The notes under the pieces are model-generated. The model was not told the DNA's origin and made no database searches. It worked only from the letters and a program-made list of their open reading frames with translations. Shown here one piece after another: positions 1-64,000 of a stretch of DNA of 64,000 nt. The DNA comes from Anadara kagoshimensis. Its lineage: Eukaryota > Mollusca > Bivalvia > Arcoida > Arcidae. Both the position numbers and the translations under genes were made by a program. The stretch spans positions 3,643,058 to 3,707,057 of the forward strand of contig CM037870.1 in NCBI GenBank assembly GCA_021292105.1. Reading direction: 5' to 3'. Each line of letters starts with the position of its first letter. The first letter of the stretch is position 1.

Positions 1-933
1 GTTTGGTATTAACAAAAGTACTGATTGTGAGCTATTTGGTTGTGCAAAACAAAACCAATTTAAATATCATATGATCTGTTACTCATAGAAACCCATAGCA
101 ACCGTTACCCAACACAGATCAGTTAAAGTGGAAAAGGGATTCGTATACATTGATGGAGCGTTCTTGATTCTAGGCCGCTGAATGAAACGCAAATACAAGA
201 GCATAGTCAAACTGCTAAAATGTGACACCGAGAAAAATCATCATACAGTATGTTTATTTTTGTAAATGCAGAAAATTATTCTACTGAATGATAGCATAAC
301 AGCATTCCCGCCATAACTCTGTAGGCGCCGAAGACCACACATTCGTGACATCATAGATAAAAAAGATGTCAAATTTGACATTGCGGCCGTACGTGGTATG
401 GTATGGAACTACCTTAACTAACAATTATGTGCAGTAACTTTTTCAGAGAAATTTTAGAAATATTACCTAACACAAAATACTAATTCTGGCTTTGAACAGC
501 CAGACACTGGTCACTAACATTGAATGTGGTAGACCAATGGTAACCAATAGCATATGGCAACCAGGAAACACATGTGCTCTTAAGAAATAAAATCACAACA
601 AAAAGCCCACATTTTATATCACAAAAATTAATTTATTTCAGCTGAAATGAATACAGAGAATATAAAATATTCTTCAATATTACAAGAAAAACTTAAAAAC
701 CTGATGTTTCAAAATACACATACATTGTACATGTATATCCACTTGATATTATAAAACCGCTTTAAATTAAGAAAAAACCCATGACAACAACAGCTAACAA
801 ATGGACAACTTTCAATGATGAGACCTGCCTCTTGTCTTCCATAGAGATGATGAGAGTTATTAATGTGCTTTGAATAATGAGATTAGTTTTTATGTACCGA
901 GCAGCTATTTACATATTCATATCCAATCAAATA

Positions 934-1065
934 CATCAAACCTGTCTATTAAGATCACTCAAAATAACCAGTAAAAGTGGGCAGGTGGCTCTTATACAGA
1001 TTCAAATAAAATGAATACAGAGCCATTTGAATAAAACTTATTGGCCTTTAAAATAGGTTTGACTG
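934..1065. mobile_element. Degenerate TA-flanked MITE (CAGTCAAACC family)
   Basis: The left end (atCAAACCTGTCTATTAAG) and right end (AGGTTTGACTGTA) resemble the termini of the better copy at 46661-46836, and the interiors share gcaggtggctcttata-type sequence. The copy is diverged and non-coding. Confidence 0.5.
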
Positions 1066-2110
1066 TATAGCCAAAATGTTTTTTTTTACCTCTGTTCTCG
1101 ACCATGAACTGACTATTCTTTTTTCAATGACCTTGACACTACATATACACAGCATTATGAACCACATTTTCTTGAAGTTTGCTATCATTTTTCAGTCTTT
1201 TTTTTCAATTCAATCTGAAACTTGCTGCAGCATTAACAAACTCCAAACCTGATAATCTTGATCTGGTTTATTTTAATTTTATCTGAATAAGATGGATGGA
1301 CAAATTGAGGTGTTATAACCTCATAAGAAACTTAACAAAGGCATCAATGACATTGATAGACATTCACAATTACCTTCATACATGATAGCATATTCTTACA
1401 ATGGGCTTCCAAAAAAAGAGAGAAAAGAAACTCTCAAATTTACACACAATAATTTTAAAATTTGTAATAATATGCACAAAATTTTCATCAGTATGAAGTT
1501 ACAACAAGATAATTTAATATACATATACATGTAGATCTAATATGATGTATCTGATATATTATACTCTCTCTCACACACATACAAAAACTACTGTGAAAAT
1601 ACCAAATACATGTAGCAGTTTTCAATCACTTTCTTCACATAAAATTATTTTAATTTGCGTTCACATTCTGACTTTTTTAAACAAACTCTATCGAGTAACT
1701 TTTAAAACATCAGTAAAATTACTTTTTTTTAAAACAATTTTTTCCCATTATGGGACAATGTAAGACATTTTCAGCTAACAGGTCTTTTTCAAGGGACCAA
1801 CTTTAAATTATTTTCCTTGACAACAGTTTATCAGCTGAAAGTTTCCAATGAGTATGCACATGTCATTTTTTATAATTTCAATAGTATTAAAAAATTTCAA
1901 AGAATCAGATCATTTGGTGATGATAATAACTTAAAACTTACATTTATACTGAGGTCAGTTGTTGTCGTAAGATTCTAAACTTTAAAATGTGCAAAGCTCA
2001 TGCTAAAATCTTTTGTACAACTACATGTACACCACAAGTCGAATATGTACACAATCTTTACCTCTCGGATTGTTACAGGTATTTTTAACAATGGCTACTC
2101 TGCTTACTAC

Positions 2111-2326
2111 AATTGACGTATCGCCGGCCACGCCCACAATGTTCCGTCACTGGCCGCCATCACAGCACCAAAGCAGCGTTACGGCAACTAATGACAGTGA
2201 CGTTCTAGTGTCAGTGACGTCATTAAACCGCACAATTCAGGCCGCATTTTCATTCTTTTTGCGTGTCATTCAAGTACGTTGACCCTTTGTCGGAACATAG
2301 TGGGCGTGGCCGGCATTTCGTCAATT
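2111..2326. mobile_element. 216-bp MITE with inverted ends AATTGACGTATCGCCGGCC
   Basis: The ends are inverted: AATTGACGTATCGCCGGCC plus cacgcccacaatgttccg at the left, and cggaacatagtgggcg plus a matching right end. Two further copies occur at 18806-19015 and 61189-61392, the last in the opposite orientation. It is GC-richer than its surroundings. A perfect TGACGTCA palindrome lies near 2215-2222. Confidence 0.8.
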
Positions 2327-2940
2327 ACCCATCAACTGATATGGCTAATTAATGAAAATAGGTGAGCAACTAGAAGGTACAGAAATACTGCGTTGTACTG
2401 TGAATTGACATTATGGTAAAAGTCTCTTATGATGTTATCTTTTGATCAATTTATAACAAAATGATGAGCAACAGGACAAATACTGTATTGAACTGTAAAT
2501 TAACATATGGGAAAAGTCTATTAAAACAATGCAAAGTAATCTTTAGACCAATGTTATAACGGAAATCTAAGCAAATAGAAAGTATACTGTATAGAAATAC
2601 TATGTTAAACTGTTAACATTACGGAAGTCTCTTAACACTGTGGACCAATGTTATCAATAATACATACAACTTGACCAATGAATTGGTCATATCATGGTCA
2701 GAAAATTGTGCAATCAGACTGCTAAATTGCTAAATGATTATGCAGAAAATTGCAATAGTTAAGCTTCTGACAGCTTCATTGATGTATAATATTAACTGCT
2801 GCAATAGAGAAAGCAATTCCTTGTATTAACATACTTCTGTAAAAGTACTTTACACAGTAAAGTTTTACAATAATACACAAAGTTTCTTACATAATTTCAT
2901 TCAGACTCCAGACTAATATATAAAATGTGAACTACTTTAA

Positions 2941-3194
2941 AACAAGAGGCCCAAGGGCCATACTGCTCACTTCAGAATATTTACAAAAAATTGACATGGA
3001 TTATCAGTTAGGAAACATGCTGGTCATGTTGATCATTTTTGCAATCTGGATATAATACTTTCCAAGAAAATAGTCAAAAACAGCCAAATTCACAAACAAT
3101 TGACACTTCAGGGTCAACAATTCTCACATGAATTACTATATAGTTACCAAACTTGTTATTTAGATCTTGTCCTTTGGCTCAGGTGAGCTAAAAA
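2941..3194. mobile_element. Short bivalve-type interspersed repeat (AACAAGAGGCCC ... AGGTGAGCTAAAA)
   Basis: It starts AACAAGAGGCCCAAGGGCC and ends CTCAGGTGAGCTAAAA. Elements with these ends recur at 10504-11273 and, inverted and with a tandem core, at 55641-58836. The likely class is a Helitron-like or pearl-like non-autonomous element (inference). It has no coding capacity. Confidence 0.65.
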
Positions 3195-4654
3195 CTTATG
3201 TTACCGGTATATTGTCTACAGGTTGTGGTCCATAAATTTAAGTTTTATTCTTCAAAATGAGCATTCTATCTATCACAAATTTAAGTTGTAGTCTTTAAAA
3301 TAAACATTCTATATACTGCCAGTATTGACTTGATCTTTTTTTAACTAGATATAAAATCTATATAATAATCATTCATACATGGTGTGATAATGACCAAAAG
3401 TTACAATGAAGTTTTATTTTTATATAGTAAATATGATAAATTTCGTAAAAAAAAACAAAAAAAAAAAAACAACATGCACTATAGTGGTGGAAAAAAACAC
3501 TTTCTCTATCCAAAATAGAAGTTATATTTATCATGTAAATTAACTTGACAACAATGAAAACAAAAAATATAATCATTTGCTGAAATCTTTAACGCTGCTC
3601 AAAATATCACAAATTTCAATGTTTAAGCATTTAAATGTATACAGTGTTAATATAACCACATAAACATCAGTTCAAAATGCCTCAAAACATTCAGGATTTT
3701 CCCATCCTGTCACTGACTTAAAAAATATTAGGCCAAAGATAAAAATATATTTTCTGCTAATGCTCTCAGAAAAATTTGCGTCGATAGGTAAGCAAATTTA
3801 AAAAAAAAAAAAATTTCACATTAACCATATGGAACGAGGATGGCAACTGTAACAGTACTTGTCAACATACTGTCATAAAAAATTTAGGGTTAGGGTCAAA
3901 AGGGTTTGCAGATACATGCTTATACATGTATTTCTTTTTAGGTCGTATAAGTTATAAATATTTGATATAAGTCAGTAACATAACATCGGTAGGAAAACGT
4001 TAAACATGGCATGATACAATAAAGGAATTATATACCTATGGGATGTTGTTTGTTGTTCACCTCACTTTTCCATGTTGATGGCGATCAATTTGAATGTCAT
4101 GTACATCATTGCAACTTCGGAAAAAACTGTTTTTCAGGTAAAAACACTAATTTTCTATGTTGACACTAATTTAAATGTTGCAAAATTAAAGAAAAACAAA
4201 TAATTTTCCTGGGAAGTATGGAAAACCTGTTTTAATGAAAGTATGATGATTTTCATGTTGGCACCAATTTAAATGTCTTTAAAAAAAGTTAGCAATTAAA
4301 AAAGCCTGTTTTCCTGTGAAGCATACCACTTTTCAACAGCGATAAGTTGTTCAGAAGATGAAAAGGCCCTGAATAATTTTAATGCTATATACATGTATTT
4401 ATTTCCCTTTGATAATAACTGACATGAAACCTTTAACAATGACCGGATATTATTTAAATAATCCGAATCGGAACATAAAACTCAAAACATGTTAGTGATA
4501 TTGGATTATTCAAATAATCCCAGACAATAAATACCAAAACTGAATACAGGTTTAATCCTATTTATAAAATGTTTCCATGGTTGCAAGACATAATCCTTTC
4601 CACATAAACAGACATTAATATTACATTAGATATAAAATAGATTTTAAGTCAACG

Positions 4655-7600
4655 TTATCCAAACTGGAAGCTGAATCCACCGGGGAAACCACTCTGTTGT
4701 TGATGAAATCCTGGGCCACCTCCAAAAGAAAATCCTGGACCGCCTCCACCTCCAAAGAAGGCCTGGAATATCTGGTTTGGGTCCACATCTAGAAATAAGA
4801 TAAAAACAATATCATTTGTTAATTTGTTGCAGGAGTTCAGTGTGTGTGTGGAAGGGGGGGTTGTTTGTTTTGTGCGAAAATTAATACCAAGCGAAAATTA
4901 TATTATACTTATTATATTATAGTGGATATTTAAAAAAAGACGAAAATTTAACTATGTGTATTTGTCTAAATTTCCTATACCGCCAAAATAAATACACGTC
5001 AAATTACCATAAACACATTTATAGTCATATCAGTAAATGACAAACAACACAAAATACTTCTATTTATATATGGCAATGATTTCCACTTATTAAAATAACC
5101 CCATTTGTAGAACATGCACCATATTTCACAGAATCAAGCTCAGGTGTATCATATAAGTTTGTAATCTTTCAAGAAGCTTATCTTAGTATCTGTGGTGTGA
5201 ACCGACTGAGAGTACTAGACTCTCCCTATTAAGGATATTAGTCCAATGTGAGGTACTCCTGCATTTCTGTCAGAACACATTTATGTATCATGTGATTGGA
5301 TTGGATTATGTTAAATGTGTTTTACATCACAGTCAAGATTCTATCACTTATATCACAGCAGTCAGTTCTGGGATAGTAGAGTGGAGTAAGGGAGTTTTAT
5401 GCTCTAGTCATGATCCTTGTAACATATATCGAGTGGAGCAATGGAGATTTATGTCTCAGTAGATTCTTTTACTTATATTAAAATCAATTCTGGGATGGTG
5501 GAGGAAACTGGAGTGCCCAGAGAAAATCAATGACCTTCAGCAAGAGAATTATAACTCTTTCTCACACTGTGATCTGTCCCAAATGGGATTCAAACCTAGG
5601 CAGTGAGGGTGCTGTGATCCACAACTGCATGCTATGGACCACTCAGCCATCAAAGACTAGAGATAAGATGATTACTTGGAGAAAATCACTGATCCTTGGA
5701 TGAGTCAAGTGATGTGAATTATATGTGTTGCACAAGGATCTTATGTCTGCTGCCTACTTTACTCAGAATGAATTAACCACTTTTTTTCAAAGGTGATAAC
5801 ATACAGTTAACACACATGATCACGTTTCACAGTTAAAATAATTACTAGTCAAATTTGTGAAAATATAGCCGTTTTGAAACCCTAAAGCATTTTTCTGCAA
5901 ATTGGCTAAAATATGTAACTTTTTGAAAGAATTTCTCAGAAATTAGTTGCTAATGGTGATTTTGGCTACCTGGAATGCAAACACAGACATCATGTACTTA
6001 CCAAATCCTCCATGTCCATCCAAGTCTTCTAAATCAACACCACTATCATATCTAGATTTCTTTTTTGGGTCTGATAAAACACTGTATGCTTCACCAAGTT
6101 CTTTGAACTTATGCTCTTCTTCTTTTTGTACTTCAGGTTCAGCATGGCTGTGTCGATCTGAAAAGACATAATAAATGTTGTCATACATCAGTCAGTGTTC
6201 ATTCTGGATGGGGCCATTGATTACTTACATGTATTTTGCCAAATGGCCCCATTGTTAGGGTCTTAATGTGGCCACATCTGAAAATTTCTAGAACTAACAC
6301 TGATACATTGTGATATGTATATACAGTCAACTCTCGTTAATTCGAAATTGAAGGGATCGGATGAAAAAATTCGATTTATCCGAATTTCGAATTAACCGTT
6401 TTGATCACTGACGGACACTTCAGAACGATGATAACAGGAGATAACTCTAATAGTAAAGCACTCCTCCATTGATGTCACGTGTATGCTGTTATATATTTTG
6501 GTGTATCGCTTACAATTAAAAATCATTTTGAATTTTTTTATGTTAATGTAAAGCTTAATAAACTAAAGTTTGACCATGTTCTGTAAGCAATAAATAAGTA
6601 AGTCGGAAAATGCACCGTAACTTAAAATATTCCATTGAGATTTTCCGTTAAACACGGAGGCCAAAAAAGTCTTGAAAAAACTTCACCGTAACTTACAAGG
6701 TTCCATTAAGTTTCCCCAGCGCTAGCGATTCTCAATTGAAGAATTGTTTTATCAAGATTTTTTTAACAATTTACACCTTTTCCCTACGACCGATCTAGAT
6801 CTAGCTATACTAGTAACTCCTGTCAAAATTCATTAAATTTTGTTCATAATCATAATTTCTTCATCCGTAATCCTAAGCGTCTGACTTTGGTGATTTTTAA
6901 AAATCACAGTTTGTCATGTCACACACCTATAATTAACACCTTCAAGACAGTAGCTGAATTGTGTAAACAATTGGCCTTGATAGATCAAAGAAGTTTTGGC
7001 GTGTCGATTAACTTTGGGTATTCTGTGGAATAGAAGACCGCCCACTCTTTAAGTTTAAACCAATGAAATTTCTCCTCTTACTGACTGACATTTTACTATA
7101 ATGACCGGTATGTCGAGTACAAATTGAAAATCATGAAAATAGCACGAGATGCGGACTTTCTTTTCGTCAGAAATGAATCTTCGGAGTAAGCCATCATTTT
7201 GTTACTGTAAACACATTTTAAATAAGAGATGGAGTAATTATTTCAGGTATTGTTCAAGTTTAAGATAGAATATTTTTGTGTATTTTTTTATTTTGCCGCT
7301 TGTTGTATAAACATTCAAAAGTATAAACAAGGAAAGTATATTTCGATTAAAACTTTAGATTTTCATTATATTTCGTATTAGATTGGACTGAAAATTGATT
7401 TCGATTTAAACGTTGGAATTTTCGTTATATTTCGTAATTTGGACTGAAAATTCACTTCGAATGAAGCAAAATTTCGAATTTCGGTATTTCGAATTAAACA
7501 TACAAATTTACATAGAAATACATAGCGATCTGACAAGACCATTTGTATCATTTCGATTTAAGCGAAATTTCGATTCAACCGATTTCGAATTAACGAGAGT

Positions 7601-10600
7601 CGACTGTATATATGTACACTAAAAGTACATGTATTCAGTTGTATATTTCTTATCATAAGTCATAAAACTTTTGAATGACCAAATCCATAACCTCTTCATC
7701 CAGGCTTCAAGTATGGCCAAATAAATTTATTTATTCTCCTTTATTTTTATGAAATGTCACAAGTAGACGTTCAACCAGGGATTAAGATTAACAGGGGCCC
7801 AGTAGCTATGACTCCAAAAACTTGTCGTCGTTGTTGTCGTTGTCGTCATCATCATCGTCATCAATCATCATCATCATCATCATCATCAATCATCATCAAA
7901 TGTAGAAGGCAATGAACAAGAAAACCAATGTCAGATTTCAATTTATAATAATCATTACATTTGATTTTGAAATTCTTACCAAAAAGACAGGGACATTAAG
8001 ACATTTGGTTATGAGTACTGGCTAATCTTGTTACATTTAAATTTCACAACTAAACTGTACATTACCTGGATGATGCACTAATGCCCGTTTCTTGTATGCC
8101 TTTTTAATTTCATCATCAGATGCAGTCTTTGTAATACCAAGTATTTTATAATAATCTTTCCTTTTACTTTTCTTTAACTCTAATTTGGCATCTTGTAATA
8201 GTCTGGTGTTTTCTGCAATAATAATTTTTTGTAATTAATATTTTTTAACAGGAGGGCAAGTACCAGGGTTGGGGCCAGTGGGCACACTTGCTGGGTAATG
8301 ATAAGACAATTTTACATGTATCTGTAAAAAACAAACAAAATTAATATATCTTTGTACATGTATTCAATGAAATGAAGACATCTCGCCTGAGGCAAGATAT
8401 GGCAGGCAGGTGAATTATCTCCCTTAGACCATAAATACATGTATAACAATATCATTAATATTCTTTAAACTAACCACTTGATATCCTAAAATTATTGTCA
8501 TTATTATTTTTGATATATGCCATTTCAAATATGTCCCCCAAAAGAACCTGGGATATATCCAATCAGGGATTTATTTCAGAGAAAATTCCCAATTAGAAAA
8601 TTGTACCAGATACATAGCTTAAGCCTGGCCATAAATGTGGCTGCTTTTCTCAATCTTCAATCAACTCAATACACTAAAAGCATTAGCTTTAATCATTAAT
8701 GGCATAAAAAATGATGTCAAAGTTTTCCCAAAATGAGCAAAAAGTTGATAGGTTTTTCCCAATTTTTAGTTTAGGGCCTTTTCCCAAAAGACCCTGATAA
8801 ATCCCTGCCAATCATATGCAGGATAAAAAATACAAAAAGCAAATGGCATATCTATTCCACCAAACAATTGTTCCTGTAAAATTTTATAAAGATGTAGTAA
8901 ATAGTTTTCAAGAAAAGTGGCAGACAAAATGTTGGTGGAAGAACTGGAGCTAGAGACAAACAATGGTAAATTCAGCTGTAGTAGAACTGTAGTCAGGTAA
9001 CAGGGTTCGTACAGACATTTGGACTCCAAATTAAAGGACTTTTAGGGTCTTTTCAGGGTCTTATTTGCAAATTCAAGGCCTAATCAGAGGGACAATTTTA
9101 GCAAAAAAATATTGGTGCAAAGGCAATTAAATCAATAAAACAATTACTTATGTATCCATAGTAACAACACTTGAAGTGAAGGTTGAAGTTGGGCGTTCGG
9201 GAGGGACAGGTAGGTACCTTTAAATTGCTCATTTCAACGTTACTTATTAATTTATTTATTTATTTAAATCAGTCTATTTGTAACCACTTAATATCGAAAT
9301 AGACACCCAACTGACCAAATTTAAGGGCTTTTTAGGGCCTTCAGGATAAATTTAAGGGCTTTTTAGGGTCTTTTTAAGGCAAACCTCAAAATTTAAGGAC
9401 TTTTCCAGGCCTTTACTAACCAAAGGAAATGATGATTTAACTAACCTTTACTTTTATCCATTTTACACACTTTTTCATAATCTCTCACAGCATCTTCATA
9501 CTGTTCAAGGTCCATGTAACTGAAATATAAAGAAACAATGTGAGAATTGAGAATCTCCTAACCAAAGTAACTTTTCTACAAGACCTATTAGCTTTAAAGC
9601 ACAACTGACTGAATTCTAATTAAAACACATGCCGTATACAGGTACAGAATTATTTGGGGCATATCTAAATCAAATTAGCTAATGAGAAATAAAAAGAAAT
9701 CTATTAAGCCATTCACTAAACTCAAAATGTTGTGTTTTGAAAGGAATTGAATGATTATGAGTGGGTGAATACAGTGTCCATATCCAAACTGTATGCAATG
9801 TGTTCATGGCAATTACAACGATTCTTTATTATTATTTTTGGCATGCTTACCATCATTGGTAGGGGTTCTTCATTCAAGATTAACAGAGTTAATGTATTTT
9901 GAAATTTTAATGAAACCTTTTCATAATTGATATAAATGTTCTAAAATGTTCAGAGAACTGCCAATTTCGGAATCATTTATATACATCTATAGTAAAACTT
10001 TGCCATCTTGCCATCAAGACCTTACTGAACAATAATATGAAGCGTCTATATAATTGATAACATTCTAAAGCAAACTCCTAAATAAGAACTGCATGCCTAC
10101 ATATATATGTGACAAGCTAATGGATATATATGTACTCCCCATTTTTTCTGAAGAATATATTATAGGCAATATACTTCTATTAATAAGTATTGAGAGTAAT
10201 CAAGTAACAGTACATCCGTAATATCAAAATTGCATTTAAAAATTTATGGTTCTTGATAGTTGCATGTGTATACAATTCAATAATATAAAACATGCTACCA
10301 GCTTCTCCCAGCACTATAATAACATATTTTTTATTTGTCTATGGATAATATAATGGTAATTACAATATGTCTTCCTTCTTTTACCAAATCATTTGAAAAC
10401 CTGCTACGTTTGGGAATGTTGTTTCTATTAAGTAGAATATAATGATTTGAAAGGAAATCAAAAATAAATAAATAGAACTTCTAGATAAAAACATCTTAAA
10501 TGGAACAAGAGGCCCATGGGCCTTAACGCTCACCTGAGGCAGAGTACATATCTCACACAGAGGTTCGATGGTCAATGACATTAATAAAAGAGTATATCAA

Positions 10601-13600
10601 AATTTTCAGCAGTAAGAGCCAATAATATGCAAGTATTTTTGCAAATTAATTATAATAATTATTTAATAAGTATGCTATATATAACATATCTAAAGTCTAG
10701 CTACAATAAATTATTTATAAACAGCTAAAACATCTGTATATTAAAATGTGCATTAGGCCAATAAATTCTATGACCTTGACCTTTAAACCTATAACCTTCA
10801 TTCATATATCAAAATGATTGTTAGGCCAATACCTACAATATTCCAATATATATGCCTATACAAAAAGTTTATAGTTTTCAAGATATATTGACAAATACAT
10901 TAATTTTAGAGATTTTCCCCATAAGTACCTTGCCATTTCCCCATTTTGACCTCAACAGTTATGATTTTGCAAATCTGAAACTAGGTGCCCTAAGTATGTT
11001 TCACATGAAATATCTAAGCTATATCTCTTGTAAGTTCAGAGGAGATGATTTTCAAAGATTTTCACAATTTCTCCCTTTATGGGGCCCCAAGGGGACATAA
11101 TCCTTTCATTTGTGCAAATCTGAAAGGCCTTCACCTAGGCATCATAATCACTGAGTTTCATCAAATTTGGCTTGGTAGTTTTAGAGGAGATGATTAAAAT
11201 GTACAAAGTTAACGCACGACGCACGACAGATGACGGATGGGGAACCATTGCAATAGCTCATCTGAGCTAAAAATTATTGGGGTTGTTTTTTTTTTTCAGT
11301 GGTGTGATTATTTTTCACCTATAAGGTTTCACTAAATTTCATTTATATACAGACTGGACAAAAACAGAGTTACAACATACTTAATTTCTCACACTAGGAT
11401 CCGTCCCGAGTTAAATTCAAATGCAGACAGTGAGTAAGAGGGGCTGTGAATTGTAGTGTGTGCTTGATATCACTCGGCCACCAAGGTCCCAACATATACA
11501 TGTATAAAGGGATTTACTCTACTTAATTAGCAAAGATCACATTTGCAAGTTCAAGATTTAATTTATATTGTGTAAAATTTTGAGGTTAGACAGTGATTTT
11601 GTTTGCCTAAAATTACTACCGAATAAAGGCAGTTTCCCCTGGGAAAAATGACTAAAATTTCCCAATCAGACCACTAAATTTCACAAAACAACAGTGCAGA
11701 TATAATAGGAAATTAAATCTAGTTGTCTTAAACCATAACTTTTAGATATTGCCACAATATATCTTTGCAATGGCGATCCTAGGCTATTGCAAGCATGTCA
11801 TTATGCAGTTTTTTGTATTTCAGAACTTCAAATTTTCCCAATTAAAAGGCAGAAGGTAGTTTTTAAAAAATGTAACAAAATCACTATTAGAATTCTGACA
11901 AAAATCTGTCTAGATGATGAGCTTAACAGAGTGCAAAAAAAACACTGTCACAGGAAATATCTTTCTGCGTCAAATTTAATATAAAATTGTTATTTTCCTA
12001 TGATACAGAATTTTAAAGAAAACATACCATTTGGCTCGTCTTAAATATGCTTTTACATAGTTTTCATCTAATTCTATGGCTTTTGTACAGTCATCTGCAG
12101 CCTCTTTTAATTTACTTAACTGAAAAAAAAACATTATTTCATCTCTGAACAAAATAGCAAACATAATATACAAGTATAATATATATAAGAGTAAGAAGCA
12201 CAAACATAAAGTTTGTTCTCAATTGAAATCTATATTTGCAGAGTCAATGCCTGGAATATGTGTAAAATATAAAAACTACTGTTACTGCACTTAAACACAA
12301 TATTAAAGTAAAATGCTATAAAGCTACGGTAATTCTGTTATAATTTTTTTAACAAAATACTGATAACAATTTCTGTCTGTGTTATCACAATGCCATTCTT
12401 CTTTCTTTTAATAGGGGACAAAAAGATTTTATCATGTAAACTCTTAAAAGAATATAAATAAGTATCCTTAGCTGTCAGAAATTCTTTATTGGACTTTTTT
12501 TTTTTTTACCAACTTCAAAAAGCATGCAGACCTTCAGTTCTTAGTTAAATATGTAATATACATTTTTTTTCATCATAGATAAATTCCTAATGACTAATTT
12601 TAATTTTGTACAGTCAAATCACCAAAAGAATGTCTCTTTTATTGTTACCTTTGCACTGACTGTAGCTCTGTTATTATATAATTTCGAGTTTGTAAATTTG
12701 TTGTTGGGGTCTATCTCTAGTGCTTCTGTATATAATTTGTAAGCTTCATCAAACTTCCCTGATCTGAATGCTGTATTGCCTTCATCCTTCTTAGCATTTA
12801 AAGACTTAGCTTTCTGCAAAGAAAAAAAATGCATTTTGTTAGTTAAAGAATTCCTCTTGCAAGAGCATTGTGTCTAAAATACATGTATGTGTTGAGTAGA
12901 GTGGAATAACAGATTGTTTTGTCTCAATCTAGATTCTTTCACTTGTGTGAAGTCAATCAATTTAGGGATGGTGGCAAGGAATAATCACCGACCTTTGGCA
13001 AGTTGACCATGCCTTAAATATGACATGGTAATTGTTTTGTGTACTTAATACAACAATAATCTTATTTGACATTAAAGGCTGTCTACATTAAAGATCAATC
13101 TAAGCTGTCAAATGTAACCATAAAGCCAGATTACAAAGATATGCTGTGCACTCAGGGTAATGTGATGGGCGAGTTCTTTAGTGTGCCATGCTTGCGATGA
13201 CACAGGGCATCAATTTTTAACATTTCCTCCAAACGACCTGCGACTTTCATTTGTGCTTAGTAAAAGAACATCACTTCCTATTTTCAAGTCTTGACCAGAC
13301 CCAGTCAGAGTTCAAACCCTGACATCCCACACACAGAGTGAACACAACCAACTGAACAACCGTAGTGCTCTTTATTTCGACTATGAAAACATTGACAAAT
13401 GATGCATATTCCACCAGAGTCAGGAAGTACAAATTCTAAATTTTATCCAAATGGCAATATTCCGCAGTGTTAAACTAGTGTAATTTAGATCACACTAGTT
13501 CAAAATAAAATTTAGTAATCATGAAAATGAACTAGTCAGGGCTGTCACGCTCTATTTTTTTTAAACCTTTTCCAGGGCCCATGGGATTGGAAAAACAAGC

Positions 13601-16157
13601 ATCATTTCATGCACTTATGGGTTTAAATCTAACCAGGAAAATACATTATAGAAAGTAAAAGTTAAAATTGTATACTTAATTTTTTCAAATTCACCAAAAT
13701 ATTTGAAAAAAATAATGGTTTTGAACATTGAAATCGGGCCCATTCCTATACCTAAATTAAGCATATTAACCACCCTGCTAATGGTAAACGACATGGACTT
13801 ATTTAATACCTTATATACATCTTTTGCTTTGTGATGATCTGGTACCAGCTTTAAAACTTGCTGAAAATGTTGAAAGGCTTTATCCACGCTATCTTGATAA
13901 TATAAACAAATTCCTCGGACATATATAGCATCTGGATTCATACCCTCTCTCTGTATGATATCACTGAAAATAGAAATGACATATACTGTGATTACATTTA
14001 AGGTGAAAACAATTGATTGTTAAAACTTGATAAAACATCCCCTATCTACTATGATTGATTATACTGATATTTATATTGCATGTAATTTTGTATACAAGTT
14101 TTAAACCAGACTTGATTTTCTGAGTAACTCATTAAAATTCATTGACTTTATCACACTGTATATAACAAAATTTTCTTCACAAATGTCATAGATTTTTGCC
14201 TATGAAAACTAGTGACATGTATTACTTTTGGATAGCAATTTAAAGGTATGCATGTTGGTTATTATTATTATATATACCGGTACAAGAATATAGTACAACT
14301 CAGATAAAACTTGATAAATATTCTCTCAAGTCAGGGAAAAGTCAAAAGTCATTTTGTCTGACTATTTTTATTTGACATTTTTTCTATAAAACTAGAATCA
14401 TGAAAACTCAAGATGAAAGTCATGATGTCAAAGTAAGTTTCACTCAAAAAGCATCTAAAATTATTGTCATCCAAGTAAATACATACTTTGCAATTTCCTG
14501 AGCTTCTTGGTATCTTCCTAAAAATGCCAAACATTCAGCTTTTTTAACCTTAAATCTGGCACAGGCAGGACATTTTTCTAAACATCTATCCATGTAAAAT
14601 ACAACCTGAAGGAAAATTATATCGTAAAGAAAAATATACTGGCAATTACATTCACGTCATGGCATCTTCAGCATGGTTTTTTTCCAGTACAATTAAAACA
14701 TTAAATATATACATGTACATGTAAATGGAAACTGTACTAGTTTTTCCAACAATTTGTTTATTATGAACTACAGTACCTCCCACCATCTCGGTTCAAATAT
14801 TACTGGATCACTTAACAAAATCATTTATAAATGATGGGTGGAAATACATGTAAATCATTGGAATTTGATTTTTTTTTGTTTGTTGTTTTTTTAATGTATT
14901 TTTTACAATTTAGTTTTATGTCTTCTATAAAAACTTCAAGACAAAGAAGTCGGTTACTGGGTGTTGCCATAATGAAAACTTCTAACTTTGGGTTAAAAAA
15001 GTGTTAAAAGCAGTATCGGATTAACAAATAATTCAAATGCATCATAGGAATAAAAAATTGAAAAAGCAAACTAAAAATTAACAGATCTTGGTTCCATACC
15101 CTTCTATAGTCTCTCTTTTCAAAATCAGTTTCTGCCAAACCTTCAAATTTCTGTACATGATTGGATATTTCATACTGTAAATTAAATAATTCTAATAACA
15201 TTTTATATCTTATATCCAAAATCATCTTACCTGTCCTGTCACATTCTCATGATCTACATGTAGAAATAAGATTATATAAAGAAAAATAATAAATGAAAGG
15301 AAGATCACAGCAGGTATTTTACCAATAATTTCTTGGATGTTTTCACAGTCAATTGGATTTTTACATTATAAATGTAACAATTTTCATTATTATAAATATA
15401 CTGCTTTAAGTAATTAAGCATTTGAACTATAAATATTTTTGCTATCAGATTTTTTTTCCACAACAGTCCATTGTGTTATATAATGTGGTTTGAATAGCAA
15501 CAGGGATACAATTCTTATTTAAACAAGCCCTAACGCTGTGAACACATATGTTGATTGAATGAATGAGATTTTATATCCCAGTCAAGAATATTTCACTTCT
15601 ATCAAAATGTCACCAGCTGAAGTGACAGAAATCTTTACCTTTGCAATGTGATAAGGGCAATGTGCAGGAAGGGATCTTTAAAGGTCACCGGTCACCAAAA
15701 ACCGAATTTTTTTTAGTACTATTTTCCGAAAGATTACATCATAAAAAGTCGATTTAGCCACAAATAACATTTTTTAATCATTTCTGTCCTTTTCTACAGC
15801 GTAAATTAAAGCCCTGAAACTGTTGAAAATCTGTATTATCTCCCTTTGGTAGTAAAAGGGCACAAAACCGGAAGTGATGCAGAAGGTGTTATCTAAGCTA
15901 TTTAGGAAATGAAGCTTGTATAGTGAACTGCATTTATTACCCAGATTAATCGGAAATAACTTCTAGTGTTTTATATATATATTTATTTTTTAGCATTGGG
16001 TATTTCAGTTTCCTTCAGCAGAAAAAAATAAATAAAAAATAAACATAATAATAAGAAATAAATCAAGAAAAAGAAAACTATATTTGTGTTTGCTCTAAGT
16101 ATGATATACTATTTACTTATATTTTTACAAAACATAATTTTACATTTCTTTTGAAAT

Positions 16158-16196
<39 letters not shown>

Positions 16197-16660
16197 TTAT
16201 TTATTTATTTATTTCTATTTATCACAACAAATAATGAAAGAACCCAAATTTCCGTTTTTTATTCAAAATATTGTTCATATTAATTTTCATTAATATTTAA
16301 TATCATTTTAATTATCTTTGCTTATCTCTGATTCATTAATTAAATAATTAACTAATTAATTAATTACGTTATTTATTTATTTATTTATTTATTTATATCT
16401 ATTTATCACAACAAATAATAAAAGACACAAATTTCCGTTTTTTATTTAAAATATTGTTCACATTAATTTTTATTAATATTTAATATCATTTTAATGATCT
16501 TTACATATCTCTGATTAATTAATTAAATAATTAATTAATTATTTATTTACGTTATTTATTTATTTATTTTTATCTATTTATCATAAGGAATAATAATTTT
16601 GATTCATATTTGTTTTAGAAATTGTCCAATTTTTAATTCCTGTTTAGATTAAAATCAAAG

Positions 16661-16700
<40 letters not shown>

Positions 16701-16903
16701 TACCTATGTAATGAATAAAAAAAGCACGTTTTCGGGTAGAACTGGGTCCAAGACCTGTAGTTTTTTGTACAACTAAATTATCAAAATAAAGGTTTAAAAA
16801 ATAATTTGTTATTGTCTCTCAAATAAAATATTTTACCCCAGTATTACATAAATATGAAAACTATTTCAATTCAATAGCTTCCTATTCCTTATTTGCAGTA
16901 AGT

Positions 16904-16941
<38 letters not shown>

Positions 16942-19900
16942 TATAATATTAATAATAATAATCATCATCATCATCATTAATGTTTCCATGATAAAATAAA
17001 AAAATAAATTAATATAATAACTTTATTACGCTTAATTTTAATGGGATGAAAAGAACGTCATCAAAATGTGATACCAGTGGGATTACGCTCGACTAACTAA
17101 GAACTCAAAACTCGAGTGAAACTTTCTTTCATTTATTCACAATAAATTAATATCGTTCAAAGTGTGATTTACACCCCATCACATACCAGTAATTAAGAGA
17201 TTATCAATATGCTACATTGGGAAACATCCTGTTTAGAAGTAGACATCTACCACCTGTAATTAACAGAGTTTACCTTACAATATGCAACATTAATTGACAT
17301 GTGCGTATATCTTTATGATATACCCCCGTAAATGTTATTTGTCATTTTTTATGGATTCTGAAAATAGAATAAATTAAAGTTAAATTAGATTAGTTAAGTT
17401 GAACAAGGCATACATCTCTGTTTGAACATGTGAATTGGTGAACTGATTGAATAACGGAATTAAATTAATTTTGAAAATTAAAATTGTTTAAAATCTATAT
17501 ATTTGACTGAATTCGTTCATAATAATTTGAATTGTCTTAAATGATTATACCACTCATATTTCTCTGATTTAATTTAAGTGTTTATTTTGAATACATTCAA
17601 AACAATTAAAAAGCTGCATGAACAGGTGTGTAAATCTGGATTTAATTTGTTCTGAATTTTGTGGAAAAAACATGTTCATCGGTCATTGTGATTTTATTAT
17701 ATTCAAACTTCACAAAATATATCATTTTGACTTGAAATCAAACTTTAAAACCCTTCAAAACACCACACAAACCCACATGTAATATATGGATACATATAGA
17801 GGTTATGTGTCTTTCCTCAGCAGCTTAACACCATGTACGTCATCAATTAGGTCGCCGGAAAGTTACGAGCGGTGTCGGAAACTACCGAGTATTAGCAGTT
17901 CGTTCAGGTAAGGTTTTAGTGTATTACAGGTAAATGTAAGGCGTGGGAAACCGTCAGACACATCAATATTGACTATTCTACCCATTAGAATGCAAAATAC
18001 AAAATTGATAAATTTGGTGACCGGTGACCTTTAATGTGCCGTGCCTACTGTGACAGGGGGCATCAGTTTATAAGGACTTCCATTTCTAAACCCAGAGTGT
18101 TTGGCGATAGAACAGTCACTACCATTTTTTAAATCATTGTCAGACACTACTGAGATTCAAACTCTGACTCCCCACATACCCAGCAAATACCCTACCAAAT
18201 GAGTTACCATAGTGATATCTAACAATATGTACAATCAAACCAGTAACTCTATGAACACAATTCCTAACAATACACACAATATGTATATCATTACAACATA
18301 CCTCAGATTTTGCCACTGCATTTCCTGGTTCAAATTCTAGAATTTTTTGGTAACATCTTGCTGCTGCCGCTGTCTCTCCTAAGGCTAAGTGACATTTTGC
18401 TTCTCTCATGTAACCCTAAAATAAAATAATCATTTGAATATTTCTTATTAAATACTTATACATTTACTCCAGTCAGGTAATTTATACTCAGTGGCCAAAT
18501 TATGTTTTTTGTCTTTTCTGTGTTCATATTTTTGTATTGCCTTGTTTGAGTTTGTTTTCATTAATTGTACTGTTTCAGGTTCTTGGCTGTTGTATTAGCT
18601 ACTGCAAGTACATATTTCCAGTTGAAAAATTCCTTCTATTATTAATATTATATTACAATCAAGTCTATAAAGACCAAGAAATAGTAACCCAAAACAATTT
18701 TGGCTACCAGGAATAGAAACCTAGATACCACATCATCTATTAAAATGATCAGAACAATTCTATTTCACATTTAATTAAGCATAAAAACAGTGTGCCTCTG
18801 CATTGAATTGACATACTGCCGACCATGCCTTTTATGTTCCCACACTGGCCACCATCACGGTACCAAAGCAGCATCACTGCAACTAATGACGCACTAGTGT
18901 CAGTGATGTAATTAAATGGCACAATTCAGGTCGAGTTTTCATTCTTTTTATGCATAATTCAAGCATGACGGGCTCCTGTCGGAACATTGTGGGCGCGGTC
19001 GGTAATCCATCAATTGTTTTATGCCTTCGTGCAGAGTAACAGTTACCAATGAAACAGTGCATGTATTATTTTAAAGTAGCACATAATTTCATATATGAAA
19101 GGAGATATAAATGTCTTAATAAAAAAATACTAAAAATAGTAATTACTTTGACAAAGTTTTTGTCTAATCTGATTGAATGTCGTGCATCTTCTAAAGCATC
19201 TTTGTATTTGTTTAACATAATGTATGTTGCTGCTCGGTTGCCATAGTAAGCTGCACAAGTCGGGCATAGATCTGAAAATATACACAAATCAAAAAATTGA
19301 ATATGTTCTGTTAATGCAATAATGGTAATAATGCTGGAGTGATTTTTATGTTGACATAAATCATAAATCATAATAGCTTAACTACAGATTGCTACAAAAA
19401 TGATAAGATTTCCAGTATGGTATATAGCTCTGCATGTTATTATTAAATTTGTTTTAAATGTTAAAAGTTTTTTGCAATATATTAAGTTGCTGTTTACTGC
19501 ATATACAGGTAATTAAGTACACAAAGGATTTACTTTGTCTCCGATATTAACAGTTTGAAGTGGAGTGGATGTAATGGACTTTTACACTACAGTGAAAGAT
19601 TCTTTCAGTTATACTATAGTGAGGCAGTCAGTTTTGGAATGATAGAGGAAATCAGTTTTGGAGAAACCACCAACCTTCTGCAAGCAAACTGACCATTTGT
19701 CCACCGAGGTCTCTATTAACAACCTAAACCTTTAAAATTGGAGTCATATGGTGATGTACAATTACTTTTTAGTTGCATTTAGAACAGAAAATTGTCCACT
19801 TATAAAAGTTATTTCATTGAAATATTTTATCATCCGCAACAGTAAATTTACATCTATGCATTCTGTGTTTTCTCCAGAGTGTGCAATTTGGTGACTCAAG

Positions 19901-22209
19901 ATATTATGCATGCCATATTTTTTTTCAAATTTAGTTGGTCAAGGGTGTTCAAAATACTTGTAGTCAAATCTTAAGTAGTATATCAGGATAAAGAGTGCAC
20001 ATAACTCAATATTGCTGGCATCCTACATGTATTTCTTTTAAAACTACATGTGTTGGTAGTCAAATATTCTTAAATTTCTGAAAATAAAATCCTTTTTACA
20101 TATTTTTCACAAATTTGCTAAAACAGTTATGTTTTGAAAGAATTTCACATAAATTAGATGACAATGACAATTTTGACTACCAAGAATCGTTCATACATAT
20201 TTTTTTAAAGAGTCCCACATTATCATTTTATGCGATGGTCAATCACTGAAATTCTGCCTGTAAACCACTTATGTAGAAAACATAATTATTTTTATTCATA
20301 TAGACATACTGATGGCATCTGTGTAACATTTAAGGGCACTCAGATATTCTTTTGCTTTATAAAATGTATTTCCTTCTTCTTTCTTTTGTTCTGCACTTAT
20401 TAACGGATCTCTGAAATATCAATCAATAAAATAAATAATACAAATAATCTGATATAAACATTTAAATATGACATGCAGTGCTGCAGTGCATGCATTCTAG
20501 AAGGGGTTCATGGGCCATTGAATGATCTCCTATTTTGCCAAATAACCTCATTGTTAAGTCCTTATTGGGTCATACATTAAACAAATTCAAAAATGTTATG
20601 GTGTTCTACAGATTGGGTTTTGTTTTTGTTTTTTTTTGTTTGTTTGTCTTTTGTTTTTTTTTTTAAATTACAGTCTCGGAGAAAATCCTAGAATTAACAT
20701 GGTGAACACTGCATGCAGATTAAAATGTAACAAATATAAAAGACAACATGATTATTTGATAATAAAGGGTTATTGAACAAAGTTTGTGAAATAATGTACA
20801 GAGTTGACTCAACATTTGCACAAGTTTGCAGAATTATTTACCAAATCAACCCTAAAACCAGGAAAAATTAACCAATTTAATTTCAAAATATTTTATAAAT
20901 GATTTGTAAAAATTATTTCCATCATAAACAATACACATATCATTCATAGAACTTAAAACAAGGGCTGATCCTGTACCAATTCCATAATTTCATGTAGCGG
21001 TGGACATTCTATTTCTAAAGATCCCAATCCAATTTTTTTAATTTTGACAGAAAAAGGCTATTAATGATCAAACCATTTTCAAACTTTCCACAAAAAATAA
21101 GTTTTGAGTAATGCTGTTTAACGTCCCAGTCAAGAATATTTTAATTATATTGAGATGTCACCAGTTATAGACGAAGGTGCAGAAATTTTGCCTGTGCATT
21201 GCACTGATGGCATTATATACCAGGGTTTTTTAGCATGCCAAGCCCACCATGACATGGGACCTCGTTTATTTTCAGTTCCGTGACTTTCATTTAGTAATGC
21301 CTAGTGCTTGTTGAAAGAACAGTCACTACCCACTTTCAAGTCTTTGGTCAGACCTGGCCAGGGATCGAATAACCAACCTCCCACTTACGGAGCGAGCACT
21401 CTACCAACTGAGCTACCGCAGTGATACATAAAACTTAATGGTGTGGGTTACAAAATAAAGCCTTATCAATGTTGTACAAGTCGGTAATGAGTTGACCATA
21501 CACTCAGGATACATAATGGGCTATTACATTTTCAATTCAGACCCACCTCTATGGATGGCAACTAGAACAGTTTTTATTGAATATTTAACCATTGGGGTAA
21601 CTTTTTTTTTATAATTCCAATGTCATATGAAATTTTATAGGAATTCCAAAGACTAAAGAGATTTGTAATTTTTATTCTAATTCCAGTGTCTTCTATACTA
21701 AGTTTAACTGGAATTCCAACAGGTTTAATTACTATGATTTCTGTAAGTCTATTGTCATCCATTCATCCATCGGAATGGGGAAGGGGTGGAGTAAATATGG
21801 AATGACCCAATATTGACCAGTTAACCAATAATTTTTCTAGAACTTTCCATGGGAATCTGGGAATCTACTTTCACTTTTATATTTTTAGTAACATCATTAT
21901 AATCTTTGTTCATAAGAAATAATTAGTTTTTAAAACATGAAAAAAAATCAATAAAATGTGATGTAACAGAGAGATCATGAAAATAATTATGACAGAAATA
22001 AAAGCAGGAAAAAACGTGTTATGTCATAACTTAGATCATCGTCCAAAGTCACTTAAATCTGTCCATATTTGGCCTTCAAACAAATTATTTTGATTCTTAA
22101 AATATAAACATCGGTATCTCAATCAATTACTCAACTCTTTTTCTTTCGAGAACAGGTCATTTTGATATTCTACGTCCATTTGTTCCTCGGTTTCCGTGCC
22201 ACCCGACAT
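4655..22209 (-). CDS. DNAJC7: DnaJ homolog subfamily C member 7 (TPR-J co-chaperone), 13 coding exons
   Basis: Co-chaperone that binds Hsp70 and Hsp90 through TPR repeats and stimulates Hsp70 ATPase through its J domain; cytosolic in known homologs. Exons in transcript order: 22209-22136, 20410-20310, 19271-19147, 18415-18302, 15174-15100, 14605-14487, 13963-13810, 12813-12649, 12119-12028, 9519-9446, 8212-8066, 6157-6002, 4788-4655. All introns are GT-AG and the phases agree throughout. The sum is 1530 nt, or 509 residues (human protein about 494). TPR repeats fill residues about 26-360, with motifs such as [33 protein letters not shown] and [12 protein letters not shown]. The J domain starts at about residue 384 (KDYYKILG), and its HPD triad is intact at 412-414. 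A Gly/Phe-rich tail ends FSFQFG. The start codon ([10 protein letters not shown]) is the only one found that joins exon 2 in frame, using a gttgag donor; this first junction is the least certain. Confidence 0.95.
5375..5655 (-). repeat. SINE family A copy (tRNA-Ser/Leu-like head)
   Basis: Reverse-complement copy of the window's commonest SINE. A tRNA-like head (box A related to tagtggccaagcgg, box B related to ggttcaaatcc) is followed by a body with tgtgagaaagtttgtcag, gtggttttctctgggcac and ccaccatcccagaactgact. Other copies or fragments on the minus strand: 11380-11490, 12890-13010, 19545-19715, 37490-37730, 37735-37960, 38130-38350 and 38990-39195. On the plus strand: 34225-34440, 48656-48850 and 60143-60345. 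Family assignment is from box-like motifs only. Confidence 0.7.
6324..7606. mobile_element. 1.28-kb non-autonomous pogo/Tigger-like TIR element in DNAJC7 intron 11
   Basis: The left end CAGTCAACTCTCGTTAATTC and the reverse complement of the right end (CAGTCGACTCTCGTTAATTC) match over the TIR. Both ends are flanked by TA, the target duplication of the Tc1/mariner/pogo group. Multiple internal ttcgaatt/ttcgattt subterminal repeats occur near 7320-7590. No transposase ORF is present. Confidence 0.85.
7838..7898. repeat. (TCA)n microsatellite
   Basis: Trinucleotide run of catcatcat type with cgt and aat interruptions in DNAJC7 intron 11. Confidence 0.85.
8564..8807. mobile_element. hAT-like MITE with CAGGGATTTAT ends and 5-bp CCAAT duplication
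   Basis: Starts CAGGGATTTAT and ends ATAAATCCCTG, with CCAAT on both sides as a 5-bp target duplication. The interior contains attcccaatta and ttttcccaatttttag. A related degraded copy in opposite orientation lies at about 40856-41160. Confidence 0.7.
9001..9413. repeat. Interspersed repeat with cagggttcgtacagac start
   Basis: The block begins cagggttcgtacagac, like hAT-type termini, and contains several near-copies of atttaagggctttttagggt in opposite orientations at its two ends. It sits just before DNAJC7 exon 10. Boundaries and class are tentative. Confidence 0.4.
10504..11273. mobile_element. Bivalve-type interspersed repeat, 0.77-kb copy in DNAJC7 intron 9
   Basis: It starts AACAAGAGGCCCATGGGCC and ends near gcaatagctcatctgagctaaaa. 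The interior holds gaccttgacc-type phrases and gcacgacgcacgacag near the end. ORFs inside are short and not protein-like. Confidence 0.65.
13150..13375 (-). repeat. SINE family B copy (tRNA-derived head)
   Basis: Reverse-complement copy of the second SINE family: a tRNA-like head (agctcagttggtagagtg, ggttcgaaccc), then body phrases such as cactgttctttc and ggcatggcacactaaagaa. Other copies: 15560-18215 (split), 21110-21425 and 35370-35635 (minus), 43087-43430 (plus). A body fragment is at about 25440-25630. Confidence 0.7.
15682..18030. mobile_element. TTAA-flanked 2.35-kb non-autonomous element (piggyBac- or Kolobok-type target)
   Basis: Ends are perfect inverted repeats AGGTCACCGGTCACCAAA. 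TTAA stands on both sides (15678-15681 and 18031-18034), and the host SINE supplies the empty site. The interior is very AT-rich: TTTA runs near 16155-16215, TTA at 16660-16700, ATA/ATC at 16907-16977, and a tandem duplication of about 188 bp starting near 16206 and 16393. No transposase ORF is visible. It lies in DNAJC7 intron 4. Confidence 0.85.
16155..16977. repeat. Microsatellite cluster (TTTA, TTA, ATA, ATC)
   Basis: Runs of TTTA (16155-16215, 16370-16397 and 16553-16575), TTA (16660-16700), then ATA passing into ATC (16907-16977), all inside the TTAA-flanked element. Confidence 0.85.
18806..19015. mobile_element. Second copy of the AATTGAC MITE in DNAJC7 intron 3
   Basis: It is colinear with the copy at 2111-2326, with the same ends and shared internal blocks (ggtaccaaagcagc, aactaatgac, cattctttt). 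It is more diverged, and the internal TGACGTCA is lost. Confidence 0.78.
21110..21425 (-). repeat. SINE family B, nearly full-length copy in DNAJC7 intron 1
   Basis: The reverse complement reads from a tRNA-like head (gtagctcagttggtagagtg) through a box-B-like region into the family body, ending with tcttgactgggacgtt. It is one of the most complete copies in the window. Confidence 0.8.
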
Positions 22210-22351
22210 TGTGATTTTTCTTGTAGAGACAGCTTAACCCGAAAAATTTGATAAAGAAGTCGTTAACATTACAGTGACGCAATTTGAACGAACGTACCTT
22301 ATAAATATGCACCAAGACATCAGACCCAAGAATGTGTTCCGTGTTCTCCAT
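22157..22351 (-). other. Upstream ORF overlapping the DNAJC7 start codon, or an alternative first exon
   Basis: A 64-codon ORF beginning MENTEHILG runs in a different frame across the proposed DNAJC7 ATG (22209) and stops inside exon 1. It holds a good donor, AAG|gtacgt, after codon 18 at 22297, so its first part could instead be a separate first exon. If the leader is transcribed unspliced, it would be an overlapping uORF. Its protein sequence is not recognised. Confidence 0.35.
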
Positions 22352-22690
22352 TTTGAGTTCGTAGATATTGATAAAAATTAGGTATTATATTTTAGTCTTT
22401 GAACAATTTAAATGAAATTTGTTATTTAAATGAAAACGTTTGATAACAAATGAATTTTGATTGTCACATCAAAATCGGTCTTACATCGTCGAATACATGT
22501 ACCAAACACATGCTATTATATAGGGTACGATTTGGTGTAGGGTAGGACAAACCTGTTGCAGTTTCACTTTGTCCATAGTTGACAGTAGCTGAGGATTATG
22601 AGCAGGCTAGCAGTAGATGATTCCCGATCATAATAGGGGAGGGTGCTGCTTTTACCATAGTGGCTGTATAAAGCCGTCTTATCATTTTTT
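22210..22690. promoter_or_regulatory. Putative bidirectional promoter between DNAJC7 and the ASB gene
   Basis: The start codons of the two divergent genes are 481 bp apart, so both 5' leaders and core promoters should lie here. No clear TATA box or heat-shock element array was recognised. The section is free of the repeat families that fill the introns. The role is inferred from gene geometry only. Confidence 0.55.
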
Positions 22691-25600
22691 ATGGTTCAGA
22701 TTTTAAGGATGCAACAAAGTGGAGAGTTTTCATCAAAGTTATCATCAGCAGTTAAAAGTGGTGACATCAAAACAGTCAGAAGACTGGTGAAGGGAGGAAT
22801 CAGTGTCAATTCTAAACAGATATCATGGGTTATTGTTTGTTCTTATTTACATTCATCACATTTGCTTGAAAATTTATCAGCGTTGGGTTTAAAGGGGAGG
22901 GGAGAGACTCCAAAAGAGGAAATTTATCATGTTTATGTTAAACTCCATGTAATTTATTATCATCAGGGGCGTAGCCAGGCGTATGTTTGTATGCAAAAAC
23001 GTCCACATCGTTTTCGCAAAAAAAAAAAAAACGAGAGAGAGAGAGAGAGATATAATATATTTCTTATACCAAACGGTTAGTCTTCACCGGAAATGTTTTC
23101 AAGTGACTTTATCTGGTTGTTCTCGCACATAATCATGATCTAACTCTTATGCCTAGATACGAATGCCTGTTAACAATTACAATAAAGAACTTCTACTAGC
23201 CATTCGTCACGTTTCATTATGTATTAACGCAATATATTTACACATATATAACCTCTCCTCCGTTTAACCTCATCACTATATTAATTGAACTCCCATTTTA
23301 ACTGTGTGTTGTTTTCGTAGTGCTTATGCCATACAACATCAGATCCCCTTGTACCTCGTCTTCAGGTTTAAGAATGAACCAGTCCTTAAAAGAACAACAA
23401 AAACTACCACAGCATAGCATAAAATTATAAGAAAAATTCTGATAAATAGCGCCCTGGAGGGCCGAAAATTCGCACCAGGGCGGCCCCCAAACCCCCTGCC
23501 CTCTTTAGGCGTCCACATCATAAACACCCCAGCTACGCCCCTGATCATGAATATTCATTCTGCAACTTCATTCAGAAGCTGTATTAATATACAGTAAAAT
23601 CTTATGATACTGCCCTTAAATCACTTTGCTACGGGACCTTGGTGGCTGATTGGTTTAAGCCCCAGCTTGCGACTCACAGTGCCACTCACAACCTAGGTTT
23701 TAATCTGACTCTGCCACATCCTAGTCTAAGGCCTAAAAAAAAAATATGTGTGTTTCCGCTAACATAGAATTATTATAAAGGGTCGGTAGGTCGATTTTTT
23801 TTTTTTTTTTTTTTAATAGCATTTGTTATGCATGTGTATGTAATGTATTATGTTAAAATTATATTATAAATGTGTTGTTTAAGTTATTTTAGATGATTTG
23901 TTGACTTGTTTTTGATACAATAGAGTTTAAATTGAAAAACGAAAATGGATTTTTAAAAATCTGGAAAAAAAAATGGAGTCGGTCTTTTTTAGTTGGGTCG
24001 GTCGGGTTAGCGGAAACACACATATTTTTTTTTTAGGCCTAAGAAAGATTATCAGTTTGCTTGCTGAAGGATAGTGGTTTTCTCTGTGTACTCTATCTTT
24101 CTCCACAATCACAGATCTGTCTGCCTTGATATAAGCTAAAGAATCTTGACAGGCATAAAACACTATTTCTCCTTGATCTCCATGCACTCACAAAATTACT
24201 TTGCCACCTCACTTGTAAACGTCTACAGTATCTTTTGTATTCTACAGTCTGTTTTATGTTTTTCTCTCTGGATCTTTTTTTAAACCCTCTTATAACACTA
24301 AAATCTGTCTGAAAAAATTGTGGCAATAAATCAAGGTTTTACTGTATACCTATTTACTAATGTATAATCTGTGCTGTTGGCTTTATTTTATGCCTGCAAA
24401 CTGTAATTCAACAAAATACTTGTTGTCCAACATGGAAGTACCTGTAATTCCCAGAATTCATTCACTCTGTACAGTGACCTTTCATAAATACCCTACCTAT
24501 TGGGGACCCCGGTTGAGTCCAAGGAAGCTGGAAATCCACTGAAGAAGGTTTCGTTTTACTAATATACCCGGAGGTCCCTAGAATTTTCAATCAAGTGAAC
24601 CATGTGTTTTATCATACTCAGTCTTAATATAAATTAAAACAATAGAGTATTGCCAATTTTGTAATTACATGCCAAACCAATAATTCTGAAAAATGTTTTT
24701 ATTTTGATTTCAGTACAAAACAAGTCTTTTACACGATGCCGTGGCAACAGGGAGTGTTGAAATGGTCAGATTACTGTTACAAGCTAAGGCTGATGTAAAT
24801 GCTATCAATGAGGTTAGTATCATATGAGACCAGTCTAGGTTTTCAGAAACTTCTTTTGAGAATCAAAACAAAACTACCGGTAGTTAAAATAAGTAGCTTC
24901 ATCATTTAAATACTGTTATATATGTCAAAGAGCTTACATTAATTAGAGGAACATTATATACATTTTATCAATTTTAAAATAAGCATTTCTCAAAATCTGG
25001 ATTTTATTTCCCAAAATAGGAAACTGATAGTTCTCAAACATTTGTGGAATTTGTATTGAAACCTTAGTTCAGTTACCAATAGATGGTTTTTCAAATTTGA
25101 GATTTGGAAAGAAATAATGTACAAATAACGAGGGCATGCACCATTTACAAAACCTTAACATTTTTTGGAAAGCCAAGAATGTTGACAAAAGTGGAAAGTA
25201 TAATATATGGAATTTCATGCTTTCCAGAGTCTTTTCAAACCTGAACAATACTAAGCTTGTTTTGGATTGTCTCCCTTTATTTTCAGTGTAACCTAGTGAT
25301 TGGTTGATATTTTTCTCATTTATAGGATAAAAGAAGTGCTCTTCATCTAGCAGCTAGATCAGGAAAGACAGACATTTTACTGGAACTTATCAAATCTGGA
25401 GCTAATCTTAATGCCAGGACTTCTGTAAGTATTTAATGAAAAAAAACCTTTCTTAACCAAACAAATACTGATGCCCTGTGTCACATTAAGCAAGGCACAT
25501 TTAAGAGCCCTCTATGCAAATTGCTCTGAACACAGGACAAAGGTCAAAATTTCTGCTACTTTACCTATAGCTAACAGTGTCTGGAAATAATGAAATATTC

Positions 25601-28600
25601 TTGACTGGGACATGTCTGTAGATTTCTTTTAAATTGAACAGATTACAAATTTACACTGGTAAATTATTTTCCAAAGGATCTCAATGATATTTCCTTAACA
25701 AATATAGTTCAGTGTAGATTGGTTTTTGGTTTACCCAGGGTTTAAATTTTGACGGTATACATCAAAAACAAACATACTAATCCATTTCCGAATCACAATC
25801 CAGAAGCAAAGTAAAAACTTTGGAACTGACAAGTTTAGTCCATCAGATTCGTGCAAAAAATTGACAAAATTGTGGGTTTTTTGTTAAAAGCATGAAATTT
25901 GGCATGATTATAGTTCATGACCTGGAGATTATTTTCAGATATGGGGCCATCCAAAAAATCCAATATGGCGGACAAAATGGCCGCCAAAATCACATAAACT
26001 GATTTAAAATTTGTTATCACCTATTTTGTTCACAAATATGCAGGAATTTTTTTTAGTTTTGATCTGCTTATTACTTTAACATATATTTGCTGATGATTTG
26101 AATTTCAAAATGGCTGCCATTTCCAATATGGCGGACAAAATGGCAGCTCAAATAATGAAAAACGTAGATTTAAGCATTTTTTTTACCGATTTTCAATTAA
26201 GTATTGCATGAAAACATTTTGTATATGATCTGTGATTACTCATAGATATATTTTAAAATTGTTTACAATTCAAAATGGCCGTCAAATCCAATATGGCGAA
26301 CAAAATGGCGGCTAAATTATAACAAATAGCTGTACAGCTTCATTGTATTGAACCGTGGGATATTTAAAAAATAGGTCTGCATATGACTTTTGGCGATCTT
26401 TTGAAAACACAAACTTTGCTTGGTATTGCTTTAAGAAAAAAATCTATATAAGGATTATTTAATAAATTTTTTAAATTTATTGAAATTTAAAATGGCTACC
26501 ATTTCCAATATGGCGAACAAAATGGCGGCTAAATTATAACAAATAGCTGTACAGCTTCATTGTATTGAACAGTGGGATATTTAAAAAATAGGTCTGCATA
26601 TGACTTTTTGGCGATCTTTTGAAAACTTTTTGCTTGGTATTGCTTTAAGAAAAAAATCTATATAAGGATTATTTAATAAATTTTTAAAATTTATTGAAAT
26701 TTAAAATGGCTACCATTTCCAATATGGCGAACAAAATGGCGGCTAAATTATAACAAATAGCTGTACAGCTTCATTGTATTGAACAGTGGAATATTTAAAA
26801 AATAGGTCTGCATATGACTTTTTGGCGATCTTTTGAAAACTTTTTGCTTGGTATTGCTTTAAGAAAAAAATCTATATAAGGATTATTTAATAAATTTTTA
26901 AAATTTATTGAAATTTAAAATGGCTACCATTTCTAATATGGCGGACAAAATGGCCACTTAAATAATAAAAAATGTAGATCTAAACGTTTTTGTACTGATT
27001 TTGAAAATCAGAATTGAATGAAAACATTTTTTATATGACTTTTGATTACCCATAGATACATCTTTTTGTACATGAGCTGTGTCATAGAAACATCTTAAAG
27101 TTGTTTGCAATTCAAAATGGCTGAACAAAATGGCGGATAAATAGTAACAAATAGATGTACATATTCGTTGTATTTATCATTATATCTGCAGTATGGCTAT
27201 TTGATGATTGGTTAGAAACAGGAACTATGTCAACTATGACAGTTAGCATGATAATAGTTCATGACCTACAGATTATTTTCAGATATTGGGCCAACTAAAA
27301 AAATCAATATGGCTGCCATTTCAAATATGGCGGACAAAATGGCCGCCCAAATCAAATAAACTGTATTGAAAGTTTTTATAACCTAGTTTCTTCACAAATA
27401 TACATAAATTTATTTTGTTTTGATCTACTTATTATTTTTACATATATCAGATGATGATTTGAAACTCAAAATGGCTGTCATTCCAAATATGTCGGACAAA
27501 ATGTCTGCTAAATAAATGAAAAATGTAGATTTAAACACTTTTTGTACGAATTAACATTTCAACATTTCTTGAAATAATTTTTATGTGACCTGTGATTACT
27601 CGTAGGTAAATGATAAATTTATTTGCAATGAAAAATGACTGTCATATCCAATATGCCAAACAAAATAGCGATTGAATAGTAACAAATAAATATACAGATT
27701 CGTTGTATTGATTATCATATCTGATAGATATTTGAATATATTTTTAGTTTTACTGACAATAGCCAGCTGAGCTTATGGCATGGCGAAGCGTTCATCTTTG
27801 CTTCATTCAGTGCGTCAGTGTGTGTAAACTTTAATCTTCTCTGAAACCATTTAGGCAATTAAACGAAATTTGGTGTGAAAGGCCCCTAGGTGGGTAGGCT
27901 AAAGTTTGCACAAGGCATCCAAGATGGCCGCCATTACTATAGATAGTTCCTATGTGATGTAACACTGTCCACTTTCCAGGTAAAGTAGCGTCCATTTTGG
28001 TAGGCATTAGATATTGAGTCTTATTAGTTCTTTCTATAATAGGGTGTATACAATTTATTGTCACATCATTGTTACGGGGACAAAAATCTTATAAAATATA
28101 TCAAATCAAAGTAAAAACATTGGCCATTCATAAATTTAAAAACTTTTTTGTTATTCTGATTACTTTTTGAAAAACAATAATTTAAAAATGAACAAATTTG
28201 GTTAAAATAGATAAATGATATAGAATGCCTATCAAAATGGTGACTACTCTACTGAAAAAATTCGTCAGCTAAAGGTACATGAGAACTATCTATAAATAAA
28301 AAAAATACAAAAGTAGCTATTGTGCATTTAATTTTCAAACGATTTTTTTCAAATTTCAAATTTAGATGGGGCGTTTAACATATGTAATAGGTTTTACGAG
28401 AAATTTTTGGATTAGGAAGCATATATATGGGAACCACCTACTAGTATTTCCAATATTGTGTCCACTACAAACCTTGCATGTCAATGTATAGATTTTGATC
28501 AGACTTGGAACAAATGCAAACCAGCATAAGACGATAAGTTGCATACCAAATTTAGTTGCATACGTCACAAGGTCAAATCTTAGAAGCAATAGATGTTGGG

Positions 28601-31600
28601 GACGGGAGGTATTTGTCTGTCCGAGGTCTGTTCTAGTTTTTAACTACATCTAAAATTCATTGTCATTTAAAATTCAAACGATTTCCTTTCAAAAATGGCA
28701 GACAAAATGGCTGCTTGATTAATAAAAAAATTACACATTTTTTTTACATCATTCACTGAAAATCTGTTTTTTTTCTCAGCTATATATTTACATAATTATA
28801 TTATCTTTTTAGCACAGAACTTGCCATGTAAATTTTGACAATCGTCAAAGATGGTCTTCAGTCTTATACAGAAAAAGTATATTCTACATCTGGAATCAAC
28901 TGAATGTGGATTCTTAAAAATTCTAAAGAGTTACTTGAACATTTTGCTTTATTTGATTGCCTGTAAGATTAATTCAGGTTTTCGCTATCTATTGCATCCA
29001 AAATGGATACTGTTTATGTTCTACCTACATCTGGAATCAACCAAATGTGGATTCTTTAAAATTCTAAAGAATTTCTTAAACATCTTGCTTCTATTACTTT
29101 ATCTCGTGTAAAAAGTATAAAAACATTTGATTTTTCTACAATTTACACTACTATCCCTCATTATAAATTGAAAGAACGTCTTAAAGAAATTATTCACTTG
29201 TCATTCTTTTACAAAAACGGTAAGCCAAAATACAAATATCTGGTGCTGAACAGGGATTCTGGTGATTTTGTCTAGCATTATACGGATTTCAAACAAAAAT
29301 ACTAGTATGCTGAAAATGCCATCAACATGATGTTGGGGTTTTTGATAGATAACATATTTGTTGTGTTTGATAATATAATTTTCCAGCAAACAGTTGGTAT
29401 ACCAATGGGTACAAACTGTGCACCATTGCTTGCTGATTTGTTTCTTTATTCTTATGAATCAGAATTTATGCAGAACCTTGTTATATCTGGAGAGAAGTCT
29501 GTCGCAAAATCATTCAACTCCACATACAGATACATAGATGACGTTCTGTCTCTTAATAATCCTAAATTTTGAGACTATCATATGTGAAAGCCATCTATCC
29601 TAGTGAGCTTGAAATAAAAGATACGACTGATTTCTTAAGTTCTGCTTCATATTTAGACTTATACCTGAATTATGACGCCAACGAAAGGCTACATTTGACA
29701 TTTTATGACAAACGTGGTGACTTCAATTTTTCTATTGTCAACTTTCCTTTTTTGGCAGCGATAAACCTGCTTCTCCTGTTTATGATGTATATGTTTCCAT
29801 CGAAGCAGGCTGCTTGCAAATAAATTATTTGTTATTTATTATATGTACCTCTCTTATGATAAGATAGTTTAAGTTCGAGTTTCGCTTTAATTGAACCCTT
29901 TCTAGATTTATGGCCCTTCAAATGAAATATTTCATGAAGTGGTTAATAGGGAGTAAAATTCTGCAGTTGCGAAACAATCTGCATGAAAATTCACATTTTA
30001 AACAAAATTTAAAATCCCAATGTTCCATCTGGTAAATATATTTAACTGTTTTTAAAACCGCTTTACATATTTTCTAATAATATTTTTCCTTTTAAATTAT
30101 TACTTTTTGATAAAAATTTCATTAAGATTTTGTATTCAATTTTTTTATGTCTCTGAAGGAAGGGGAGCGCATGAGGCGTGCTGATACAACAGGCATCGAC
30201 ATCATTGGTATGAACAGAGATACACCTGTCCCTCAGCAAATTGCAGGTTTTGGGCATCATAGTGGAACAAAATAAATCTGCTTTTGCTAGTTCGAGACAC
30301 TGTATGTCAATAGGATTACGACAATATAACAGTAATCACCAGCTCTGTTGTCTCCAATGGAGAGGTGCTTCCAGCAAAAGAACCAGATGGTGCAGATATT
30401 CCAGACTTGTCGAACTGGATTAAAGAGGCAGACCAGAGGCTAGTGGTGCATGTGGAGTGGGTTGTTCGTGTGAAACGGTGTAAAAGAATTGTTATAGTTT
30501 CCAATGACACTGACACCTTTGCATTACTGCTACACTACACACACTCCATGGCTCTGATTGATAGAAATGTGGCACCAGTATGGCACCGTTAAAAACGGCG
30601 GATGCTTCCATTACAAACTTGGAGCACCACTGGCGAAGGCAGTAATCAAGGCTCACATATTAACCGGAGATGATTGTATGAGCGAGGTTGGCACCAAACA
30701 TGCAGCTATGGCTTGTGATCCAGTACAGTGCCTAACCAATTTTGGAGAGACTGACACCTTATCTGAGCAGGATGCTGCTTCAGCAGAAAACTACTTGGTA
30801 TACGATTGGGCAGGAGCCAGATCAATGACAACAGCTGAAACGTTTGACCAACTAAGGGTGGAGAACAACATAGGTGGTGATGCTGGTATCGATTCACTCC
30901 CTCCTACAAGCGGCATGATACAAGGCCACATTCAGTGAGGAGCCTTTCTAGTGTACAGGGCATGTCAACTGCTTGAGACATCCAATGATCAGGAGGCAAC
31001 ATTACAATTAGTAGAGCATGGTTGGAGAGAATACTGTTGTGCATTGCAGCCATCAAAATGCTTGAAGCCGCTACAGGTATGCAGATGTACAGGCAAATGT
31101 GACACATGAAGGTATAGACGCCGCTCCAATAGTGTTCAATGTATTTTGCCATGGAAAGAAAAATGACCCTTCCTGTGAAAAACATTATAAACAATTCTGG
31201 TGTAGAACAAGAGACTACATTGAAATTTTTTGGATGTTGTGCAGATTTCATTATGTCTCAATTGTTATTTCTAACACTGTAAAAGAGTGTAGAAAACAAT
31301 TTCTAGCCATGTTATTAAACACTGACACTCAACCTTGTATATCAGTGTCAGCTTCTTGTGTTGAATATAATACCAGAATAATATGAGGATGCGGATATGG
31401 AAATGGTTATCGGTGTAGCAAAATGGCCTTGACATTGTCTTAAGAAGGTCAATATTACCCTAAACGGTCTAAACAACAATAGAAATGAATTCTACGCACC
31501 AAAAGTAGTAGGATCTACTGAATTAAATTTTAAAAGTTAGATTTTCATCATGGCCGACGGCAACCATGTCTGATTTTGCCATAGCGTCATTCGTGGCGTG

Positions 31601-34600
31601 GTGGCAGAAAAACACCTTGGCGATTTATAGTGTCCAGTGACCCAATAACTAAATCCAAGTGAGAATTCCCCCAACACCAAATTGCAAACAGATCTATAGG
31701 CCAGGTCCAACATTTAATTGAATATCAATACAAAAATACTTAAATCTTATACTTTGTTTATCATTTTGGTGGTCATTTTGTCCGCCATATTGAAAATGGC
31801 CGCCGTTTTGATTTTCAGATCATCAGCAGACATATGTAAAATAATAATTAGGTGAAACATACAAAATAAATTTCTGTATATTTCTGAAAAAATGGGTAAT
31901 AACACACTGCAAATACATATAATGTGACTTTGTCCACTAATTTGTCCGCCATATTGAAAAATTGCGGCCATATTGATTTTTTTTGTTGGCCCCATATCTG
32001 AGTATAAATTCCAGCTTATGAACTATGCTAAGTCAAGCCTAATTTAATAATTTAACAAAGTTTATGCTTTCAAACGACCTCAAATAAACAGCTATATGCA
32101 AAAAATATTGTCAAATAATCTGCAGATGTGATCATTAATATTGTACAACGAATATCTATTTGTTACTATTTATCCGCCATTTTGTTCAGCCATTTTGGAT
32201 TGGAAACAACTTCAAGATGTTTCTATGACACAGGTCATGTACAAAAAGATGTATCTATGGGTAATCAAAAGTCATATACAAAAATTTTTCATTCAATTCT
32301 GATTTTTAGAATCAGTACCAAAATGTTTAGATCTGCATATTTTATTATTTGAGCGGCCATATTGTCCGCCATATTGGAAATGGTAGCCATTTTAAATTTT
32401 GATAAATTTTGAAAATATATTACATAACCTTTATCTGGTTTTTTTCTTAAAGCAAAGTTTTTGTTTTCAAAAGATCGCCAAAAAGTCATATGCAGACCTA
32501 TTTTTTAAATATCCTGCGGTTCAAGACAATGACGCAGTACAGCTATTTGTTATAATTTAGCCGCCATTTTGTTCGCCATATTGAATTTGATGGCCATTTT
32601 GAAAACAAATTTGTAAACAATTTTAAAATATATCTATGAGTAATCACAGATCATATACAAAATGTTTTCATGCGATACTTAATTGAAAATCGGTAAAAAA
32701 ATGCTTAAATCTACGTTTTTCATTATTTGAGCTGCCATTTTGTCCGCCATATTGGAAATGGCAGCCATTTTGAAATTCAAATCATCAGCAAATATATGTT
32801 AAAGTAATAAGCAGATCAAAACTAAAAAAAATTCCTGCATATTTGTGAACAAAATAGGTGATAACAAATTTTAAATCAGTTTATGTGATTTTGGCGGCCA
32901 TTTTGTCCGCCATATTGAAAATGGCGGCCATATTGGATTTTTTGGATGGCCCCATATCTGAAAATAATCTCCAGGTCATGAACTATAATCATGCCAAATT
33001 TCATGCTTTTAACAAAAAACCCACAATTTTTTCACGATTCTGCTGGACTAGTTATGTTAGACACGTGAACTTCCACCAGGGAAGTGAGGCCGGGTGCTCC
33101 GGAAGGGTAAGCACATTGTGTGAAAGGAACATGGAACTATGAGATGTCAAATATATCCAAGGCAATCCTGGACACAGAGACATCAAACTTATCAACAATA
33201 CTGTGATGACGGCCATAAAACCTTTTGAGGGCCTAGGCTTGCAATATCCCTGAGTCAACAATTTATTTGCAAGCAGCCTACTTCGTTGTACAAAGTCCCC
33301 GTAGTGGGAACAAGCTCTACCATAGCGTATTAATTGGGAAACAAATACACCATATGCAGGAGAAGCAGGTATATTGCTGCATAAAAAAGGAAAGTTGACA
33401 ATAGAAAAATTGAAGTCATCACGTTTGTCATAAAGTTTCAAATGTAGCCTTTCCTGTGCGTCATAATTCAGGTATAAGTCTAAATATGAAGCAGAACTTG
33501 AGGAATCAGTCGTGTCTTTTATTTCAAGCTCACTAGGATAGATGACATTTACATAGTCTCCAAATTTAGTCTAGATACATATAATGTTGTAATTACTATA
33601 AAACTTTTGGGTTTCTGAAATGTAATATTTGAAATATATGGAATAAAGTCACTAATTTTGAAAACTGAAATGATTTATGGTTTTGTGATGAAAATGATAC
33701 AATTTAAATATGTGTACAACACATTATATTGGTGATTATAATGTTGTCAGCCCCAGAAAAAATCTGACATTATTTACCAGTATTTTTGATGTGGTAAAAT
33801 TGTCTATTTAAAGGATGGAAGAACAGCTTTACATATAGCTTTATGGAGAGGTAAAACAGACGTGGTATACAAGTTAGTGGAGGCAGGTGCTGATGTCAAC
33901 ATTCAAGATGAGGTAAACACCACATATAACAGATTATTTATGAGGTCACTGACACTGAAATTTTGTTCTCTTAAATTTCATGTGAATCTTATTTCACATG
34001 ATTTCCACATGAATTTCCTGTAATTTAACGAATTTCACTTTACATTTTTTCATGTGAAAATCATGTGTATTTCACATGAAATTCATGTGAACAAAATTTG
34101 GCTGTGATAATATACAGAGTAGATTATTAATGTCACCTTATAATATTGATCTTTACAATGCTAATTGTTATACCAGTTTTAAAATATGAATGTAAAGGGT
34201 CTTCAGAACCCTTGTCTCGACTGATAAAGGGGTTGACCCAGAAATCCTATATAAAGTGTTTCACCTAGGTTCAAATCCCACTTGGGACAAATCAAAGTGC
34301 AAAAAATTTTGTTAGTTCACTTGCCAAAGGTCAGTGGTTTTATCAGGGCACTCTGGTTTCCTATACCATCTCTGAACTGACTGTCTTAATCTCTTAAACT
34401 TAATTGTGATGTAAAACTGCATTACTCCACTCCACTCTGCTCATAACCATAAGCTTTTACATTATAGTTGAAGAGTAGATAACCATTTGTTATTTAAATA
34501 TTATTTGTTGTATCAAAATAATATACAATAATTGCCCTCTAGGTACCCAGAATTGTCACCCTTTAGAAAAGTTGTCATCCGAGGACATCATTATTATTTT

Positions 34601-36570
34601 ATTATACCAAATTTATATTGTGTAAAATAGCATACCCGTAAACAGTATAACAAGATTGACATTTGGAGTTAACCCCCCTTGTGCTGATTTGTAACAGGAT
34701 GTATTATCTCATGGCTGTGATGAGATGGGAGATGTTGTCACACGCTGACAATATTTTGTGAAAATATCATATTTGTTACATGTCATGTTATTGGGGAAAA
34801 AATCCAATAAAATGTGTTTGAATATGTATGACTTATAATGATAAATTTTGGTTTTTTTTTAGGATGGATGGTCACCTCTTTACTGGGCAGCTAATCAAAG
34901 TCCTGTAGATATTACCAGACTACTTATAGATAATGGTGCTAAACTTAATCTTGTTGACAAGGTAAATATGATATGCTTTTATTTGATGTCGATTGCTTTC
35001 TACCTGGGTTGCAAGACATGAAACTAGATCTCAGTCTGTATTCTAGAAGTGGCCATGGGGCCATTTGTAATAACATTGAAGGCTTTGTTGAAACTTATAT
35101 ATTTTATTCTGGAAACATACATGTACAACTATACAGTATCATGTCCGCACTCCTAATGTGCTAACCACATGGTTATGACGTCCAAGTGATGTCAGAGTCA
35201 AGGGAGGTAATTTACATTTAATCTCGTGCCCAATCATACAATCGTAACATACAGTATTTGTATATAAATAATGTAACACCATTGGTCGCTTTTTTTGCCA
35301 TAGGCAGTATTGTTAAGGCCTTAGTGCTCCATAGTTGACATTTTCCGTACATGAATGCAAAAATATTAGTGTTATGTGTTTTTTTTTAAATTTGCGCTGA
35401 TGGCATGTTACGGCAGGTTTCTTTATCATGCCAAGTCTACCGTGACACGGGACTTCATTTATTTTAAGTTCCCATCCGAAATAACCGTGACTTTCATTTT
35501 CGCAATGCCGAGTCCTTGGCAAAAGAACAGTCACTACCCACTTTCAAGTCTTGGGTCAGACCCAGCCGGGGTCGAATCCACAACCTTCCACTTCCGGAGT
35601 GAGCACTCTACCAACTGAGCTACTGCAGTGGTTCACCAGTTACAAAGCTAAAGTTTTTTATGTCAACTGTATTGAATACATGCATCTATTTTATATTACA
35701 GAGAGGATTCAATGCACTTCATGTAGCACTAACTAAATCACAGTTTGATACAGCTAAAGTATTAATACATGAAGGAGCAGATTTAAACAGGAAAGTTCAG
35801 GTTAGAAATGATATTTTTAATTTTGTTGATAATTTATTTTTCTTATCTTGTTCAGTCTGTTTCAATCGCTTCTAGTTGTAAGCGTCCTCTGTAGCGGCCA
35901 CAGGTTGCCTACAACTCTACAGAGGTGTCTTAAGTGTGAACCGAGACACAGGACCTTGGTTTGAGTCTCATCAGAAAGACTACACGTCAAGTAAGGAGCT
36001 TTTTACAGCTGATGAAAATCACGATGATTTACAGTTAACTAAACACCCTTCTGGACAAAATATTTTTTGTTCAGACAGTTTTTCTGGTTTCACAGGTTTA
36101 TGTACAACAAAATATAAATGGAATGCCATAGAATAATAGTTCTGTTTAAACAGGAAGCTCTGTATAACCAAAAACAAAATGTACCAATCCATGTCAACAT
36201 CACAAAATCATGAATATTTTTTATATTTCAGGGAAGAAGTTTTGTGACACTTTTACTTAACAAAAAGCTAACACCACATGAAGCCATGGACATATTATCA
36301 TATAGTGTTCTATATGGATACAATCTCAGGAATGACTACTCAGTGAGGAAAGGGACTTTAAGACAATTTTCAAAAGACGAGCCGTTTCAGCGGTGGTTAG
36401 AAGGTGTCGAGACGCATGTGGACTCGTTATCATGTCTTTGTAGAGTACAGATACGTGACAGGTTATCAAAATGTGGACATCAAGTTAAACCAGCAATCGA
36501 TAAATTACCATTGCCAAAATTACTCGTCAGTTATTTAAAGTACAATAATGCTCAGGGAGATATAACATGA
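22691..36570 (+). CDS. Ankyrin repeat and SOCS box (ASB) family protein, 7 coding exons
   Basis: Predicted substrate receptor of an Elongin B/C-Cullin-5 E3 ubiquitin ligase; the ankyrin repeats would select the substrate. Exons: 22691-22828, 24714-24812, 25326-25424, 33814-33912, 34863-34961, 35702-35800, 36232-36570. Exons 2-6 are each exactly 99 nt in phase 0 and each encodes one 33-residue ankyrin repeat (for example SALHLAARSGKTDILLELI, TALHIALWRGKTDVVYKLV). Exon 1 adds a partial repeat (VKSGDIKTVRRLVKGG). Exon 7 carries a linker and a SOCS box at residues about 276-315: BC box SLSCLCRVQIR and Cul5-box LPLP at 303-306. The total is 323 residues. The first ATG is used; a second in-frame ATG lies 18 nt downstream. 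The exon 1 donor (TGG|gttatt) is weak and inferred from phase. Intron 3 is 8.4 kb and full of repeats. The gene is head to head with DNAJC7. I cannot assign the ASB subtype. Confidence 0.9.
22964..23543. mobile_element. 580-bp TIR element with CAGGGGCGTAGC ends and ATCAT duplication in ASB intron 1
   Basis: The left end CAGGGGCGTAGCCAGG and the right end agctacgcccctg are inverted. ATCAT flanks both sides as a 5-bp duplication. The ends are hAT-like. It sits about 135 bp after the proposed ASB exon 1 donor. Contains a GA-rich run near 23032-23050. No transposase. Confidence 0.75.
23632..24173 (+). repeat. SINE family A copy carrying a nested element, ASB intron 1
   Basis: Box-A-like gaccttggtggctgattgg and box-B-like aggttttaatctgac are followed by the family body (gcttgctgaaggatagtggt). 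The copy is interrupted at 23731-24038, and the halves rejoin cleanly at CTAAG. Confidence 0.75.
23731..24038. mobile_element. 308-bp TIR element GCCTAAAAAA...TTTTTTAGGC with CTAAG duplication
   Basis: Inverted ends include atatgtgtgtttccgctaac and its complement, separated from the tips by a poly-A/poly-T run. CTAAG at 23726-23730 and 24039-24043 is a 5-bp target duplication inside a SINE, so the boundaries are precise. Confidence 0.85.
25838..27520 (+). repeat. Left inverted arm of the 7.2-kb element
   Basis: Within the arm a longer period recurs: the phrase tagttcatgacctggagatt near 25911 returns with changes near 27255. The same sequence on the other strand forms the right arm. Mirror-image ORFs in the two arms are by-products of this symmetry. 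Confidence 0.8.
26270..26935. repeat. Tandem triplication, unit about 215 bp, inside the left arm
   Basis: ggcggctaaattataacaaa begins near 26306, 26524 and 26738, each time followed by the same 190 bp. The second and third units are nearly identical. Confidence 0.9.
27757..28630. repeat. Unclassified spacer repeat inside the 7.2-kb element
   Basis: It begins with a gctgagcttatggcatggcg phrase, like the head of the element at 55641 (gtgagcttatggtatggtg), and runs to about tctgtccgaggtctgttc. It is probably another interspersed repeat caught inside the larger element. No coding signal. Confidence 0.4.
29108..29823 (+). pseudogene. Penelope-like reverse transcriptase fragment, disrupted
   Basis: Conceptual translation shows RT landmarks: KTFDFSTIYTTIPH (motif A region, 29121 onward), GIPMGTNCAPLLADLFLYS (29396-29452) and YIDD near 29531-29542, then LEIKDTT and DFNFSIVNFPF. 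In-frame stops (for example near 29272) and a break after NFPFL show it is dead. The D...YTxIP motif A favours Penelope-like elements (family knowledge). Two near-identical phrases just upstream (28880 and 29028) show an additional local duplication. Confidence 0.75.
30140..31110 (+). pseudogene. Broken mobile-element ORF with PIN/FEN-like nuclease motifs
   Basis: Reading frames overlapping at 30365-30592 and 30558-30938 together show an acidic pattern EAD ... IVSNDTDTFALLL ... AHILTGDDCMSEVGTK, followed by a Cys-rich stretch (VCRCTGKC). The order resembles invertebrate transposon-associated proteins with a PIN-like nuclease fold (inference). A frameshift near 30560-30590, and a stop after 30935, indicate decay. 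The exact family is not recognised. Confidence 0.5.
31740..33048 (-). repeat. Right inverted arm of the 7.2-kb element
   Basis: Reverse-complement match to the left arm from tip to about 1.3 kb inward, with several ATGGCGG-containing blocks in the same order. It lacks the extra copies of the triplicated block. Confidence 0.8.
33050..33573 (-). pseudogene. Penelope-like reverse transcriptase C-terminal fragment interrupted by the 7.2-kb element
   Basis: The minus strand encodes LEIKDTT, SASYLDLYLNYD, KLYDKRDDFNFSIVNFPF and AYGVFVSQLIRYGRAC, continuing toward the right tip of the 7.2-kb element. It is the same protein family as 29108-29823 but a separate copy. Its 3' continuation resumes left of 25838 (about 25745-25837). 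The downstream part is frameshifted. Confidence 0.75.
33958..34099. repeat. 142-bp imperfect hairpin immediately after ASB exon 4
   Basis: AAATTTTGTTC at the left and GAACAAAATTT at the right bound a stretch with several inverted ttcacatgaa/ttcatgtgaa units, able to fold into a long stem. It begins 45 bp after the exon 4 donor. Confidence 0.7.
35370..35635 (-). repeat. SINE family B copy upstream of ASB exon 6
   Basis: Reverse-complement copy with head tagctcagttggtagagtgc and box-B-like region, ending 65 bp before the exon 6 acceptor at 35701. ORFs across it on both strands are repeat-derived. Confidence 0.75.
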
Positions 36571-36585
36571 TTTGTATTTTTATTG

Positions 36586-36591
36586 AATAAA
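36586..36591 (+). promoter_or_regulatory. Polyadenylation signal AATAAA of the ASB gene
   Basis: A canonical AATAAA lies 16 nt after the ASB stop codon (36568-36570), followed by an AT-rich stretch, which would give a very short 3' UTR. Confidence 0.6.
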
Positions 36592-36720
36592 TATTTATAA
36601 ATATACATTCCAGAATATGTATGAATTTATAATTTTCAAATGCAAAGACATTTCCTCATCATGTGCATGGTTCTTGTCTGTCGAGCACATTTCAGAGCCT
36701 TCTTATATCAATATTTATTA

Positions 36721-36902
36721 CTGTAAAACTTTAAATCAGTGCCACCCTTTGATAAGTAAAATTTTGGCATTATAAAGGGACTTGGTGATAAATCAGGGGA
36801 GGACTATATTTAGAAAAACATAAAAGAAATGTACATTTTTGTATTTTGGTACTTCAGAATAAATGGTGAGGGGTCAAGGAACGTTATAACAAGGTTTTAC
36901 TG
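36721..36902. mobile_element. 182-bp TA-flanked MITE (CAGTAAAACC ends)
   Basis: The left end CTGTAAAACTTT and the complement of the right end, CAGTAAAACCTTG, lie between TA dinucleotides at 36719-36720 and 36903-36904. Related ends at about 41169 and 42925 suggest another copy that hosts the 41373-42769 element. Confidence 0.6.
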
Positions 36903-36913
36903 TATGAACTTTC

Positions 36914-37338
36914 ACTGGCTTTATAAGTTAAAGATCAGGTCTGGCTAACTAGAAGCTGTCATAATAGTTATAGATACTTAGCACCTACAATAAAGCATTG
37001 TTTTAATGATTGTATAAATTTCCTGCAAGTAAAAATTTGAAATTTCTCAAAAAATAAGGTATACTTCCTCATGCAAAGTATTTCCTTAACTTAATTTGGT
37101 AAAATTTATTTTGGTCTTTTATCTTCAAAATAATTTTGGTTTCATAATTTGGTCAAAGCACTACTGATGAGGAATTGTATTCCGAAACGGCCGTCTAGTG
37201 CTGTAAAATTAAAACTGGTATAATATGTAATTTAATGCCCATCAATAACTATGCCAACTCCCTTACTGGCTTTATAAGTTAAAGATCAGGTCTGGCTAAC
37301 TAGAAGCTGTCTTAATAGTTATAGATGCTTAGCACCTA
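36914..37338. repeat. Direct repeat of 74 bp offset by 351 bp: one and a fraction units of a retrozyme-like repeat
   Basis: The 74-bp segments 36914-36987 and 37265-37338 differ at only two positions, so the locus looks like a truncated tandem array with a 351-bp monomer. The single complete monomer contains the hammerhead motif at 37157-37202. No ORF is present. Small non-coding retroelements with tandem hammerhead monomers of this size (retrozymes) are described in metazoans, including molluscs; membership is inference. Confidence 0.65.
37157..37202 (+). ncRNA. Type I hammerhead ribozyme motif
   Basis: All core elements are present in order. Stem I 5' strand AGCACTA (37157-37163), CTGATGA (37164-37170), stem II GGAAT-TGT-ATTCC (37171-37183), GAAA (37184-37187), a minimal stem III around CGGCCG, then the GTC cleavage triplet (37193-37195), and stem I 3' strand TAGTGCT (37196-37202), which pairs perfectly with the 5' strand. 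A very short stem III is the hallmark of hammerheads in Penelope-like elements and retrozymes, which are thought to cut best as dimers. Confidence 0.85.
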
Positions 37339-38414
37339 ATGTTAAAATCTGACTGAACAAAATGGTGATTAATTGAGGTTTTAGGTATTTGTAACTGTTA
37401 AGGTATGTTTGATTTATCCAGAGGTGTACTTTGACAAAACCCCAGAGCTGAGAAGAACAAGTGGCAATTATAAGCTTCTACAAGTAAAAGAAAGAGTGGA
37501 GTGGAGTGAGTATTGGAGGGTTACTCCCAGTCAACATTCTTTCATTAATATGGATGTGGTCAGTTATGGCTTGGTAGAGGAAACTAGAGTAACCAGAGAA
37601 AACACTGACCTTTGTCAAGCGAACTGATAAAGTTTGTCACATTAGGATCTGACAGGGTGGGGTTTGAAACCTAGGTGGTAAGAGACATTGTGATCTGTAA
37701 CCCAGCACACCACTTTGACACCGAGGCTCCAAAAGAAAGGGTGGAGTTGATTGAGTATTGGTGTTTCATGACCAAGTCAAGATTCTTTGACTTATATCTA
37801 GGCTGTCAGCCATGAAATTGTGGAGGAAACCTGAGTAAACCCCCCCCCCAAAAAAAACAAAAAAAACTGAGTAAGCAAACTGAGAAACTTTTTCACACTA
37901 GGATCTGTCCAGAGTAGGGTTCAAACTTTGTGAGAGTCACTGTGACCATAAGTGCATGCTTTATACTGCTCATAAAGAAAAAGAACATGATTTCAGCAAA
38001 ATTTAAGGCCCATGGGTTTCTTGTTTATTTTGTCCTTACAAAATATGCAATCTCTAAAGTACCAGGAATTTTGACAAATAAATACAACTATATTAAACAC
38101 AGTGAGGGTCTAAACTTGCTATACATATACTATGGGTGTAGTGGAGTAATAAGGTTTCACAACCAAGTCTCAAGATTCTGTCACCTATATGGATGTGGTC
38201 AGTTCTGGGATGGTGAAAACTAGTGCCCAGAGAAAACTACATCAGCAAGTGAATTGAAAATTGTTCTCGCACTAGAATCTGCCAGAGTTTATTTAAATGC
38301 ACAGAATGAGAGTAGCTGTGTTCTGTAAGCACTTTTGACCACTGTGGTCCAACATTTACTTCGACAGAGGATTTTCAACTGCAAAATATCTTAAAATGCC
38401 ACAAATTACACTAC

Positions 38415-38860
38415 TGTAGGAACTACTCTGTTTGTGACAGTGAAATACTCTTCATATCCATAGAAAATCAAATAAATTTGAGTAAAGATTGATATCGTAA
38501 CAGGGAATCTGTATGCGCATCCGCGATTAGCCCAGAAATTATATCTGCACAGGGTAAAACGTCGACGCTATGGGGATTTAACATGTTGAAAATCAAGGCA
38601 AATGGCAGATTCTGTTGCACATATGACGTAAAACGTCACCAAGGACATCACTTCAGGTGTAAATTTCGCCATGTCAAATCCCAATAACGCCAATATTTTC
38701 CTTTCTACAGACATACTGTATGACAATCGCGGATGTGCATACAGATTTCCTGTTACGCCTAGGTAGAAGTAAGTGAATAATATCAATCTTTATTAAGATT
38801 TATTTGATTTTCTATGGATATAAAGAGTATTTCACTGTCACAAACAGAGTGGTTCCTACA
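38415..38860. mobile_element. 446-bp foldback element with inverted arms of over 100 bp
   Basis: Tips TGTAGGAAC and GTTCCTACA. The arms contain tttgtgacagtgaaatactc, ccatagaaaatcaaataaat and aaagattgatat with their complements on the other side. A related, more diverged copy is at 59669-60124. Confidence 0.85.
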
Positions 38861-39439
38861 ATAATTAAGGAACCCTAGTTTATATAAAATATTATTAAGA
38901 GTGTCCAATTCAATTGATACCAAGTATGTATAATGTTTCCATTTCAAGTTGTCTAGTTTGACTTATACAAAAGATGTTTTTTGTAATATTTGGAGTATAG
39001 TGGGTGGAGTAAAGGTGATTCACATCCCAGTCAAGATTCTTTCATTATATTGAGGCAGTCAGTTCAGGGATGGTGGAAGAAACCAAAGTGCCAAACCAAA
39101 CTGACAAAACCACCGGCCTTTGACAAGCGTACTGATAAATTTTCTCACACTAAGACCTGTCTGAGTAGAATTCAGACCTAGGCAATGAGAGGCGTCCTAA
39201 TAAATGATATTAATAAATCAAAATGAATTAATGATACCGAAAAGTAATATATCACTATATAATTCAATTTCGTTAAAATACTTGTTTTACTTTAATGTAA
39301 TTTTACATCCATTTTTAATAAAAAATATTTTATTTATTTTATATTTATCTATTTTTAATTTGCTATCAGTGATTAGCATGATTAGTAACATCACAAAATA
39401 CTGAAATAAATAGTAATTAAAATGGCACAGGTCTCATTT

Positions 39440-39596
39440 ATAATTAAACTTTCTTGACATAAGGTCAAGAATGAATATGGGCCATGTTAAGGTCAAGCTA
39501 GTATGCATTTAGGTCATGTTGGGTCATTCAATAAGGTGGTTATTGAAGAACTCTAAATCAGGTGAGCCCCCAGGGCCTTCATGACCCTCTTGTTTC
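39440..39596. mobile_element. Truncated bivalve-type repeat end
   Basis: It ends aggtgagcccccagggcc then ctcttgtt, a degraded version of the GGCCCATGGGCCTCTTGTT terminus seen at 58818-58836, preceded by aaggtcaag and aggtcat phrases. Confidence 0.55.
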
Positions 39597-39637
39597 TTCA
39601 CTATCATTTTCGGCCGAATCCATGGTTCTGATTTCTG

Positions 39638-39760
39638 TTAGATTTTTTTAATAATGTTGATGAGTGTGCTCATGAAACACTTGAGTGTCCAGCTCTTTCC
39701 AGTACCTGGATTACCCATTAAAACTAAACGCAAAGGCTTTGGAGCAGATTCAAAAGTCGT
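39638..39760 (-). pseudogene. P-loop helicase fragment (Pif1/Helitron-type)
   Basis: The minus strand gives about 40 codons including RLVLMGNPGTGKSWTLKCF, with a Walker A motif GxPGTGKS, closed by a stop. The context PLRLV before the P-loop is typical of Pif1-family or Helitron helicases (family knowledge). It is too short to be a gene and is most likely a transposon remnant. Confidence 0.6.
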
Positions 39761-40855
39761 TATTAATTGAATTTAAATGTCTATTTGCCATATGGTGTTT
39801 TATTTTCACAGTAAAATAAATTGTCGGTGTCGGTTTCAAGTTTGTTATCGATCTCTGAATGGGCGTACTCGATTTATCATTAAAGTACGCCAGTTTTAAT
39901 TAGAATTCATGTGCGCGCGCAATCTTAACGTTTAAGTGTGTATGATTTTGCTTTGATAAAAATACATAACCATGTCAACATTAAACTTTTAAAGACAATG
40001 AAATTAATATAGCAAGAAAGAAAATATTTTGAAAACAATCGTTTTTTACGATATGAATAAACACGGTTGCAACCAAACAAACGGCGTATGTAAAGTTAAC
40101 AAATCGAGTAGACCCAAATTTTGGATCTGTATCAAATTTCACTTCCTGGAGCCTTCATCGAAGGTTAACACACAGACGCAAAATCCAAACTGTTGCACCT
40201 GAGTCACGAATATCATCCTCCCTGTTAAACAGAATGGTCATGTGGGTATTTAAAACAGGATATACAAGTATTTTATGGACACGAGAAATAGGTAAGCACA
40301 AAGATAACAAAATCGATTTTCATTACAACGAGAATCATGAATCACTCATTTTTTGTGAAAATTCCACTTCCAAAGAGATTCATCTGGTTATCATTTATAG
40401 AATACCTATATCAGATATCAACTAGATCTACTGTAACCCGAGCCTGATGAACAAAATCAAACATGTTTGCGCTGTCAGATTGTAGATAGTAAAATTTATA
40501 ATGTGATTTGAGTTTACAGTTTTGAGGAATACATGTATTTACAACAGTGATATTTTTCAGTCTTTGTAAAAGTAAACATCATGTTTAAGAGAATTAGATA
40601 TTTTTTCTTGCAATTTTCAAATGTTGAATATAAATTTTGATTTGACCATAACCCATATATATCCACTGATTGAACAGGTATCTCTAACATAAATTTATAC
40701 TAGTTACTATTAAAAATATTCTCTTCTCCCTATGCAGGAATCGAGATTGGTTGCCTGCTTGTTAAGTCAGTGCTCTACGGTTTTGCTTAACAGGTACCCC
40801 ATAGGTGAGACAGTAGTAACGTCTTTTAACTGTACATACAGCACTATATACCAAG

Positions 40856-41160
40856 GATTTATCAGGGTCTTTTGGGAAAAAGTCCTAAACTAAAAATTGG
40901 GAAAAACTATCAACTTTTTGCTCAATTTGGGAAAACCTCATGTCAGAAGTCGGTTTTCTCACGACATCAGAAGCATTTGATGTAGAAGCAGTATTTTCGT
41001 CTTCCTTTGCATATGTTGTTTTAAAATAATCTAGAATCTTTTATTTGATATTGCTGATTGGGTGGGTTTAAAAAAATTTACTTTCGTTTTCGTTTAAAAA
41101 CAACACAATTTTCTAATTGGGAATTTTCTTTCAGCATTTTTCATTGGGAATGCTAACAGC
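40856..41160. mobile_element. Degraded copy of the CAGGGATTTAT MITE
   Basis: It shares ggatttatcagggtctttt, ctaaaaattgggaaaa and ctaattgggaattttct with the 8564-8807 element in reverse order. Exact ends are eroded. Confidence 0.55.
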
Positions 41161-41372
41161 AAATTACAATAAAACCTCAATGCATTACCACCATTTGTTC
41201 ATCAGATTCTGGCATTACAAAGGGATTTGTGTAGTGATATAGTTAAATTGTATAGTATGTAAGGCTAAGAGACGTTTTTACTCTCCGGCTAGGGGTACCT
41301 TTTTAGTTTTAGGCGATAAGGTAAAGCGCTCCCTTTACAAACGGTCGACCCGGGTTCGGATTTTTCATCATA

Positions 41373-42769
41373 CAGTGCTTACGGCAGTAGCGGATCTCAG
41401 TCAGTAGCGGATCATTTTTAGAATAAAGTTAATTTTATCCATATTATTACGAGAGACCAATAAAACTCGGATATATTTCTGTAAAGCTGGTATTTTTACT
41501 TAATTCTACGTTTCATGTGTTGATAAACGTCCTATTTTTTAAATTCTCGGCTTTTTAATGCGAATGTCACAAGCGTCTCAGCGACATGGATGTGATTTTC
41601 AAAACCTAACTTTCGATTTGACTAACATGTTCAATACTTTCAAAGGTAATTTGAAATGATTACAATAGCTCTTTACACACGTTAACATGTCTTATTTCAC
41701 GACATAAACCTTTATTGAGCTTTACAGTTCATGACAATAAAAAATAAACCAGTTTATGCAGGGTGCAATTACGGCAATAACGGGTCAGCTGCTGTCTACA
41801 GGGGACCTCTCGAAAGGCTAAGAAAATTATGGCATGTACCCATGGGGCTGTCTGGTGCTTTCAGAAAAATAATAGATTCTGGAGGGTTCAGTTATATATA
41901 TGCAGAGGCTATTGGAGAACCAGTGCCTAGCTTCCCTCCATGGCCAGTAGCCCATGAGAAAGATGGGGGCATTGTCATGCCATGCCACTATCTTATTTAT
42001 CATATGATAAGACCAAATCAATGGGCATTTTAAAGAAGCCATAATTGTCATGCTTAAAGGATAATCTGTATGAGATTAGAATATATTGAATAAATACATT
42101 AATATCCAACCCTATATTTTGTGTTTAAGACAATTAAAGTTTTATTCCGTTCTATATTTTTGTCTAACAATTTTGGACCTATGATATACAGTGTACAATA
42201 CCAATAAGTATCATTGTATGCATTCTTGTCAAATAAAATCTTCATGTACAAGAGTATGTCATAATATTTATAACTTATAAGGTACAATTATTTTATTTTA
42301 TTTCCTTCGCCATTTACTGCTTTTATATAATTCAGTATTCAAGACAATGTTGATTGACTTAATTTATCAGGGACATTGCGATGATTTGTTTTTTGTTATT
42401 TATTTTAATCATGACATTTGTTGATATTACGATTAAAACTCTTTAATATTGTTTCATGATTTGTATTTTTTGCAATTGAATGATGGAAACTCAAACTAAT
42501 CATGTTTTGAGTTAATCTCCTTTCGTTTTCTTGACACTAGGTGGCATGATCCGCTACTCACAAATTGATTCGTTACTGACGTAAATACATGGGATACAAA
42601 ACGTGTGGATTGCCCATACTTATAGTGGGACGATTTTTGTCATCTAATGATAAATTTAAAGAGTGGAGAAATGTCAATTGATAGTACCAAAAAATTACAA
42701 TCAGCAGTGATGTTTTTCTAGGAGAGCAGTGAATATTGCACTAATGATCCGCTACTGCCGTAAGCACTG
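41373..42769. mobile_element. 1.4-kb TA-flanked TIR element carrying an orphan ORF
   Basis: The ends are perfect inverted repeats of at least 24 bp, beginning CAGTGCTTACGGCAGTAGCG, between TA at 41371-41372 and 42770-42771. The motif gtagcggatc is repeated near both ends (41386, 41404, complement at 42547 and 42744), like subterminal transposase-binding repeats. CAGTG tips and the TA target suit Tc1/mariner-related elements. The only sizeable ORF, 41731-42033, does not look like a DDE transposase. Confidence 0.85.
41731..42033 (+). CDS. Unidentified 100-residue ORF inside a TIR element
   Basis: I do not recognise this protein. It begins MTIKNKPVYAGCNYGNNG and is rich in Gly, Pro, Trp and Tyr with few low-complexity runs (PSFPPWPVAHEKDGG, MIRPNQWAF), so it looks more protein-like than the random ORFs around it. 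The DNA is GC-richer than the rest of the element. It has no signal peptide or clear membrane segment. It could be a captured gene fragment, an exon of a longer spliced element gene, or chance. A complementary ORF on the minus strand is taken as its shadow. Confidence 0.4.
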   Translation: MTIKNKPVYAGCNYGNNGSAAVYRGPLERLRKLWHVPMGLSGAFRKIIDSGGFSYIYAEAIGEPVPSFPPWPVAHEKDGGIVMPCHYLIYHMIRPNQWAF

Positions 42770-43086
42770 TAACTAGCATTTACGTTACATTTGTCAATAA
42801 ATTGTGGAAACTTATAAGATTAAGAGAAACATAGAAAAAACAGATTTGGGACTTGAAAATACAGTGAAGTGTGATAAGTGAGGTTGCAATGTTACTGAGG
42901 GGCATTATAATGAGGTTTTACTGTACACACAGTAGTAAGTTGGTTGGTGTCTCACAAAAAGTACTGTCACAGGAAGAAGGAAATGACAAAACTTGATTTG
43001 TGATTAAGTATTCTGTTAGAACTTTGAGAATCAAATTAGACCAATAAGTCTCCACAGCTAAGCTAAATTAAGATGCTTATTCAGAA

Positions 43087-43430
43087 TTAACCACTGCAGT
43101 AGCTCAGTTGGTAGAGTGCTTGCTCCATAAGTGGGAGATCATGGGTTCGAACCCCGACTGGGTATGACCCTAGACTTGAAAATGGGTAGTGTCTGTTCTT
43201 TCACCAAGCACTTGGCATAATAAAATCAAAGTCACTGTTCTTTCAGATGAGAAGTTAAAGTAAATGAGGTCCCATGTCACGGTAGGCGTGGCATGATAAA
43301 GAACCCTGCTGTATAATGCCATCAGCACAATGCACAGGCAAAATTCCTGCACCTTCGCCTATAGCTGGCGACATCTTTATATAAGTAAAATATTCTTGAC
43401 TGGGAAGTTAAACACCATTTCTCAACTCTT
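43087..43430 (+). repeat. SINE family B full-length copy just upstream of the SOCS exon
   Basis: Forward copy with clear internal promoter-like boxes: box A gtagctcagttggtagagtg and box B gggttcgaacccc, followed by the family body and ending tcttgactgggaagttaaac. It is tRNA-like only in its first 70 bp; the acceptor stem does not pair. Confidence 0.85.
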
Positions 43431-43745
43431 ATTTAGAGTTAGTCTTTTGAAAGTTTATATTTATTCAATCATGTTATAGGTTCCCTGACTGTAATTAAGT
43501 ACATGTTGGACAGCTCCAAGTTACCACATATTTTATCTTTAATTACTTTTAGCATTAAACCTCTCGATGCTGAAAGGTGCAGAATGCCGCTGCCTAAATT
43601 TTCAACTGCTACATGCATATTCTTTGTTGCTGATTTCAGTGATTTTCGATCACCCTAATATAACTTTTCTTTTCAATTTTCCTTTGTAAGCTGAAGTATA
43701 AATACATGTAATTGATTTTAAAGTTTTACTATTATTTTTTTTCAG

Positions 43746-43777
43746 ATAAAAGCAAAATGTAGTGTTGACCCATAAAG
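43746..43777 (+). promoter_or_regulatory. 5' UTR segment of the SOCS gene with a minimal ATG-TAG upstream ORF
   Basis: The polypyrimidine tract and cag at 43745 form a strong acceptor, so exon sequence starts at 43746 and at least one upstream non-coding exon must exist. Within the 32 nt before the start codon lies ATG at 43757 followed at once by TAG, a start-stop element of a type known to stall or reduce downstream initiation in other genes. Confidence 0.6.
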
Positions 43778-46700
43778 ATGGATGCCAAGCAAACAGCAAA
43801 GTCTAAATCTTCAACTCTACCTGGTCGATTCCAACAAAGACCTGCATCAGCCCCTTATAATGGAGGGTTTTTAGGAAAGTTGAAAAGAAGATTTAGACTC
43901 AAAAGTAAAAATTATGATTTTGAGACAGACTCCAATACAAATGTTCAGTGTATTTATTTTAAACGGGGCAATGAAGAATTGACCGACAGCAACAAAGATA
44001 ATGGCGGAAATGGCAAACATGATAAACGGTCACTTGATTTGTTTAGAAGCGTATCGGAGAGATCGCCAAGTAAACCGTCAAATCTGAAGAACAAGTATGA
44101 AAAAGAGCCAATCAATAAGAAACATTCAAATGTTGTGAAAAATAATGTCAATCCGAGTCAAAATGCTCCTCCAGGTCCCAATCGGTTTGATTTACATGAT
44201 CCGTGTGTCAACAATGATTTTATTATTTCATCTGATAGTGGAGTTATAGATTTAGATCATGAAGCTCACGGAGTATCGAGTCATAATGATGTCATTGATG
44301 ATCTCGATTTAGATCCTGGTTATGAAACTCTGGACGAAATTCGACGGAAATTACAAATTAAAGTTCCGCCCAAAATCACCACCTCTTCTGAAACAAAGGG
44401 GTTCGAAACAGAACTTTCTAGTTTCCGGCCAACACAACACAGAAGATGCCAATCCTCTGGAACTTCAGAAAAATTTCTTTCATGTATGACGGATTTGGAT
44501 CCAAGAAGAGACAGCGGACTGGGGAGCCCAATAGTGTCAGATGGTCCTGGTAGTCTCAGGACATCCTCATGTCTAACGAGAAATTCCGCAACAAGCGACA
44601 CAGACATTCTTGGTTGTCATGGAAACAGCAGGCTAGGATATAGGGATCAAAATGAATTGCTGATATCCACTAACTTAGTGTCACTAAAAATGAATAGTTG
44701 TCCACTAAGACAAGATTTTAATGACAATTCCACTATCTTAGAATCAGAAAATTATCAAATTGACTCTCAGAATGTTTGTAATTCAGATACATGTCTTGTT
44801 CAAAGTCCGTCAAAATTTCAAGATCCAATCAGTGAGTTATATGCTAATCCAAAAATTTTGTTACAGAAAAAATCACAAAAAGCAGAAAAAGCAGTTCAGA
44901 TGAAAAATAGGTTAGGTTCGTCGTCTTCTGGTTGTGTGGAGGCTGATATTGGCATTTGTCAAGATCATGATACACAGTTGGTGCAGGAGAAAATTTCAGT
45001 GTCTGCCCTAAATAACGAAATGGAGGCTGAAGCTCCCCCAATACCTGAGAGAAAATACAGTCTAGATAACATTCTAGATAGTGGTATTTGTGACCCAAAT
45101 TTATGTGAATCTGAAATCCACGATAGTAAATCCAATTTTACAAGTGAGGAGCTTGATAGAACTGAGAGTGACAGTGATGAAGCCCATGTGAAATTTCAAT
45201 CAGACCAAGTTGAGAGTACAATTACTGAGAATTCCGATAGTTTGTGTTCAGGTTTTAGTAATGTGTGTGACAGTGGTATATCTAAATCATATCATATCGG
45301 TTCTGTTTTCAATGAATCAGATACAGTTCAAACTTCATATGAATTTAATTCTGAAGGAAAAGTACAATCAATCACCTGTGTCAGAAAGAAGTGTGAAAAT
45401 GATGAAGCGTCATCTTGTTATGAAAAGAATGACGCCAGTTGGAGTACCCCATCTTATAGTGCTGAATCTAAAAAAATGGACAGATATAGTGATTATGAAT
45501 CTAGAAACAGCAACATTGCACAAAACAGACTGAGTTCTGAGGTTGCACAAAACAATATGAGTTGTGATGTGGCACAAAACAGTTTGAGTTCTGAGGTGGC
45601 ACAAAACAGGTTTAGTTCTGAGTTGGCACAAAACAGGTTGAGTTCTGAGTTGGCACAAAACAATATGAGTTCTGAGGTGGCACAAAGCAGAGCCAGTTCT
45701 GAAATTTCACAAAACAGACTGAGTTCTGAGATGGTACAAAACACAAGCTCTGAGTCCGCACAACACAGACTAAGTTCTGAGTTGGCACAGAGCAGACTGA
45801 GTTCTGAGATGGCACAAAGCAGTACTCCAAAAATCTGTAACCCTGGTTACTATGGAGGTCTTAGGTTCGGCTGGGAAGTAGAAAATCTCAATTCAGAATC
45901 ACAGGAAGCGGGAACCTCTGTGTCGTCTGCTAGTAACAATTTTGATTCAGACAATTTGAATGACATACAGTTACTGGACAAGTTATATGAAGGTGCCATG
46001 ACTGATTCACAGATAAGCTACGAAGATGACGCAGATGCCATTTTAGAGAATTTAAACACTGATTTATACATTGATGAATCCACTTTAAGCAATGACACTG
46101 ACAGTTCTGTTACATCTGATCATAATCAAAAAGTCCCATCTGACACCCATATCAAAAGTTCTGTCACCCATATCAAAAGTTCTAAGGTTCGTCACACTCG
46201 TCCAAAAAGCGAACATCACGCAAGATCAAAAACTTCCTCTAATGATCGCCGCAGTGAACCTTTTGCTAGGTTACCAGACTTTTATTATCACGACAATGAA
46301 CCAATCCATATGTCATTGTCGGAACTCGGCGTTTCTCCGCCTAGAATAAACAGTGATGATTGTCAGCCAAGCTGTAATGATATCAATTTAGAAGAGTTGA
46401 GACGAATCAGGCCGAAGGTGAACAAATCCAAATCGTCCAAAAGTTCATCACATTCTAGTCACACCAATCACAACAGAGATTCAGGACATCTTCATGATGA
46501 TTTCAGTGTCAGTAAATCAGAACTTGATGAACGACCTCCTGCCATTATACCTAGAGAGAAGTTTATTAAGGACAATAGTAAGTATCATTATATGATCAAG
46601 CTCTAATTTCAAAATTATTCCTTAAATAAGGTTTAATTTTCTTAACTTTATATAAACGTACAGTCAAACCTGTCTGTAAAGGTCAACCAAGGGAACCAGT

Positions 46701-49700
46701 AAAATGGCCTTTATTGGCAGGTAGCCCTTATATACAGGTTCAAATAATGAGAATCGAGCAATTGGGATACAATTTTACTGGCTTTTATAAGCAGGTGGCC
46801 CTTATATAGAGATGGTCTTTAAGACAAGTTTGACTGTAGTTATATAGGTCGAATGTGAAGTCTTACCATTTACCAATTGCTTACTGAGTGACGAGTCTTT
46901 CACCAATTAATTTTTTAGGAGGCCTCAGTGACTAATTGGTCTAATGTCACACTGGCTTGTAGATGACAGTGCCTCTTGTCATCTAGGTTTGAATTTCTTT
47001 CAGGCGGGTCCTAGAGCAAGCAAGTTTGTCACATTGCTTGCCAAAGGATGGTGATTTCTTCCCATTGACCATTTCAATGGGGTTCGCCGCCGTACCACGT
47101 GATCAATACCTCTTAACGTTTGTGCGGAACATTTTGGAAAACGTCAACGTTACAAATTCCCGGAATAACGTTGTTTTTACGGGAAAGTGTCATATTGTGC
47201 GATTCCATGTCCATTGGAAACAAGCGTTTCACAGACACGTTAGAAGGTATCACGTGGTACAGCGGCAAACCCCATTTACAATACAGACCTATCCAAAGTT
47301 TAACACTGAAAAAAAAGAAAAAGAGTTGATGCTTGGCTGTCAGATGGCTGAGAATGATATGGATAGTTAGTGCTAAAAAAGGAGCAGAGATATCAAGCAG
47401 CTGTTCAGAAGCTGTCATGCTATAGGTAATGGGGAGCGGAGACAAGTTACGGATTTGTTAGCTTAGTGTTAAACATTTGACAGGCCAGTACTGTAAGTGA
47501 ACAAATCTTGACTAGGGTGTAAAACCCAATTAATCCCGGCCCCTGCACTGCCCTGATTTTGAAAGTTTAATTTAAAATGATCAAAATCAAAAGAAGGAAA
47601 GGTGAACAAAAGAAAAAAATATTTCCACTTTTAATCAGGTAATGTATTATGTAATACATTATACTGTATTTATGTACCTTTAGTTCCTGTTGAAAATTGA
47701 TTTTAATGTCAAAAAAGTTTTTTTCTTTTATTTAATATTTCAAATAATGGTAGATTTAAAATTTAATTACCGATACTAATATATGATATATGTGATATGC
47801 GATACATAATACTATGTGTACACTGTTTTAGTTCCTGTTTTTTTGTTTTATTTAATATCTCAAAAAAAATTAAAAATTTGAACAGTGATTTACATTGTAT
47901 ATGCAGTCAAACAAAGTTTAGATTTAAAAATGTTTTATTGCCTCCTCGAACAGATTGTAAATCTACGGGTAAATCAGAGGGTGAGAAACTATAAATACAA
48001 AAATCACAGAAAATACAATAAAATACAACCTGAAATACATGTACAGTAGTATAAAATACAACCTGAAATCGGAGACATATAAAATACACATGAAATACTC
48101 ATTTCCGTCAATAATGCAAAATTACAAGGAAAAACCAAATCAACACATTATAGAATGTCATATTTAAAACAGTAGTGTAGCCCATTAAAATGTCCCATAG
48201 AAATTCAACTGTTTATATACGATAAATGTTCATGTCAAATTACGCGGGAAATAAAAAGTAAACAAACATGTACTTTTAAAGGGAATAAACAATTAAATTG
48301 CTTTATCTTTAGTGGTTTGACTCATATCCACAAGATGGATGACTATTAATACTTCCCTATGTTTCCATTCTTAGCAGTAGTTGCCAAATTTGCCATTCAG
48401 GCTACTCATTTTTGAGGAAATCTTTCTCAGACTAAGTTTTTTTAGCGAATTTGTGAACACATACTTATTTTCAAAAATTTTAGAAACTCTACTAATGATT
48501 TTAAATTTGTGAAAATCTAGCTTTCATATTCATTTTGTATCAGATTTAGATGTCATCAGTTATACATTATTATTAATAAAAATAAAAACAATTGAAATGA
48601 TCTGATGAAGTTCCTTGAACAGTCAATATCATATGTCACTTTCAGGAGTCCTGGACTAGAGGTCTTAGTGGCCAAGCGGTTCAAAATGTTGGCTAACAGT
48701 GCCTCTAAATGCCTAGGTTCAAATCTCACTTTGATATATCCCTAGTATGAGAAGGTTTTTCAGTTTTCTTGCTTGACACTCTGGTTTTCTCCACCATGCC
48801 AGAACTGACCACCTCAGAATAGGTGAAAGAATGACAAGGGTGCAAACACCTATAAATTTTTAAAAGATTGCCTGCTACTTTTGTTTAAATTGATAAAACA
48901 TTTGGAATTTGGTTGTCATTGAAACCTTCACTGTCTTTGAATTCCTTATTAGTACTACCTATTTAAAATATCCTTATGTCTTCCATTGCTGGTAGCCAAA
49001 ATCATATATGGCTACTGATTATACGAGAGTTATTTTCAAAAAGTAACCTATTGTAGCAAATTTATGAAAAAATACTTTTAAACTGGATTATTTTTTTCAC
49101 AATTTGTTTCAATTCGGCTACTAGTAATTTTAAATTTTTTGAAACCTAGATATCCCTGTACTTAAAATGAATTAAATCTCTAAGTAAAACTGCTCCAGTT
49201 TTAGAACAAGTATTTACAAATTCTGACAATTTGTTTTGTGGTTTTGATTGCCAAAAACTCTATCATTGCCATCATTTAACAGTAAAATGAGGCTAAAACT
49301 CAGATAATGTTTTGGTATTACAACACAAGTGTTTTCTTTGATGTATTTCATTGTATCATTTATCTTTATCAGTTACGACATGCCTCGTTAACAATCAATT
49401 AATGTGTTTTATTCTCCTCAGATAACCGGTGATACAATGTTTATCTTCCAATATCCATGGCAACACTTTTTTTAAGTTAAAAACAAGAATTCTGCAGAAT
49501 AAATGTGTCTTCTTGTCAGTTTGATGAACTCTGGTCAAACCAATGGAACTGTAAGCATTAAAATAACAGTTAAACCTAGATTCAAAGTGCCTCTCCCTGT
49601 CTAGGTTCAAATTCCAATCAGTCAGATCCTAATGTAAAAAAGTTTGTCAGTTCGTTAGTTTTCACTGGGCACTCTGGTTGCCAGTTTGGTAGTTTTCACT

Positions 49701-52700
49701 GGGCACTCTGATTGCCAGTTTAGTGGTTTTCACTGGGTACTCTGATTGCCAGTTTGGTGGTTTTCACTGGGCACTCTGATTGCCAGTTTGGTGGTTTTCA
49801 CTGGGCACTCTGATTACCAGTTTGGTGGTTTTCACTGGGCACTCTGATTGCCAGTTTGGTGGTTTTCACTGGGTACTGTGGTTGCCAGTTTGGTGGTTTT
49901 CACTGGGCACTCTGATTGCCAGTTTGGTGGTTTTCTCTGGGCACTCTGATTGCCAGTTTGGTGGTTTTCTCTGGGCACTCTGATTGCCAGTTTGGTAGTT
50001 TTCTCTGGGCAATCTGATTGCCAGTTTGGTGGTTTTCACTGGGCACTCTGATTGCCAGTTTGGTGGTTTTCTCTGGGTACTCTGATTGCCAGTTTGGTGG
50101 TTTTCACTCGGTACTCTGATTGCCAGTTTGGTGGTTTTCTCTGGACATTCTGATTGCCAGTTTAGTGGCTTTCACTGGGTACTCTGATTGCCAGTTTGGT
50201 GGTTTTCACTGGGCACTCTGATTGCCAGTTTGGTGGTTTTCTCTGGGCACTCTGATTACCAAGTTTGGTGGTTTTCACCGGGCACTCTGATTGCCAGTTT
50301 GGTGGTTTTCACTGGGCACTCTGATTGCCAGTTTGGTAGTTTTCTCTGGGCACTCTGATTACCAAGTTTGGTGGTTTTCACCGGGCACTCTGATTGCCAG
50401 TTTGGTGGTTTTCACTGGGCACTCTGATTGCCAGTTTGGTGGTTTTCACTGGGCACTCTGATTGCCAGTTTGGTGGTTTTCTCTGGGCACTCTGATTACC
50501 AAGTTTGGTGGTTTTCACCGGGCACTCTGATTGCCAGTTTGGTGGTTTTCACTGGGCACTCTGATTGCCAGTTTGGTAGTTTTCTCTGGGCACTCTGATT
50601 ACCAAGTTTGGTGGTTTTCACCGGGCACTCTGATTGCCAGTTTAGTGGCTTTCACTGGGTACTCTGATTGCCAGTTTGGTGGTTTTCACTGGGCACTCTG
50701 ATTGCCAGTTTGGTGGTTTTCTCTGGGCACTCTGATTACCAAGTTTGGTGGTTTTCACCGGGCACTCTGATTGCCAGTTTGGGGTTTTCACTGGGCACTC
50801 TGATTGCCAGTTTGGTAGTTTTCTCTGGGCACTCTGATTACCAAGTTTGGTGGTTTTCACCGGGCACTCTGATTGCCAGTTTGGTGGTTTTCACTGGGCA
50901 CTCTGATTGCCAGTTTGGTGGTTTTCTCTGGACATTCTGATTGCCAGTTTGGTGGTTTTCTCTGGACATTCTGATTGCCAGTTTAGTGGTTTTCACTGGG
51001 CACTCTACCAGTTTGGTGGTTTTCACTGGGTACTCTGATTGCCAGTTTAGTAGTTTTCACTGGGTACTCTGATTGCCAGTTTGGTGGTTTTCACTGGGCA
51101 CTCTGATTGCCAGTTTGGTGGTTTTCTCTGGGCACTCTGATTGCCAGTTTGGTGGCCTTCTCTGGGCACTCTGATTGCCAGTTTGGTAGTTTTCACTGGG
51201 CACTCTGCTTGCCAGTTCGTTAGCTTTCTCTGGGTACTCTGATTGCCAGTTTGGTGGTTTTCACTGGGCACTCTGATTGCCAGTTTGGTGGTTTTCACTG
51301 GGCAATCTGATTGCCAGTTTAGTAGTTTTCACTGGGTACTCTGATTGCCAGTTTGGTGGTTTTCTCTGGGCACTCTGATTGCCAGTTTGGTGGCCTTCTC
51401 TGGGCACTCTGATTGCCAGTTTGGTAGTTTTCACTGGGCACTCTGCTTGCCAGTTCGTTAGCTTTCTCTGGGTACTCTGATTGCCAGTTTGGTGGTTTTC
51501 ACTGGGCACTCTGATTGCCAGTTTGGTGGTTTTCACTGGGCAATCTGATTGCCAGTTTAGTAGTTTTCACTGGGTACTCTGATTGCCAGTTTGGTGGCCT
51601 TCTCTGGGCACTCTGATTGCCAGTTTGGTAGTTTTCACTGGGCACTCTGCTTGCCAGTTCGTTAGTTTTCTCTGGGTACTCTGATTGCCAGTTTGGTGGT
51701 TTTCACTGGGCACTCTGATTGCCAGTTTGGTGGTTTTCTCTGGGCACTCTGATTGCCAGTTTGGTGGCCTTCTCTGGGCACTCTGATTGCCAGTTTGGTA
51801 GTTTTCACTGGGCACTCTGATTGGCAGTTCGTTAGTTTTCTCTGGGTACTCTGATTGCCAGTTTGGTGGTTTTCACTGGGCACTCTGATTACCAGTTTGG
51901 TGGTTTTCACTGGGCACTCTGATTGCCAGTTTGGTGGTTTTCTCTGGACATTCTGATTGCCAGTTTGGTGGCCTTCTCTGGACATTCTGATTGCCAGCTA
52001 AGTTGTTTTCACTGGGCACTCTGATTGCCAGTTTAGTAGTTTTCACTGGGTACTCTGATTGCCAGTTTGGTGGTTTTCACTGGGTACTCCGATTGCCAGT
52101 TTGGTGGTTTTCACTGGGCACTCTGATTGCCAGTTTGGTAGTTTTCACTGGGTACTCTGATTGCCAGTTTGGTGGTTTTCACTGGGCACTCTGATTGCCA
52201 GTTTGGTAGTTTTCTCTGGGCAATCTGATTGCCAGTTTGGTGGTTTTCACTGGGCACTCTGATTGCCAGTTTGGTGGTTTTCTCTGGGTACTCTGATTGC
52301 CAGTTTGGTGGTTTTCACTCGGTACTCTGATTGCCAGTTTGGTGGTTTTCTCTGGGTACTCTGATTGCCAGTTTGGTGGTTTTCACTGGGTACTCTGATT
52401 ACCAGTTTAGTAGTTTTCACTGGGTACTCTGATTACCAGTTTGGTGGTTTTCTCTGGACATTCTGATTGCCAGTTTAGTGGCTTTCACTGGGTACTCTGA
52501 TTGCCAGTTTGGTGGTTTTCACTGGGCACTCTGATTGCCAGTTTGGTAGTTTTCTCTGGGCACTCTGATTACCAAGTTTGGTGGTTTTCACCGGGCACTC
52601 TGATTGCCAGTTTGGTGGTTTTCACTGGGCACTCTGATTGCCAGTTTGGTAGTTTTCTCTGGGCACTCTGATTACCAAGTTTGGTGGTTTTCACCGGGCA

Positions 52701-55700
52701 CTCTGATTGCCAGTTTGGTGGTTTTCTCTGGACATTCTGATTGCCAGTTTGGTGGTTTTCTCTGGACATTCTGATTGCCAGTTTAGTGGTTTTCACTGGG
52801 CACTCTACCAGTTTGGTGGTTTTCACTGGGTACTCTGATTGCCAGTTTAGTAGTTTTCACTGGGTACTCTGATTGCCAGTTTGGTGGTTTTCACTGGGCA
52901 CTCTGATTGCCAGTTTGGTGGTTTTCTCTGGGCACTCTGATTGCCAGTTTGGTGGCCTTCTCTGGGCACTCTGATTGCCAGTTTGGTAGTTTTCACTGGG
53001 CACTCTGCTTGCCAGTTCGTTAGCTTTCTCTGGGTACTCTGATTGCCAGTTTGGTGGTTTTCACTGGGCACTCTGATTGCCAGTTTGGTGGTTTTCACTG
53101 GGCAATCTGATTGCCAGTTTAGTAGTTTTCACTGGGTACTCTGATTGCCAGTTTGGTGGTTTTCTCTGGGCACTCTGATTGCCAGTTTGGTGGCCTTCTC
53201 TGGGCACTCTGATTGCCAGTTTGGTAGTTTTCACTGGGCACTCTGCTTGCCAGTTCGTTAACTTTCTCTGGGTACTCTGATTGCCAGTTTGGTGGTTTTC
53301 ACTGGGCACTCTGATTGCCAGTTTGGTGGTTTTCACTGGGCAATCTGATTGCCAGTTTAGTAGTTTTCACTGGGTACTCTGATTGCCAGTTTGGTGGCCT
53401 TCTCTGGGCACTCTGATTGCCAGTTTGGTAGTTTTCACAGGGCACTCTGCTTGCCAGTTCGTTAGTTTTCTCTGGGTACTCTGATTGCCAGTTTGGTGGT
53501 TTTCACTGGGCACTCTGATTGCCAGTTTGGTGGTTTTCACTGGGCACTCTGATTGCCAGTTTGGTGGTTTTCTCTGGGCACTCTGATTGCCAGTTTGGTG
53601 GCCTTCTCTGGGCACTCTGATTGCCAGTTTGGTAGTTTTCACTGGGTACTCTGATTGCCAGTTCGTTAGTTTTCTCTGGGTACTCTGATTGCCAGTTTGG
53701 TGGTTTTCACTGGGCACTCTGATTACCAGTTTGGTGGTTTTCACTGGGCACTCTGATTGCCAGTTTGGTGGTTTTCTCTGGACATTCTGATTGCCAGTTT
53801 GGTGGCCTTCTCTGGACATTCTGATTGCCAGCTTAGTTGTTTTCACTGGGCACTCTGATTGCCAGTTTAGTAGTTTTCACTGGGTACTCTGATTGCCAGT
53901 TTGGTGGTTTTCACTGGGTACTCCGATTGCCAGTTTGGTGGTTTTCACTGGGCACTCTGATTGCCAGTTTGGTAGTTTTCACTGGGTACTCTGATTGCCA
54001 GTTTGGTGGTTTTCACTGGGCACTCTGATTGCCAGTTTGGTAGTTTTCACTGGGTACTCTGATTGCCAGTTTGGTGGTTTCCACTGGGCACTCTGATTGC
54101 CAGTTTGGTGGTTTTCACTGGGTACTCTGATTGCCAGTTTGGTAGTTTTTCACTGGGCACTCTGATTGCCAGTTTGGTGGTTTTCACTGGGCACTCTGAT
54201 TGCAAGTTTGGTAGTTTTTCACTGGGCACTGATTGCCAGTTTGGTGGTTTTCACTGGGTACTCTGATTGCCAGTTTGGTGGTTTTCACTGGGTACTCTGA
54301 TTGCCAGTTTGGTGGTTTTCACTGGGCACTCTGATTGCCAGTTTGGTGGTTTTCACTGGGCACTCTGATTGCAAGTTTGGTAGTTTTTCACTGGGCACTG
54401 ATTGCCAGTTTGGTGGTTTTCACTGGGTACTCTGATTGCCAGTTTGGTGGTTTTCACTGGGCACTCTGATTGCCAGTTTGGTGGTTTTCACTGGGCACTC
54501 TGATTGCCAGTTTGGTGGTTTTCTCTGGGCACTCTGATTGCCAGTTTGGTGGTTTTCTCTGGGCACTCTGATTGCCAGTTTGGTAGTTTTCACTGGGCAC
54601 TCTGATTGCCAGTTTGGTGGTTTTCTCTGGGCACTCTGATTGCCAGTTTGGTGGTTTTCTCTGGGCACTCTGATTGCCAGTTTGGTAGTTTTCACTGGGC
54701 ACTCTGATTGCCAGTTCGTTAGTTTTCTCTAGGTACTCTGATTGCCAGTTTGGTGGCCTTCTCTGGACATTCTGATTGCCAGTTTAGTGGCCTTCTCTGG
54801 ACATTCTGATTGCCAGTTTAGTGGTTTTCACTGGGCACTCTGATTGCCAGTTTGGTGGTTTTCACTGGGCACTCTGATTGCCAGTTTGGTAGTTTTTCAC
54901 TGGGCACTGATTGCCAGTTTGGTGGTTTTCACTGGGTACTCTGATTGCCAGTTTGGTGGTTTTCACTGGGTACTCTGATTGCCAGTTTGGTGGTTTTCAC
55001 TGGGCACTCTGATTGCCAGTTTGGTGGTTTTCACTGGGCACTCTGATTGCAAGGTTGGTAGTTTTTCACTGGGCACTGATTGCCAGTTTGGTGGTTTTCA
55101 CTGGGTACTCTGATTGCCAGTTTGGTGGTTTTCTCTGGGCACTTTGATTGCCAGTTTGGTGGTTTTCACTGGGTACTCTGATTGCCAGTTTGGTGGTTTT
55201 CACTGGGTACTCTGATTGCCAGTTTGGTGGTTTTCACTGGGCACTCTGATTGCCAGTTTGGTAGTTTTTCACTGGGCACTCTGCCAGTTTGGTGATTTTC
55301 TCTGGGAATTCTGATTTACTCCAGCATCCAAGAATTGACTGCTAAATAATATAAATGAAAGGATTTTAACATGTCTGATACTGCACATATTGACAGTACA
55401 CACATATATCATTGGAAAGGTAAAATTCTTGTGCAGAATATAATGTATTGCCCAACCTGCCTTAAAGGCCACCTCTACATAAGGACCACCTGCTTTTAAA
55501 GGCCAGTAAAATTATATCCAGAATCCTCTCTATTCAGGTTATTTGAGCCTGTGTATAAAGGCCACCTGTTCATACATGCAGGTCATAATGCAGTCTTCAT
55601 AGAGTCCTTCATATACAGGTCATAATATAATGACTATTTTTAGCTCACCTGACCAGAGGTCATGTGAGCTTATGGTATGGTGCAGCGTGTGTATGTGCAT

Positions 55701-58700
55701 GCGTGCGTGCGTGTGTGCGTGCGTCGTTAACACACATTTTCGACTTCTCCTCTGAAAGTACTTGGCAGATTTCAACGAGACTTGGTCAGAAGCATGTCTG
55801 GGTCGATGCAATTCAGATTTGTTCGTGGCGTTGCCATGGCTACCATAACTAGGTCAAGGTGACCTAGGGGTGCAAAAATCTTAAAAAATCTTCTTCTCCG
55901 AAAGTATTGATTGGAGAAAAAATCTGATGAGATATTTGGCTTCTCTAGGGTCTTAAGCCTGTAGTTTGTTCATTTTGTGAAATTCGGTCGAAAAATGGGT
56001 TACGCGTTTTTGCGTTTAATTTTGAAAAAATCGTAAAATAGCTTCAGATTGTTATAACTTGACTACTTGACCAGATAATGACATGGCGTTTTCAGTTTTG
56101 ACATCTTCTTGTTAGTATCTTCAAAATGAGGTCAAGGTCAATTGTGAAGGTCGTGACCTAATTTTTTTTACCTCTGATTATCATTATTATCTCGAAAATT
56201 ATAAACTTTTTGTATAGTCATGTATATTAGAATGTTGTAGGTATTAATACAACGATCATTTTGATGTATAGAAAAAGGTCATGGGTTCAAAGGTCAAGGT
56301 CACAGATGGAAAACAATACAGAAATGGTTAATTATCTCGAAAACTATAAACTTTTTGTATAGGCATTTATATTAGAATGTTGTAGATATTGATACAACGA
56401 TCATTTTGATGTATAGAAAAAGGTCATGGGTTCAAAGGTCAAGGTCACAGATGCCTAACAAAACCCAAAATAGTTAATTATCTCGAAAACTATAAACTTT
56501 TTGTATAGGCATGTATATTAGAATATTGTAGGTATTGATACGACGATCATTTTGATGTATAGAAAAAGGTCATGGGTTCAAAGGTCAAGGTCAAAGATGC
56601 GAATCAATACTGAAATGGTTAATTATCTCGAAAACTATAAACTTTTTGTATAGGCATGTATATTAGAATGTTGTAGGTATTGATACAACGATCATTTTGA
56701 TGTATAGAAAAAGGTCATGGGTTCAAAGGTCAAGGTCACAGATGCGAAACAATACAGAAATGGTTAATTATCTCGAAAACTATAAACGTTTTGTATAGGC
56801 ATGTATATTAGAATGTTGTAGATATTGATACGACGATCATTTTGATGTATAGAAAAAGGTCATGGGTTCAAAGGTCAAGGTCATAGATGCGAATCAATAC
56901 TGAAATGGTTAATTATCTCGAAAACTATAAACTTTTTGTATAGGCATGTATATTTGAATGTTGTAGGTATTGATACAACAATCATTTTGATGTATAGAAA
57001 AAGGTCATGGGTTCAAAGGTCAAGGTCACAGATGTGAAACAATACCGAAATTGGTTAATTATCTCGAAAACTATAAACTTTTTGTATAGGCATTTATATT
57101 AGAATGTTGTAGATATTGATACAACGATCATTTTGATGTATAGAAAAAGGTCATGGGTTCAAAGGTCAAGGTCACAGATGCTAAACAACACCAAAATGGT
57201 TAATTATCTCGAAAACTATAAACTTTTTGTATAGGCATGTATATTAGAATGTTGTAGGTATTGATACAACGATCATTTTGATGTATAGAAAAAGGTCATG
57301 GGTTCAAAGGTCAAGGTCACAGATGCGAAACAATACAGAAATGGTTAATTATCTCGAAAACTATAAACGTTTTGTATAGGCATGTATATTAGAATGTTGT
57401 AGATATTGATACGACGATCATTTTGATGTATAGAAAAAGGTCATGGGTTCAAAGGTCAAGGTCATAGATGCGAATCAATACTGAAATGGTTAATTATCTC
57501 GAAAACTATAAACTTTTTGTATAGGCATGTATATTTGAATGTTGTAGGTATTGATACAACAATCATTTTGATGTATAGAAAAAGGTCATGGGTTCAAAGG
57601 TCAAGGTCACAGATGTGAAACAATACCGAAATTGGTTAATTATCTCGAAAACTATAAACTTTTTGTATAGGCATTTATATTAGAATGTTGTAGATATTGA
57701 TACAACGATCATTTTGATGTATAGAAAAAGGTCATGGGTTCAAAGGTCAAGGTCACAGATGCTAAACAACACCAAAATGGTTAATTATCTCGAAAACTAT
57801 AAACTTTTTGTATAGGCATGTATATTAGAATGTTGTAGGTATTGATACAATGATGATTTTGATGTATAGAAAAAGGTCATGGGTTTAAAGGTCAAGGTCA
57901 CAGATGCGAAACAATACAGAAATGGTTAATTATCTCGAAAACTATAAACTTTTTGTATAGGCATGTATATTAGAATGTTGTAGGTATTGATACGACAATC
58001 ATTTTGATGTATAGAAAAAGGTCATGGGTTCAAAGGTCAAGGTCACAGATGCGAAACAATACCAAAATGGTTAATTATCTCGAAAACTATAAACTTTTTG
58101 TATAGGCATTTATATTAGAATGTTGTAGATATTGATACAACGATCATTTTGATGTATAGAAAAAGGTCATGGGTTCAAAGGTCAAGGTCACAGATGCGAA
58201 ACAATACCGAAATGGTTAATTATCTCGAAAACTATAAACTTTTTGTATAGGCATTTATGTTAGAATGTTGTAGGTATTGATACAACGATCATTTTGATGT
58301 ATAGAAAAAGGTCATGGGTTCAAAGGTCAAGGTCACAGATGTGAAACAATACAGAAATGGTTAATTATCTCGAAAACTATAAACTTTTTGTATAGGCATT
58401 TATTTTTAGAATGTTGTAGATATTGATACAACAATCATTTTGATGTATAGAAAAGGTCATGGGTTCAAAGGTCAAGGTCAGAGATGCGAAACAACACCGA
58501 AATGGTTAATTATCTTGAAAACTATAAACTTTTTGTATAGGCATGTATATTAGAATGTTGTAGGTATCGATACAACAATCATTTCGATGTATAGAAAAAG
58601 GTCCTGGGTTTAAAGGTCAAGGTCACATATGTAAAACAATACTGAAATTGTTAATTTTCTTGAAAACTATAAACGTTTTGCATAGGCATGTATATTAGAA

Positions 58701-61700
58701 TGTTGTAGGTATTGATACAATGATCATTTTGATGTAAAGAAAAAAGTCATTAGGGTTTAGTATTTACGTTTACTTTAAATCTATCAGCTAGCCATTAGTT
58801 ATCAGGTGAGCGTATAAGGCCCATGGGCCTCTTGTTACTGGTTCCCTTAAGTGGTCTTTATAGAAAGGTTTAACTGTCTATTAGTTTATTTTGTAAATTT
58901 TATTTCAAATTAGCAAAACAATGACAGATATTATTTAACACCCTTGTATGGGGTTGTTAACATAAATGATATACATGTATATACACATATTTATTAATTA
59001 AATTAATTAAATTTTTACACTATTTTTAGAATGCCATCAAGATTTTATGGAAAGTATGAGACAGTTAAAAGATGTAAGTATACATGTATATTACTAAATG
59101 ACAAAATCTAAGTTGTATCAATCAACCACAAACATACTAACCATGTCTGAATCAAAATCCCAAAAGCAAAATAAAACCTTTGAAAACTGACAAATTAAGT
59201 TAAAAATGTGAACTTCCACCAGAGAAATGAGACCAGGTTTTCTGGAAGAGAAAGAACCTGTCTAGCTGTTACACCCATCATGTGTAAAATCAAAATTGAT
59301 AATGAAAGTAATCTGCAAATTTATAAAGTTCTAACTTCAACACCTTCCACTCGATGTTCTACAACACCTTCCACCTGATGTTCCACAACACCTTCCACTT
59401 GATGTTCCAGTCTGATACAGATAATTTAATTTAGTGTTGATATGGTTTTGACTTACGGTACAAGATACAAATACAATATTAATGGAAGGAGCGACATTCA
59501 AAATGTCATGTTATTTCACTTTTATTAAGATGCCTACTGTTATTTTGCAATTTTATGAAATTTCAGATTAAGATTTGAATTTATTACCTACCGGGTATTC
59601 AGTGATATAAACATCACCTTGATAAGTTATTAAATACATGTTCATATGTATTTAATATAATACTATCAGAGTCGGTGTGTTTGTGACAGTGAATTATGCT
59701 TTATTTCCATAGAAAATCGAATATGTTTGAAACTTTGAATAAAGATTGATATTTTTCACTATCCTGTACCTAGTTGTAACAGGAAATCTGTATTCGCATT
59801 TATGATTAGTATAGAATATCTCTGCATAGAGTAAAACATTGGTGCTATGGGGATTTAACATGTTGATAAACCAGGCAAATGGCAGATTTTGTTGTGCTTA
59901 TGACATGTATGGTGTAAAACATCACCACAGTGAACATGGACATTTTCACCATGTAAAGTCCCTATATCACCAACATTTTCCTTCCTTCAAAATACTTTAT
60001 GATAATTGTGATTGGGCATACAGAATTCTGGTTACGACTATGACCAAGTGAGTGAATAATACCTACCATTATTCAATTTTATTGGATTTTTCTATGGAAA
60101 TTAACCATACTTCACTGTCACATGATGTATCTCTTGAAAAGTGGACGAGAGGTCTAACATATTTGCTTCCGGATCACCTAGGTTCTCATTCAGGACATAT
60201 CCTAGTGTGAGAAAGTTTGTCAGTTCATTCACCAAGGGCCAGTGTTTTTCCAGGCATTCCAGTTTTCCTCACCATCTATGAACTGACTCCCTAGAATTTA
60301 TCTTGACTGAAGCACAAAACTAAATTACTTCTCTCCACTAATATTTTTACTCGATATACAAAATTAAGGTCCCAATTATTTACACAATATGTAACAATTG
60401 TAAATGATAAATCTGTATAGGCAAACATTGACTTGTCCACTTGACCTTTAATTTAAATATTTATTATGGATGAGTACATTTAAGTGTAGTGAACACAGGT
60501 ATTTATCTGGTCTACATATCACTAAACCCGTACAGTAATAACTGAGAATCATTAACATACGAATCATCATGCACCTCATATCAATATTCCAAATGAAAGG
60601 TCAAGTGAACAGGTCAATGTTGTTTGCCTATAGAAAAAAAACACCAACATATATAGGGTGGTGTAAAACCTAAATACCTTGCTACTTAAAACACTTATTG
60701 AGTGATAAATTAAGTAGTGAGCTATGGTAGCTGTCTGATATAGTTATATTGACTCGTGTGGATTTCTGTCATTACTTTTATCAAATGATTACAGTTAAAT
60801 AAATGATGCTGATGATAAACTTTCAATTGCTGTAGATAGATTTAACTTAACAGGAAGTTATAATAAAGATTTATTGTATATGTTCCAGTAAGGCAAACAA
60901 CTCTTTGTTACAGAAGTCTGATAAATTTATTTGTTCTTTGATAATACATGTATTTCATTTCATGTTTGAAAAAAAAACTTGCATGTTATTTTTTGGTATA
61001 ACGGTAATACACATATTTGGAAAATAACATTTTATTGTTCTTCGATAATATTTCTCTTCAGTGTTCATAAACCAAAATAAACAAATAAAGAATTTTTTTG
61101 TTCATAAAGTGTGATGGTATTTCACTTCATGAATTTGGTGAAATATATTTTATTTGTTCTTTGACAGGGTTAGCTCTGGCTCTCAATAAATTGACATATC
61201 GCCGGCCATGCCCACAATGTTGCGACAAATGGCCGGATGCTTGATTTTCACGCAAAAAGAATGAAAACTCGACCTGAATTGCGCCATTTAATGGCAAACA
61301 CTAGTATGTCATTAGTTGCTGTGACGCTGCCTTGGTACCGTGATGGTGGCTAGTGTCGGAACATTGTGGGCGTGGTCGGCCATACATCAATTGGAGCCAA
61401 AACACTAGCCAATTTTAACATTTAGGAGCTGGTTTATATGTAAAGGTGACAGTTAAACTAAGAAAAGAAACAAAAATGTTTTAAATTGGTTCTTGTAACC
61501 TGCTATATAGATTTTCATGGTTATAAATAATATGTAACACTTATTTTACTTTTTCATACTTTTGTAAAACTAAAAAACTAGCTTTAAAGTACTGACATTA
61601 GTTTCTTCAATCATGAAAATCAGTAAGGGTACCAATGACTTTGGTAATTTATTATTTCAGTGTGGCTGGTATTGGGGACCACTAAGCTGGGACGAGGCAG

Positions 61701-63393
61701 AGATAAAACTGACCAACAAACCAGACGGATCCTTTCTGGTTCGTGACAGTTCTGATGACCGATATATCCTTAGTTTATCCTTCAACATGCAAGGCAGAGT
61801 TCATCATACCAGAATAGAACATCATAAAGGTTTTTATTTATGATATTGATATTGTAAAGTTTTTGTGACGTTTTTGTTCAAATACTCCAGGTTTTTTTTC
61901 ATTCCTCAAGTTTTTTCTTTCATTCCAGATTTAGGGGATCTTGGTGGTTGAGTGGTTTTAAGTTCCAGCATACAGACCACAGAGCCTTTCACTGCTGAGG
62001 TTCAAATCCCATTTGGTGCAGATCTCAGTATGAGAAAGTTTATCTGTTCACTTGCTAAAAGTAGTTGGTTTTCTCTGGTTTCCTCCACTATCCCACTACT
62101 GACCACATTGATATAAGTGAAAAAATATTGACTGACATGTAAAATACCATTACTCAACTCTACTCCATTTCAGAACTGACTGTCTAGATATAAGTGTAAT
62201 AACCTTGACTGGGATGTTTGTCTGTTCACTTGCTAAAAGTAGTTGGTTTTCTCTGGTTTCCTCCACTATCTCACTACTGACCACATTGATATAAGCCAAA
62301 AAATATTGACTGGCATGTAAAATACTATTACTTCACTCCACTCCATTTCAGAACTGACTGTCTAGATATAAGTGTAATAACCTTGACTGGGATGTTTGTC
62401 TGTTCATTTGCTGAAAGTAGTTGGTTTTCTCTGGTTTCCTCCACTACTGTATAATGCTTATATTTCGCTATGGTTTTATTTTCGCTATATTTGCGGTCAA
62501 GTGTATTCCCGCGAAAATTAAACCACCGTGAATAGACACTGGTATTACCAGCCCATTAATCTTGCTAGAGTCGTTTTCCTTGAATCAGATAAGACGCGAA
62601 AATATGACACCGCGAAACACTAGTCATCGTCAAACCGCGAAAATTTGACACCTGAAAATAAAGCAATATACAGTATCCCACAACTGACCACATTGATATA
62701 AGCGAAAAAATATTAACTGGCATGTAAAATACCATTACTCAACTCTACTCCATTTCAGAACTGACTGGCTAGATATAAGTGTAATAACCTTGACTGGGAT
62801 GTTAAACGCCATTCCACCAACTACACTGTATCTATGAAAATCTATAAAAGAATGTTTGACTTCATTAAAATTTGGAATAAGAAAAATTGAAGAAAAAAAA
62901 CCAATGAATATTCTTTAGTGCCTGGATCCATTGTTGATACATGATCAGCTCTTGTGAAGATTAAAACTATATACAGATAACCTGATGCTTAGAATAATTG
63001 ATATAGGTGAACATGTCATTTTGTGCTACTATGTTTTTGATATTCAACAATACATCTTATTTTTCAACAGGTAAATTTAGTTTCTGGTCACAACCAGATT
63101 CACATGGTAAAGCTACAATTAAAGACTTTATTGAACAGTGTGTTAAAAATTCTAAGAATGGACAATTTTTATACTTCATACGGCCATCAGGTCCTGGATC
63201 TCCACCGATGCCGGTCCATCTCCTACATCCAATCTCTCGCTTCAAACAGATGAGGTCGCTTCAACATATGTGCCGTTTTAAAATTTTACAGATTGTCCGC
63301 CGTGACCATATAGACCAGTTACCTATACCTACACGTATGAAGAATTATTTAAATGAAGCTCAGTACTACGTGGAATGTTTAGGAGATGATTAA
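43778..63393 (+). CDS. SOCS6/SOCS7-like suppressor of cytokine signalling (SH2 + SOCS box), 4 coding exons
   Basis: SOCS proteins bind phosphotyrosine targets with an SH2 domain and recruit Elongin B/C-Cullin-5 for ubiquitination. Exons: 43778-46577 (acceptor at 43745; donor AATA|gtaagt), 59030-59073, 61661-61829, 63071-63393. Phases 1, 0 and 1 match at each junction, giving 1111 residues. The N-terminus has a basic patch (GKLKRRFRLKSK) recalling SOCS6, then a long Ser/Asp-rich low-complexity region with 9-residue repeats at about 580-682. The SH2 domain begins CGWYWGP at 949; the phosphotyrosine-binding Arg of FLVRDSS is residue 976. The SOCS box (about 1066-1100) has BC box SLQHMCRFKI and Cul5-box LPIP at 1088-1091. 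The SH2 start and SLQHxCRF motif favour the SOCS6/7 clade. It is longer than vertebrate SOCS6 or SOCS7 because of the N-terminal exon. Intron 1 is 12.5 kb and contains two large tandem arrays. The upstream non-coding exon was not located. Confidence 0.93.
45517..45825 (+). repeat. Coding minisatellite: about 11 copies of a 27-bp unit in the SOCS gene
   Basis: Within the first SOCS coding exon a 9-residue unit of the form AQNRLSSEL repeats about 11 times (residues about 580-682) with conservative variation at N/S, R/N, L/M and V/L. The frame is kept throughout except for one 8-residue unit (VQNTSSES). The antisense strand gives Cys-rich repeat ORFs that are shadows. Confidence 0.9.
46661..46836. 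mobile_element. 176-bp TA-flanked MITE, CAGTCAAACC family
   Basis: The left end CAGTCAAACCTGTCTGTAAA and the complement of the right end, CAGTCAAACTTGTCTTAAAG, are flanked by TA at 46659-46660 and 46837-46838. Internal phrases ggcaggtagcccttatatac and gcaggtggcccttatata form an inner repeat. Relatives: 934-1065 and the interrupted copy at about 55440-58880. Confidence 0.8.
46916..47530 (+). repeat. SINE family A copy interrupted by a MITE
   Basis: Head-like sequence (ctcagtgactaattggtc, taggtttgaatttc) and body (gcttgccaaaggatggtgat) to about 47076, then the element at 47079-47274, then diverged sequence. The 3' half is uncertain. Confidence 0.5.
47079..47274. mobile_element. 196-bp GC-richer MITE with E-box-containing ends
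   Basis: The left end GGGGTTCGCCGCCGTACCAC and the complement of the right end, GGGGTTTGCCGCTGTACCAC, each continue into GTGAT, so a CACGTG palindrome lies in both arms. The central part has ggaacattttgg and complementary stretches. Target duplication is unclear. Confidence 0.75.
49566..55350 (+). repeat. 5.6-kb minisatellite of 34-bp units, nested within SINE family A
   Basis: About 165 units of the form gccagtttggtggttttcac plus tgggcactctgatt run from about 49675 to 55310, with variants (tctctggg, gtact, ggtagt). The left flank reads as the head and early body of SINE A (ctaggttcaaattcc, aaagtttgtcagttcgttag) and the right flank as its continuation (tactccagcatccaagaatt, gactgc). The array lies in SOCS intron 1. 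All long ORFs here arise because 34 is not a multiple of 3, so every frame repeats after 102 bp. Confidence 0.92.
50900..53870. repeat. Higher-order duplication of about 1.8 kb inside the 34-bp array
   Basis: The block around 51004-52000 recurs at 52804-53835 with offset 1800 over its first part (landmark variants such as gccagttcgttagctttctc and cactctaccagtttgg line up) and 1834 toward the end, one 34-bp unit more. Inside the block a sub-block of 214 bp is itself repeated (51047 and 51261). Confidence 0.85.
55641..58836 (-). mobile_element. 3.2-kb pearl-like/Helitron-like element with an expanded tandem core
   Basis: It runs from tagctcacctgaccagaggt to the hairpin ggcccatgggcc (58818-58829) plus tcttgtt, the inverse of the family at 2941 and 10504. 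The flanks (gactatttt before, actggttccctt after) join to the CAGTCAAACC MITE sequence, so it inserted into such a MITE with no target duplication or at most 2 bp. The core is a 145-bp tandem array. No ORF for a replicase is present. The class is inferred from ends, hairpin and lack of duplication. Confidence 0.7.
56130..58760. repeat. Tandem array: about 18 copies of a 145-bp unit
   Basis: The phrase gaaaaaggtcatgggttcaa starts near 56271, 56416, 56562 and 56707, and then about every 145 bp to 58740, with the last three copies degenerate. Each unit also holds ggttaattatctcgaaaact and tgtataggcatgtatattag. A four-unit block (about 581 bp) is duplicated almost exactly (56707-57287 and 57288-57868). 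Confidence 0.95.
59100..59290 (-). repeat. Remnant of the Penelope-like element 3' region, SOCS intron 2
   Basis: It matches the sequence split by the 7.2-kb element: aaacatactaac, aaaactgacaa and tgtgaacttccaccag appear here without interruption. It therefore serves as an approximate empty-site reference for 25838-33048. Confidence 0.6.
59669..60124. mobile_element. Second copy of the foldback element, SOCS intron 2
   Basis: Same arm phrases (tttgtgacagtgaa, ttccatagaaaatcgaat, aataaagattgatat) and interior (gctatggggatttaacatgt) as 38415-38860. Arm tips are eroded. Confidence 0.75.
61189..61392. mobile_element. Third copy of the AATTGAC MITE in SOCS intron 2, inverted
   Basis: It has the same terminal inverted repeats, but the internal order is reversed relative to the 2111 copy (cacgcaaaaagaatgaaaa comes first and the gctgccttggtaccg block after it). 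Confidence 0.78.
61925..62820 (+). repeat. SINE family A with an internally triplicated 3' segment, SOCS intron 3
   Basis: After a head (ggggatcttggtggttgagt, ggttcaaatccc) the segment from tgttcacttgctaaaagtag to gtaataaccttgactgggat occurs three times with period about 180 bp. The third copy is split by the MITE at 62447-62673. Confidence 0.8.
62447..62673. mobile_element. 227-bp TA-flanked MITE with repeated cgcgaaaat motifs
   Basis: The left end CTGTATAATGCTTATATTTC and the complement of the right end, CTGTATATTGCTTTATTTTC, are flanked by TA. The sister SINE segments give the empty site ctccactatcccac. The interior has four or more cgcgaaaa-type motifs in both orientations. Confidence 0.85.
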
Positions 63394-64000
63394 GTTTCTT
63401 ATTGTTGTTATTTATTATTTATTTATTTGTATGGATATATATTTACTAGGGCTTTCATTTGACCTTTGACCTCCAGGGGTCATATTGACCTTTTTCAAAA
63501 TCTCATAAGACCAACCATTTAAGGATTGACCTTTGACCTTCAGGGGTCATATTGACCTTTTTCAAAATCTTATGAGATCAACCATTAAACGATTTGACCT
63601 TTGACCTCTAGAGGTCATATTGGCATTTTCAAAATCTCATGAGACCAAACATTTTAGGATTTGACCTTTGACCTCCAGGGGTCATATTGGCCATTTTCAA
63701 ATACAATGAGACCAAACATTTTAGGATTTGACCTTTGACCTCCAGGGGTCATATTGGCCATTTTCAAAATATCACAAGAACAACCATTTCAGGATTTGAT
63801 TCTCTGGAACTAAGAGGTCAAATGAAAGCCCAGAATATTTAATTGGTGCAGAAACTTTTTCCTAGCTGTTATTTTATATTTAAGCTAATTTTATTGTAGT
63901 TAGTTAAGTGTCACTAGTGCATTCTTATTGTTTACCAATAATGTTGACTTGAACATTATATTTGGACAGTCTGTTGTTATCAAATTATGCTGTACACAAC
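63394..64000 (+). other. 3' UTR and flank of the SOCS gene
   Basis: Apart from the repeat at 63449-63831 there is an A/T-rich attatttatttatttg run directly after the stop and no canonical AATAAA before the window ends, so the polyadenylation site probably lies beyond 64000. Confidence 0.45.
63449..63831. repeat. 383-bp TIR-bounded minisatellite next to the SOCS stop codon
   Basis: Perfect 17-bp inverted ends GGGCTTTCATTTGACCT enclose five tandem units of about 65 bp. Each unit begins tttgacctttgacctc and continues aggggtcatattg. It starts 56 bp after the stop codon, so it probably lies in the 3' UTR. The ends make a MITE origin likely; the target duplication is not clear. Confidence 0.8.

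Follow-up and report, generated by a model that had tools for sequence, protein, structure and literature searches.

A probable truncated retrozyme copy in Anadara kagoshimensis and the fixed 3' end of its family

The locus and its hammerhead

The window, the whole 64,000-nt stretch of Anadara kagoshimensis DNA that was analysed, carries a hammerhead ribozyme within a short repeat-flanked segment (Table 1). An ankyrin/SOCS-box-like gene has its last coding exon at 36214-36567 on the plus strand (SOCS_box E 2.5e-9, with an Ank match within 35603-35872), and the retrozyme follows it ~0.4 kb downstream on that strand. Elsewhere, the window contains an array of ~167 copies of a 34-bp unit (49644-55316), an array of ~18 copies of a 145-bp unit (56186-58750, with a 436-bp period also called) and a tRNA-like stretch (43093-43164, plus strand) that scored 31.7 bits against an Rfam cut-off of 29, was negative in ARAGORN and is perhaps the head of a SINE. 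Relics of Penelope-like elements, described in the initial annotation of the window, were recovered as the C-terminal reverse-transcriptase part of an abundant element, whose N-terminal GIY-YIG domain is present in another copy (L112); with its permuted N-terminal GIY-YIG, the element of 33055-33570, L109 and L112 is one that we take to be Naiad-like.

Table 1. Coordinates of the retrozyme copy, its flanks and the neighbouring Penelope-like relic.
Feature	Position	Strand	Basis
C-terminal reverse-transcriptase part of abundant Penelope-like element, relic; context, not retrozyme	33055..33570	-	Domain and genome searches
Left copy of 74-bp flanking duplication, outside the element	36914..36987	+	Repeat and genome search
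18 nt separating left duplication from retrozyme	36988..37005		Flank comparison
Probable 5'-truncated single retrozyme unit	37006..37235	+	Unit positions 134 to 40, crossing the cleavage site; 9 differences in 228 columns versus sampled majority
Type I hammerhead ribozyme	37157..37202	+	Descriptor match; RF00163 at 28.1 bits, under gathering score 34
8-nt palindrome ACGGCCGT, stem III between two RNA copies in predicted double hammerhead	37187..37194	+	Co-folding prediction
Fixed 3' junction of the family, ...ATATGTAATT, unit positions 35-37; putative reverse-transcription start	37230..37232	+	Mapped ends, column conservation, genome-wide patterns
29 nt separating retrozyme 3' end from right duplication	37236..37264		Flank comparison
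Right copy of 74-bp flanking duplication, 97% identical; with left copy, possible target-site duplication	37265..37338	+	Repeat and genome search, age test

The hammerhead is genuine, because no equally good match occurred in 200 shuffles and because a query restricted to 101 nt gave a match to RF00163 Hammerhead_1 (37158-37201, plus strand, 28.1 bits, E 1.5e-5). Every part listed in the initial annotation was found, namely a stem I of 7 bp (37157-37163 paired with 37196-37202), the core segments CTGATGA (37164-37170) and GAAA (37184-37187), a stem II of 5 bp (37171-37175/37179-37183) with a TGT loop and a minimal, near-absent stem III (37188-37193) that has a single C-G pair besides A-U and a GGCC loop; cleavage would be expected 3' of C37195. 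The full pattern matched once in the window and not at all in 100 shuffles. A descriptor with thresholds of at least 5 bp for stem I and at least 3 bp for stem II likewise gave one match in the window, compared with seven in 200 dinucleotide shuffles, and none of these 200 shuffles had a match with a stem I of at least 7 bp and a stem II of at least 5 bp.

Support from Rfam, a check proposed in the initial annotation, was thus obtained on the short query at a score below the gathering score, and did not extend to larger searches: no hammerhead was reported over the whole window at gathering threshold or among the five matches with E<=10 over 1,001 nt, probably owing to the speed filters. Four sampled loci searched together also returned only one hammerhead, again at 28.1 bits, despite the presence of six plus-strand hammerhead cores in locus L005 and five in L009. 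In the 37 non-exact copies of the family, a single pair cell had both bases changed and many pairs were broken; this is expected of dead copies, and stem covariation supports neither side. A variant search with a pattern excluding the usual second stem II base gave 718 places (control, 6), and most of the 100 listed look like mutated family members. The compensatory changes asked for in other genomic copies were seen, by eye, in one stem II pair among these 100 (C1:3060359), and not as a useful covariation signal.

The palindrome ACGGCCGU is predicted to give an 8-bp stem III between two molecules. The predicted co-fold of two copies is an exact double hammerhead (-34.5 kcal/mol; single copy, -12.3), and the predicted minimum of the lone molecule is not the catalytic fold. 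In these predictions the double fold depends on the palindromic loop, since random loops in its place produced it in just 18 of 300 cases; as modelled, the self-complementary stem III would be that of a hammerhead acting as a dimer.

The retrozyme family and its tandem unit

Searching the genome (1.115 Gb, 36 contigs) for the 46-nt hammerhead with up to three mismatches revealed 9,638 places (4,871 + 4,767), and none for the reversed control. The initial annotation had suggested looking for a 351-bp unit in tandem; the tandem period is instead ~339 bp, with units of the sampled arrays mostly 337-344 bp long (commonest 339, range 322-368) and nine listed junctions spaced 338-339 bp apart in one array on C3. 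When repeated end to end, one unit from L005 has a longest stop-free stretch of 49 codons, and its GC content is 0.351. The earlier reading of the locus as retrozyme-like was supported, as the family combines a type I hammerhead (Rfam score 28.1 of 34 bits), tandem repeats within ~150-450 bp in many copies and non-coding sequence with GC <50%, the window copy itself being single and truncated. The reverse transcriptase with GIY-YIG endonuclease that marks an autonomous Penelope-like element was not found in the unit, which has no long frame.

The tandem copies contain ~100 bp that are missing from the window copy, and the locus is probably a dead, 5'-truncated single copy of an animal non-LTR retrozyme family. 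Release of a unit needs two hammerheads, and this truncated single unit has one; that the locus could itself make a unit-length circle, as the perhaps circular RNA of the initial annotation would imply, was not supported. In each of the 11 arrays that had two or more units, the units resembled one another more closely than they resembled units of other arrays (by 1.0 to 5.0 points; the 11 include two near-duplicate pairs, L002/L003 and L005/L007), and every array had at least one change common to all its units. Private changes outnumbered partly shared ones in nine of the 11, the reverse being the case in L007 and L087. Such homogeneity fits the repeated copying of one template; it could instead come from gene conversion or unequal exchange.

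The 74-bp direct repeats described in the initial annotation are indeed spaced exactly 351 bp apart and 97% identical, which might suggest that the 351-bp stretch between them is the element's own monomer. This has next to no chance of being right and is ruled out by two genome searches. Using 36900-37350 as query, 84 matches were listed (the best 40 of 4,377 first-look candidates being scored), and all 83 non-self matches listed lay within 37006-37248, without any of 36914-36987 or 37265-37338; the 74-bp sequence itself occurred only at its own two places (all 14 of 14 candidates scored, and also the best 40 of 747). Furthermore, the printed arrays carry a different sequence in that part of the unit, and the repeats, absent from the family matches listed, do not delimit a monomer. 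Because they are found solely on both sides of the window copy, they represent a local duplication. The pair may be a target-site duplication, a term that has to stay provisional because stretches of 18 and 29 nt intervene between the repeats and the retrozyme. The duplication copies differ at 2 of 74 sites and the window retrozyme differs from the sampled majority at 9 of 228 columns; a comparison of their ages (P=0.06 with all nine differences, P=0.25 with the six private ones) is compatible with duplication and insertion being similar in age.

Among the flanks of sampled copies, 5 of 80 pairs outscored all 240 mismatched controls. One of these was a TA repeat and one a retrozyme piece; the remaining three were L001, L028 and L101, of which L028 has its duplication, a 146-bp repeat that matches the 3' part of an abundant Penelope-like element, inside another repeat, and L101 has its own 70 and 102 nt off. 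Where animal non-LTR retrozymes have target-site duplications, these exceed 4 bp. A long duplication is seen in three of the 80 sampled copies, two of them doubtful, the window copy showing 74 bp with its 18- and 29-nt gaps, and target-site duplication as a general feature of the family is unsupported by the 80 flank pairs.

Insertion ends: constant at 3', scattered at 5'

The ends of insertions were mapped at 98 loci (L001-L108 minus L039-L048), 82 of them picked by exact hammerhead and 16 by overall similarity, with unit positions numbered from the first base 3' of the cleavage site. From 120 matches, 103 complete and distinct insertions were retained; 17 were dropped as they ran off the locus or repeated the same flanks. 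The 3' ends fell at unit positions 34-43 in 90 of the 103 insertions, most commonly at 37 (39 cases), and the other 13 lay at 14, 17, 19, 28, 29, 31, 31, 189, 205, 252, 280, 325 and 327. The 5' ends were scattered over unit positions 1-335. Selection of an exact hammerhead at 82 of the 98 loci hides any 3' ends before position 7; unselected neighbouring copies share the 3' end, for example in L027, L068, L082 and L088. Position 35 was conserved in 78 of 83 copies after re-anchoring, position 36 in 71 and position 37 in 67, followed by 41 at position 38 and at most 44 of 83 at the later positions listed. The 3' end of the retrozyme reads ...TAATT.

Prompted by the selection of loci, we also checked the ends genome-wide with two 30-nt patterns at up to three mismatches. 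The pattern of unit positions 8-37 occurred at 17,083 places and the junction-crossing pattern of positions 24-53 at 2,458, with no match for either reversed control, indicating that about one copy in seven runs on into the next unit; the patterns overlap by 14 nt, and unequal decay elsewhere in them could shift this ratio somewhat. The 5' ends did not accumulate at the cleavage site, 1 of 90 lying within 3 nt of it, versus 1.9 expected. The stopping rate showed no clear jump at one full turn and dropped beyond ~600 nt, and hence was not constant; 72 of 90 mapped insertions were no longer than 423 nt. AT content in the 3' flanks only slightly exceeded that of the loci (GC 0.308 versus 0.324), and the 83 printed junctions had no common poly-A tail or simple repeat.

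Insertions that share one 3' end and vary at the 5' end are the signature of target-primed reverse transcription that starts inside the RNA and falls off early. Given a start 35-37 nt past the cut, hammerhead-containing copies came from RNA in which the junction was closed; their template spanned the cleavage junction, as a circle or as an uncleaved multimer. Nowhere in the portions of the retrozyme literature available to us (including PMC7229834, PMC7761336, PMC10886601 and PMC8490949) are retrozyme insertions described as ending at a fixed point; an end fixed 35-37 nt past the self-cleavage site is a new observation for these elements.

Copying cycle, partner enzyme and known systems

We propose a cycle in which tandem copies elsewhere in the genome would be transcribed and their hammerheads would cut the transcript, probably as pairs, since stem III is very short in one molecule and would be 8 bp long between two. 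Units would then be closed into circles, or multimers left uncut. Reverse transcription, primed by a nick in the target, would begin at a set position 35-37 nt downstream of the cut; the enzyme would cross the cleavage junction, sometimes for several rounds, and drop off variably, leaving fixed 3' and scattered 5' ends. Taken together, a dead truncated retrozyme copy and this cycle of transcription, cutting and target-primed copying form an explanation to which we assign a joint probability of about 0.8.

The existence of tandem arrays, such as that on C3 with its regular junctions, and the homogeneity of units within them would also suit satellite DNA that had spread at the DNA level, by unequal exchange, through excised circles of DNA or as a rolling-circle transposon, and had kept its hammerhead by descent only. 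We consider this quite improbable, because neither random circle recombination nor elements with two fixed ends would give the ends described above, in which short, dispersed insertions share one fixed 3' end and vary at the 5' end. Target-primed reverse transcription of the LINE type typically leaves a fixed 3' end with 5' truncation, as seen here, and the same retrozyme might owe its copies to a LINE-type enzyme acting on linear multimeric transcripts, in place of a Penelope-like enzyme acting on circles. LINEs or Penelope-like elements are named as candidates in the part of the retrozyme literature consulted (PMC7229834). This alternative nevertheless seems unlikely: the fixed end is internal to the transcript unit, the printed junctions have neither poly-A nor a simple repeat in common, the start resembles the published internal start of a Penelope-like element (PMC11167929), and two Penelope-like families of this genome, the L111 family and the abundant family whose GIY-YIG is N-terminal, likewise have 3' ends that coincide with ATT or adjoin it. 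Since the 3' end is fixed and internal, mobilisation by a Penelope-like reverse transcriptase, as put forward in the initial annotation, has become a more likely hypothesis.

A candidate partner enzyme is that of the L111 Penelope-like family (RVT_1 E 4.1e-15; GIY-YIG at 25.3 bits in one search and 19.9 in another, cut-off 22.6), whose own 3' end is fixed and has a hammerhead-like relic close to it; 29 of its 39 other full rows end at query position 521 and 10 at 515-547. The relic, a degenerate-hammerhead-like stretch ~55 nt from the end with a TGT loop as in the retrozyme, occurs at 233 places at up to three mismatches (control, 0), and shuffling the 3' part 20,000 times gave one match to a descriptor drawn up after the stretch had been seen. 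It deviates from the core at C3 and G8, has no Rfam match and is no more than a lead; a further lead is the occurrence of retrozyme pieces within ~60 bp of L111-type copy ends at three scored loci, at one of which the Penelope-like element splits a retrozyme. The idea that the retrozyme is simply the 3' portion of L111 was rejected, as the rows of the family end at 515-547, before the retrozyme, and the L113 spacer is unrelated. Comparison of the last 100 nt of the retrozyme with those of the two Penelope-like families gave no significant similarity (p 0.146 and 0.128). A hammerhead search of the Penelope-like loci found nothing in L109, L110 or L112, and its one match in L111 belongs to the neighbouring retrozyme.

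Copies of the L111 family (L111 3380-3520 and other places) often form inverted pairs with their 3' ends outward, some just ~100 bp apart. One such inverted pair splits a single retrozyme copy at G000:C4:35693043-35694906, and the short overlap of the split pieces (query 908-916) may be a target-site duplication of the Penelope-like insertion. Of the 98 retrozyme loci sampled, 54 contain fragments of the Penelope-like L109.

A review, as far as its text was available to us, finds no conserved motif in animal retrozyme repeats that would indicate an autonomous partner (PMC7761336); our data bear on how these elements return to DNA, and by whose enzyme. We tentatively suggest, as a possibility that falls short of being probable, that a Penelope-like enzyme, perhaps of the L111 family, copies ribozyme-made circles from the fixed point 35-37 nt past the cut for less than one, one or several turns, thereby giving both dispersed truncated copies and arrays. 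If true, ribozyme and start site would be one conserved module common to parasite and helper. A fixed end at a set distance past the cut would be a pointer to the partner enzyme, and the same could be sought in mussel, coral and salamander retrozymes.

Small hammerheads of Penelope-like elements with a minimal stem III reportedly act as dimers, an observation attributed to Lunse and colleagues in 2017; the Anadara hammerhead is alike in its minimal stem III and its predicted action as a dimer, and differs in not lying within an autonomous element. Animal non-LTR retrozymes were defined, and their circular RNA demonstrated in mussel, by Cervera and de la Pena (2020, PMC7229834), to the available parts of which the following comparisons refer. 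The retrozymes of Mytilus galloprovincialis (~350-390 bp) resemble the present family in their type I hammerhead, non-coding tandem repeats with units a few hundred bp long, low GC content and copy numbers in the thousands, whereas their circular RNA has been demonstrated, the retrozyme here being known from DNA, and those parts of the paper give no fixed insertion end. The satellites of newt and axolotl (HHR_Amex1, PMC7229834) share a ~330-bp unit and a single-pair stem III with a palindromic tetraloop, and according to the same excerpts their hammerheads cleave better as dimers; they differ in their vertebrate host, and loop 1-loop 2 contacts are described for them.

A parallel to the fixed 3' end is offered by PAc, a Penelope-like element of Anolis (Frangieh et al. 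2024, PMC11167929), for which cleavage at ATT is followed in vitro by reverse transcription that begins inside the RNA, on the 3' side of the hammerhead. Inactivating this hammerhead did not lower PAc insertion in vitro (PMC11167929), which argues against a need for cut circles. PAc is like the Anadara retrozyme in having a hammerhead upstream of a fixed internal start and ATT at the target, and unlike it in encoding its own enzyme and in a main start that lies farther from the cut, at 111-118 nt into the ORF with the cut at +26 (PMC11167929).
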